The position numbers and the translations under genes were made by a program. A stretch of 64,000 nt of DNA from Isoetes taiwanensis (lineage: Eukaryota; Streptophyta; Lycopodiopsida; Isoetales; Isoetaceae): the NCBI GenBank assembly GCA_021234155.1, contig JAJEKV010000008.1:6200945-6264944 (forward strand). The letters run 5' to 3'. The notes beneath the pieces were generated by a model. It worked only from the letters and a program-made list of their open reading frames with translations, did no database searches and was not told the DNA's origin. Of the stretch, positions 1 to 64,000 are shown piece by piece. How positions within the stretch are numbered: the stretch's first letter is position 1; the number at the start of each line of letters is the position of its first letter.

Positions 1-2297
1 CCAATTTAGCCTGCTTCTCTGGGCTGAACTTGCTCACAAATCTCTCTGGACAAAGACAGCTGATGCGTGTCAGTAGATAATGATACAATATAGCACAAAG
101 TATGTACATTACCCTCCGCCTCTAATGTTAAGTTCCCATCCAAGGCATCCCTGTCTAGTTGTATGGTGTCAAGAGTGTCTTCCCAAAAGTATGCCTGCAA
201 ATTGAGTTGTTGGTGATTTTACATTCTTTCTGGAACTTATCAAAAGTGTGCTCATTGTCACCTCTTGGGCTGGTGTAGAAAAATCTCCATTTTCAATAGT
301 TTCGTTCTCTTTGATAACATCTTTCTGTACCTGGTGCTCATTGAAGGCGCACATGCTAATAGGATCTAATCTGCCTTCAGCAATAGCTGATGCTCTTGAT
401 GATGGTATATCTCTATAATGCATGTCAAAGGAACTAGAAATTAAAATCTTAAAACCTACCAGAGTATCTTTCAATCGCTGATACTATAAATTTAAATCTA
501 GGATAATAAGTTTTTCTGAAAAGAGAACTTTGGAGGTGGACAAAAGGATACGGTCCAAGAAAGTCAAGACTGTCATCAAACTCATGAGCAAAATTGTCGG
601 GAAGGGGTGTTAGATATACTAGCGAGCGCGTCCTTAAATCATACCTGCCAAAATAGCACATCATGTTTAGACCCTACTAAGCAGCAATATCAATTAGGGG
701 ACACAAAAAGTATTTACACTCTTGCATGTGAAAATACTGCCATTGCCTGCTTGAAGTCATTGGCATAATCTTCTGGAAGCACAATTTTGGTATCGAATTT
801 CAACCTCGATATTACCTGCAAATTTTCAGTTTAGATGGATGAGTAAGAACATAGATAAACCAATTAAACTCTTTGTTAAAGCATTGTTATCGTGTAAGTT
901 GCCAAGTCAAATGACAATTATGAACATACATTATTGAACTTATGCGTAACATATACATCAGCCATTGGATCCTCATTCTAGATAATTAATGCAAATATGC
1001 ACTAAGGAGTTCACCCGATCGAGGTTACGGTACTTAGAAACCAGCGCATGTGCCCGTTTTACTCCAATACCACGGGCTGAAGGAAGAAAGTCACATCCAG
1101 ATAGAACACACATACCTGCCAATTGAGTATTCAAACAGTCATCCAAAGCTCATAGATGTGACATGGGAGTATTAAAACCATACCAGTAAACAAATGTTGA
1201 GTAAAACGTGCAAAGAGCAATCCATCCTGGGGTGCCTTTTGGCATTGGAAGACCTTGCGCAAATCAATCTCTTCTGCATTGCCATAGCGGTCCATTTTGT
1301 AAATAACCTAGTCGTGCAAGCTTCAAAAAATAGCCAATATATATGAATCAATCAGCAGCCAACCTCTTACAGCTCTTCTTACCACATTGCATCCATATGC
1401 AAGCAAATCACTGTCTTCACTAATAACGGCAGAAATGCCTCCCTCCATTGGATCCAACTTGGCTAGCATTGCAAGCTGAGCGTCAGCCTCATAGGGAGCC
1501 ACTACAAGACCTATAGCATTAGGCAAGTTAAATAATAACAAATCTACAAACTCCAATTAACGCTATAAAATTCTTTCTAATTACGTACCTGAATAAGCTC
1601 ATGTGCCATGTCTGGTGTAATTTCAACGGCCCTCTGAGGAGGAATACAATCTTAGAATGATCAACATAATCTGCTCCACAGCTTGCGAACATGGTAGTAT
1701 GGAGTGTGTAACTTGCCTGAAAAACTCAGTTGCCCCAATGGTGTCACCATCTGAGAGCTTTAGGCGCGCTTCTTCAAGGTTCATTCTCCTTCGTCTGTCA
1801 GGAAATGTTTTTTGAAGAACCAACAGAATGCACATTTAGATATGTATCAACGACTTAACAAACCTTTCCCGCTCGCTTCTTGTGGCTTCTTTCTGAGGTA
1901 AATGCCCCCCATCAAACACCATTACAGGTACTACTTTGTTATAACGAAGCATATTGATCCGGTGCATGCAGTACTGTACATATTGTGGAACAGAACCTTG
2001 CTGCCACATATCTTCACAGATTTCCATGCTGCAGGCATATCCTGCATACATGACACATATTCATTTCGTATCAAAACCATCAAAACAAGCAAATTATTCT
2101 GAAGCATTAAAACAGCTCACCTCCTTTGTGAAGCCATGAGTATGCATCGATGCCGACCTGCAAGTTTCAACTCTCAGATGGTCTAAATAGAGAAGAGCTT
2201 AGAACACACTTTTGCTTACTCTGAGACCAGAATACCTTTTAATCTCAACCGGCTCCACGTATGGCTTCATTGCCTTGAGAAGACCCTGAATTCCCAT
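1..2297 (-). CDS. EXO1: Exonuclease 1, 5' two-thirds (about 13 exons, partial)
   Basis: EXO1 is the 5'-3' exonuclease/flap nuclease of the XPG/Rad2 family that acts in mismatch repair and end resection. The start ATG is at 2297-2295 and opens with [16 protein letters not shown], the family N-terminus. Exons I can place: 2220-2297, 2121-2157 ([12 protein letters not shown]), 1864-2041 ([21 protein letters not shown]), 1713-1794, 1589-1633 ([12 protein letters not shown]), 1383-1510 ([26 protein letters not shown]), 1184-1307, 1015-1115 ([16 protein letters not shown]: helix-hairpin-helix), 718-815, 552-644, about 225-412 ([12 protein letters not shown]), 113-194, and the beginning of one more before the left edge. 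The acidic metal-binding residues (D of FDGG, EAD, EDSD, GCD) are present. Most junctions have GT-AG borders and matching phase. The exception is 1589 to 1510, where about seven residues usually found before VVAPYEAD are missing and the phase does not fit. The C-terminal region lies outside the window. Confidence 0.93.
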
Positions 2298-4483
2298 TGT
2301 TATCCTTTTGCGAAATAAAACCGATGATCAAGTCATCTCCTGAGCTTGAGAGGATGAGCACGAAAAGATCTGATGATCAAGTGATCGCTTGTAAGCATTG
2401 TCGAGACGAATCTTTAGATTGTATAATTTTAAGGATTGTATGTTTTGAAGGCAAGGAACGACGAGAGCTCTGAGAAAATAAAAAGCGCGCCAATATTTAA
2501 AGAGCGGGAAATATTTTATTTTCAAATATTTCTCGGACGTGAGAGGTCCGTTACGAATACATTTAGAGGCAGATTCACGTGGAGTTATATTTGTCCCAAC
2601 AATGATCAACAATGATGGGTCAAGCTAATTTTACTCCGGCCGGATTTCTATATTCTAGAGCAAAAAAAAATTGCCCTCCTCGCATGTCCCCTACGGTGCC
2701 CGCTTAACGAGGTTCCATTTCGCCGTACCAGGCTTCGGTCAGGTCGTCGAACAACGTCGTTCATCCCCGCCGTCCAAAAAAAAAATTCTCCTCCGGGATA
2801 TCCTTTGCCCTGCAACAGACGGGAACGCGCTTTGCGAAGTCTCGCCGTCAGGGATCGCTTTATGGGGGGTCCCGAAGTCCACAGGTCGGGCGCCCTCCTT
2901 AAGACACTGCCCCTCAAGTTTATAGTGACCCAATGGTTGAGATCAATCTTGGCCAATGGTGTTATGAGCCATAACACATTGCTACTTCATAACATCTTAG
3001 GATGTTACTAGGATGTTATCAAATGGACGAGTTAGATCGATTCTGATGGTGATCGGATGGCCCAAAACTCTTGGGGCAGTGTATTGTGTGCACGCCCGAG
3101 CCATTTTCATGGCCCTCAAATTTTTTTTTTTCGTAACACCCTCAGGCCAAGGCATTATCTACATCATCCCAAAGGGATCCCCCGATATAAGCACACAGAC
3201 AGGATCCCACTCCGGGCCGTTATTCGAGCCTCTTATGCCGGACCTGACATGCGTCAGGTGTGGCACGCAATCCACAATGTCGACATCGTCGGTCAATCTC
3301 AGCCATTGATCAAGACACCAAGCTCAGGGATCGCCCCCCTCCCTCTGTAAACTTCCACACTAGGCTGTTTCAGCTGATTTCGGACTGTTGTTATAATTCG
3401 AAACGGCCTGCTCATAACTCTACATGCTGTTTCATCTAGTTTTGCTTGGATCTACCCTTGATTTTGCATACTAATCGTTTGAAATCGCTTGCTATGGAAG
3501 TTTACGTTGAGAAACGGCCTGCAGCAGGCTGCCTCAGGATGCTCGGCCATCGCTCGCCCTAACGGGCTCGCCATGCCCTTACATCCTGAAACGGCCTACT
3601 CCAGGCCGTTACCTCTTCCTTAATGCCAGGATCAACCTCCTCGAAACTGGCTGCCGAGATCTCCTACTTGGTGATTCCAAGGCTCGAACCCCCAATGCTA
3701 TCCCCAGCGCTGGGAATAACTTGGCATTCCCAGCAGGGAATTCGCAATTGTCGATTTCGTCTGCAGTGATCTATAATCGGAACTCTCATTTCGGGGTCGC
3801 CCTTGCCATCCTTACGCCCGGGATCCATTATGCCAAACCACCTACCAGGAACCCCTTATTGGTGATCCCAGAGCGCGCGCCATCTACGGTATCCTAGCGA
3901 CAGGAATGACATCGCGATGCCCCCCTCCCATCCCAGCAGATAATTGCATTAGCCCCAAATTTGTAACGCATTATCTGTTAGCTAACGGAATAACTCATGG
4001 TGTTATTTTGGGGCCAAAATGTCACAGACGTCCGAAAAAAAAGAAACCGTTTTATTTATTTGTTGCTGTAGAATGCATTTAGACCTAAACCGAAAAACAT
4101 TTCCTTTTTGTTGCGATCGTCTCTGATAGCGTTCCGGGTTTTGGTTTATGGCAGAGCCAACCATAGGAAGCGTGGTTTGTTCTGGGAGCCATCTCTTCTT
4201 CAATCTAAAGCCATATAGGGAGCCATAGGGTCTGATATAATCTGTACACTAGCAAGCCAGAGCCCTAGAGGTATGCTCTTTTCCCTTCTTACTGTTTTTT
4301 TTTTTCCAGCCAGGTATTGTGTTGCTTATGCTTCATTCTTTTGTCATTTTTTAGAATGAGGAAGGGATTTAGCAGAAGTTAGAGTACGTATTTTTAAATT
4401 CTAATTGCATATTTAGAATCATCATGGTCAAATTAGTCAGAATCATGTTTTAAATTGTTAAAATTCAGACCTTTTTTTTTTTT
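2298..4483. other. Intergenic DNA left of the Penelope-like element, no gene recognised
   Basis: No reading frame here looks like a known protein. The stretch 2640-3350 is more GC-rich than its surroundings, with short frames on both strands that show no motifs. GAAACGGCCT occurs three times (3400, 3511, 3588) and its inverse at 3603, so 3360-3620 may be a remnant of some repeat. There are poly-T runs at about 3120, 4296 and 4468-4486. Confidence 0.5.
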
Positions 4484-6826
4484 TTTATATATATAAGACA
4501 TGCCATACTACTGGAAATACTTTAAGATAGATTTTGACCAAATTCCATAAGATAAGTCCTGAGAAGGAAAATGTCAGTGAGAGTTTAATTTATTCAAAAC
4601 CAGACAAAATGGTGGATTCTCTAAACTAGGTGTGGTCTGCAGCTTGGTAATGATCTCATAGGGAATATTTGCTAAAAACCATGGGTGTCACCATCCACTA
4701 GGCTTATATGTTTAATAGGGGATAAGACATGTCTAAAATGATATTATAATAAATGGGCTTTTAACTTCCATGACCTAGGCTCAAAATTTCCATAAAGAGC
4801 AATGGGCTACATACCATGAATTGAAGATTTTTCACTACATTTAGGAATATAGAATGATTTTGTCGGGTGAATACTTCAAAATACTTAATGGTTTACCTAA
4901 CTATTAAGTAACTAAATTTGAGCCATACACGTATTAGCCTTTGCTAACCTAAGATTGAAGGATTTTTATTTCGTCCTTTAGGGTTTGGCCAAAGGCAAGC
5001 GGCCCACTAAGGAAGACTTAGGTGAGTAAGTTCAACTGTCATGTTTATCTTTATAAAGTAGAGCAAATAGATGGCCTCGACCTGCTGACTTTATTTCGAT
5101 AGCGAGAATGGATGATAGAAAAAGATGTGGTCTTCAAAGTGACCGATATCGGCATGCTACAACAGAAAGCGATCTTGATAGGACACTTAAATTTCAGGGC
5201 TTTTACCTTGTAGGTTTTACACCACAAGTAATAAAATGGCGATTATGACCACGATATGGTATGTTCTCTGACTCAGGCTCGAGAATGAGGGACCACCGAG
5301 TGAATCTGATGAAGATGAAAAGTTGGGTTTCGGCCTTAGTAATCTAGACTTGGGAGATCATACATTTAGTAAAGGAGTTTATTACGAGATGGGTCGAGCG
5401 AGGTAAAAATATGAGAGTCATGGTGGCAATAAGCAATGCGGTTATGGTGCCAAGATGCCTAAGAGTGATCTGCTACATCCTAGAAAAGATACTGAAGCAT
5501 TTGTTCGAAACACAACCCGAGGGCGATTATGAGTCCGAACAAGAAGAAATCTGTGTAATTTTGGTATATCCATTTGGTAATTTAACCATAGTTACGGGTG
5601 AATCATACAATCGGAAGGAAGTCACAAGATGTATTTGGAATGATCTAAGAATGCCTTAGGGCGCAGGTTTGATTTCTATATGCATGGTTTACTCCTGTTT
5701 ATTTATGAATAGTATAACTTTCATTCTAACAAAGCTTGGACAAGCTGGTACAAGGGGTAACAGGCCATAAGCCGAGATTACCCAAGGTACTTTTTATTCC
5801 TTGCAATGTCACCCATATTTTGGCTAACATTGTATTGAATGGTCTGCAGTCTGAGTAATCTCTTCCCTTTGTACTTTATGTTGTCCTTCTTCTTTGTTAT
5901 GTGGTGAATCTGAGGTTAGAAAATGAGAAGACAAAGTGGAGACTTGCAAAGTATTGCTGATTATAGCAAATATGGTTGTAGCGAGGACCTTTAAGAAAAT
6001 ACCAGGATAACAAGTTCCATTTTTTGTGCTTTAAAAGGAAACTTGTTACGATAAAATGTTTAAATATCGATTATATGAGGCCCGGTAGTGCCATAAGAAT
6101 CAAATTCTTGTTTAAGATTTGGATACAGTGAATCCAACTTAAAACTTATTTAAAGACATATGTATTTGAAGCGTCATGATTTTCAGTAGCTTGCTAAATG
6201 GTATTCTGCTGGCCTATTTTAGAAACACAGATTTGAAAAGTTTATCCTTAAAATTTAAAACCGAATATTCTTTGGTACTATGACATCAATTTGGTGAAAA
6301 GATCACAATTTTCTTTGGGTGACTAAATGGTTTTGGCTGGCCCATATTAAAATTACAGATCTGAATACTTTATCCACAAATTGGGAATGGATTCTATTTG
6401 GAACTATGATATCAATTTTGTAAATTTATCTGGACACCTATAGGAAGATAAATGAATAAAACATTTAATATATTTGTGGTTAGTAATGATAAAAAGAACA
6501 CACATACAAAGATGTATGTATCTGATTATGAACCTTAAAGGGTTAAGGTTTTAGTTAAAAAGTAATTGGGAATAAACATTATAATTGTTTTAAGACAAGG
6601 CAGCCATTCAAGACAAAGGTGTATTCCAGGAAGATTAAAGTGATAGTGTTTAATAGTTGTTTCGGCAAAGAATTTGTATTTAAAGACAAACTATGGACCA
6701 AGATGGATGGCACTGATCTTGTTGGCCTATACAAGACCAGAGTGATAAGACAATCAAGGGATTGACCAAGATTGATGTCAAGACTAGTATGGCTTTTTGT
6801 CTAAGCTAGTTTGACCGGGTTTTTTT
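4484..6826 (+). repeat. Left (upstream) pLTR of the Penelope-like element
   Basis: Collinear with 11191-13690 from ATATAAGACATGCCATAC to a poly-T end (GACCGGGTTTTTTT). It lacks a segment of about 165 bp present in the right copy (12876-13040), so the join is at about 6174. The first 450 bp differ from the right copy only by scattered substitutions. From about 5085 onward differences are clustered as small indels, often where the right copy has CAG or CTG. Confidence 0.85.
5230..5659 (+). pseudogene. Broken copy of the acidic pLTR-encoded ORF
   Basis: This is the counterpart of the intact 195-codon ORF at 11773-12360 in the right repeat. The frame is broken repeatedly, and the longest open remnant is 5411-5659. 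Its last 40 codons still read the same C-terminus (VYPFGNLTIV, then NRKEVTRCIWNDLRMP). Because this is the upstream repeat, it is the copy expected to lie within the element's transcript, so its breakage would disable that protein here unless the breaks are sequencing errors. Confidence 0.6.
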
Positions 6827-7125
6827 AGACATTTCACTTGATTGGTTTAACCAATTTTGCTGGTGTCTTGGGACCAATCCTATGAGTTAAGGCAGAAAAA
6901 TATACTCTACTATGAAATACTTTTACCAGACCCTAAGTTTGAGAGTACTGTTCTGGGTACACCACATCCGGATTCAGAGTGATAAGACAACGGTGGGATT
7001 GACCTAAGTTGATGATTATGCTAACTAGACATACTTGAGATAGTGTAATCTATTATGATTTTCTAGACATTTCACTTGCATTGGTTCAACCTATGCTTGC
7101 TATGTCTTAGGGTCAATTTTATTAA
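6735..7125 (+). repeat. Imperfect direct repeat in the leader between pLTR and ORF
   Basis: CAGAGTGATAAGACAA at about 6738 and 6977 starts two diverged units, each followed by GGATTGACC and by TAGACATTTCACTTG (about 6827 and 7062). The first unit spans the end of the left pLTR. No coding frame crosses it. Confidence 0.6.
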
Positions 7126-7187
7126 ACTAAGTGGTTTCATTTAAATTAATAAGTTATATTCTAACTATCTTGATACAACTTTTTAGG

Positions 7188-8491
7188 ATGAATTTGACAA
7201 CAAGGTGCTAGCTCCAACTTGGAATAAAGAATTGGAAACCCTAGGGTATGCAAGCAGCAAGATCGAGTGTCCCAGCAATGCAATGCAGACTATACTATGT
7301 TGTTTCAAAGATCCACTGGTTCATAAAATCATTCTTGACAAAGAAGCACAAAGAACAGATCAACAATATTCTGCTGAGTCACACATGGGGTTCAGTGAAT
7401 GGATGTTGCAGATACCACTGATAAACAAGTGTAACAGTGTGCAGGTGTATGAGCACATCAATGGAATATACGAGGCTCTGCCACATAAAATATATAAATG
7501 GACATCCGAGGAAGATGAGGCAAAAAGGCAGTTCTTCATTGGACTTAAAGCTTTAGAGAAGGCAAACAGCATCAAACCCCAGTTCGGATATTTGGAATTG
7601 CAAGAGGAAAAGCAAGGTAATAGTATTGTGGTAGATAACGAGGATCCCTTCGGGGATATGCTGCTGTCTGACAGTGATAAAGTACAACTCAGGGGACAAA
7701 ATGATGAACAACATAATAACAGCAGCAGTAATGATTGTGAGCTAACACTGCATAATACGCACAGGTTCCCTTTGATTCCAGAGAGACTAGTTGAGTCTGG
7801 AGCTTTCTTATGTAACCAAGGCCTTTGGAGGGCAAAGAACTTTGGTGCGCTGGCACCTATCAGTTATGAAGCTTGGAAAATTCTGGGAAGTATCACACCA
7901 GCACAGTTACTGGCTGCGAAAAATGCTGCACAAAAAATGGAAAAGCTAGTTAAGAAGGAAAAAATCAAGCTCATCATTGACACAAGGTTTTTCGACAAAA
8001 AGTGTACTAAAAGTGAGTACATATATGTCAGCCAAAAAGGCCACATGGCCTATCCAACGGAAGTCAGAAATGATTTTTACCTCAAAAAATTATGGAGAAC
8101 CATGTGCCCCTACTTCAAATGTGAATGTGAGCCGATTAAGGGCAGAAACAAGGAATGTGGTGATAACATGACATGGCTTGACCATGGTATCTGGTTTCTC
8201 CTTAATCATCTTGAAGATTTATATCCTGATATGTCCAATGCTGGACGCTTTGTGACTTTTAGAAATTTCCTTATGACATGTCTTAAAACCAACATTATGG
8301 CATTTTTTTCATATCTGGAGGTCAGGAGAGTCCTGTTCGATATGACATTTCAGCTAGCCTCAGATCCTTGGGCTGACTTTAGAATTTCAAGACCCAAATG
8401 TAAGATGAATGATATTTGTGAAAAAACCATAAAAAGTATTGACTTTATGAAGGCAGTGGAGGGAGATGCTAGCACCGATGCTGAGACTTAA
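7188..8491 (+). CDS. Penelope-like element ORF of unknown function (about 430 aa)
   Basis: One open frame of 428 codons to the stop at 8489-8491. An internal Met is at about 7205, but the frame is already open at 7188, directly after a good splice acceptor (CTTTTTAG), and reads DEFDNKVLAPTWNKEL. So this is probably an exon joined to an upstream exon in the pLTR rather than an ORF with its own start. The protein is soluble-looking with no signal peptide or membrane segment. An acidic Ser-rich stretch lies near residues 145-180. The C-terminal third has several Cys/His (MCPYFKCECEPIKG, WLDHGIWFLLNHLE), not in a pattern I can name. The tail is overlapped by another frame that leads towards the RT. 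I recognise no family; similar upstream ORFs with poorly defined roles occur in some endonuclease-lacking Penelope-like elements. Confidence 0.6.
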
Positions 8492-8719
8492 TCCCAGAAA
8501 GGCTAGAACTAGCCTATCTAATAGCATGCAAAGTATAGTCAATGTCCCAAGGCTGACGACTGCACCTCACACTATGGCTACTTCTAGTGAAGTCACACCA
8601 TCAATTGAAGGCATTGCCATTAAAACGATGTGGAGCTATCTCGTGACAAAAGGGAAGCGGGGAGGAGGACAACAAGAAGGAAGGGCTTATCGGCTCAAAA
8701 CTCTGTTTCCAGAAATAAG
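8466..8719 (+). CDS. Short exon-like frame linking the upstream ORF to the RT
   Basis: An open frame overlapping the end of the previous ORF in another frame (RKARTSLSNSMQ to QEGRAYRLKTLFPEIR). It ends at a splice donor (GTATAT at 8720) followed by an AT-rich stretch and an acceptor (AACAG, ending 8925). It is Ser/Thr-rich then basic, perhaps a linker before the RT. The reading phase does not match the RT frame across the intron, so one indel is probably present. Confidence 0.4.
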
Positions 8720-8925
8720 GTATATCCAAAAACTGTTTTTATCATTTCTATAAAGTAGAAAAGCATTTAAATAAGGATAGGACTCCTATCAGACCATTTA
8801 AAAGTGCTTTTGGCACAAAAATATGCCATTTGGCCTGAAATATTCTCACTTACCCTAATGGGATGAGTGCGCTTGTTTGATCTTTTGACTTTAGGTATTT
8901 ATTTAGTTTTTAATATGTATAACAG

Positions 8926-10989
8926 AGGAGTATCAGCAAAGATTGCATGGGAAGAAGACATCTCAAAGGGGGTTTTTAAAAAGCAAGAAGAAGATAGTAC
9001 ACTGTACATTTCTGTCCAAAATTCTAGACAAGATCTGTGTCCCTAAGATTATTGATGCTGCATTTTGCAATCATTTAGGGGAAATTGGCACAAACATCAT
9101 TACTGATACCATGTTCGGGTGGAGATACACGAAAAACCTTAGAGACATATGCTACAAACCATTTGTAACCTTTGCATGTGATAGACCTGCCGGCTGTCCA
9201 TGCTCAAATTCGACTTTGCAAAAGTTCATTGACCCTAAAATAGAGCATATACGGACCACCAATCTGAATATCATCCATAATCGCACTCTTAGGAATCTTT
9301 TCAAAAAAGGCTTGAACCACATCCCTGATAAAAGCCTTGATATGCAGGAGTTTAAAAAGGATCTCAATGGGACTATAGATATGATTTTTGAGTTACACAG
9401 ATTCGTGTACCCACATATTTCAGATATGGATAAGGAAATGATTAAATAGGAAGTCTGGTTGTCTGCTTCAGAAAAAATAAAAGAGGCTTGCAAGACAGAT
9501 GGTACTAGGGCCTTCCCTTTCAATGACCAGCAAGTCACGGAGAATCTGGAGTGGCTTTGCAAGAACTTTTACATTGCCGGAATAGACAAGGCTACTAATA
9601 ATCCTTCCTTTATCTGCCCGACACACATCAGAAAGGTTGCCACTGATAGACTTAACAGTAAGGATTTTATGCCTATAGATATATCAGTACAGGATGTCAA
9701 AATTCTGATTAAGAACGAAATCTTGAATCTAATTGGAGATATACCACTAGAGTCAGACAGCCTGCCATACCTACTGGGTATATACAAGGCGCATAAACAA
9801 GAATATAGATGGATTACCAACGCCCACTGCACCATATTTACTGAAATATCTAAGATTATCACTGCTGATCTTAGTAACATTATCAGCCTATGGCCTGAAG
9901 TTACTAGATCTTTGTGTGACAGGATTTGTACTTTGCTTCCTGGCAAAGTAAATGGAAACTAGATGATTGAATCAGTCTATGATGTTGTATTAAACTTGCC
10001 TGCCAGTATAGAGGAAGCTTTTGTTGCTGATATTACACGCTGTTACGAAAACATACCTCCATGGGGAGTCAGGAATATGCCATGTCATGGAACTGGTTAT
10101 AGAAGCTACCTGGAAGTATATGAAAGGGAAAAATCGCAGACATGAACTTTGGATCAAAAAAGCAAGTGATGGCACATACACGGCAAAGTGGTTTAAATAT
10201 AAACCACAGGGAAAATGCTGGTTATACATGGATGCCAACAAATTTGGCAAAATCAATGCTTGGCTTTTAACAAACTGTTTTGTTAGCTTGGGAGGTAAAC
10301 TATGGAGACAAGTCTGTGGGATTCCCATGGGGTTTTCGTGTAGCCCTTGCTGGTGTAACCTGTACCTAGCATGGTACGAGGTTACTTTTATCAAGAATCT
10401 AGCCTGCCATGGTAGATACAATGATATCAAAATGTTTATGCATACCTTTAGATATATGGATGATCTTCTGGCTATTAACTGCCCAATCATCCGACAGTTC
10501 CTAGGAGATATAATACTGAATAACAGTGAGAGCATTCAAATTTATGATCTCAACAATATTGGGATTAAAGAGGAAACACAAAAGAGGCTGGGATATGAAA
10601 GTACAGAACCTCATGGATATAAAGTTAATTTCCTAAATATGGCGATTGAGATCTTCAATAAAAACAGGGGAATATACCAGACCACCAGGTATGACAAAAG
10701 GGATATTCTACCCTTTAAAGCTATCAAGTTTATCCATGCAGATAGCTGTAGACCCTATCACCAAGCTAGAAATGTTATTATCTCCCAAATCCTACCCTAC
10801 ATGTATGTAAATTCAGGGCCTGTCAATGCAACAAACGACACAGTGCAGTTAATGAGAAACTTCATCAACAATGGATTTGACTTCAGAGGGATCAAAAGAA
10901 AGGTGTTCCAGTACATAAGCAACAATGAATTTCTAGGACTTAAGTTCGATACTATGGTGCTGATGCAAGAAATCAACAGAAAACTTTAA
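8926..10989 (+). pseudogene. Penelope-like reverse transcriptase (decayed)
   Basis: RT of a retroelement that primes on DNA ends. Read in order: a basic N-terminal region (HGKKTSQRGFLKSKKKIV); a Cys-containing segment (CDRPAGCPC, about 9180); SLPYLLGIYKAHK (about 9760), like the LPKIHK segment of Penelope RTs; motif A ADITRCYENIP (10027-10059); motif B GIPMGFSCSP (10318-10347); motif C YMDD (10453-10464); and a thumb-like C-terminal region to the stop at 10987-10989. Motifs A and B resemble Penelope and telomerase RTs. No GIY-YIG domain follows. Breaks: TAG at 9447-9449 and 9960-9962, and a frameshift between about 10060 and 10080. The intron 8720-8925 lies immediately upstream. Confidence 0.75.
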
Positions 10990-11190
10990 ATAAGGCTGGT
11001 ACAAGAAAGCTACAGGAGTTTTTAAACAGGTATTCCTAATGTCTCCCTTCTATTTATCGGGCTTTTTCTATTGCAAATATAGGGAAGGGTTGGCCTCTAC
11101 TGAAAACATAGGGGTCAGCCCTCCCTTTGTTTTCAGTTTAGTTTATGATAATCTGAGGCCATCACCCTACCTACGGATGGAGGTAGGCTT

Positions 11191-13690
11191 TTTTTATATA
11201 AGACATGCCATACTACTGGAAATACTTTAAGATAGATTTTGACCAAATTCCATAAGATAAGTCCTGAGAAGGAAAATGTCAGTGAGAGTTTAATTTATTT
11301 AAAACCAGACAAAATGGTGGATTCTCTAAACTAGGTGTGGTCTGCAGCTTGGTAATGATCTCATAGGGAATATTTGCTAAAAACCATGGGTGTCAACATC
11401 CACTAGGCTTATATGTTTAATAGGGGATAAGACATGTCTAAAATGATATTATAATAAATCGGCTTTTAACTTCTATAGCCTAGGCTCAAAATTTCCATAA
11501 AGAGCAATGGGCTACATACCATGAATTGAAATTTTTTCACTACATTTAGGAATATAGAATGATTTTGTGCGGTGAATACTTCAAAATACTTAATGGTTTA
11601 CCTAACTATTCGTAACTAGCTGAGCCATACACGTATTAGCCTGCTAACCTAAGATTGAGAAGGATTTTCGGCGCTCGTCCTTTAGGGTTTGGCCAAAGGC
11701 AGGCGGTCCGCTAAGGAAGACTTCGTGAGTAAGTTCACTGTCATGTTTATCTTTATAAAGTAGAGCAAATAGATGGCCACGACCTGCAGCTTTATTTCGA
11801 TAGCAGAATGGATGATAGAAAAAGATGTGGTCTTCAAGACCGACCTGATATCTGGCATGCTACAGCAGAGCAGTACTGATAAGACACTAAAATTTCCCGG
11901 GCTTTTACCTTGTAGACTTTACACCACAAGTAATAAAATGGCAGATTATGACACAGATGGTATGTTCTACAGCTCCGACTCTGAGAATGAGGGACCACTG
12001 AGTGAATACGAAGATGAAAAGTTGGGTTTCGGCCTTAGTAATCTAGACTTGGGAGATCATACATTTAGTAAAGGAGTTTATTCTGAGATGGGTCAGAAGC
12101 GAGGTAAAAATGAGAGTCATGGTGGCAATAAGCAATCTGGTTATGGTGCCAAGATGCCTAAGAGTGATCTGCTACATCCTAGAAAAGATACAGAAGCATT
12201 TGTTCCAGAAACACAACCTGAGGACGATTATGAGTCTGAACAAGAAGAAATACAGGTAATTTTGGTATATCCATTTGGTAATTTAACCATAGTTCTGGGT
12301 GAATCATACAATCGGAAGGAAGTCACAAGATGTATTTGGAATGATCTAAGAATGCCTTAGGGCGCAGGTTTGATTTCTATATGCATGGTTTACTCCTGTT
12401 TATTTATGAATAGTATAACTTTCATTCTAACAAAGCTTGGACAACTGGTACAAGGGGTAACAGGCCATAAGCCGAGATTACCCAAGGTACTTTTTGGCCC
12501 TTGCAATGTCACCCATATTTTGGCTAACATTGTATTGAATGGCTGCAGGTACGAGTAATCTCTTCCCTTTGTACTTTATGTTGTCCTTGCTGCTGTTATG
12601 TGGTGAATCTGAGGTTAGAAAATGAGAAGACAAAGTGGAGACTTGCAAAGTATTGCTGATTATAGCAAATATGGTTGTAGCGAGGACCTTTAAGAAAATA
12701 CCAGGATAACAAGTTCCATTTTTTGTGCTTTAAAAGGAAACTTGTTCTGATAAACAGTTTAAATATCTGATTATATGAGGCCAGTAGTGCCATAAGAATC
12801 AAATTCTTGTTTAAGATTTGGATACAGTGAATCCAACTTAAAACTTATTTAAAGACACATGTATTTGAAGCGTTTTATGAAGGAAATATGGAATACAGTT
12901 CTAAAATAGATGTATCATGCTTGCGGATGAGTCTTAAAAATAATATGATAGCTGATCATTCTGAAATAATGTTTCCTCGTAATAACATTGAGATCAGGAA
13001 AATAGGACATAGATATTTTGACATGAATGAGTAAAAGGGTCATGATTTTCAGTAGCTTGCTAAATGGTATTCTGCTGGCCCATTTTAGAAACACAGATTT
13101 GAAAAGTTTATCCTTAATATTTAAAACTGAATGTTGCTGGTACTATGACATCAATTTGGTGAAAAGATCACAATTTTCTTTGGCTGACTAAATGGTTTTT
13201 GGCTGGCCCATATTAAAATTACAGATCTGAATACTTTATCCCTGGAAATTGGGAATGGATTCCTGCTGGAACTATGACATCAATTTTGTAAATTTATCTG
13301 GACACCTATAGGAAGATAAATGAATAAAACATTTAATATATTTGTGGTTAGTAATGATAAAAGAACACACATACAGCATGTATACAGTTATGAACCTTAA
13401 AGGGTTAAGGTTTTAGTTAAAGTAATTGGGAATAAACAGTATAATTGTTTTAAGACAAGGCAGCCATTCAAGACAAAGGTGTATTCCAGGAAGATTAAAG
13501 TGATAGTGTTTAATAGTTGTTTCGGCAAAGAATTTGTATTTAAAGACAAACTATGGATCAAGATGGATGGCACTGATCTTGTTGGCCTATACAAGACCAG
13601 AGTGATAAGACAATCAAGGGATTGACCAAGATTGATGTCAAGACTAGTATGGCTTTTTGTCTAAGCTAGTTTGACTGGGTTTTTTTTTTT
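11191..13690 (+). repeat. Right (downstream) pLTR of the Penelope-like element
   Basis: Second copy of the long terminal repeat, beginning in TTTTTTATATAAGACATGCC and ending GACTGGG plus poly-T. It carries an intact acidic ORF (11773-12360) and a segment of about 165 bp at 12876-13040 absent from the left copy. Within that segment a 67-codon frame reads through SLKNNMIADHSEIMFPRNN and may be an exon. The rest of the repeat is non-coding and AT-rich. Confidence 0.85.
11773..12360 (+). CDS. pLTR-encoded acidic protein, 195 aa (intact copy)
   Basis: Unbroken frame from ATG 11773 to TAG 12358-12360. A second possible start (MADYDTDGMFYSSDSENE) is at 11938. The middle is strongly acidic and Ser-rich, then basic and Gly-rich (GQKRGKNESHGGNKQSGYG), then acidic again (QPEDDYESEQEE), ending in a compact hydrophobic segment (VILVYPFGNLTIVLGE). 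No known domain seen. It sits in the downstream repeat, so it is outside the expected transcript of this copy, but it shows what the upstream copy should encode. The role is unknown; it might be a first exon of the 7188-8491 protein. Confidence 0.55.
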   Translation: MATTCSFISIAEWMIEKDVVFKTDLISGMLQQSSTDKTLKFPGLLPCRLYTTSNKMADYDTDGMFYSSDSENEGPLSEYEDEKLGFGLSNLDLGDHTFSKGVYSEMGQKRGKNESHGGNKQSGYGAKMPKSDLLHPRKDTEAFVPETQPEDDYESEQEEIQVILVYPFGNLTIVLGESYNRKEVTRCIWNDLRMP

Positions 13691-15404
13691 TTTTTTTTGG
13701 CAAAAAAATAACACGTTATTATGTCTGCAGCTAATGCGTTATACGTTATTTTTGTGTTAGCGTTAGCTAACGGCTAACTATGCCCCAACTATCGATCCCG
13801 TCCAAAACCATCTGTCAACGGAAACCTCTTTCTATGATTGCTCCGATGGAGATCCCAGATTTCGTGAGCAGGTAATGCACATACAAGACGACGGGATCGC
13901 CTCCTCGTGCCTTTTGAAATTCGACGTCTACAAGTTGGATTAGTAAAACCCCCTAATGTTTTACAATTGTGGTATTTAGACATGAAGCCAGTAATTAAGG
14001 TGGCGTAACCATTAAAAAGGAATTAAAACCCCTTATCGGCTTCTTGTTCCATTTGGCATGGCTATGGCAAGGCCTCCCGTTTCGCCAGGATCCACTCTTT
14101 ATTATTTTGCCTTTGTTGTTTTCTTGCTCTAACTAGCGCTATGCATGATAATCAGAAAATTCCAGAAAATTGAGAGAGCTTGGACTCTAGATGCTTTCTG
14201 CATGACTCTGGTAACCAAAACGGTATTTCGTTTTCCTCAATTTTACTGGGAGCAGTATTAATTGTGGGAGGTTATTGTGTCGAATGCTGCCCTAATTGGC
14301 ATTTTTATTTTAGTCTTGGCAAAACTCTAGAACGAACCCTAAAATTTGCACTAAGATACTTAGAGTCGTTTCTAATTGTCACCGGATGCAAAGGCGATGC
14401 TAGCTTGTGAACAACTAAAATACTGGAACAGATGCCCTGTCTTATTCTAGATTTGAGCTGCATATTGCGTTTAGTATTGTGTAATATGCTACTAGATATG
14501 GACGCCTAGAAAATACTCAAACTATACAATCTATCAATTGATAAGAAAAGCAGCAGACATTAGTATCCAGACAATTCATGTCCGTTTAGTTCAATGAAAA
14601 ATGGTAGAGTTCATATCCTTTAGAAAACATGCGGCATCATATTACAATCATTTGTTCTTTGTCTTTTTTGCAAGAAAGAATGCGGCATGTTCAAATATCT
14701 ATGGCATGATGTAAAATAAGTTTCTTCAAAAGGGTAAGCTTTTAGTCTGTTAGACATCAATCCCTCAATATCATTTTCATTTTAGGTTCTCCAGTACCTT
14801 GGCATAGGTTTTTCATGAGCTTCTTCCTACCAATCTTTGTCCAATCCAAATTCTAACCATTTTTTTTGCACATGAATTAACAAGCTTTTGGCTTTTGTCT
14901 AAGAAACTGAATTTAGTGAATTGAATGCGGGATTTGCCTATCTTAGTGCGAGGAGTTGCTACTTAGTATTAAATTGCTTGGAATATTTTTTGCATACTAA
15001 TTCCCATTTCAGATACCTAGCTGCCTTAATCTACCTTTTGCTAATTTGTATCATTTGAACTAATGTCCTGTTTGAAGAACAATATATGGCATTCACTATC
15101 TCCTACACTTAATGCAGTTAACACTATTGCATATTAAACGGAAGCAAATCATCTAAATGGAAGTAAAAGGTATATTCCTTGATAATCCCCCCCCCCTAAA
15201 AAAGGGCTAATTTGGGGGCGCGACGGGGGGGAGGGGAGGGATCCATAATCTTGTATTTTACCCCCCCAAAAAAAAAAAAAAAAAAATAGCTCATTTTTTT
15301 TGTGCGACGAGAGAATTGACTGTGAAAGTGACACTTTTTCAACCAATTAGAATTTTCCCCAAATATGTTTTTAGAGAAAACGCTTGTTTTAAGAGAACGC
15401 TTAT
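13691..15404. other. Non-coding DNA right of the Penelope-like element
   Basis: Starts with poly-T and an AT-rich stretch with repeated TAACG/GTTAGC words (13700-13790), similar in style to 3960-4010 on the other side of the element, so both may belong to one older repeat. No convincing protein frame. A poly-C/poly-G/poly-A stretch lies at 15188-15285. Confidence 0.5.
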
Positions 15405-15415
15405 TTGCTTGCTTC

Positions 15416-15912
15416 ATTGTCCAGGAACAAGCTTGTAGCTATTGCATCAATTCGCACGGGGTCCCACAGGCTACAGATTGAGACAGGTAGATGGGAGCGG
15501 CCGCAATTGCCGCGAGAAGCGAGACTATGTGCCTGTTGCCAGTTACAGGTTATTGAAGATGAAAGCCATACTCTTCTGAGTTGCCCTGCTTTTGAGATAG
15601 TCCGGAATCATTTTTTGACCTTAGCATTCCATTCCACGCTTCCACAACTTCTCAGAGCACCATCTGTGCATGACTTGGCATTATACATACTTGAGGTTCT
15701 AGATAAACATCTGCAATTACTGAGCCCTCGGTAGTCATTATCTCTGCTTGTCTAGTATCATCATTACTGCAAAGGTTTTTCCCTTGAAAACCTTTCGAGG
15801 CAGGGGTTTTTTAATCCTAGTAGTAATGATTGTACTAGCCCATTGTATGGGTCCCATGACCTATTGGTCTCCGTGGATGTTAAAAAACCTATTCTATTCT
15901 ATTCTATTCTTT
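15416..15912 (+). mobile_element. LINE 3' fragment with (ATTCT)n tail
   Basis: About 100 codons (to stop 15734) read as the C-terminus of a non-LTR retrotransposon polyprotein: RTGSHRLQIETGRW, then ARLCACCQLQVIEDESHTLLSC, the Cys-Cys/His-Cys zinc-finger-like pattern after the RT domain of CR1/L2/I-type LINEs. The sequence ends with four ATTCT units at 15889-15912, a typical microsatellite tail. It is severely 5' truncated with no RT. Confidence 0.7.
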
Positions 15913-16643
15913 TAACCAAAAAATAAAAGTGAATTAGTAACCGAAATTGTAGTATATTCAAAGATCGAAGATAAAATCTTGATATTCATATGCAAAATTT
16001 ACAGTATTTTTAAAATACTCAGTTATGTGCAAAAGTGTTAGGAGTGATGAGAGAAGGATCGAGCACATCATTATGTTCATTTGTACCATCTTTGTCACCT
16101 TTACTTGAGGAAGTGTTCAGTACTTCCAACCGAGTAATAAGAGTTTGTATAATTGACCGAATTTAAATTTAGGATCCACATTTTATATGGTCCCTGATGT
16201 AAAGTGGAACTATCTAAATACAATTGGCACAACTCTAGTGCAACGTTTCAGAATCCACAATCAGAGGATGGTAGCAAGTCAATTTTTCATCTTACTTTAA
16301 GTTACACCAAACTTTGCCTTATCAAGAAGCTGTTCTGTTTCCCAAGATATGAGTAAACAGGCTGCATTTGGACCTGCTTCTGTATCCTATCATATTTATT
16401 CAGATGGCTAATTGCAGGAACTATCATAATCAAAGTTCCCAATCATATTAAACAAATCCTGGACAAGATATTGAGAAATGAATTGGAGTTGAATCTTGCT
16501 CTCTGGTCTTGTATGCAACACAAACACCACTAGAATTCATTGTTAGAACACTAGGTCTTTGAACTCAGTTATCTCAGCATGACCAAAGAGGTGATGTAAG
16601 ACCATAAAAGGGATCATTACTCTTTTAACAGAAAAATAACAAA
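15913..16643. other. Non-coding spacer
   Basis: AT-rich; no protein frame, RNA gene or repeat structure recognised. Confidence 0.5.
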
Positions 16644-16647
16644 TATG

Positions 16648-16681
16648 AACAAGGTGACCTAGCAATTGCGCTAATGACCTG
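16648..16681 (+). repeat. Left terminal inverted repeat of the 8.2 kb transposon
   Basis: AACAAGGTGACCTAGCAA continuing to GACCTG; preceded by target duplication TATG (16644-16647). Looser similarity to the other end continues inward (TTAGCTTGTTTTGG here, TTTGCTTGTTTTGG in the inverse of the right end). Confidence 0.9.
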
Positions 16682-16910
16682 TGGTGCAATTGCAAATTTT
16701 TTTTTAAAAAAATGAGATTTTAGCTTGTTTTGGAGTTATGATTTTAATTTTTTTGTGAAAGTAATAGATTGCAATTCAAAACGAGCATTTTTAAAAAGAC
16801 AGCCAATAAATGTAACATGCATCCTCAAATAAAAGAACAATTAAGACATAATTATGAAAAGAGAGAAATAAATATTTTTTTCAACTTAAAAAATAACACT
16901 TTTATGAAAG

Positions 16911-19900
16911 TCAAATGTCAACAACAACATTATCAAATGTCAAGAGGAACTTCTTTATATGAAGAATAATTTCTTCATCATCTTTTTCAATCTCTGGATG
17001 AGTATCTCGAGCAGTAAGAACAGGTTCTTGCTCGGCTGGTTCCTCCAATTTCTGCATATCTTCAAGGGGAATCAAGTCAACAAAATCTGCAGGATCGTCT
17101 GTATTTCCAGTAATTGGACTTCAGAGCTTGTTGGTTTGGCACTACCATCAATATCCTTAGCACCAAGTTCCTGGTTCTCATCAGGCATACTCTGCAAAGA
17201 ACTAATTCTTGACCTAATAAATGCCACAGAGTCCTTATCAATATCAATTGCAATACAATTTCATCCTTTCTTCAAGGCACATGCAGTAGTAGTTCCAGAA
17301 CCAGAAAATGCATCAACAATCCAATCTCCTGGTTGAGAAAACATTTCGATCAAGGTGTTGATTAAACTTTGAGGCTTTTGATATGGACTGACAACTCTTC
17401 CTTGATGCACATGATCTGTAAGTTTTTGTAAAACAGCTGGACACTGAAAAACATTTTGCAAGTCCATTCCAGTAGTGTTATAATGGAGAATGCTTCTTTT
17501 CGAGTCTAATTTATAGTAACCAATGTGGAGCATCTCCCATACATTAACAAGTCTAGCCCCTCCACCATGTCCTCTCACATTTGTCTTCAACCTGCAGACG
17601 AGTAAAGGAGACAAAGTTTAATCATTGCTATGACGGCATAGTGAAGGTATTGCACGAGAATAGGTAAAATCTTTTGTAAAAGGTAATAGCTAAGGTGATG
17701 GTCATTGCTCTGATGGCATAGAAAAAGTAAACAAGTTGCTAAAATGAGACAAGGATTTACCATATTGCTGGCTCATAGCCCGCATTGCAATGTTCCTTCA
17801 TTGCAGCCTGGACTAGACCCGCCTGATTGCTAGAATGAAAGACAACTATTCTCCACAGTCAAGCAGTGTTCAATTTCTTAAACTTAGTACTCAAAAAAGC
17901 ATCGAACTCGGCATAAGTAAATGCACTTTCATCTCCACGACTATCTGGCAACTTGAAGCCATATGGAATATCTGCAATGCACAAGGTAAAGTCTCGAGGA
18001 TTCAAGGCTCAATCAATGTAAACATAATTTCCTTGAACCACTTGGTATAAACAGTTTTGATCATAGAGAGTAAAGCTCTCAAACTCAGACGGCACAAAAC
18101 TTGAGGCAGCCTCCTGTTTTGATTTGAGCTTGCTACGTTCCATCTTGCATAGCCTTACAAGATTTAAAAATCCTGGTGGCACAGGATCCTTCTTTTTCTG
18201 CAAGTAGAAAACCATGTTCCATTAAATGATAAATTATCCAAAATGACAATGTTAAATGGAAGGCAAAAAGGAGCAGCACCCATAACTAGATAAACAACTG
18301 TAGTTAAAAATGTTGCAAGCCTATGCTGGCATAGGACAACGTAATATAAAAAACCGACTGAAACCTTTTGAGCCTATGATGGCATAGCACAAAAGCATTT
18401 AAAAATTAATCCAACACGGCATTGCAACAACACAACTAGAAAATGAACATGCAATTAGGTAGGTGACTTAAATTGAAAAAACTGCATACCCAATTGGTGA
18501 AGTTAGAGGCATATTCATTTATTTTTTCGTTAGAGGAAAATGTCGGATACAGCTCTCTCACTTTTTCCCAGTTGTCACAGTTAAGGTGTAACATAAGCTG
18601 TTGTTGGCTGGCTGCACAGTCCTTTTGGCTGCAACAAAAAGCTTAGAATTCAAATAACAAATTCACAAGACATATAAAAAATTCTTTTTTGCAGATCCCA
18701 TATCTGAATGGAAACAAAAAAATGGTAAAGCTTTTGAGAGAAACCTATGAAATCATGGCTAAGAACAAAAGAAACACTTACACGACCGTGTCTGAAGGCA
18801 AGCTGGAAATAATTGTCATACTTGATCAAAGACGTTCTAGCATCTGCAGCCGAGTAAGTCAAGCAACACTCTGTAGCGCAATGTTCTTTTAATTGCAGAT
18901 ATAAGTCTTGGTCATTCTTAATGTCTTTGCCCTGGTGTTCTGCTCGAAAGAGCTCGTACTCTTCGTGCATAAACTTTATCTTATCAGTAAAACTCATACT
19001 CATCCTATACTCGTTATCTACATTGTGGCTCATGGCAAGAAGTTTTGCTTCTGAATCAGTGACGCCAACATAAACAAAGGCAAAGATTTGGGAAAAAGCA
19101 TGGGCTTTTGTTTCTTTGTACAACTGCCTTCTAGCTTTAAAACTGTGTGTACCACCCAAGACAAAGTACCTGTAACTTTCATCTTCTTCCTTCACGAACT
19201 GCTTTTTGCTACTGCACTGCTTTGGATCTACAATGCATACGTGTGGAGCTGTGGCAGCATTAGGTCTATTCCTAATCCTCTCTTTCAAGGTCCCCAGATG
19301 ACCAGCATATATTTTTCTAACTTGGAGAGGCCTTTCTCCATTTTCATCTTTAGGACAGAATTTTACACAGTCCACTAGAAGATGCATAACCCCAGGAACA
19401 CGACATCTATTTTCAATATCTTCCAACTTTTTAGAAGCCATGTCCTTATCTTTTCCAGCAATTTGGGTACCTGGACCATCTGGTACGTAAACTTTGGTTT
19501 GCTTTTTTCCAGGTTTCTTTGTCTTCTTCTGTGATCTTTTTCATTTGGGCTTCGCTGCTTCCACTACCACCACCACTTCTTCTTCTTCAGACTCGGAATC
19601 ATCCTCCTCAGTGGGCGGTGGACTCTCTTGTCGACTTGACTGCTCAAATGGTGGGCTAGGAGGAGAGGGGAGAGCATCAATATCTTCTCGATCAACTATA
19701 GGAAGTGAGGAACCTCTTGTAACTAGAACTTGCTTGATAATGGAAAATAGATCCTGTAAAACCGAGCATTTTATAATTAGAACCTGCTAGTAAAAAAAAT
19801 ATGTCTTGCAAAATCGGTTCCTAAAGTATAAAGGCTATGAAGTCATGGCAAGGCAAAATACTCCCTTTTCTTAAGGTCTTCATGTTGTAGGAAATATACT

Positions 19901-20280
19901 CCTGGAGGTTCTCGGGAGAAGACAAACTCAATTTAAAGTATCCAATATCAACAGAAAATGTGCTCTACTTTCTATGAGCAATTGTAGTGCACATTATGTG
20001 GCACATTCCAAACAGATCCACAGAAAGAACACGTCCACAACTCTTGAAATCTTTCAGCAATTGTGTTTCTTTTCCAGGAATAGAACATATGTAAACATAG
20101 ATGGAGCTTACAGTATCACTTCCTCACACTAAAAGCCACTGCTGGTCTTTACAAAAATACGTGTAGGGTTCAGTTTCAACAAATGTACCTTCCTTTAGTG
20201 CTGGCTTTTCCTTACGATACTTCTTAGGAAGCTCAGTAGATTTGGAACTACCACCAGCATCCCTTTCTGTTTCAGTCCTC
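16911..20280 (-). pseudogene. ParB-like domain fused to N6/N4 DNA methyltransferase (transposon gene, decayed)
   Basis: Exons by GT-AG junctions and phase: 19862-20280 (5' end uncertain), 18782-19753, 18490-18621, 17761-18197, 16911-17591. Order of parts: an N-terminal region I cannot name; an acidic linker (EEDDSESEEEE) and basic tract (KKTKKPGKK, a likely nuclear signal); a ParB/Srx-like fold (YRYFVLGGTHSFKARR near 19150, then LLAMSHNVDNEYRMSMSFTD); and a class-beta amino-methyltransferase with motif IV as ADIPYGF (near 17950, usually DPPY) before motif I DAFSGSGTTTACAL (near 17290), followed by an acidic tail. ParB-methyltransferase fusions are known mainly from phages and bacteria. Breaks: in-frame TGA at 20124, 19541, 18009, 17859 and 17261, TAG at 19965, and a one-base shift near 17125. 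The TGA at 17261 sits where motif I normally has Arg, so CGA-to-TGA decay is likely. Confidence 0.78.
17628..18387. repeat. Palindrome copies in methyltransferase introns
   Basis: CTATGACGGCATAG (17628-17641) and CTCTGATGGCATAG (17708-17721) lie in the intron 17592-17760. CTATGCTGGCATAG (18321-18334) and CTATGATGGCATAG (18374-18387) lie in the intron 18198-18489. Further intronic copies are CTATGAAATCATGG at 18745-18758 (intron 18622-18781) and CTATGAAGTCATGG at 19835-19848 (intron 19754-19861). None was found in an exon. Confidence 0.8.
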
Positions 20281-20370
20281 CTGCATTCCCATGAACACAA
20301 GTTTAGAAAACACTTGCACCTGCAACAGTACATCTAACTAAGAGCATGTGTTCTAAAAGTTGTATTATGT

Positions 20371-20867
20371 CTATGATGTTATAGACATCTTGAACTTTTG
20401 AAGGTAGAAATACTCCAGCAAATAGTCTAGCACAAGACAATACTAAATATTATAGTATTTTTTTGTCTCAAGTAAGAAAACAATAGATTGATTACAGACA
20501 ACTAAACCTTGTACTACTAAGTTGTACCATGTCTATGACGTCATAACAAAGGTCTTCTTAAAACATGGTACGCTCATAATGTTATGGCAGAAAATATTGA
20601 AATAAGCACATTTCGTACTGTTAAGTTGTACCGTGTCTAAAACATTATAGCTAAGGCCTTTTGTAAAATATGCTACGCCTATGCCGTCATAGCACAAGAC
20701 AGTGAAATACTATATGTCTACAACGTCAGTTGGTCTTTTGTAAAACATGCTATGCCTATGCCATCATAGCACGAGACATTGAAATACTATATTGTGTCTA
20801 TAACGTTATGGCTATAACGTTATGGCTAAGGCCTTTTAAAAAATATGCCATGCCTATGCCGTCATAG
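20371..20867. repeat. Palindrome cluster in the divergent promoter region
   Basis: Between the two divergent genes, diverged tandem units carry the 14-bp palindrome (ideal form CTATGACGTCATAG). Positions: 20371, 20533 (contains TGACGTCA), 20574, 20637, 20679, 20718 (poor), 20756, 20798, 20812 (adjacent pair CTATAACGTTATGG) and 20854. The copies at 20679 and 20854 are identical (CTATGCCGTCATAG). Shared context includes CTAAGGCCTTTTGTAAAATATGC before and GCACAAGACA after. Likely binding sites for an element-encoded protein or promoter elements of both genes (inference). Confidence 0.8.
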
Positions 20868-21169
20868 CACAAGACAATGAAATATGCACATGATGTCTAC
20901 CTTGGACTACTAAAAGGCCTATATTCGAATCTTACAAAGATAGTACAACACAAAGCTACAAAAAAACATCCAATCTATCCAGCCAAAACAAAATTGCTTA
21001 CGAAATAAGACTAAAAAAGTAAGAAAACCAACAAAAAAACATTAAAAAAGAGACTAGAAATATTTTCTCCATGTTAGACTACAAATTTTGAACGAATCAT
21101 TTTTTAAGAAATGTTTAATGCAGTGTTGCTTCTTTGTTAGGTCCTATTTGCATTGATTGAGGTGTAAGT

Positions 21170-24100
21170 ATGGAAAGCCAAGATGAAGACTTTACACCTC
21201 CGTCTAATATTGCCTTACTGCAACGTGGTAGATACAGCACACCGACATCTACTCGTCGTAGGAGCATAGACCTATCTTTGTTGCCACGTGGTGACTTTTT
21301 GACACCAAGCCCGACCCAGTCAATCTCTACACCCATGTCACCGTTGCCTCCATGTAATATAGAGACCTCATTTGCTTACTATACACCTACTCAAAGTCAA
21401 AGTGCACGAAGTTCTTTCTCCGATATTCATTCGTCGCCAAATGACTTGCCAACCTTAGTCCAAAATAACACGGTCTATAATACACCCTCACCAATACATG
21501 TGCAACAACCTTCAAATGTCAAGACTTCAATTTTTGAAATGCCCTCACCGTTGCATGAGCTACATCAACCACTTCAAGACATTCTTGACCCTTCGCCACA
21601 AGCAAAGCACCCTGGTGGTGAGAATTTGTTTAAGGAGCAAAGAGTTCCTACACGAGACTTGCGAAAGAAATCCAGGACCTTGTTTCCAGTATTACCAACT
21701 GCCTCATTGGAGGAGGCTGAGACTGTATCTTCTCCTACAATGAGTGTAGAGCAACTGGCCACCCCACAATCTGCCACCGAGTTGTCTAGTCCAAGTGGTC
21801 AGAAAAATCCTTACAGCTCTGCAAAGGGATTAAAAAAGGATAACAGTACCAACATTTAGAACTGTTTTGCGGAACAAGCTCATGGGTCTTGCATACATGA
21901 GGCAGTTGAGGCGGTTGTCCTGTTGGCAGAAAAATTGTGTCTCAAACTTTAAGTTCTCTACTCTGAGATCTATAAGGCAAAGCTTTTTGTCCCTTTCCAA
22001 AGGAGATCAAGAGTCCTACCTCGCGTGGCATGTAAGACCAGAAAAGGCAGATAATTTTTCTTACTATCTAAAGAACATCTCCAACTGTCAACTAGCTTTT
22101 AAGAGTATTCATGCCATTGGTAGTCGACGAATGACACGGGCCCAGAGAAGGTTGGACAGAAACCCTTATATTGACGACTATTGCCATCCAAAGAAGGTGG
22201 TCGGTGTGCATTGTCTGGAGGCCAAAGCATGGCTAGTCGATTTCTTTGACTCAAATTGTGAAAGGTTGCCTAACAGTCCCATATATCACTTGACAGACAG
22301 CATAACCAAGAAGGAAGTCTACACCATCTACAGAGATCTCTTCAAGGTGTCAAACCAAAAGTTCATTTCCTACTCTTATTTCTTGAGATTGTGGAAGCAA
22401 GAATTTAATTTGGTGAGAATACCAAAGAGGCACAGGTTTTCTATTTGCTCAACCTGTGCACTTTTGAAGGAGAAGAGACAAATGGCAACCAATGTCCTTG
22501 AAAAGAGTAAGTATACATTTATTTATTTTGTCTATGCGGACATACGCAGAGGACATATTGTATAACTTTGCTACCTAGCAGGAATCCTACTTATTTCTGA
22601 TGCCCTCCTTGCAGATACTATAACACAGCAATTACAAGATCATAGAGAAGCTCAAGCTCTAGAAAGGAAGAAGCTTGCAAAACACAGAAAAAAATCAATG
22701 GAGAAGCCGTTACAGTACATGTCAATTGTGGTATGGCATGGACCAAAAGAAGACATCTTTGCCACACTTTATTAATGTTCCAAAACCAGAGGCAGACTTC
22801 TTGAAGTTGCATCTAGTTGGTGCTATGATCTTTCATGGGGGTGTACAATGCAGAGTATTCTTTTACCAGAATATACATGGTGACCCTAATCTTACAGTTA
22901 CAGTAATCAACAAGATTCTTTTGGCCAGAGAGAAGCTGCCTCCAGTGTTGTACATTCAGTTGGACAACACTACAAGGGAGAATAAAAACCAAGTTTTATT
23001 TGCTTATTGTGCAATGCTGGTCCAACTTGGTATATTTAAGAAGGTCAAGGTTGGCTTTCTACTAGTTGGTCACACACATGATCAAATAGATTTTCTGTAA
23101 GGTTGCGCCGAAAACATGCTTACTGTCTTTACTCAATGTGTGAGGTAATTGAACAAGCATATAATCCAACTCCAGTTGTGGAGGTTTTGGCAAACTTATG
23201 ATTTTCGTGAGTTTGTTTTTCAAAGGCAATCAAATAGAGGAACTGCTATCAATCAGTTAAACAATTTAACATTTCAACACCATGTAAAGTTTATCATGCA
23301 TGAAGAGAAAGCATGTCTTCAAGGAAAGTTCTTTGTCTCTTCCAAAACATGGCTACCTAGTGAACCACTATCATACCTTAAGTACGTTCCTCAAGTGGAA
23401 CGCATGATGCGTGCAGTTTAGCAGCCACTGAAAAGTTCTATAGACATTGCAGATAAGAACAAGGAAAAAGATCCTTTTGTTTCATTAAAGAACATGGAAA
23501 AGAACATAAGAATGTGCTTCAAGTACTTTAATGAGGAAGACAAGAAATGGTGGGAGGATTTCTTCGAAGTCATGGCTGATGTGACTAAGTCTTTGAAGAG
23601 CACTGTCTTAGAGGTGCCCTTCAGTTGGCCTGTTAGACAAAGGCCTATCACTGCTGAGGAAATCCAACAAGACTCTTCAGTGTTTAAGATGAAGGAAGTA
23701 CTTGAGGAACCTCAGAATCGTGAGATGTATTTGGGACCTAGACATGCTATAAGAAAGAAACCATTGACTCCTAAAAAACTTGCTGACCTTCAGAAAGGAA
23801 TGTTAATTGCTGTGCCATCTACAGATGATGGTAAAAATCGTCCTTTCTGGATTGCAAGGGTAAAGAACATCATTTTCAAGGAAAGCCTTCCCTAAGATCA
23901 AAGTTCATTGGTATGCCACTGTGCCAGCAGATCCTTACATCGGTCGATATGATCCAGTGGTCATAAGTGTCAAAAAAGGAAAGAAGGCAACAAACAAAAA
24001 CCACATAGATATAATAGACTTGTGTGAGACCCAAGACTTAGCTTATGACTTCACGCTGAAGGTTGACAACAAGCTACGCAGGAAGACTATTGACCTGCTC

Positions 24101-24298
24101 AAATCTTTGTGTGATGATGGCTCAGATGAGGAACATTCAGAAGATGGAAATGATGATGACAATGATGAAGAGGTCTCCTCCAGCTCCTCAAGCAAAACTG
24201 AGACCTCTGAAATAAGTCCGAATGAAAGTGAAGGCGTTGATGAGTATGATGATACGCCAGACCCGACTTTGCTTGCTGGTAGAAAAATTTTGTTGTAG
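21170..24298 (+). pseudogene. DDE transposase of the DUF7869-like type (decayed)
   Basis: Probable enzyme that moves the 8.2 kb element. The Ser/Pro/Thr-rich N-terminal 220 residues (from ATG 21170) look disordered. Then comes a conserved region with a zinc-finger-like part (RFSICSTCALLKEKR) and an intron (22507-22614). The core follows: GMDQKKTSLPHF (near 22740), LDNTTRENKN (22960-22990) and VGHTHDQID (about 23069-23092). That D/DN/H-D pattern matches my memory of the DUF7869 family in algae, protists and animals. The C-terminus has an acidic Ser-rich tail. Breaks: A-run shift near 21835, an extra T near 22733 just before the first catalytic Asp, one-base losses near 23092 and 23199, TAG at 23419-23421, and a shift near 23893. 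All breaks are small, so the copy is young. Confidence 0.72.
22532..22545. repeat. Palindrome copy in the transposase intron
   Basis: CTATGCGGACATAC, three mismatches from CTATGCCGTCATAG, inside the only transposase intron found (22507-22614). Confidence 0.5.
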
Positions 24299-24410
24299 TC
24301 ATCTTTTGTATGTTGTTAAGGGTTTCTAAATGCTCCGGTTGTTTTTCTTTTATATCCTTCTCAATTTTCTAGTCAAGTTGTTCTCAAACATTTTGTGTGT
24401 AACCAATGTG

Positions 24411-24424
24411 CTATGCCGTCATAG
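24411..24424. repeat. Palindrome copy near the right end
   Basis: Exact CTATGCCGTCATAG, about 110 bp after the transposase stop and 400 bp before the right terminal repeat. Confidence 0.8.
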
Positions 24425-24786
24425 GCTCATTTCATTTTTACCATAAACAGGTTGTGTTTGAGAGCCTTGTTCTGGCTTTTTATAATGATGTACATTGAGT
24501 TATGCAGTTATGCTTTAATATAATTCTCCTTATGATGTTTCCGAGCTATGCCATTTGATGTACTCTTATGTGCTGTTTTAGGGGGAACAATTTTTTTGTA
24601 CAAAAAAAATTAGTAGGAAGAGAGTTAAAATGAAGGTTGTCTTCTAAAGCGTGTCCCTTTTTTTTTTGTTTCGACCCCCTAAAATGGCACCACAATCTTA
24701 AAAAAAAGGGCATTTTTTATAATTTGATCCCAAAACAAGCAAAATTTTAAAGAATATTTGGAAATCTTATTTTATTAGTGCAATTG

Positions 24787-24820
24787 CAGGTCATTAGTGC
24801 ATTTGCTAGGTCACCTTGTT
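24787..24820 (-). repeat. Right terminal inverted repeat of the 8.2 kb transposon
   Basis: Inverse of the left repeat with two mismatches; followed by TATG (24821-24824). About 100 bp inside it, the inverse strand has AAAAAATGCCCTTTT, which is shared with the second element at 37690. Confidence 0.9.
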
Positions 24821-24824
24821 TATG

Positions 24825-25699
24825 GAGAGCGGACTTAGAATTCTGTGACATGGTAAGTGCCATAAGAATCTGCTTTACAATATACTCTATTCCAGTTTGT
24901 GCCACACTCTTTCTAGCTGTAGTTTCCGATGCTATGGCCAAATTACAGAAGATCTAGAAGATGCAAGAGCGGCATGAACATGTTCAGGAGCATCATGGAA
25001 GTGCCCAAGATGGATGGCAAAATGTTAATTGGAAAAAAGCTGTGTGCAATAAAGCTAGTCAACATGTCTCTCATGTCACGAATAAGTCTGATAATTTGCA
25101 TGGAAGGGTGAAGCAGAGAGGAGGCTCTCCCTTTACCCAGCAAAATAATGGGGGGTAAAGCAGAGAGGAGGCTCTTCCTCGTCAAATATTTAACAAAACA
25201 ACGGAAGGGTGGGACAGAGAGGCTTCCCCTTGCCAATTTCCATGATGAGATGGGCTGACCTCTCTTTAGAATCATACAAGATGGGCATGGTTAATGTTGG
25301 CTCTATTGGTATGCAGGTGGAACATAATATTTAGGGTACATGAACCTTTTGTCTTAAAATGTGAGGGAAGTGGCTTCTTCCCCAAGTAAAATGAGTAGGT
25401 TATCTCTTTACCTATCTAACAGATTTTTACTACCTTTTGCTGCCTTCAAGAGCATAAATGTCGCCGAGATATAGATAAAGTAGCTAATGTGTTTGGATGT
25501 GACTATGATGTCTTGGTGTCTGTTGCTGATGCATCTAAGGCAGATGTGCATACTGCATGGAAGTCCTCTGTGGATGTCACTTTTACTCAAACAGATAGGT
25601 TTGGGCCGTGGATAATAATCAAGTGGAAGATAAAGGCCTGCTCATAATAGACCTCGCCAACGTTGTGCTTTGTGGGCAACAGTGAGGAGTAAAGTTCTC
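24825..25699. other. Unassigned DNA right of the transposon
   Basis: No protein family recognised. A short tandem duplication (AAGCAGAGAGGAGGCTC at about 25112 and 25158) is present. The right part may belong to the LINE remnant that follows. Confidence 0.4.
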
Positions 25700-26287
25700 C
25701 AGTAGATTTTTGTCGCTCAATCTTTTGGATAGCTCTGTGTCTGATCATAATCTGCAACTTCTATTCAATGATGTGTTAATTGTCATAAACTTACTAGAAC
25801 TTACTTTAAGCTTAATTGTAAGTACTTGGAGGATGATTATTTCAAAGTTGCTTGTAATCGGGTTTGGTCTGGTCTCGGGCCTTTCCATTGCGTAAGGGGC
25901 ATGTCTGAGATTGCCACAACGTTGTCTTCAGTGAAGTCATTTGCAAAAGAATGGGGGAGAGTCAGAGCTGTTGAAGCTAGGGGACTATTGACTTCATGGT
26001 ATCAGGAATTAGAACTACTTTGTGCTCGTGGCCCTACTAGTAGAGTTAGAGAAAAGGAGTTACTATCTCAAGTCGAGGCTATCGAAATTGTGAAAGTTAC
26101 CGAAGCCAAGGTGAAGGCATTCAAGGACGAAGATAGATATACTCGGTTCTTTTTTTGCTGCTACAAGAGGAAGGAAACCTGCCACTTCTATACATTATTT
26201 TGTGTTGCCGGATGGCTCTCTTATCTCTGATCTCGTGCATCTTAAGCAGTACCTTTATCAGTACTTTTCTTCATTCTTTGTGTGTCC
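25700..26287 (+). pseudogene. LINE remnant (endonuclease end to pre-RT region)
   Basis: SSVSDHNLQLLF (about 25725) matches the SDH motif at the end of the APE-type endonuclease of plant LINEs. After a frame change, a helical segment reads SWYQELELLCARGP to DRYTRFFF. A further frame change gives a segment like HYFVLPDGSLISD, the stretch before the RT domain. No RT follows: the TRIM starts at 26293. Confidence 0.65.
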
Positions 26288-26292
26288 CATAA

Positions 26293-26771
26293 TGTAACGT
26301 TCCTAACCGACATGCCCTTAACCAACTGGGCAAAACCGTCTAGACGTTTATGAGTAGTCGCTTCTACCCATTTATGCCGGTGTCTCGGGAACGCCCTACA
26401 GGCACATTCAAGGTTCGAATACTCGAGTGGTCTACCATGGGCCCGTTACAGTCTCTCCCACTAGAACTATGCTCGTCCTCGAGCATCCAAGGCTATACCA
26501 TGTCTATGTCATACCATGTCACAATGATTACCAAGTCTTTGCAAATTAGGGGAAAATTACCCATGCATATAGGCACCCATGGAGACTCGAACTCGAGACC
26601 TGCTCTGATACCAACTGACGTTCCTAACCGACATGCCCTTAACCAACTGGGCAAAACCGTCTAGACGTTTATGAGTAGTCGCTTCTACCCATTTATGCCG
26701 GTGTCTCGGGAACGCCCCACAGGCACATTGAAGGTTCGAATACTCGAGCGGTCTACCATGGGCCCGTTACA
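26293..26771 (-). mobile_element. TRIM (miniature LTR retrotransposon), 479 bp
   Basis: LTRs at 26293-26450 and 26616-26771 are almost identical, starting and ending in TGTAAC/GTTACA. The primer-binding site TGGTATCAGAGC (complementary to plant initiator-Met tRNA) is on the minus strand at 26613-26602, just inside the right LTR, so the element reads leftwards. A purine-rich tract (AGTGGGAGAGAC) precedes the left LTR. The 5-bp target duplication CATAA is at 26288-26292 and 26772-26776. The internal region is only 165 bp with no coding capacity, so it must be mobilised by other elements. Confidence 0.88.
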
Positions 26772-26776
26772 CATAA

Positions 26777-27312
26777 CATGCCAAAACAAGTTTCAATTTT
26801 GTTTTCAATATAAAACGTTATCACAACAACATTATCTCTTCAATATCTTCATAAAAGCTTACTGCACTACATGATATAGGACAAAGGACATGAACAGAAT
26901 GATCAGCTAGACCGAGAGTATGATTTGCTGCTGTACGAATCATATTTTAATCAGGTGTGAAACCTTACCAAATCCGGCCAGAAATTTGCTGTTTTGACCC
27001 AAAAAACTTAAATTAAATATGAGTATATCATACATCAACAGAAAGATATCAGAGAGAGCTTTTTAGTTAACTTTGAAACATGTAAATAACTAGAATAAAT
27101 GGTTGTGATAAAATGTCACTTGTTAGAGTAATTGCTGTCCTGTGATATTATGGTGTGTGAAATTTTTAATTGTGGTGTGTTATGGGAGATATTGTTATTT
27201 TGACTGGGAAAAAAAAAAAAAAAAAAAAAAAGCACAAATCCCATAGGATACCGCATTTAGAATGTCAATTTTTTTTTAGCACACCAGCCCTACCGGGCCT
27301 ACAGCCTTTCCT
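26777..27312. other. Non-coding DNA
   Basis: AT-rich with a poly-A run at 27210-27231. No gene seen. Confidence 0.5.
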
Positions 27313-29045
27313 CAAATTCTAGCCTATCCACGTGTAATTTCCAGATCAGCAAAAAATGATGTGGACTTAGGCTTCTCCGTTCGATCTCGAATCTTCCATA
27401 TCCACGGCTGCAGAAATTAGAAAATGGCAGAAAAATAGGCAACGGAGGCCAATAACGGATACGCTAGTGCTCCCTCCAGATCCTCGTGCTAGCATAAACC
27501 TCTATTGCTCCCTGTGATCTGGCTGCAGATCCCTCCCGCCGTTAAGGTATGGCAATCTTCTATCTTGAACTTTATGCTTTGTTAGAGTTTCTTCTATCTT
27601 AGGTTAGCCGTTAGAGTTTCTTCTATCTTAAACTTCATGCTTGTTGACGTTAATCTGGATGCAATACTTACAGAGAACAGAGAACGTGAGCCGTGTATGT
27701 CAAGGAATTTGTGCTTGGAATCGGAAACTATGCCTTGATTGTTGCAAACTGTCGGTAATTTCTGATCTCTATCCACATGGACTGCATGTCACATTGTGAT
27801 TCTAATTCCTTCAGTTATATGAATTGGTTGGGTAGAGGCACTGAATGTGTTGGGCAGAGGCACTGAATGTTTTCTGTGGCTTCTCTGTCCGATCTCGAAT
27901 CTTCCATCTCCATGGCTGCGGAAATTAGAAAATGACAAGAAAATAGGCAAACGGAGGTCAGTAACGGATACGCTAGTGCGCTCCAAACCTTCACTGCTCA
28001 ACCAGGTTTGCATTGTCTAGTTATTATTCTCCATTCGAGCCACTCTTTCCCTTGCCGTTGCTTGCAATATGATAAAATGAAGAAATTTTGTTGATGTGAA
28101 TGACAAGGTTTATCTTAATGTCTGCTTATTTATTTCTCTCTATTACCATTACGTCCAATTTCCAACCAGGTTTTTGATTTGGTTTTATGAGAAGAATTTA
28201 AATGTACGACATAATTGTTGTCCGGATTCAGATAGAATTCGTTATGACTATTTGTGAGACCTTTTTGATCTGGTATTGGAAACCAAGATTTAATGAAGTG
28301 ACCAACCACTGACGTTTTTTTATGGAATAGGGGCCATGGTATTAGCATTTGGTCTTCAAATATGCAAGACATATGGTAGGGTCTCTGCAAAGCCTATAAG
28401 TTTCTAAAATACAAGCACTCTTCCTCTTGAGATATACGACAAAGGAATTCTTGTTTTTTGGTAAAGATCCTAGGTATAGCAGGCTACTCACCTAGTTAAA
28501 GAATAGTAATTTGAACGTAGTTTCAATCATGACAGAGTCATTCGCAGAGTACTAGTAGGTGTTGCCGAGCATAATCATTCTCAAAGACTTGCTATGATAT
28601 CCATGTATTTCTTCTTTAAGCTAAGTTCCCGCTTTTGGATTGTTTGAGAAATCTGCACTTAGATACACGTGATAATAAAATGTTGCTTCTTCCATCCCTA
28701 AGTAAATGGCCTGTTTTGATGAATCCTGAGACATGGGAAGATTTTGTGACCAAGTTGTCAGATCAATACTTGGAAGGGCAGCGTGGATTGGTTGAACTTG
28801 ATATAGATGCTTACGATAATAAGCTTAAGATGCTTCAGAAAAGCCAATTTCCGTATATTTTCATATCTTCCATAGCAAATTCTAGCCTATCCACATGTAA
28901 TTTCCATGTCATCAAAAACTGATGTGGCTTACTTTACACCATCAGATCTCTAGTTTCACAAATCTAAGGCCAGGAAAATTAGAAATTCGGCCAAAAATGG
29001 GCACGGAGGCACGGAGGTGGAGAAGGTCACTGATAATCTTCTTAT
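27313..29045 (+). repeat. Three diverged copies of a dispersed module
   Basis: Copy 1 (27313-27480) contains CAAATTCTAGCCTATCCACG, TCGATCTCGAATCTTCCAT and GAAATTAGAAAATGGCAG. Copy 2 (27873-27990) repeats the latter part closely, including GGATACGCTAGTGC. Copy 3 (28877-29045) repeats the first part (ATTCTAGCCTATCCACATG, GATGTGG) and a diverged second part. All are in the same orientation. They may be 5' parts of a duplicated gene or an unrecognised repeat. Confidence 0.55.
28623..28850 (+). other. Possible exon of an unrecognised gene
   Basis: Open frame after an acceptor-like CTAAG, reading LLPSLSKWPVLMNPETWEDF and VELDIDAYDNKLKMLQK. The composition looks protein-like, but I recognise no family and cannot find its partner exons with certainty. 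It could be a gene fragment linked with the repeats around it. Confidence 0.3.
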
Positions 29046-29997
29046 TTTCTAAAATAACTACTCAGCATACATCCAGCTTGCGATGCAGACTTCAAAAACA
29101 CGGCCAGAATGGAGGAGCCATGAAGACTGAGATGGCTGTTGTGCTTTAATCAATGGATTTTGCGTTTTGCTTTCATGGCTACGTTCATGGCTATTGGCTA
29201 GGTTTGGAACGCCAGAGAAAATCTCTATCTCATGCCCCTTACAAATTAGTGCTGGCTACGATCTAGAGTTCAGAGGTAAGTCTGGTGTCATCCCCATATT
29301 AAGGACGAATTTGAAGCGGCGTTGGTATGAATCTCGTGAAGGTAATCCACTTTTCTGTCTGGGTCATTTGGTCTAGAGCATATAACCCATTTTAGTCTGT
29401 TAGCCAGTTTGCAAAGAACCCATTGATGGCAAACAAAATTTCACGGCTTCATATATTTTGCTAATTTCTGAACTGGTTTGACCACATCTTCACCAGAAAC
29501 ACATAAATGCTAGTAGCTGAGATTCAAATATAGGTTTTGTTTTTGTCTGTATCCACTATTCACAGGTGCCTTTCTCAGTAGATGAAATCTGCTGGTAACC
29601 CAAAGTGTTCGTATAAAATCTTTGCAACATGCAAGGGCAGAGTTTAAAAGCAGTTTTGATAAAATCTCAGGCAGAATCTAGCCTACTATATAGTTAACTT
29701 AATTTGTGTCCATTTAGTAGTTCTCCCAGCCTTTTCCTTTGTTATTTGTGAGGTTTATTGCCAATTGGTCATTCCAGCTTATTTGAACAGGCTTATGGTT
29801 TGTTGCCTTGCCCTAACGTGTCTTCAAGTTAAAATTTAAGTTGTTATGGAAGCTTGTATCTGAGCTTCAGCATTCTCTTACGTCTGTGGCGGTGTTTAAA
29901 CATTGTAGGACTTTTGCCTCTCTCCAGTTTGGTTGTCCATTCCAGCCTAATAGCATTTTTGCATTGGTGATGCTTACGCGGGATCTTCTAGCTCATG

Positions 29998-30165
29998 ACA
30001 GTTGGCCCTTACTTTCACAAGGTTGGATGCATTGGTGGTGCTTACGTGGATCATAGAGGCTACAAGCTTGAGGGCAAGTATTGGTTTGCTGAGCTTGGAG
30101 ATAGACCCATTTATAAGAAACCAGATCACAACGTGAGGAGGATTCTTTCCAGCTATGGTATGCCA
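29998..30165 (+). other. Possible exon of an unrecognised gene
   Basis: After an acceptor-like CATGACAG the frame reads VGPYFHKVGCIGGAYVDHRG and KYWFAELGDRPIYKKPDHN, ending near a donor (GTATGC). Dense in aromatic and Gly residues and plausibly real, but no family recognised. Confidence 0.3.
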
Positions 30166-33100
30166 TTAGCATGGTCCATTTTCTGTTCCTGTCTATTCCT
30201 AAGGTATACAAAAGTTTTGACTTCCCTTGCTCAAAGGATTATGTTGTCTTATCTATTTGGTCTCGATGTGATGATGCAGCATTTGCAAATATTTGCCTTG
30301 CCATTGGGTTTTTAATTACTGTTGCAAGGGTTGCAGCACACATTATTTGCAGAACCTTGCTTGTACAGTTGGACTCTTATTTTAGAAATTAGGACAATCA
30401 AATTTCTAAGCCTTAAATGTCTTTCTGCTAGCCTCTACTTTGATATGTGCCATGTGGATTTTTAGGCAGAGCTTTGCACTTTGTTGTCTTGCAAGGCTAG
30501 AGACTATTAAATAATTTGTGCATGCAACCAGCAATAATTGCTGACCAAGAGACCACATTATGCTCAGGCATATGCTCAAACAGCAGCATTGCATCTAAAA
30601 GTTTAGAAATAGTTCTCTCCTCTGTGTTTCAAGAATCTTTTCTCATGTGTTTAGCGAGTTTTCCCACGCCCTCTTCAGCAATCCAATATTTTGGCAGCGG
30701 TGCTTCGTAGCAAATCTGGTTCTAGGAACTCCCTATCAGTTTTTCACCTGAAACCCAATAGTACATGCTAGAGAAGATCTGGAGTCCCCATAATGAGCAA
30801 TCGAATGCAGTCTCTGCCAGTATACATAAGCTAATATTTAATTTAAGGTTGTTGGAAGGGAATGAATGAATATTACACTTGTCAATGACATTGCATGTGG
30901 GTTATCTAGAAAATGATGATAGGTCTCTGTGGTGTTTTGGCTTTAAATTTTTACTGATACCCAATTTATTTCATTGTTTTGCACAGTTACCTCTAGTTTC
31001 AAAGCAAGATCAAGATGCCAAGATGGAATTATGTGCAATTTGCTGGTGGGAAGACTTGGTTAAAGTCAGAAGAATGATAAATAACAATGAACAATATCTG
31101 TTAGGAAGACATGGATTAAGTTCCAACCATCACAAGATCTGTTCAATTGCATGCAATGAGCAGTCAGATACAACTAGAGTTCATAATTGACCCAGGAAGT
31201 GCTTTTGATTTCTTCTCATGATATTGAACAGGTAAAAACTTCATTTTCTTGCCATGCTAGAGAATTGACATCTGACTTATGTGGAACATTTTCAGGAAGT
31301 GTGAAAAAGTTATGAATTCTACTACTAGATTGGAAAACCTCATTCCCATTTTATATTTAGGGGGCAATATGTCTTGGTGCATTTAGCAATTCATCCTCCT
31401 CTGCGGATTTCTTGTAGGCAGAGGTTCTAAAAGCAGAGATTGATTCCCATTTTTGCGTCTTAAGAGTCTCTAAAAAGCATAAGAAATTGTGTTCTTTTCA
31501 TCTTATCTTGAGTACACAAAATCCTTTCTTGGTAGTAGCCATAAGATTTTTTATGATGAGTATAAAACATGGCAGGAGGACCAACTTAGGTTTACAGAAT
31601 AAAATCTGAAGCATCCACATTGTAGCATTACACAGACAATTGAAGGAGCTCTTGCAAACAAATGATCCTAGGGCATTTCTTTCCAAATATTCAGAGCTAG
31701 TTTGAGATTCTAGTCTAAAGGATCTGCTTGAGAACCTGGAAAATCAATTGGACGCTATACTATAGATTGGATTATGTTCCACGGGTTGACGCTGTGCTAA
31801 ATCAATTAACACAAAAGTTTCTCCATAATAAGATTTTTGTCTTGTAAACTATGTTGAATAATCCATCTTATCAAATTTAGCAACATTCAAGATGTCACTT
31901 ACAAAAGAATTAGAACGCGTCCTTAACTGATTAGAGCATGTCTTGCCATGAACAAGTTTTACGATAGGGTGCCAATGATGTTGACTGTCTAAAACACAAC
32001 CAAAGTTGCATGTTCTTGACCATTTTCCTAATAGTTATCTAATTCTTTAGTCATTCAGCTATTGCTATTGGATGATTAAGAAGGAAAGAAAGGACAAGCT
32101 AGTGCCTACAAATCGGCCTCCATACTTGAGAATGTTATGATATTTTAAAACGACAACTAGCAAGTTGAAAGTATGGCGGTGACCAATGACAAGGTTCTAG
32201 CCTATTTATTTTCAATGATTTTCCACATCTTTATACAAGCTTAGCGTCGTCAGTCATGGGGCAATATGATATTGAGATCATTCCACAACTTTAAGACCGA
32301 GATCCTTTATAGCATAAGCTTGCAAAGGAGAACCACGTACAAAGGGAAAAAAACTAATTCAAAAAGCACCAACCCATCTAACATGGCCAAAACAACGTCA
32401 AGTACTTCTACAAAGTCCAAGAAATCTTAGTTCTCCTGCTAAGGGAATAAATCTAATATGTTAACTAACATTGTAACTTTTGCCATTAAAATCATACGAT
32501 TTTTTTAATACCCCAATTTTACCACGCCATTTCTTCTTCAGCTAGATTAGACTTAGCTCCATTCAACACTGTCCATTCAACAAGTCTTACCTTGCTAAAG
32601 CCTTCTGGTGTGCTTCTTGCTAGTTTTTTCTGTACAAATGTATATATTTCTTGCCTGTTTATATAGTCCTTACACGTGCTTAGTGGTTTGGGGCTGTATG
32701 ACCCTGTTGTATTCTTTTTTTTTGTTTTTTCTGAAGCAACAAACACTGTTTAATTACATAAGGATTTATATTATAGGCCATGCCATATGCAAAGAGAGCA
32801 GGCTTTAGTTACAATATACTACCGTTATTCTTTACTTTCTAAATGCTATTCCACCCGGTATCTCATGACAAGGAATGATTCTGGGTTGCATCGAAACATT
32901 CTTGTCAATCACCTGAGCAGTAATTGAACCCCAGAAGCGGCTGTTGTTTCGTATAGGTTCTTACTAACCTCCTGAAGCTCTGAGGCCCTTTTCCCAACGT
33001 ATCATTTACAATTAGTACTTCAAGAAGAAGTGCATCATTATCACCACCGTTTTAAACAAGTCTTTGAATGGCAAAATGATATTGTGAGCATCGTGCGGCC

Positions 33101-33365
33101 AAAGTAATAGTAAGATCCTCCTGAAGAACCTCTTATGTTGGTGAAGACGTCAAAACTGTGGACAATAGCTCAGCACTGTTTTGAGCTAGACTAAAAAGTT
33201 TTTTCGTAGTTGGAGGCATGCCAATAAGATAGGTGTCAAGATTTCTCAGTCTTGGGCTACACCCCTAAACCCTAAGCTTCGATAGGTCAACTAAAAAACA
33301 GGCAGATAACGAAGCTCGTCAATCATCAACCAACTTCACCATCTCATCCAAAACCCTCTCTAAGA
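30166..33365. other. Unassigned DNA
   Basis: Short frames only. One at 31000-31190 reads MELCAICWWEDLVKVRRM but is isolated. No repeat or RNA gene recognised. Confidence 0.4.
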
Positions 33366-33641
33366 CTATCTCCGATTCAAATAAACCTCCAAAAGAGTAA
33401 GTGTCAAGAGCTGGAACCCTGCATCCTTATTCATAAGCGTTTCATAATCCTGGCCACTGACCTTTTTTGCATTTATGGCAATCCGGAAAAGCACGGGGAG
33501 ACCTTCGGTGCTGGTTATACGAGCTGAAACTTTCGGGCCCGCTTCTGTGCCTCCGATCTTGAGGTTTTCACCGATGGCATTGAACCTATCCAGCACATTG
33601 TGTCTGCTATTTCGATAAACCCATCTCCCATTCTTGACCAA
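33366..33641 (-). other. Isolated 91-codon frame, unknown
   Basis: Open frame with a balanced composition (DRFNAIGENLKIGG, GLPVLFRIAINAKK), about 850 bp downstream of the Treslin-like stop and on the same strand. It might be a single-exon gene or a fragment. No family recognised. Confidence 0.25.
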
Positions 33642-34494
33642 CTCTTAGGCACATGATGAAAATTCCTCCGTAGGGGTTCCAAACTACATCATGCAGTATT
33701 AACTTAGCTCAGAGCATACGGTTTTCAATCGTTAAGTGGTTCATAGGGCAAGTGTCCAACGATTGCACAACCTTCATGGCAATGGATCAAACTGGGATAT
33801 TTCAAACTTGATATGATCAAGGGCTTAATGAGGTGCTTATCGTCAATTGTGTTTTACCAGTTGGACACTCCAGATTTCTGAATGCTTGTCTCCACAACAG
33901 GTTGCAACAAATTAGACAAATGTTTGTCTTAATTCAGAGCCAGTGTGATATCAGCCTTTGTTGGGCATACAAGATAAAGACTTCTTGATATGATCTGAGC
34001 ACGGTTGGGTGGTTAAATTTCTCCTAAAGATTGGAGTATTCTTTCTTTGCTTATTGTTGTTTCATTTAGAGATAACCCTGATTTGTATTGAAGTTGAATG
34101 TGATGAATCTGCCACACCAGTTCAACACTGATTTCATGTAATAGTACCAATTCATATAAACTATAGCATATCCATTGGAAACCTATTGGGGAAGCTATAC
34201 AGATGGCGTTTGTGCTAGACATAACAATGGTTTAAGCTCACCAAATGCATGCTGTGTGAACTGTTTGTCAAGATACGAAACCCAACAAAACAATCAATCC
34301 AACCCAATCCATTTTCAAATAGTGAAGGAATGTTGTTGAAAAAATGTGGCCAAAATACACAATGTCCTACTAATTCTTAATGTGCCAAAGGTGGGTTTAA
34401 ATTTGGGCATTGGCCAAAGCAATGTACATGAGAAGCGGAGGATAAATTTGGGCATTGGCCAAATGAATGCATTGGGCCGGTGACAAGACTGGCG

Positions 34495-36637
34495 TCAGTG
34501 CTTCACTGGTGTCTCAGGCACAAAGTGCACATCACTACAACTTGCAACATCCTTTGCTTCTTTCACATGTGGATGCTTCTTCCGCTTGCTTCTTGGCATC
34601 TGCATCCTCCTCACCACCCTTTGTCTAACTAAGTTTTGGGCTCCACTTTCGAAATGAGCAAATCTTCTGGCTCTTTCCCTTTTCTCTTTTGCTGCTTTCA
34701 ACCTTTTTTCTGGAGAACTCATGTCTTTCCCACACATCCCATTTAGCCTTGCATGCTTGGCTTGATACAATCTCCTTAAACTTAACCACTTTGCATCAGC
34801 TTCAAGGTCCGGAAAGCCATTGAGCTCCATAACAGAGTAAATATTCTCAATCACTTCGGAATAGAATCACGATTGCGACAACGACAAAGTTCATCTTAAA
34901 CCCTTGGTAAAAAGACTCCTTGGATTGGACAAAAGCTGCTTTCATTTCCTTTCTTTTCTTAATCAACAATTGCAAAACATGAAAATGAATGAAGCCAATA
35001 CCTTGGACGTATGACACGATTCTTGAAGTCTAGAAGACTTTCCCCTTCAAAAATTCCGCCTGGTAGAATGAACTGAATCCGGTTCAACAACATGCATATT
35101 TCGTTTGTGAGTTGGGTGCATATTTCATCGGAGTGTATATTTTCCACCTTATTAAGTTCACCATGTCGCAAAGCTAGAATAATCTCAAAACGAAGCTTTA
35201 TTTGAAGTTCATATCTGGCAAGAGTTAAAAATTCCCAACAATAAACATTTCCAGCAACGCAACAAAGGAAAACATGAAACAAGATAAAAGAGGATACTCT
35301 TTGACTTTAGCGCCATTTTGATCAGCTCCATGTGTGCAATTTTTGTACTTCTGAGCAAGAATTTTGGGGGATTTAAGAAGAAGATCCCTGAGCCGATTAA
35401 GTGCCATATTGCTTGTTCCATTGCATCCATCACTTTTGTTGCCAGAATTCTCATTCGAATGCTCAACTAACATTTGAATAGCATGTAATGTGTCTTTCAC
35501 AACACGGGCTGCAAAAGTTTGGATGTCCAGTTCGATCAAATTAAGACAGCCGTTGAGCTTTTCAGCCAATAACTCAATATAATGATGCGCCTCATTGATA
35601 GTTAAATCAGGCATAGCATAAACCTTATATTCTGGGTGTTCTTCACGGATTGCTCCTTCCTGGACTTTTTCTTCTGATTTCAGAGAGGATGCAACGTTTT
35701 TATTCTCCTTCAACTTTAAAGCCTGACAGATAACCATCTTTAAGGCATTACTGCGACCTTCCAAAATAGACTTGAGTTCCTTTTCCTCTTGCTGCAGCCA
35801 GCACTGGAATGCTCTCATCCGTTTTGTGGATAAACTGTTGTTGCTGCCAAAACCCTCCTCACGCAACGGGCAAACTAGCTTCAATAATAAACTATCCACA
35901 GATGCTATACCCCACCCAATCTTCTCTAAAGCAGTACAAACTACTCTCTGTAATGCAAGATCATAGTAGCATTTCATAGTTGTGTCAGTGTCTATCCAAA
36001 AAGGATGGATGTTCTTCTTTTCAAATCTAGTTTGCAAGGACTGAAAGTTGCGGCTATGTTTTTCCTCAAAGGCTCATCACTTTTATTGAAAAATTTATTC
36101 ATTTCCTTGCGAACTTTGGGAAAGGAAGAAAACAGCAGCACAATGTTAGAATAAACTTTCACAGAAAAATTGTTTCCTGACCTCTTGAGGATAGCCAACG
36201 ATTCATCCGGAAGAAGATCCGTCATTGACAATCAAAGGATCCCATATATAATCCTCCAAAACTTCTTGAATAGCCCTAACAACAAAATCGGCATTTGGAG
36301 CAGAAGCCTTTTCTCCTTTCAAGCCATGGATCCACTTCAAAACCTGACTAAATTTTGCAAAATTGCAAGCGGTTTCCTCAGCAGAATCAAATCGAACATG
36401 AGTGACCCATTTACCAAGCAATTTCTCAGCCCTAGTTCTGAAAGAGAAGGGAGAAATCGAAGAATCAAAGAGCTTGAAAGACCAAAGGACAAGCCCATCC
36501 TTTGTGCAAGCTTGTAAGATGGTTTTAACAAATTGTTGAATAGCCAACCGGAGATAGACAGGTCCGGTAGCTATTGATTTGGTGTCCAATAGCACGAAAA
36601 TGCGTTCTATTCTCTGATTCCCTGCTCTTACAGCCAT
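34495..36637 (-). CDS. Treslin/SLD3-like replication initiation protein (frame interrupted)
   Basis: Treslin/Sld3 brings CDC45 to the MCM helicase at origins, downstream of CDK. The start at 36637 (MAVRAGNQRIERIFVLLDTK) resembles the Treslin N-terminus, including the later WSFKLFDS. The chain continues through VYSNIVLLFSSFPKVRKEM (about 36140) and ALEKIGWGIASVDSLLLK (about 35900) to a helical segment YELQIKLRFEIILALRHGE (35002-35214), comparable to the Sld3-Treslin domain. The last exon is ENIYSVMELNGFPDLEADA with a basic C-terminus ending VPETPVKH. Introns at about 35298/35214 and 35002/34870 have GT-AG borders. The frame jumps near 36225, 36040 and 34860 without good splice sites, so this copy is either decayed or has sequence errors. 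The family call rests on the N-terminus and the order of segments, so it is moderate. Confidence 0.5.
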
Positions 36638-37685
36638 CGCCCTACTGCGAGAAAGGAATTTTTGTTTCTCTTTGAATTTAAGAAATTAATGACGGTATTT
36701 GAGAAATTGATAACGGTACTAAATTCAATTATGATGGATTACTATCGGCATATTTCCTCCTATACAATAACAATTTAGAAATTGATAGCTTTTTTTTGAA
36801 ATTTGGTACTGCCACGTGGCTCCTTCTACAATGCGGAATAGAAGTTGGGTAGCGAGATTCTGGGTGACAGGTTCTCCCGGTCAATATGACAAAGGATGTA
36901 TAATCTTTATGGATCAGCTGAAGAGAGTAATTGGCATGGAGTGTTGCTACCCCATTAACATTTCAATCCCCAAAGAGTTATGAAGCATCATGCTGCAGAA
37001 CAATTCAAGAAGTGAGCATATGTCTTTGCAATCTGTTTTGTTTTATGCTCTTACATTGACTTTGCAATGTGGTCACACCCTTATCAAGAATGTGATTACA
37101 TAGTATACACCCTTAGATTTACTGCAAAAGCATAGGATTCCAAGCATGGAAAGCATGAAGCTTCAAATATGCAGGGCAAAGAAATTGGTTGTATATCCAT
37201 ATGAATTTTCTCTATGTGTAAGGTGGTGCTTATGTAAGAAAACATTGCTTTAGCGTTTCTACCATGTTTTTAGCTGCTATTTAGCAGGTTCACACACACT
37301 ACAAACAAACGATAGCTTACCATCATGGCTTACACTTAGTCATCTGGAGCATTTCACAAGATATGCAATCACTATGTTTCGTAATTTACAGAAGGATAAA
37401 AACCAAAGCAGTTTTGGGAAGGCTTTTGAAGGAAGATCTATAGCGGATCTACGCAATTGCAACAACCATGCGCATTAACTTTTGTTAGTAAAACTTAAAT
37501 CTATAAATTTTGGATTGCTATCAATTTGCAAGGAAATAAACTTGACTTGAAGATGAAAATTTAGTGAATTACTATAAGCAAATATCTCAACTAGAATACA
37601 TAATGCTATTGGATATTTGTATTATTAAATTGTATGGATTTATATCATCCCATAGTATAGTGCATCTTGACAGACTGCTATGCAC
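36638..37685. other. Spacer upstream of the Treslin-like gene
   Basis: AT-rich, no gene seen. The first few hundred bases should hold the promoter of the minus-strand gene. No clear motif called. Confidence 0.5.
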
Positions 37686-38289
37686 CAATAACAAAGTTTA
37701 AAATGAAACGCACTTATTTGCTGCAAACGCACTTCAAAAGGAATCTTTGAAAGATTCCCTAAAATTCCCTTAAAAAATGCCCTTTTCTTGGTATATTTGT
37801 GACAAGTGTGACAATTTGAATATTTTAGGCACCATTTTTGGAGGGGAATTTGAACTCAGCTTCCATTCAAAATTGTTTGGTACCATTTTTTGGCCCCCTA
37901 GTTTGGTTTGAGAAATAGTAATATTTTTAAGGACAAAACAAAATAGACATTGAAAAAAAACAGCAAGCGCTAAGAGTGCCCAAAAACGTATTTAGTTCAA
38001 AGTTTATAAATTCACTACAAAATTATGAACAAAATTGCAAAAAATGCAACACATTTTGATATTGCCTCAATGAAGCAAATATTGTCACCTTAAAGTATGC
38101 CTCACACGCGAGGTGAAGTCGAAGATGCTTGCGCTTTGCTTTATACACTTGCTCTTATTTGCTCCTCCAGCTTGCTATAGACTTCTGTATACCGCGATGT
38201 CGACGTATGTATCCAATCTGGACTTTTTTAAACTTTGTAATTTATTTGTTCTCTGTAGTCTTTAGTTTCTTCCAAATAAATTTCAAGAT

Positions 38290-38666
38290 GGTATAAATTT
38301 ATACCTTAATAGATAGTAATATGTGGACATAGTATGCTAGAGAGTTCGCACGGTATAAATTTATACCGCAAGAAGACTTGAGCGGTATAAATTTATACAA
38401 CAAAAGAACTCAAGCGGTATAAATTTATACAGCAAAAGGACTCGAGCGGTATAAATTTATACCGCAAGAGGACCCAAGCGGTATAAATTTATACCGCAAG
38501 AGTTTTCTCGGTATAAATTTATACCAAAAATATATATATATATGTATTATATAAATATATAATATATATATAACATATATATTTACATATATATATCCGA
38601 AAAAAAGAGAAGTCTTATGGTATAAAATCTATACCATGAGACTTCTTCATGGTATAAATTTATACC
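38290..38666. repeat. Palindrome array GGTATAAATTTATACC
   Basis: Perfect or near-perfect 16-bp palindromes at 38290, 38352, 38384, 38416, 38448, 38480, 38510, 38619 (one base longer) and 38651, with another copy at 39416-39431. From 38352 to 38525 the spacing is 30-32 bp, and the palindrome is often extended by GC on both sides, with AAGAGGAC-like spacers. An AT microsatellite (38525-38600, 38676-38765) interrupts the array. Confidence 0.9.
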
Positions 38667-39067
38667 GTTTTTTTTTTTATATATACAAATATGTGAACGT
38701 ATATATATTGAATATATATATATATTAACATGTATAAGATGTATATAGATATATATATACATAAAATATGTAGTCCAGGAGTATAAGTTTATATCGTGCA
38801 AAATCTTGTGGGGTCTTTCTTGCTCCCAAAGGTTTTTGCAACTTAATACTGTTGAAATAACACACTCAAGGGATAATTTTATGCAGTTTTCTTAGTTTTT
38901 TAGTTCAAAAAGTTCTAAAATAGTTCTAAATTCTCTGACCTTGTAATGCAATGTTAGAGCATAAATTAGTCGAATCCCGTTGTTATTTTTACTTTTTTTT
39001 CTCTACACACATGCTAACTTCACTTTAGGCAGCTCAAAAACTGCTTCTAAAGGCAAAGGACCCCAAA

Positions 39068-39457
39068 ATGTTATGGATACACATGTGTTCAACGAGAAGG
39101 AAACTACGTAGTTTGTCCATAGGGGTGCGAGGAGTAGCAACCCCTCAAAAGTTTACCTATTTCTTTGCAAACGACAAAAAAAGCAAGATAGACAAATACT
39201 TCTCAGTGGAGAAATGTGCGATGGCATGCACCGCTACGATGATGGAATTGTCTTTGAAGACTCTCAACATTGACAAGGAGCTTGACTATCTTCTCAACAT
39301 CACTATATTGTGGATTGGTATTGTGCAAGCCCAAAGACATGATGAATACATCTCCGAGAACAACAAAGAAGGCCATGTAATCACAGAGCTTCACTACTTC
39401 AACTTCTGTTTCCTCGGTATAAATTTATACTGCATCGTCGGTTGGAACTTCAACTAA
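39068..39457 (+). CDS. Unidentified ORF in the second transposon, 129 aa
   Basis: Open frame from ATG 39068 to TAA 39455-39457, preceded by an acceptor-like TTTAGGCAG at about 39030, so it may be a terminal exon. It contains GVATPQKFTYFFANDKK and MMELSLKTLNIDKELDYLL. Its C-terminus runs through a copy of the 16-bp palindrome (LGINLYC). No family recognised; perhaps a remnant of a gene of the autonomous relative. Confidence 0.35.
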   Translation: MLWIHMCSTRRKLRSLSIGVRGVATPQKFTYFFANDKKSKIDKYFSVEKCAMACTATMMELSLKTLNIDKELDYLLNITILWIGIVQAQRHDEYISENNKEGHVITELHYFNFCFLGINLYCIVGWNFN

Positions 39458-39936
39458 CGCATGATTTAGTGGATGTATTATCATTTGTAATACCATATGA
39501 TGCAAAAACAATAATTTTTCATTCAAGCGGTTTGTTCAACTTGTCTCCCAATGTCTTTTAAGGTCAATTAGGATGTTTAGCCAAAATGGTTGTGAAATAA
39601 CAAATTTTTTGTCTTCTATAACAGCCAATATAAACGTTCTAAGGGATAAGATACAAAAGCGTCTAATTTTTTCATATGAGTTTGCCCCATAATAAATCTT
39701 TGGCTTTCGTAGTGGTTCTTTTCCCCTCTAAAATGAGATATTTTTCTTTGTTGTTCTTCTCCTTAATGTTAAGTCTTCCTAAAATGTCTGTTTTCATGAG
39801 CAGTTTTATAAATCTTTAGATACAAGATAGTAAAAGAGTCCTTTTTAGGGGTATTTTAGAATTTTGTAAATTTTTAGAAGGAATCTTTCAAACGCACTTC
39901 TTAAATAAGTGCGTTTCATTTTAAACCTTGTTCAAT

Positions 39937-40296
39937 CTCTTGCTGTAATTGGAGCTGATACTCATGGTTAAAGAGTTTTGACATTTACATTAGAGATCTT
40001 TGTTAGAGAGTTTTGAATCAATCAAGACGACAATAATGGGACAAAGAAAACCATAATAATTAGTTTGTCTACATTGTAGACAAACTATAGTTGGCATTGA
40101 AAATCAAAGTTACATGGCCCCCTATGGTTTTCCATCTTTCTCTATTGATGCTTAACAAATCAACTTTGATTTATTGACTTAAAGCTTATACATATACTAA
40201 TAATGGTGCCCAGCGTTGCTGGGCATAGGTTGAATATTTTCATATGTTTTGACTGCAATGAGGAAAGTGCGCAGTAACCTTTTATTATAAGAAAAA
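39937..40296. other. Non-coding DNA with a Helitron-like 3' hairpin
   Basis: At 40208-40227 TGCCCAGCGTTGCTGGGCA forms a perfect hairpin. Read on the minus strand it is followed by ACCATTATTAGT. A closely similar hairpin plus ACTATTACTAT lies at 58265-58284, so each may be the 3' terminus of a Helitron (hairpin shortly before CTRR). Confidence 0.4.
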
Positions 40297-40301
40297 TGTC
40301 T

Positions 40302-41862
40302 TGTGACGCTCCCTGAACATATACGGCGCTCCGGACGTATACATACGGGGACTTCCCCCTCCCATGGCAACCGGCTCGCCATGAGCAGGGCCCTCCGTTT
40401 AACTCGAACCATCCATAGAAAGATGCCCGGGTGAAGGACACGGAGGTGTCATTCGGCCCACGCCTTCAATGGAACTCCTACGTCGCAGAAGCATGCATAC
40501 AAGGTTAGCATACAGCATGATCATATCATAAATAACCACCACGAAGGGTGGCACATCCATCCAACTGATAATAACAGAGAAGATACATCTAATGCTAAGG
40601 AAAACACCCCAAACCCAAGGTTCTACCCCGGCTCAGACTCCAATGAGGATCGACTGACGGCTAGGTCTCAGAAGATTAGCAGACAGAATCTTGGCATGGC
40701 GTTGGCTAGCATAGAACATCGGCTAGGGTTGTCCTCTCCATCCGCCCCTCCTGTGCACACTTTGCAGATGAGCTGAATCAAGCTATGGCGTCATTGTAGC
40801 CTTCCGGAGATGCAATCCCAAGGCATCACACTCCGGGACTACTCCGCGTTACATCTCCCCGGTCCGATGAGGCAGGTCAGGGAAGTGTCCCTTCCCAGAG
40901 TCGCAGTGATTCCATGGGTGAGCTAGAGAATACGTGCCGCATCAGCGACCCCCGCATCCGTACCCGACCTGCTCCCCTAACTTTATCTTCAAAGTACAGG
41001 ATGATCACACCACTGTACCCAGGGAGTGTCAGACCCATACCCGGCCCTCTACGTGACCGGCTATCAGGCCTAGCTCACTGAAGGAGTCCCCGTAGCCTTT
41101 TATGCTCAGGCGAGACCCCACCCCACACTTCATCACTACGGCCCCTTATCTGGTGCTTCAATCATGCCATAGATTCCACAGCTCAGTGGGATCTTGTGCA
41201 CAGGCCGCAAGTACTGGGTACTATGGGAGCTAGTAGGAGCATACTAATGAACATAGGTTACAGAGGTCTCTACCCCCCCTTAATCCCTGCTTTCTGGAAG
41301 AACTAACAGAGATACTACCAAAGATACATCCATCCATCCATCACAGAGCATAATCAATAGTTGAGAACAGTTCTAACTACCAAACAAGGGTTAATCATCA
41401 TCAGAAACAAACAAAGAAGCCTGACAGAGGCACTGGCCCTAGAAATACCAAATTAACCTATTCACTAACCCGAATTCCGGCTGGAACCATTGTCATGTGA
41501 CATCTCCATCTTCAAGCAGCCTGGGCGCCCAGCAGCTCCTCTCCCTAGATTCGATTTGAGGCAAATTGGGATTGGGATCCAATTTGCTGCCCCAAATTAG
41601 CAGTCTCCTACTGGCCAATCGAGTTTGGCCAGGTGTCCTCTTCCTGATTAATTAATTAGCCTAACTTAATTAGCTTAATTAAGTTAATTAGATAATTATT
41701 CCTTAATTATAGATAACTAACCTTTAATTAAACCCTTATTAATTTAGCATAGCTAAATTAATCCTTTGTGGTTAGTCCACATACCCCCATGATGGCGTAT
41801 CCTCGGCCCGTGACGTGTCAGTATATTTATACGTACACCGTATAAATATGTGGAATGTCACA
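40302..41862 (-). repeat. 3' LTR (left copy)
   Basis: 1561 bp, TG...CA. It contains an AT-rich block of TTAATTA words (41646-41760) shared with the other LTR, and a stretch TATAAATATG near its right border. Confidence 0.92.
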
Positions 41863-41877
41863 TTCTCCCCCCCTTAG
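41863..41877 (-). other. Polypurine tract of the LTR retrotransposon
   Basis: Minus strand CTAAGGGGGGGAGAA directly before the 3' LTR, where plus-strand DNA synthesis primes. Confidence 0.85.
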
Positions 41878-42496
41878 AAATAATGGTTCCCTCAGCATTG
41901 GGGTCAGTTAAAGAAATTGATTGACATCTTAGTAGTATGAAATATAGTAAGTTACACAGAAGAATATGAGAATAATTTCTTATTCCTGAAGGTAAAAGAA
42001 ATTAAGTTTAAAAACATATAACTGTTTAAGCAACAACGTGCATTTCATATGATTATGACAATAAAAGTTTCAAGGACCGGAGTCCCATAGCAAACATTAT
42101 CAAAGTAGCATCAAAATTCATGAAACAACACAAAAGCACAGAAGTTTGGGCCATCAGCAACCCTCTATACATGGCAGGTCACGTACCGCTCACTGGCCTG
42201 TACATGTCAATATGTCAGTATTTACACATAATAATTAAGTTGTGGTTGAAGGGACCACCCCCTATAAGAAAATAAAAGAAAAACCTATCTTCAAGGGAAC
42301 CTATCACGCCTATGGTTCGCACGACATAAGGAATGGCCAAGTTCCCATTATAGCCGAGATGAACGCGGCCTATCAACTACATGCTTTCCAAGCAATCCGC
42401 GGTCATGCCGACATTGACAATACACCACATCCTAGAGAACACCAAGGTGATCTCATCATCGGTAACTACTTTTATTTACGATGCATCTACCCCCAC
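41878..42496. other. Region between chromodomain and 3' LTR
   Basis: Non-coding 3' part of the LTR retrotransposon; no motif noted. Confidence 0.5.
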
Positions 42497-42499
42497 AGC

Positions 42500-45400
42500 C
42501 TACTGCATGATCCATGCCGAATCAAGCCTTCCAAGCTTACCGCCGGGTGCGGGGTTGATGACATCGTTGATGGTGCGGCCTTGAGATTCCCGCATGAAGT
42601 TCGGATAGTGCTTTTCAAGGTCTATCTTCATCACCCACGTAGCATCCTCAGTTGGCAAGTGCTTCCACTTGACCAAATATTGTAGCATTTGAGTCCTTCT
42701 GGTCTGCTTATAGGCACGATCAAGAAGAGCTTCAGGCACTATCTCTAGATGCTCTTCTGTCATTTCAAGGAGGGTGGGTGTATCCAAGATCTCCTCTGGA
42801 TCTGGAGTATGTTGCTTCAAAGACTCACGTGAAAGACCTTGTGGATCTTCAAAGCGGGTGGCAAATCCAACCGATATGCCCGTTCTCCAACGCTGCTCAA
42901 TGATGTTGAATGGCCCAGCCCATCGGGTGCCGTTTCTTCGCGCTTACCAATCTTAAGCTTGGCTTGCTTAACCTTAATCTTGAGCCAAACTGAATCGCCT
43001 ACTTGGAATACTTTCATTGGGTCCTTCGTGGCTTATTAGCCACACTTTTCGGCGACTACATGCAGCCAATAAATAACCACGAACTTCCTCAACCAAAGCT
43101 TGCATTTCCAAGAGGAGTTGCTGAGAAACCTCCACCTTAGAAACAGGATTATGCCATGTGTCTGGAGTAAGGCATTGATAACCATAATTTATCATGAAGG
43201 GAGACATTCTAGAAGACTCCTGTTTCATGCTGTTATAGGGAAACTCCACTAAATAAATATAGTCAGCCCACTGAGATTGCTTACTCCAGCTTCACAACAT
43301 ATCCTCTATAATGCGGTTGGTGCGCTCTGTCTGTCCATCCGTCTGAGGATGATATGCTGTACTCATAGCAAGCTTGGTCTGGATGGTGGCAAAGAAATCT
43401 TTCCAGAATGCACTTACAAACTTGGGATCCTTGTCGGATACTATCACTCGTGGCATCTCGTGTAATCTGAAGATTTCCTTTGCAAACAGCAAAGCTGTGT
43501 CCAAGGCTATATCCATGGTGCGACATGGCAAGAAATAAGCCATCTTCGACAACTTGTCGACCACTACCATTAAGGCATCATATCCACGGAGGGTACGTGG
43601 AAGGCCCACAATGAAATCCATGGTTATCACTTCCCATTTGGCGTTGGGCACATCCAGAGGTTGCAATTCTCCTGGAATCCTTAATTGCTCGGCCTTGGTT
43701 TGCTGACACACTTGACATTGCTTAATGTATCTGGCAATGTTTGTCTTCATACGCGGCCAATAGTAGCTGGAGCGAATCTTAAAGTAGGTCTTCATGAAGC
43801 CTGCATGTCCAGCTATAGGGCTGTTGTGTGTATCATGGAGAATAAGCTTACGTACTCTCAAGTCTCTCGGTACACACAAATTATCTTTGTAATATAGCAA
43901 ATTGCCCTCCTTCCTATAATGAATGAAAACCTCACGCCTCCTTATCCCTGTGCCTCCTTGGCCAAACTGTTTCCACACTTCACGGATTACGGATCCGTGG
44001 CTAAGGTGTGTTTCTATTCATAACCACATTGTGTTTGCCCAATTTATACATAATCTCAAAATCATACTCCTCAAGAAACTCCATCCATCTTCTCTGACGG
44101 AGATTGAGATTTGGCTGGGTAGAAAGATAACGGAGGCTCGGTGATCCAGATCTAGTCGGAATCTCCTACCAAGAAGGTAGTATCTCCATATACATAAAGC
44201 GGGACAAGCTGCTAACAATTCCTGATCATGGGTAGGGTATCGCTGTTCGGTCTCATTCATCTTCTTAGAATCATAGGAAATAACCCTCCCTTCCTGCATT
44301 AAGACTCCCCCGGTAGCAATCTTACTGGCATCTGTTGCTACTAACTTATCCTTCTCCGGGTCTGGCAACGTGAGGACTGGTGCCGAAGTCAAAGCATCCT
44401 TAAGCTTCTGAAAACTTCTTGCACCTTCGTCTTCCAGTGACCTACCCAATCTTTCACTTTCTCATGCTTTGTAAGGTCTGTGAGAGGACCTGCAATCTTG
44501 GCAAAATCCTCTGCCTCTATTTTTGCTGGATCTGTAGCAATTCCTTTGGCTGAGATAACATGCCCCAAATAATCCACCTTTGGTGTGGCGAATCTGCACT
44601 TGGAGAACTTTGCGACGAGCTGGTGACGCCTCAGTTTCTGCAAGGCCATCCTAAGGTGCTTCTCATGCTCGTCAAGGGTTTTACTGTAGATGAGAATGTC
44701 GTCAAAGAAAATAACAACAAAATCATCCAAGTATTCTCGGAAGACATCATTCATCAACCGCATAAATGTTGCGGGGGCATTAGTTAAACCAAAAGGCATA
44801 ACTGTGAATTCATAATGCCCGTATCTAGTACGAAAGGCAGATTTATGGATGTCTTCCTCTTTAATTCTTATCTGATGATACTCGGAGCATAAGTCAATCT
44901 TTGAGAAGTATTTGGCCCCTTGCAATTGGTCCATAAGATCATCTGCTCTAGGTAAAGCATAGCGATTCTTGATCATATGCTTGTTGAGCTGCCTATAGTC
45001 AATGCACATCCTCATGGAGCCATCCTTCTTCTTAACAAAGAGAATAGGAGCACTAAAACGTGAAACACTAGGCCGAATGAAGCCTAGGTTCAATAGCTCC
45101 TGCAGTTGCTTCTTAAGCTCTGCCAACTCAGGAGGACTCATGCGGTACGGCACCTTACTGGTAGGCTTAGTACTCGGTTCCAAATCTATCTCACATTCCA
45201 CTCCTCTGAAAGGAGGAAGCTTCTGGATCTCATCTGGAAAAAGATCCTTAAATTCTCTGAGAAGATTGGCAATGTTCTCTGGCAATGCATCGACTACCTC
45301 CTTCTGTTTAGCATCCGACTCAATGGAGGCAAGTCTGATGACGCAAAGTATCTTATGCTTTCGTATAGCCCGATCTAACTGCCTGATAGATATGGACTGC

Positions 45401-46336
45401 ATAATTGGGTTTAATGGATCACCTTTAATAGTTACTCGGGCTCCATTAGCTGCGTTGAAGGTCACTTCCCGTTTCTCGCAGTCTATATTGGCTTTAGCAG
45501 ATGCCAAGAATTCCATGCCAACAATAAGATCATATTTGCCGATATCCATTAGCTCGGCACCTAAAGCAACTGGTGCAACTGGCAACTGCATATTGAGGTT
45601 AATGCGATGGCCATTTGTATGCCTGATCTTACCACTGGCTAAGGTTACCGGACGCGGTCTGGATCTTAAAGTCTCAAGTTTCAACACCTGGGCCATTCTG
45701 GGAGAAGCAAAATTATGGGTACTACCCGTATCCATAAGAATAACAAAGGGCTTACTGTCTACCTGGCCTATAGCAGAAATAACGGCAGGCTGACTTTCAG
45801 CATTGCCGGTTTCAATAGCTGCAAAAATATGGGACGCACCATGAATGTACTCGTGGGCCTCCTTGTCAACAGGTGGTGGAGACTCGAGATCGTCCCAATC
45901 GAGGTCGGCCATGGCCAGCTGAGCGGTTTGTGTGACATAAGGGTAGTTCTGCATCATGTGGCCGGGCCGCATACACCTGAAACATGCCTTATCTTTGCGG
46001 AGCTGTTCTCGAGCCTCTTTGGGAATAGACTGTAAGAGGTCTCGAATCGAGCTACCCATATTATTCGGCTTATCCGGCACGTTGAAAGTGACTTTCTTAT
46101 CCTGTCGGCCATATGAGTTTTGCTGAGGGGGTCCAGGACTTGGAGAACGAGGCTTGTAGGGTGTGTAAGGGCGAGGCTGAGAATAAGAGGTGGGACGCTG
46201 ATACTGGTTCTTTGATATGTCCTCCTCGAGGCTTAATGCCTTAGCCTCGGCCTCTGCGACAGATTTTGGGTCTATGGCCTTTACCATTCCTTTTAATGGA
46301 CGGTGCCAACCCTTCAATATATCCCTTCACTGCCCT
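42500..46336 (-). pseudogene. pol: LTR retrotransposon pol: nucleocapsid finger, PR, RT, RNase H, integrase, chromodomain
   Basis: Long frame 44389-46317: zinc knuckle [15 protein letters not shown]-type (about 45970), protease [10 protein letters not shown] (about 45730), RT with [16 protein letters not shown] and FFDDIL (about 44700). RNase H continues in another frame (44018-44449; VATDASKIATGGVL). Integrase 43292-43978 has the HHCC finger (HAGF, CQVCQ) and D-D-E residues in TMDFIVGLP, VIVSDKDP and TDGQTERTN. After a TGA where Arg fits (43292), the frame continues to a C-terminal chromodomain (42597-42745; VPEALLDRAY, LVKWKHLPTEDATW). Frameshifts lie near 46290 and 44445. Chromodomains bind methylated histone tails and can steer integration. 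Confidence 0.85.
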
Positions 46337-46891
46337 CATTAGAGGAAATTTGAGATCTCATTTCATCCCCATAAGAATCCTCCAATGGAATGGCTACCCT
46401 CTATTAACTGCAATTAATGTAGCACCAACAACTTTATTGCTGTCATTTTTCCCCCATAACTTTTGATCCACTTGTCAAAATGTTGCGGCGTTTGTTGCAT
46501 TAGATGCGGAATGAAAAGATCTTTCCAATGATATATGGTTATGATGTATTTCAATATGGTCATATGCGTTAACCTTAAAAAAATATGATTTTTTGCTTAT
46601 TTCTTATATATTTATATCGTAAAAAATATATGAATGGGTTATCACTAGATAGATCTTGTGAAGACGAACCCATTGCTACAAAAAGTTTTTGAATCGGAGT
46701 TCTGGATCAAAAGTTATAATGGAAAAATGATACTACAGAAGTTAGTTGCAGCTGCATTAATTACAGGCTGCCACATAATACTGGAATGAGATATACTGGA
46801 GCTCTTCTCTTATTGGACAGTTTAAAAAGCTGACATGGCATTTTAAGCATCCCTTAATGGGACAAAATGTGATCTCATTTTTCCTCTAATG
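46337..46891. mobile_element. MITE-like insertion in gag, 555 bp
   Basis: Inverted ends: CATTAGAGGAAATTTGAGAT at 46337 and the inverse CATTAGAGGAAAAATGAGAT read from 46891, followed on both sides by CATTT and ATCCC/GTCCC. It splits gag between the LYVPGI segment and [10 protein letters not shown]. No coding capacity. The target duplication could not be fixed by eye. Confidence 0.7.
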
Positions 46892-47655
46892 CCCGGCACA
46901 TATAGCCTCAAGCGCATGAATTCGTCAGTATAGGCTTGAACTGACATACTCTTCTGCTCCAACCTGTAGAAAGTCTGTATCTGTTGGCACTTATGTGCAC
47001 AGGGCACATAGTGCGACTTAAAAGCCTTTGCAAACTTCTTAAACTTGCACCTGCTCCTGTCCAAATGCTTTGCCCTAGCATAACCCTTCCATCAAATTCT
47101 TGCTGCACCGGTGAGGTTGGTGGTGGCGACCTTACCTGTATCCTTCTCAGTCATACCATATGATTTCCCAAATTCCTTCATCTCGTCTAACCAAAATTCC
47201 GCATTAAGACCTCCCCTGGATTTCCCATCAAACTGGGCTAATTTCCTGTTCTTCCATATGCTTGTAATGGCTGTGTCCACGGTCTTACGATATTCCTTAT
47301 CCTTCTTAACATGGTGACCTGACGACACGGATGATTCGGAAGATTCAAAGGTGTCAGTCTGTGAAGACGTGGCCCTCTCGGTAGAAGAGCTTCTACGTCG
47401 CTTGGCATGGTGTCTCTTCTGTACAGGCACGGGTGCTGGTGCCGGTGTGGGTGGCTGCTCGGGTGGTGGACTCGGCGGTAATGGCGGTAACTCCGGTCCA
47501 TTTTCAGGTGCAAACCGCGGAGGGTTTGTGTTCAACACGTAGGCTTGCAGCTCTATTAACTGCCTCTTCATCAAAAGGAGCTCTTGCTCGGGTGTCAATC
47601 TGCCAGCATCCGGAGGGGTATGCCAAGAAGCATTTCGTACACCGTCTATATACAC
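46892..47655 (-). pseudogene. gag: LTR retrotransposon gag (interrupted)
   Basis: Capsid-type polyprotein in several frames: a start region near 47650 (SWHTPPDAGRLTPEQELLL), a Pro-rich then basic Ser-rich linker, QFDGKSRGGLNAEFWLDEM (about 47210), and after a frame change FAKAFKSHYVP and RLEQKSMSVQAYTDEFMRLR (about 46950), the classic Ty3-type gag core. The MITE-like insert follows, then 46317 onward continues with [15 protein letters not shown] and the zinc knuckle in the pol frame. Confidence 0.75.
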
Positions 47656-47888
47656 ATAAGAAGGTATAAGCGAGTGTAATATTATACAAAGTGTCACAAT
47701 GAAGACCATTTTGAACAGTACAATGAAACATAAGAAAATAGTACATATATATTATGTGATGGCTCATTGAAAATGCCAATCAAAAATTACATTTATAAGC
47801 AATACAAAGAGTTAATAATTGTCAAAACATATTTAAGAACTAGGTCCCTCATCTTCCTCCATAGGCTGTGGAGGTGGCCGATAGCGCA

Positions 47889-49244
47889 TTAAGGTGGTGC
47901 TGGGACTAGCAGAGAGGGCGGCCGAGCTGCTGCATCTGGTGGTAGGCAAGTCGCCAAAGGTGCTGCGACAAGGAGACGCATGTTAGCCCAGCCCGCAACG
48001 TCGCCCAATGCCACAATAGCAAGATCTCGTCGGACCAAAGTAACAGTGGTGGCATGATAATCAATTTTCTTGTGGCCCGCCAAGGTGGATAATGCACAGA
48101 GTGCCCACCAAGATGCTTCAGATTGAGGCCCCAAATACTTGGAGAAGAAAAGGACCTCACCTTGTCGGAAAGCAGAAAGGAAAAATCGGGTCAACTGACT
48201 GCCCATTGCCTTAACCCGTGGATCCCTCGAGGTTTCCGTTTCCTTTTTCAAGTTGATGGATATCTTTTCCGGCTCGGCCTCTTCTTTATCATCCCCGAAG
48301 AGACTTATCTTGGCATCACAAAGGTCTTCCTCACCCTGATCCACCTCTGCCATAGTGATCTCCAATGGCTGACTTGTAGGAGGAGGTCGCATGATAGCCG
48401 CAAACTGCTCCGCAAAAGGCTGTGTATCATCGGTCAATATGAACTGTCGGAGAGATAAGAGGGTCTCAACGGGCTCTATCTCCTCTGGCCGAAATGTAAA
48501 CAATTCTTGGACTTGCGGCGGATGCACAACAGGCGTTGTGAAATCGACGAAGTCATCCGGGCAGAACTCTGCAAGCTCATAAAGGACTTCAAGCTTTCGC
48601 CGGCCGCGCATGTCGGCGATAACGCGGTAAGCCCACATGATATCTTCCAAAATAAGATACTCTTGGTTGTTCAAGAGTATAGTGGGAAGAAGATCTAGCC
48701 CTTCAAGCTTTAGGGCTTTATCACGGCCTGTCGGTGCCTCCGTAGCCAGTTGCTTCCATCTTATAAAATCATGCTCATCGACGACTTCATCGACTTCATC
48801 GTCCTCTGGGTCAGGGGGTACTGGCGTGGTAGACTGCTCTGCAGGTATCTGTACATCTTCTATGTACTGGTCCATGACGATTGCCAGTGCAAAACAGGCT
48901 TCAAAACAAAGCTCGCGGTCAATGGTGACAATAGGAAGGTCAGTCCCTCTTCTCCTAATGCCCCTGAGAACATTACGTGCATGATCATCATCTCCTAACA
49001 TCTCTACCAAGGTGTTGAAGTCGAGGTACAGCTGGGAGTCTGCTTCGTTGAAGACACATGCAGGCACAATCTCTTCGTAGAAGAACTGAAGAAAACGTGC
49101 ATAGTCAGGATGAGCTTGCATGTTGTGGATAAGATCCACTTGCTGGATCAAATGAGGGTGCAGTACGTCAAAGGGAACCGCAGGGTCCCAATGTTCACCG
49201 TCCAGGTACCATTGCTGTAGAGTAGGGCGGTCCATCACGAACAA
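47889..49244 (-). CDS. Accessory ORF C: N-terminal motif plus H2A-like histone-fold C-terminus (451 aa)
   Basis: Intact frame between ORF B and gag, same strand. Residues 25-55 contain IQQVDLIHNMQAHPDYARF, a motif also found in ORF B ([20 protein letters not shown]), so the two ORFs are probably paralogues. The middle is acidic (PEDDEVDEVVDEHD). The last 104 residues (47892-48203) resemble a histone fold, best H2A: LTRFF, then LAGHKKID (H2A LAGNAARD), then TLVRRDLAIVALGD (H2A IVPRHIQLAVRND), then ANMRLL (H2A LSKLL), with a Pro-rich tail. The similarity is weak residue by residue but collinear, and it sits next to an ORF with an unmistakable H3 domain. The histone-fold call is inference. Confidence 0.5.
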   Translation of the reverse strand: MFVMDRPTLQQWYLDGEHWDPAVPFDVLHPHLIQQVDLIHNMQAHPDYARFLQFFYEEIVPACVFNEADSQLYLDFNTLVEMLGDDDHARNVLRGIRRRGTDLPIVTIDRELCFEACFALAIVMDQYIEDVQIPAEQSTTPVPPDPEDDEVDEVVDEHDFIRWKQLATEAPTGRDKALKLEGLDLLPTILLNNQEYLILEDIMWAYRVIADMRGRRKLEVLYELAEFCPDDFVDFTTPVVHPPQVQELFTFRPEEIEPVETLLSLRQFILTDDTQPFAEQFAAIMRPPPTSQPLEITMAEVDQGEEDLCDAKISLFGDDKEEAEPEKISINLKKETETSRDPRVKAMGSQLTRFFLSAFRQGEVLFFSKYLGPQSEASWWALCALSTLAGHKKIDYHATTVTLVRRDLAIVALGDVAGWANMRLLVAAPLATCLPPDAAARPPSLLVPAPP

Positions 49245-49506
49245 GGAACAAGGGAGGAGGAAGAAGGCGTTGAAGGCAAAGAGAGAAATGAAACCCTAAT
49301 GTCCAAAAAGTGACTTTATACCTTTTTGGCACGTTTTCCTAGGTAAGAAAAAAAATTATTATTTATTTAATAATTTACATTTATATATACAGAAAATCAT
49401 TAAAAGACACCGTCTAATTCCATATTTCCTAAAAAAAAAGTATTTACATAAATATACTACATGAAGTTTATACAATGTCAACGGAAAAATGGAAAATCTT
49501 TGGCAG

Positions 49507-50487
49507 CTAGTGAAAGTCGCCTCGGATTCTTCGCGCCAGCTGCAGGTCCTTAGGCATTATGGTCACTCGCTTCACGTGAATAGCGCACAAGTTTGCATCG
49601 CTCAAAATCTCAATAAGGTAGGCTTCAGCAGCCTCCTGAAGTGCAAGTAAAGCAAAAGCCTGAAACCTCATGTCGGTCTTGAAATCTTGGGCAATTTCCC
49701 GGACAAGACGTTGGAAAGGTAGCCGGCGTATCAAGGTGTCAGTAGTCTTCTGATACTTGCGTATCTCACGTAGAGCTACTGTACCTGGTCGAAACCTGTG
49801 GGGCTTCCTCGGGTTGGCATCAGGCTTGGGCAATGGTAGGGTCTTACCACCAGTCGAGGGGTGTTTTGCCCTTTGTACCATCCGTTCCCGACGTTGTGCT
49901 GACGTGTTCTCGCCGATCTCAGCGTCCTTCTGCAGTCGGGTCCTGTAATGGACGCCTCCCCGCCTTGGTTTTGTGAACTTCCTCTTCGGGTTACCCACTC
50001 TGTCCTCTCTTCCTTGAACAACATTTTCGTCTGTACTCTGCTGTGTTTGGGCAACCTCTTCTGCTCTACGGATCCGCTCTGTCTCAGCATCTCGGGCCTC
50101 CTTGTCCTGGCGCACTTGAGTTCGCCGTGCAATCTCTGCATGATACCGGGCCGGGTGAGCTTGCATGTCGGCTTCTATGAGGTCCATGCGGTCCTGTGTG
50201 ATTTCAGATGGGAGATCATCGAAGATGAAGCTATGTAATTCTTCATTCCAATAGAAAGGGGGAAGATTATAATGATCCAAATACATGAGCACATGGCCTT
50301 TCCCTAGGTAATAGAAACATGCAGCTCTCTCTTCTGGAAGGCCACTAGCAATCTGTTGGAGATCCTCTAACCTTGCAAGGTGCATAATCCTTTGAGCTTC
50401 CTCTCGGATAAGCTCTACAGGGTCCTCCTCTGGGCTCGGCAGCGAATAGAACTTAGTTATGGCATAAGCTTGGTCAGGCTGTTCCAT
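49507..50487 (-). CDS. Accessory ORF B: fusion protein with a C-terminal histone H3 domain (326 aa)
   Basis: Intact frame of the LTR retrotransposon. Residues 1-120 are a retroelement-specific region with the MQAHP motif shared with ORF C. Residues 120-205 are charged and basic ([12 protein letters not shown]). [11 protein letters not shown] near residue 210 recalls the H3 tail around K9-K14 (STGGK kept, K9 position altered). Residues 230-326 (49800-49510) are a full H3 core: [69 protein letters not shown]. By eye about four in five residues match canonical H3. Loop 1 has canonical length, so it is not CENH3-like. No intron. It follows a short frame (50457-50711) that may be its true N-terminus. 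Confidence 0.88.
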
Positions 50488-50711
50488 AAGAGTATATTAG
50501 AGTGATTTGCAGCATTCAACTTCATAAGAAACCGTTCATTAAAATGAAAGATAGGGTATGGAATTCGTCGGCTCTCAGCAAAATGGGTCACAAGCAGGTC
50601 TAAAATCACATCGACGTCGTCACTCTCGTCCGCCAGATGGTCTACGAGCACACTGTAGAGCTGATAGAGGGTCATCTTCTTTAGGTCGACGGTAAGTTTG
50701 AAGCGCGACAT
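50457..50711 (-). CDS. Accessory ORF A: probable N-terminal part of ORF B
   Basis: 85-codon frame ([20 protein letters not shown] start) overlapping the first 31 bp of ORF B in another frame. Acidic with [18 protein letters not shown] one-base indel would join it to ORF B, giving a protein of about 400 aa; alternatively ORF B starts by reinitiation. Confidence 0.5.
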
Positions 50712-51250
50712 GGTGACAGACGGTATGTACTAGCAGCAAAGAAGTGTGGCGCTTGAGGTAAAACAGGTGGCGTTAGACTCTAGATGGAGGCGCTACCTCT
50801 TAGGGTAGCAGCAGTGTAGTGATCAAGGTCGGCTATGGCGGAAGAACAGCTCAAATCCGGTGGCTATGGCGGCAAGAAGACGACCCAGAAAACACACTTC
50901 CAAAAAGGGAAAATACAAAGTTGAACTAACTTTCTTTTTTTTCAAAAACTTTTACAATTTTTTTTTTTATAAAAAAAACGGACGCATATTTTTATACGGC
51001 GGACCGTATATGGGCGCTTGTTGCATTATACGCTCATAACTTTTAATTCTAAACACCTAATCCGCAAGCAGCGCCCATCTTGGATTCTAGCCTTGGGGTC
51101 GCCATTTGAACCTCGGAAAACGTGCCCCCTAGGGTATTTGGGATGTGCCGAGCTGTTGGAACCATTTTCGCCTTCATCTGAGCTACCTACAAAAAGTGGC
51201 CAATCTAAACCTGGATCCTCCAGTCACACCTTTTTTCCCCCAAAATCGCC
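50712..51250. other. Leader of the LTR retrotransposon and LINE 5' junction region
   Basis: Non-coding, with T- and A-runs at 50930-50980 and CCGTATAT-type words near 51005. The 5' border of the inserted LINE lies in about 50950-51300 but no target duplication was found. Confidence 0.4.
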
Positions 51251-51329
51251 CTAAACTTCCTAAATCCCACAATGTACCTCATCAACCTAGCACAAGACTA
51301 CATCACTGAGAAGTTAGGCATGTCATGTC

Positions 51330-52220
51330 AAGGTCCTTAACAAACCAGTAGGCCAAGGATTGGAGGAATCCAAAGACTTAATAAGCCCTACTGAAGTATT
51401 GAACCCGAAAGATCATAAAGGGAAAGGGGTAATCTGCCTGGAACAGAAGGAGATGGTTGTCACACCTGCTCATCAGCTCAGGAAAAATACCCTTACTATT
51501 CAGGAATCTGAATTTCCTCCAGTCAATACATACCCTGAGTCTTCTGACTCAGGTCTTTCCATAGGGGGTACACTTCTGCTCAAAGGAGAGGGTTCTTAAA
51601 TCCATGAAGAAGTAACTCCTAAAAGCATTAATTTCTCCACTCCTGGAAAAATTACACAGAGCCCTGATATGGGAGATATCCTCTTGGACATAATGGAGAG
51701 AGAACAAGAGATTGAAAATGGGGAGAGGGTCCCTGCCACCCCAACTGAGTTTTTAACTCCAGCAAATACAGTGTATGAAAACAAGTTTAAATTCTATACA
51801 AAATCCCCAATGGAGGATCTGCCCATGGACACTGAGAGGATAGGAGAAAGATTTGATCAAGAAGATGATTCAATTATGATGGACTCTACTTTAACTCCTA
51901 TAAGTCCTGTCAAAGGCCAGGGTGAAGTGGACCATGATGAGCACAGACCTATAACACCATCTAGCCTAGGACTGGAGAAATCCAGTGGACTAATAAGTCT
52001 AGATGGCCAGGTAGTGCTGACTAAGATATCAAATGGTCTGGGATCAAACCCAATAAACCCAATTGAGTATAAGAAGGAGGGGTCGATTGCCAAAAAGGAT
52101 GATCTTGAGGTATTCTACACTCCTATGATAAAAAAATGCAATAAAAAGGTTCAGTTCTCAGCTGACAGCCCAGCCTTTAACTTAAGGTCTCAGGCTAGAA
52201 CTAAGTGCCCTGCTCAATGA
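51330..52220 (+). pseudogene. LINE ORF1 (one stop)
   Basis: Acidic, Pro/Ser/Thr-rich protein, possibly 5' truncated. Open from about 51330 (QGLEESKDLISPTEV) with TAA at 51597-51599, then continuing in the same frame (EEVTPKSINFSTPGKI) to TGA 52218-52220. No RNA-binding or zinc-knuckle motif is seen. The stop overlaps the ORF2 start as ATGA, which suggests termination-reinitiation. Confidence 0.55.
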
Positions 52221-55200
52221 GGATAGTCACTTGGAATATGAGGGGGATAAAGGGCCCCCTCAAAAGAAAGAGAGCACTCATAGCTCTTAAGGAGATGAAA
52301 GCTGACATTATTTTGTTACAGGAACATAGACTTCCAAGTTTTGAATCCCAACACTTGGGGTCTTGGATCATTCCCAATGGAGTCTCTGTATATGCCCAAG
52401 CTGATGGGACAAAGGGGGGCATCTGTATGGCTTGGAAAGGTTTTGGCTGCTGTCAGAAATTCACACATAGCTCAGGGAGATGGACTGTAGCTGTCTTAGA
52501 GAAAGGAGCAGAAAAATTGGGAATTTTCAATGTCTATGCATCCACTGAACCAAACGAAAGGGCTGATCAGTGGACTCAAATGAAACAATGGATAGTTGGC
52601 AATCAAGTGGAAAATTACTTGATAGCAGGTGACTTCAATAACACACCACAATGGGATCAAAAGTTAGGGAAGAAATTGAATATGTCTAAAAGGGAATCTG
52701 CTGCTTGGGATTTACTGATAACTGAGTGTGTATATATCCCCCCATCTTCATCTCAAACTTATTCCTGGAGTAATAAGAGAAAGGGAGATGATAGAACATA
52801 CTGCCTGCTAGATAGATTCTATCTCTGCAATAAATCTCTTCTCAACTGGGATAATATGGTAGTTACTGGCGACACAGGGAATTCTATTTCTGACCATATC
52901 CCACAATACCTAGATGACAAGATGGTTGCATGTAAGGGTGGTCAGAACATCCCATTCAAATTCAACACAGAACTGTTGAAATGCAAAAGATTTTGTGATG
53001 AATTCAAAATCTTCTATAGTTCCTTGCCACCTCTACCAAAAACTGAGTCAATGAAAGCATTCACCATTAGGCTGAGGGAATTCAAGGGCTGGATTAAAAG
53101 ATGGGGCAGAGAATGGATTAAAGAGAAGAGGAAAGAGAAATGTGAGATTTATCTCAAGATCAGTGAAATAAGAAGGAAACTTTTTCAGGATAAGAATAAC
53201 AAACTGGCACAGCAAGAAGAGGAGGAGCTTGAGAAAAAGGTAAAGGCAATTGAAGAGAGAGAGGCTAAATCACTTGCAGTAAGGAGTAGATGTAAATACA
53301 TCAATGGTATGGATAATGGAGGTTTAGCTTTCTTCTTCAGGGCAGCAAAAAGTAGAATCTTGAATAATGGTATTGTGAAGGTAAATGATGACAGAGGGAA
53401 AGTCATTGAAGATCAAAAGGAAATAGAAGGTTTTTTCCATGATGAATATAGGAAGATGTTCCAGAATTACCAAGTACATGAAAAAGTGATTGATAATTTC
53501 TTTCAGAATATTCCTAAAGCTAAGGAGGAGTTAAAAGATGATGAACTTTTAGCAGTTCCCCAAGAGAAAGAAATTTGGGAGACTCTCAAATCTATGGCTG
53601 CTGGGAAAAGCCCTGGACCAGATGGATTCCAGCCCGAATTCTATGTGGAATTTTGGGAAATAATGAAAGATGACTTGATAACTTTTTTTCAAGGCTCTTG
53701 GAAAGCCACTAGCCTCAACCCAGCCATAAATGCTGGACACATTACACTTATTCCAAAGGTGGATTGTCCAAAAGGGATTGGGGACTGGAGACCGATTTCT
53801 TTAACAAACACAAGCTACAAAGTCTTAGCTAAGATATTGGCAAATAGATTAAAAATGTTTCTGCACTCAACAATTAATCCCTGCCAATCAGCTTTTTTAC
53901 CTCAGAGGAATATAATGGAAAATTATATTGGAGCTGCTGAAGGTCTGCATTGGAACAAAAGATCAGGACAAAATTGTATGTTACTCAAGTTGGATTTCAA
54001 AAGGGCATATGATACAATAAGCTTGCAGTTCTTAGAGAAAGCTATGACACATATTGGGCTTCCAAGCAATGTCTACCAAAAGGTTTGGAGCTTTAATGTA
54101 AATTCAGCATCAGCATTAATTATCAATGGCACACCTACCAAGTTGTTTAAGTGTCAAAGAGGGGTTAGACAGGGATGCCCATTGGCCCCTTACCTGTTCC
54201 TCATTGTGGCTGAGATGGTAACAAGGAAAGCAGAGCCTTCAGCTACCAGATAATAAAGGTCCCTTCACTATGATGCAATATGCAGACGATACTTTTGTAT
54301 TTTTGGATAAAGAAGATAAGAGTTTGGAAAACTTTCTGTCAGCTATGGATAAATTTGGTGATGCTGCAGGAGTCAGACTAAACAAAAACAAGAGTGCCAT
54401 AATTTATGACTCACGAGATACAATGCTACAAGGGATCAAAGTGTTAAGTTCCAATTCTGCCACAAGTATCCTGGGAATTCCTTTGTCAATTAACAGTTCT
54501 TTGCAGGGTATATGGGAACCCATTGTGACCAGAATAAAGAAGAAGTTGTCCATGTATACCTCCTCATTATCTCTGGCAGGAAGAATTGAAATTGCAAATG
54601 CTGTAATAAGTAGCACACATGTGTACTTCTCGTCTGCTATAGTTGGAGACAAAAACTCTTACAATAAAATGGAGGCAGCAATAAGGAAATTTATATGGCA
54701 AGACTCTCACAAGGTGGCATGGGCAGACCTAATTAAATCTAAAAAAGAAGGAGGTATGGGCTGTAAGGACATGTTCATTCAAGCTCAGGCACTAGCAGCT
54801 AAAATGATATGGAAAGCAATTTTTGCCACAAAGCCATCCCCTGCTTTACAATTGGTGAAATATTGGATTCAGGAATCCTTCCCTGTAGGAAGCCATACTC
54901 TAAAACATCAACTTCCAGACTCGGCTTTCTTCCAATTGTCCCCTTGCCCAGGTACTTCTAACATTCTTAAAAGGATGCTGGAGGCCTAGAACAATGCATC
55001 ATTGTGCTATAGACCTCCTAATATTGATGCTACATGTAAAGAGGTGAATTTCTTTTGGCACCCTGATTTTGCACCAGAAAATATAGGTTGTCTTGCTTTG
55101 AAACACCCACAGAAGTATATGCAGTGGCATAAGAATGGAATTAAAACATTTGAGGATCTCAGAATACAGGATAGATGGATGTCTTGGGAGGAATTTGCAG

Positions 55201-55958
55201 ATAAGACAAACGGATCTGAACTAGACAAAGAAATTTTCAGGGTTGTTATGAGCAGGATAGAAGGATATGATGAGTTTAGTAACAACTCAAGTACATGGCA
55301 TTTGAATAATAAGGAATGGTACTCGGTCAGAGAAATTTACAAAGCTCTGGTGCCAAATAAACCATCCAAGGCAGGTCCCCTATGGCAGTGTAATGAAGAC
55401 AAACTTGCAGATATATGTGCTCAAGGATGGTCAAGTTATTCTGCAAATAAAATTAAAGCCTTTAGGTGGCTGGCAGTACACCAGAGTTTGCAAACAAATC
55501 AAAAAAGAGCTAAATTTGATAGGTCTGTATCAGGTTTATGCCCTCAGTGTGGACAGCTAGAAACTTCAAATCATGTCTTCACATGTTCATGGTTAACTGA
55601 ATTTTGGAGTTGGTCTGCCCAGATTAATAAAGAAGCCCCTACTGATCAAAATTTGCTTAGTTTTTGGGATACCAATGATAGACTGGAGAGTACCACAAGA
55701 ACTTTGAGCTGCTGGGTTGTCTGGCTACACAGAAACAGGGTTGTGATCAATAATCAACCTCCTTCCATCATTTGGCTTAAGAGAGCTTTTGTAGACATTA
55801 TCCAAATCACTGCCATAGCTCACAGGATGCTCAAAGGAAAGAAATATGATTCAGCTTGGAATTCTCTGGGGAAATTCTATGGTTTATATGATTTCTTTCT
55901 AACTAATCTAACCATTTCAGATGATGTACTGCACAGATGCACAGAGGAGGCTCAATAG
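52217..55958 (+). pseudogene. LINE ORF2: APE endonuclease, reverse transcriptase, Cys-rich finger
   Basis: Endonuclease (52217-52930): TWNMRG, LLQEHRL, AGDFN, SDH. RT (about 53580-54400): KSPGPDGFQPEFY, LIPKVDCP, DWRPISL, KLDFKRAYDTI, GVRQGCPLAPYLF, then after a frameshift near 54220 MQYADDTF. The C-terminal finger region has LCPQCGQLETSNHVFTC (about 55540). TAG at 54987-54989 also interrupts the frame. The set of motifs is that of plant L1-type LINEs. Confidence 0.85.
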
Positions 55959-55968
55959 AGTTGGGAGT

Positions 55969-56307
55969 ATGGATCGAGCAATGGGAGTGGCTGAAGATTC
56001 AGAGGATGAAGATACCCAATTGTCTCAAGCTGAACTGGAGGAAAGGCTGATCCAGCTCAAGCAGGCGGTTATACATGCTAAGGCCATTAAGAAAGTGCTG
56101 AAACGGGCTGAAGTGTGGAGGTATAACAGTCTTAAGCCTTACTTCACCTCTCTTTACCATAAGTGGCAGCAGAAAAGAGAGGCCAACGTGTTGCTGCTCC
56201 TTGATTTTACAAACTTCCAGACTTGTGTACTGGACACTCTCCTTACAATCCTTGGAAACTGGAGAGTTGCTGATATTACAATAGAGGATTTACTGGATGA
56301 GGACTGA
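55969..56307 (+). CDS. LINE third ORF, about 113 aa, intact
   Basis: Follows the ORF2 stop by 10 bp if it starts at ATG 55969 (MDRAMGVAEDSEDED); an upstream ATG at 55921 would overlap ORF2. The protein has an acidic start, then a helical, probably coiled-coil stretch (ELEERLIQLKQAVIHAKAIK) and an aromatic-rich basic region (RYNSLKPYFTSLYHKW). No known domain. A third ORF is unusual for plant L1-type LINEs. Confidence 0.5.
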   Translation: MDRAMGVAEDSEDEDTQLSQAELEERLIQLKQAVIHAKAIKKVLKRAEVWRYNSLKPYFTSLYHKWQQKREANVLLLLDFTNFQTCVLDTLLTILGNWRVADITIEDLLDED

Positions 56308-56563
56308 AGTGGGAAACAGACCCAAAGGAAACTTTCTGATGCAAAAACGCTATATTATCTTGGTTAAACAGATTATTAGTATAGCTATATTACTATGGTA
56401 CATGGATCCCTTTTATAAGGACCATGTAACACATTTTGGCATCATGTATCCTTTGCATATGGATCATGAATTTTGGCCGAATAGTATCATGCACCTATTA
56501 GGTATGTCTGCAATGATATACCATCTGATGTATCTTTCTTAGATGAAATATAAAAACAACCTT

Positions 56564-56607
<44 letters not shown>

Positions 56608-56681
56608 AGCTTAAACTCGCACTCAACTACCGATCTAATGGGTTAGAGATTTGGTCAGTGCTATGATTTCGATCAGCCAAA

Positions 56682-56698
56682 ATCACGGCTCTGATACC
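56682..56698 (-). other. Primer-binding site of the LTR retrotransposon
   Basis: Minus strand TGGTATCAGAGCCGTGA, two bases inside the 5' LTR. Complementary to the 3' end of plant initiator-Met tRNA. Confidence 0.9.
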
Positions 56699-56700
56699 AC

Positions 56701-58249
56701 TGTGACGCTCCCTGAACATATACGGCACTCCGGACGTATACATACGAGGACTTCCCCCTCCCATGGCAACCGGCTCGCCATGAGCAGGGCCCTCCGTCTA
56801 ACTCGGACCATCCATAGAAAGATGCCTGGGTGAAGGACACGGAGGTGTCATTGGGCCCACGCCTTCAATGGAACTCCTACATCGCGGAAGCATGCATACA
56901 AGGTTAGCGTACAGCATAATCATATCATAAATAACCACCACGAAGGGTGGCACATCCATCCAACTGATAATAACAGAGAAGATACATGTAATGCTAAGGA
57001 AAACACCCCAAACCCAGCAAGGTTCTACCCCGGCTCAGACTCCAATGAGCATCGACTGACGGCTAGGTCTCAGGAGATCAGCAGACAGAATCTTGGCATG
57101 GCATTGGCTGGCATAGAACATCGGCTAGGGTTGTCCTCTCCATCCGCCCCTCTTGTGCACACTTTGCAGATGAGCTGAATCAAGCAATGGCGTCATTGTA
57201 GCCTTCCGGAGACGCTATCCCAAGGCATCACCCTCCGGGACTACTCCGGGTTACATCTCCCCGGTCCGATGAGGCAGGTCATAGAAGTGTCCCTTCCCAG
57301 AGTCGCAGTGATTCCATGGGTGAGCTAGAGAATACGTGCCGCATCAGCGACCCCTGCATCCGTACCCGACCTGCTCCCCTAATTTTATCTTCAAAGTACA
57401 GGATGATCACACCACTGTACCCAGGGAGTGTCAAACCCATACCCGGCCCTCTACGTGACCGGCTATCAGGCCTAGCTCACTGAAGGAGTCCCCGTAGCCT
57501 TTTATGCTCAGGCGAGACCCCACCCCACACTTCATCACTACGGCCCCTTATCTGGTGCTTCAATCATGCCATAGATTCCACAGCTCGGTGGGATCTTGTG
57601 CACAGGCCGCAAGTACTGGGTACTACGGGAGCTACTAGGAGCATACTAATGAACATAGATTACAGAGGTCTCTATCCCCCCTTAATCCCTGCTTTCTGGA
57701 AGAACTAACAGAGATACTACCAAAGATACATCCATCCATCCATCACAGAGCATAATCAATAGTTGAGAACAGTTCTAACTACCAAACAAGGGTTAATCAT
57801 CATCAGAAACAAACAAAGAAGCCTGACAGAGGCGCTGGCCCTAGAAATACCAAATTAACCTATTCACTAACCCGAATTCCGGCTGGAACCATTGTCATGT
57901 GGCATCTCCATCTTCAAGCAGCCTGTGCGCCCAACAGCTCCTCTCCCTGGATTCGATTTGGGGCAAATTGGGATTGGGATCCAATTTGCTGCCCCAAATT
58001 AGCAGTCTCCTACTAGCCAATCGAGTTTGACCAGGTGTCCTCTTCCTGATTAATTAATTAGCCTAACTTAATTAGCTTAATTAAGTTAATTAGATAATTA
58101 TTCCTTAATTATAGATAACTAACCTTTAATTAAACCCTTCTAAATTAATCCTTTGTGGTTAGTCCACATACCCCCATGATGGCGTATCCTCGGCCCGTGA
58201 CGTGTCAGTATATTTATACGTACACCGTATAAATATGTGGAATGTCACA
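56701..58249 (-). repeat. 5' LTR (right copy)
   Basis: 1549 bp, almost identical to the left LTR. It lacks a short stretch (around TTAATTTAGCATAGC) present there. Confidence 0.92.
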
Positions 58250-58254
58250 TGTCT

Positions 58255-58645
58255 AAAGATAGTAATAGTGCCCAGCATTGCTGGGGATTAGTTGGGAACT
58301 TGTAGAGTTATACGAACAGTTAGAAGAGAGTGCAGTATTAATTCTGCAGTTGAATTTTTATTGTTCACATCTTGAAAATTACACATTGAAGAGGTAGTAC
58401 ATCATTACTCATAAGAGATTCCGTGTTTTGCTTTGGTGGGTATATGGTAAGTTGAGCAATTTCATCCCGTAGAATCTCTTTGTACACTACATTTTGAGTG
58501 AACCTCCTATTTTCTTTTAGCAATGTTCCTTGTCTTGAGGTGTCTTGAATGTATACCTTCACTCCGTGTTGTGTGGTGCACCTTGAGAATGCGACATAGA
58601 TGCCAACGGAGGTCATGGACTAGCCTTGTGATTTGTTTATGGTCA
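58255..58645 (-). pseudogene. PIF1-type helicase C-terminus, Helitron remnant
   Basis: Minus strand reads TINKSQG, TAG (58635 region; Gln expected), SMTSVGIYVAFSRCT, then GVKVYIQD, NVVYKEIL and a stop at 58365. This is the end of the PIF1 helicase carried by Helitrons (INKSQGQS and YVA-SR motifs). About 80 bp downstream is the hairpin GCCCAGCATTGCTGGG at 58268-58283, consistent with a Helitron 3' end. The upstream part is too degraded to read. The LTR retrotransposon inserted just beyond this hairpin. Confidence 0.65.
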
Positions 58646-58925
58646 TCAGAGCATACCTCCATCCTCTTCTCTGCTTTCAGAAGCTTTACTAAAATTCTTC
58701 CCCGCGACTTTGTAATTATCCACTCGCCTTTTCCAACTCTGCAAAAAAAGCATTTCCATATCTGTAAGCGGAAGGGCGCAGCACGTGACGACCCTCCCCT
58801 AGTACGATGATGGTAAGGAAAATTTGATGTGTTCCTAGAAAAGAGTAATGATAGGCTAACTCATGGGCATAGCGATTTCATGGGCTACGATTCACTTACT
58901 TATGTCGTAATGTGAAAAAGTCTAC
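58646..58925. other. Unassigned DNA, probably decayed Helitron interior
   Basis: No intact frame. A fragmentary minus-strand frame (LQSWKRRVDNY) cannot be placed in the helicase. Confidence 0.3.
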
Positions 58926-59400
58926 TGCCTAATGCCATCTGTACTTTGCGCCATCTTCTTACCTTCGATACTTGGGGGCAAAAAAAGCAGACAAGAAGTC
59001 TCGATGTGCCTTCTGTTTTGGCCTGAATTTGTACTTGCATTATGCACTGAATGTGTCAAACATAATCTAAAGCTTGTTCTACCATCAACATTTGGATGTG
59101 TACAACATAATGCCCTCAACATTTGTTCTATACAAAACTTCCTTTGAATCGCTATCTCTACTTTGCGCCATCATCTCATCTTCGTTCCAATCGGGAAAAA
59201 AAAGTATTCTCTCTGATCTAGCCTGAATTTGTACTTGCATTATGTGCTAAATGTGTACAATATAATCTCAACGCTTGTTCTACCATCAACATTTAAATGT
59301 ATACAACATAATGCCCTCAACGTTTGTTCTGTACAAAAATTCCTCTCAATCGCCATCTCTACTTTGCGCCATTGCCTCATATTCATTCCACCTGTAGGGG
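58926..59400 (+). repeat. Diverged tandem repeat, period about 200 bp
   Basis: TACTTTGCGCCAT recurs at about 58942, 59158 and 59361; GAATTTGTACTTGCATTATG at 59024 and 59225; CAACATAATGCCCTCAAC at about 59102 and 59306. About 2.3 units, non-coding. Confidence 0.7.
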
Positions 59401-62400
59401 AAAAAGTTGCTCTCTCTGATCTAAATATTTTAACACAAGAAACTTTCTTGAAATTTCTGGTGACATTGCTCTCTACCACGCCTTGGTGGCATACGTTAGC
59501 TCGGCGCCTGGATGTGTGGGAAACGGTGGGGCTGAGCCACTTATGTGGCCACACTAACAGTTTCCAACAAAAAAAACCCCTTCCATCTAGGCGGTTACCT
59601 AGCACATGAAAATGTGAAGTCACACTACTTGAAGATCTACTTTACTTATTCGATGTGGGTGGCCCTAGGCTTTGTGGGCGCTAAAAAGCTTTTAGATTCT
59701 CCAAATCTCTCTACAAATTTTCAGCAACCCTGAAATTAAGAACAAAACTTGAAGTGGGCATTGAGCAAAAGAATATGGCTGAGGATTGTCGACATGTGAA
59801 AGCAGAGTTTTTCTGGTGGCTTCGGGGGGTCATCAGTCCTTAACATTCTGGGCCTCGTCCTTTAGACCAGATTTTAATCTCGCCATCCATTTGAATATGT
59901 TATATCCAATAGCGTTATTTGTTATGGCCATGGTAATAATATAAGTCATAGCATCTATTATAGCATAATAGATCCTCTAAAATTTATAATACAAAATTAA
60001 CTTTCGAAATGTATACAAATATATTACAGAAAATCAATTACGGAAATATGTACAATCATGATCAATTTATAGTAGAATTTACATTGAAAGATCTGATTGC
60101 AACAAAGATCTATGTATATATGCAGCAAAAACCTGAACCTGTGTATATATTGCAAAAATGTACAACTACATACAAAATTTGTTATGTATTGCAGCAAGAA
60201 TCTTTGTATTATTGTAGCAGAAAACTGCTGTTGCAGAAGAAGTATCACTGATATCTCCTTAGAAACCCAGAAGTTTTTTCATCTAAATGATGCTACGAAG
60301 AACACAAACACAATAATAGAATCTGAACAAAATAGAACATCTACAAAGCTAAAATAATAAAAAAGCTAAGTATCTGTTGGAAAATCTTATATTATAATGT
60401 TTTGATGTAAGTTTGTAGTGCATCGAGCCCTAAATTGAACGGATCAGATTGATTCGTGACACGTGGCATCATCATGCCATGTTCTTCTTTCTTTAAGGTT
60501 TTTTTTCACGGCAGGGCAGGAGCAGCTTACCAAAGAGCCCCTCCCGAAGCAACTTGCCACAGTCTAAGCTCGCAATGATGTATCTGAGCTTTAAACATTC
60601 AGGAGCGTTTGGGCTCACTTGGGCTCACATGAGCCGGATTTGATGGTTGAAGCTAAGATAGCCGGATTTGTTTCGGAAAGGTAATCTTTCCATGGTTTAT
60701 TACCGGATGATCTTTGCTTTTGTTTGGAATTGAAGGGCTCCGCATTGCTCCAATTTGTGCCTTGGTCCGATTTGAAATGTTGAAGACTGATTTTATCTCA
60801 GGCAGACATTATACAGAATCGGCTTTTTGCAGACTCATTTCTGCAGTTCAGAGTACACCACAAAATTTCTCAGTATCCAACCAAAGGTATTTTGGTTTTT
60901 GCCTGCATGCAACTTGCTTCATTTTCTTTCTCATTCCGTTCTTTATCCATTCCATCTGGTTAATAGGTAGAAGTTGCATTAGCAGGCCTGCGGATGGGCT
61001 TAAACAAGGATCTTGGGTCTAGAACGATTCTCTAGCTCTGATCCAGTTCATGTCTATTGTTAAGGGTAGAAATGGAATTTTTGACAGCTATGTTCTAAGC
61101 ATGGATGGCTTTTATATAACAGAAAAAATTTCATGCTATGGACCTCAGATATTTAAATTATCTTAGTACTCTGTTTTACAGAAATGCCATGCTGAGGCTA
61201 AATGAGGTCGTCTTTAAGTTTAAGCTCACTTTATAATATGATATTTTGCCCAATTGGAATAAGCCTATGCACCCCTGCACATTATTTTTGCCGATGATGT
61301 TGATCTCGGTAGCATTCTTGAGTTCTTCTGAGATTCATGGACCGTTTGCAAACTATATAAATAAATGGAGGTCTTTATCCTAAGAAGGGTTTTAGATTGC
61401 ATGCTTTCCAACTCATATAGGCCAGCAACCTGTGAAGGAGACGGCTCCATTGTGAAGCAAATTCCAGGGAATGCGTCTCATTTTACAATAAAGGTAATGA
61501 AAAATCTAAATGATATAGGGTTGATCCTTGCAGGGAACCCCTGTGTTGCCTGTCTCCTCAGTTCCTTTTGCCTTGCCTGCATTTTAATGAACATAACATT
61601 GTGTGGTAGCTTTGTATACAAAACAACCTTTTAAGCACTTTGTGAGCAGATGGGCAGAGGCGGCAGCTTATAGGTAAGTATGTGCTTTCTTCTTTTAAAC
61701 AAACACCTTTAAAGCTGCAAGGAAACTAAAGCTTCCATGCAACCTGTTCTTGAAGCTCACAAAGGAAATCAGTGTTGGACATGCTTCACGAATTGCATAG
61801 AAGTTCAGCAAGCAGTGTTCAGCAAGCAGTGTTGAACATGCTTCAGGGATTGCATAGAAGTTCAGCAGGGAGGGCAAAAAAGCAATTAGAGTTCAAATTA
61901 TACAAAGCAAGGAATCATCATACAAATTACAGACATAACTTACTACATCAGATGTATAGACAACAATTTCGCATTAAACCCAGGTTCGTTTGTCCATGGC
62001 AACACTGCATTTCTTTGGTAGATCTTTTTTTCTTAACCTCTGTATGATGTTTTATTCCTCTTTATCTTCAGCTTCAGGTTTTTTAATTAAAGGGAATCAC
62101 AGACAGATGCATTTGAAGATTGAATTATGTAATGCCATGACATTCAATTAAAGTTTTGGCATGTTGAAACACTTCAACTCCCTGAAGAGTTATGAGCAAT
62201 TAATGCATGCAGCAAATTTATATAGTTTCTAGCAGTAACTACCTCAACTCTGGAAGGTCCAGCACGGCCTATACATCGAGAGTCATCTCAATTTAAATAT
62301 TGTAACGCACCTTTTGGCAAAGGTAATAAGTTTACAAGGCATTCAAACTATCAGGCTTCTCAGGTTTTATGTTGGAAGTATAATATTCAGTCTTATAATC

Positions 62401-62445
62401 ACATGTTGATGTACAATCTATGCTATACATTATGTGGTAAATGTT
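59401..62445. other. Non-coding DNA with minor local repeats
   Basis: No recognised gene. A short tandem duplication (AGTTCAGCAAGCAGTGTTCAGCAAGCAGTGTT type) lies at 61790-61870, and loosely repeated TGCAGCAA/TTGTAT words at 60110-60240. Two exon-like frames (60714-60890; 61365-61490) are not recognisable. Confidence 0.4.
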
Positions 62446-63900
62446 TTTTTTTTTGAAGAACTGTGTCATCAATATATTAAAAGAATGGTAATGTTACAAA
62501 GCAAGTGAGGAGGAAGGAGAACTGCCCCAAAGAGACAGTGATACCTCGACACTCCACAACAAACTCACAAAAAACGCAACTCTCTTTGCATACAAACCGA
62601 CCATCACCATCTACAACACCCAAGAAGTCCCGCCAAATGGCAAACTTCCGCTCTACTAATCCCTGAACACCGAAAGCTTTGAAATAGCTTGTACCGAAGT
62701 CGAGGAATTAGAGAGGCTTTCTGCTGAATCCCCCTGAAGATCCACAACCGCCCGCCTCCAAATCAGCCACACCAACCAAGCCACGCGACAAATGCAAGGC
62801 TTGTTGCCGCAAGAGCGCCAAGCACCGATACACATGAAGCAAAGAATCTGGGCTAGTCAATCTCACATGAAATAGAGCCCTAACCCAATCCCGTGCAGCA
62901 CGCAAATGAGGGCATAAAACCGCACAATGCTCCACGCTCACGATGAAGGCCACAACAAGGGGCGAGAGGGCTCACACCCGCCTAAACCCGACTCACAAGG
63001 ACATTCACCCCCCGATACAAGCGGTGCACCACCGCCCACAGAAGCACCCTAACCTTCCGGTGGGGAAGTGAGCTCCATGTCCACGCCCAAACCGAAATTT
63101 CATCGAGAGCCCGGAAGCTGCAGAGACCACTTGCCCGAAGGGGCGGTGTGTCATGAATAGCCAGCACCCCCAACAAGACCGCACAAAACAAGAAGACACA
63201 ACATCCGGATGAACCTTCCAAACCTGCACCACCACATCATCCTGAGGGACTATAGGTATGTGTAGCGGAATACTCCCCGCCACTTGTTCCCAGATAGCCC
63301 GGCCACCGCGCCCCTCGGTAAAGCGAGCTCGAAAGAACTCCCACGGCTAGCTGACCATCCCAATACCAATCCTCCAAGGTGAGCACAAAGAGCTCGCCTC
63401 CAACGGGCCTCAAGTCCCCAGCATGCATGGTGGCAGCCAAGGGCAAGTCTTGCGCAGGGGTAGAGGAACCCACAAGAAAGGAGAAGAGTGGTGATAAACC
63501 GAGGCATAATCTAGCCGGAAGAGCACACGCGACATGATCCCAAGCCCGCAGCACCCCCGTGAGAAAGGGGATGCATGTGGGAAAGGCCGGAGACCATACA
63601 ACAATGCCTGGGGCAACTCCACATGCACGACGGCTTCCCAAATGCCACACAATGGCGAAAAGATCGCAACAACAACAGCAGCACCAGAGAAAGATGCTCC
63701 ATCCTGCGGAATGCTCCAAACAAACTTGGAGACCAACACCTTACTATGCGGTGCCAAATCCGAATGGCCAAGCCCCCATCCTCCCCCTGGGCGGAGACAC
63801 TTCCACCAAGCCACTTTAACAACCGCCCCTTCATCATCCCGCCCCACACAAAATTTCGAACAATCTTATCCGAGAGCCCTTATCTTACTCTCGGGCTAAC
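62446..63900 (-). pseudogene. LINE 3' part, minus strand, GC-rich
   Basis: Minus-strand frames in several phases read as the post-RT part of a plant L1-type LINE: IVRNFVWGG (about 63855), VAWWKCLRPGGGWGLG (about 63800), and later the finger region with WSSLPHRKVRVLLWAVVHRL (about 63070). The element ends in a poly(A) tail, seen as T-run 62447-62458 on the plus strand. The frame changes often, so it is decayed. Markedly GC-richer than its surroundings. The RT core lies beyond the right edge. Confidence 0.65.
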
Positions 63901-64000
63901 ATCGCAAGCCGTATATACACATGAGTGCTACAAAGTCTTGACTTGGCAATAGTGATCCTACACGCCATGGACAACTTGCTACCCTTCCACCAATTGAGGT

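Follow-up and report, generated by a model that had tools for sequence, protein, structure and literature searches.

A histone H3 core fused to an element-specific protein in Ty3/Gypsy chromoviruses of Isoetes taiwanensis

Results

The retrotransposon in the window

The window analysed here is a stretch of 64,000 nucleotides of the Isoetes taiwanensis assembly (contig JAJEKV010000008.1, positions 6,200,945 to 6,264,944). It contains a Ty3/Gypsy chromovirus, identified by its LTRs, a 5-bp target-site duplication, the primer-binding site (PBS), the polypurine tract (PPT), the domain order and a chromodomain (Table 1). The order along the element is 5' LTR, leader with a nested LINE, ORF1-H3, ORF2, gag, protease-reverse transcriptase (PR-RT), RNase H, integrase, chromodomain, PPT and 3' LTR. 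The LTR pair, aligned over 1546 sites, differs by 30 transitions and 10 transversions (K2P 0.0264), and the primer-binding site presumably fits the plant initiator tRNA-Met. The window copy is dead, with gag, pol and the ORF1 N-terminus each split over frames. The nested LINE separates ORF1 from the 5' LTR. It has a poly-A tail; a clear target duplication around it was looked for and not found.

Table 1. Features of the chromovirus copy, in positions of the window
Feature	Position	Strand	Basis or remark
Target-site duplication TGTCT, low-coordinate side	40297..40301		read from sequence
3' LTR	40302..41862	minus	96% identical to 56701-58249; TG...CA ends
Polypurine tract CTAAGGGGGGGAGAA (minus strand)	41863..41877	minus	read from sequence
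Integrase end and chromodomain	42503..42943	minus	Pfam Chromo 8.5e-09
Integrase, two frame pieces (44017-43295, 43291-42977)	42977..44017	minus	Integrase_H2C2 2e-20, rve 3.6e-07
RNase H	44021..44461	minus	RT_RNaseH_2 3.7e-27
Protease and reverse transcriptase frame	44392..46326	minus	RVT_1 2.1e-37, RVP_2 7.7e-13
gag, two frame pieces (47751-47095, 47091-46846)	46846..47751	minus	Retrotrans_gag 1.5e-08 in second piece
ORF2, 451 aa, acidic, pI ~4.5, without known domain	47889..49244	minus	Pfam and PDB searches
ORF1-H3 fusion, 326 aa in window copy	49507..50487	minus	minus-strand translation, Pfam and PDB matches
Histone H3 core, residues 227-324 = H3 positions 36-133	49516..49809	minus	Pfam, PDB and H3.3 alignment
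STGGK, H3 tail remnant, residues 211-215	49843..49857	minus	read from sequence
N-terminal part of ORF1 domain	50460..50711	minus	other frame in window copy
Nested LINE, approximate borders, endonuclease and RT	51325..56603	plus	border by alignment with copy L009; RVT_1 9.4e-28
Primer-binding site TGGTATCAGAGC	56688..56699	minus	read from sequence
5' LTR	56701..58249	minus	96% identity to other LTR
Target-site duplication TGTCT, high-coordinate side	58250..58254		read from sequence

Elsewhere in the window, positions 10021-10989 (plus strand) carry a weak RVT_1 match (E = 0.0041) with a YMDD motif, alongside other long frames at 7205-9962, and are perhaps a Penelope-like or DIRS-like element. 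A 32-bp tandem repeat around CGGTATAAATTTATACCG lies at 38351-38510, and a direct repeat pair with a spacing of about 200 bp (83-88% alike) at 59012-59390.

The histone core of the window copy

The first-pass annotation had placed an H3 core with a trace of the H3 tail in an intact frame between the LTRs of a Ty3/Gypsy element. The minus strand from 50487 to 49507 indeed translates into 326 residues, and the plus strand there is crowded with stops. Pfam Histone (PF00125) matched residues 208-322 (E = 1.5e-40), and all of the best 60 of 176 distinct sequences matched in the PDB were histone H3 (top match 3.5e-49, residues 224-324); the fusion thus contains a histone fold of the H3 type. The STGGK trace is present, and the frame does lie between the two LTRs. 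As for the further claim that this frame is intact and gag and pol are broken, the latter two are split as described, but the N-terminal part of ORF1 is out of frame as well, with intact copies starting about 74 codons further upstream, so that the argument from an intact frame is weak for the window copy.

From K37 on, the window H3 differs from plant H3.3 at 18 of 97 residues, with a mean BLOSUM62 score of +0.94. Plant H3 was taken through the same number of changes in 5000 neutral simulation runs, of which 3155 contained a stop; none of the 1845 stop-free runs was as conservative as the window H3 and 13 had as few radical changes, a result that leaves room for a divergent donor gene and thus called for other copies. 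A CENH3 identity, which would imply a divergent core and a longer loop 1, was rejected, since canonical plant H3 aligns without gaps across loop 1. Single-sequence structure models reached a mean pLDDT of 45.0 and 53.1 and were unusable.

Copies in the host genome

Searching the assembly (1,658,258,908 bases in 1110 contigs) with the fusion (query P0001) returned at least 199 matches, with 123 of 9955 candidates scored. At least 28 of the matches listed, the window included, extend from residue 5 or before to residue 324 or beyond (counted by hand). The search for other copies with the same ORF, suggested at the outset, therefore found many: the fusion is multicopy, and a single chimeric insertion was rejected.

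With canonical H3 as the query, at least 150 matches were obtained (best 150 of 9037 first-look candidates scored). Fifteen were host-type, 98-99% identical to plant H3 over positions 1-136 in one open stretch, and 135 had 72-86% identity. Seven of these 135 element-type matches have a stop within the matched stretch by hand count, a share that is biased since the best candidates were scored first; the element context was checked for part of the 135. All 69 candidates of an H4 query were scored, and 43 matches were kept, including 16 full-length ones at 99-100%. In the comparison of these two histones, made on candidate counts rather than copy numbers, H3 is amplified and H4 is not, and element H3 sequences may far outnumber the host H3 genes (9037 against 69 H4 first-look candidates).

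Anatomy of the fusion and its neighbours

The family sample was hand-picked from the P0001 score list and comprised 20 long stretches (9.8 kb each) and 20 short ones (about 1.7 kb), the latter mostly from rows without stops. Together with the window copy this gave 41 distinct loci, 40 usable H3 cores (L018 was left out of the H3 set) and 32 usable N-domains. The N-terminal domain (N-domain) and H3 occur in all 20 long stretches, which were chosen by that match, and the fusion has a fixed place in the element. ORF2 was found in 16 of the 20, gag and PR-RT in 15 each, RNase H in 10, integrase in 8, a chromodomain in 5 and a PBS-like site upstream in 10, counts to be read with several stretches ending early or being truncated copies. 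Many element copies are broken. In many, a single reading frame of about 390-450 codons is open throughout and encodes an acidic N-domain, a basic linker and the H3 core; proteins from open frames that start with the methionine of the N-domain measure about 390-450 residues. The N-domain spans about 200 residues with a pI of 4.7-6.2 (6.7 in L061, upstream residues included), the linker combines Gln/Asp repeats with basic stretches (pI 8.2-10.9, 23 proteins), and the H3 part runs to the natural H3 end.

Profile searches of the PDB gave nothing credible for the N-domain (12 sequences; best E 0.08, a GNAT acetyltransferase), nor did a Pfam scan, with one weak match to FANCI_HD2 at 0.042 in one of the 12. 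ORF2 has a pI of 4.4-4.5 in all six sequences (window, L017, L018, L024, L026, L028); its profile search of the PDB with these six returned nothing up to E 1 and its Pfam scan nothing credible. An origin of ORF1 and ORF2 by duplication was rejected: the local score of 51 was equalled in 46 of 500 shuffles and is not significant, and three other comparisons were weaker. In three copies (G000:C1019:5370961-5374387, G000:C1030:8717494-8720897 and L025) pol follows H3 at a distance of only about 1 kb, too short to accommodate ORF2, and in L025 gag begins about 140 bp after H3. A subfamily without ORF2 may exist.

Further families and association with pol

Ten extra loci from the canonical-H3 list were assigned to three families (A, B and C). 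In six of them the ORF is whole and follows the same plan (L060, L061, L062, L064, L065, L066); for L057-L059 only short stretches were retrieved, and L063 holds part of the frame. Compared with the N-domain of L022, those of L060, L062, L064 and L065 show 32-37% identity. Three pol loci chosen regardless of H3 (L067, L069, L074) carry H3 stretches at 70-77%. Their N-domain stretches match at about 32-33%, except for one of 29 residues at 48%, and the frames of all three look broken. The family C copy L060 starts its ORF1 (265-291, plus strand) with MARTKGTKS, near the H3 tip MARTKQTARKS, and family A copies start with MANTKS or MAITKS. The start of L060 may be chance or a histone-tip mimic.

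A pol query gave at least 134 matches, with 69 of 35868 candidates scored. At least 19 of the 69 scored pol loci have H3 1.07-3.78 kb upstream on the same strand, according to an H3 list picked by eye. For eight other pol loci, part of the upstream stretch was inspected and H3 was present in three. The remainder comprise one locus with N-domain and ORF2 and no H3 between them, two with ORF2 and gag and no H3 in the part inspected, one with gag only and one with an LTR close by. Some of these loci look like deletions, and a sister family without H3 may exist. The first-pass annotation had made a conserved function depend on whether other copies keep the H3 part; the fusion recurs in many copies and families, with H3 seen at three of the eight extra pol loci.

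Selection on the H3 core

Pairwise Nei-Gojobori estimates, in which pairs are non-independent and deep dS is saturated (315 of 320 host-window-family pairs), gave a dN/dS of 0.042 for the H3 core (40 copies, 731 usable of 780 pairs) and 0.157 for the N-domain (32 copies, 480 usable of 496 pairs). Among pairs with dS of 0.2-1.2, omega was 0.059 for H3 (codon bootstrap 0.038-0.082, 333 pairs), 0.189 for the N-domain (0.139-0.242, 328 pairs) and 0.155 for ORF2 (15 pairs from 6 sequences). With rising dS, from the bin 0.02-0.1 (5 pairs) to the bin 1.2-3 (352 pairs), omega of H3 fell from 0.342 through 0.181, 0.084, 0.069 and 0.050 to 0.036, a pattern expected when inserted copies decay freely and the replicating line is constrained. 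The comparison of the H3 part between copies, proposed with the first description of the locus, thus shows strong purifying selection on the H3 core in the replicating lineage.

Origin of the histone and its kept and lost residues

The captured H3 has no intron. A nucleotide tree, rooted on the host genes and uneven in its deep support, separates all 50 element H3 cores from the host genes as a single clan. Eight of the 15 host H3 genes were fetched; L049 has T31 and H87, the other seven have A31 and S or T at position 87, and E77 is found in all eight. The element cores share A107 (50/50), R36 (47/50), A or T at 86 (50/50), F87 (47/50, with H87 in the other three), L or I at 89 (47/50), E, D or A at 102 (49/50) and S, T or G at 105 (50/50). 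R36 and the changes listed from 86 to 105 are absent from the eight host genes, except for H87. Based on these shared element-specific residues and the single clan, repeated independent captures were rejected, and the changes shared across families would fit one old capture. H87 occurs in the three cores of families B and C and also in L049, the H3.3-like host gene, so the donor was likely an H3.3-type gene.

Kept residues include R40, R83 and L126 (50/50 each), H113 and R116 (49/50), C110 (47/50) and, among the lysines, K56, K79 and K115 (50/50) and K122 (49/49); K64 is R in 39 of 50 cores. We take R40, K56, R83, L126, H113, R116 and C110 to be contacts to DNA, H4 and H3'. The tail with K4, K9, K27 and K36 is missing apart from a TGGK-like remnant, and position 36 is mostly R. 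All 23 proteins have K at the place of K14 and 19 of the 23 show [TS][GA]GK; the K9 context ARKS occurs in none of the 23, and family A has a more distant form of the remnant, VGAKT. As read from the alignments, K4 and K27 appear to be without counterpart.

Discussion

The fusion is real, conserved and multicopy, and the element is a chromovirus with a captured domain: an intron-free canonical H3 sequence at the C-terminus of an element-specific protein, amplified with the element and common to several families. We tentatively favour, at a probability of about 0.4, the reading that the chromovirus lineage encodes an H3 variant for nucleosomes unable to carry silencing methylation. Judged by its contact residues, the fusion would pair with host H4 and enter nucleosomes, which would be most useful on copies of the element itself, whether newly made or integrated. 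Since K4, K9 and K27 are lost and K36 is mostly R, nucleosomes with this tailless H3 could not carry the silencing methylation of H3K9 and H3K27. The N-domain of about 200 residues, displayed on such nucleosomes, might act as a tether for element proteins, and ORF2, by its charge and position, could be a chaperone or partner of the fusion. Selection, the kept contact residues, the loss of the tail, the fixed place, the unamplified H4 and the acidity of ORF2 all speak for this nucleosome reading. Against it stand the changed residues 86-89, owing to which host chaperones may reject the fusion; they include a stretch tied to the assembly route in animals, where positions 87-90 steer assembly according to the available part of a review of viral histones (PMC9145170). 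A second point against it is that five of the eight extra pol loci showed no H3 upstream, some being clearly deletions.

In a fuller version, the lineage would supply its own nucleosome, with an H3 unmethylatable at K4, K9, K27 and mostly K36 that is loaded, perhaps by ORF2, on its own DNA; copies would then escape H3K9 silencing and display an element domain, and the integrase chromodomain would find host heterochromatin. As a whole, this scenario is doubtful.

The H3 core is consistently joined to an element-specific N-domain, itself under selection (omega 0.157), and the same element has a chromodomain, both of which would also suit a function as chromatin tether: H3 would be a handle that anchors element proteins, and with them the integration complex, in host chromatin, with the tail loss being incidental. 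However, the chromodomain already offers targeting and a binding of the N-domain to gag or integrase would have to be assumed, and we consider this unlikely.

It is improbable that the fusion, with or without H4, serves to coat element RNA or cDNA, whether inside the particle or during transport to the nucleus. The basic linker (pI 8.2-10.9 in 23 proteins) and the kept DNA-contact residues would suit such packaging, but packaging alone has no obvious need for the contact residues to H3' and H4, which are nevertheless kept, and DNA-packaging viral histones are described for DNA viruses in the part of PMC9145170 at hand. A protein that binds host H4 or histone chaperones outside chromatin and thereby disturbs host silencing in trans would explain why residues 86-89 and 102-107 are altered and the H4-facing residues kept; such a decoy would not need the DNA-contact residues, which are kept too, and its probability is similarly low. 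Finally, a captured H3 copied along without function, as known for H3 passenger copies in fungal hAT transposons (PMC6710886, available in part) and in keeping with the many broken copies, was rejected as highly improbable given the dN/dS of 0.042, the shared element-specific changes, the same fusion in families with N-domains 32-37% identical to that of L022, and the 0 of 1845 neutral runs as conservative as the window H3.

Histone methylation is one of the main means by which plants silence mobile elements. If the favoured nucleosome reading is true, the fusion would represent a counter-move of a retroelement at the level of the nucleosome, in which H3 was captured, the silencing residues were lost and the fold was kept under selection. 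It would also be a natural test of what an H3 core can do without its tail, and the mobile element may build its own chromatin.

Comparison with known systems

No description of a retrotransposon-encoded histone was found in the open-licence PMC literature searched, and an IMG/VR scan with P0001 gave three pattern matches, none of which was confirmed. The accessible main text of the Isoetes genome paper does not contain the word histone, and plant-protein-like repeats were taken out of the repeat library there (PMC8566536). PMC6338049, represented by an excerpt, is among the nearest literature.

Captured additional ORFs are shared with LTR retrotransposons of bdelloids; those ORFs are enzymatic or membrane proteins downstream of pol, and the word histone is absent from that text (PMC5408684). 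The bracovirus histone CpBV-H4 is delivered by a parasite, and its N-terminal tail alters host expression after joining nucleosomes; it differs in being an H4 of a polydnavirus in an insect system (excerpts of PMC5423620, PMC9145170). The viral histones of DNA viruses include virus-encoded H3 with a kept core but belong to DNA viruses instead of retroelements. Two phycodnavirus-like MAGs encode H3-like proteins with N-terminal extensions of about 170 residues of unknown kind (partial text of PMC9145170).

In fungal hAT elements, H3 was likewise captured by a transposon, a transcript being the apparent source, and was then multiplied; these are DNA transposons, and the sections available describe no fusion to an element protein. 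Their H3 copies are RIP-decayed in the Pseudocercospora group, and 23 of 26 Pyrenophora copies are said to be potentially functional (PMC6710886). Orchid Gypsy elements with an AlkB-type m6A demethylase have in common with the Isoetes element that large Gypsy elements acquired a host-type domain, there likely directed against host surveillance, whereas the captured domain is a different one. The accompanying screen of 121 angiosperm genomes reported 15 unusual domains and named no histone in the part of the paper available, with non-seed plants lying outside the screen (PMC9289625). Plant Ty3/Gypsy chromoviruses in general share with the Isoetes element the LTRs, PBS, PPT, gag, the PR-RT-RH-INT order and a C-terminal chromodomain; what sets the Isoetes element apart from them is that gag is preceded by two additional ORFs, one being the H3 fusion.
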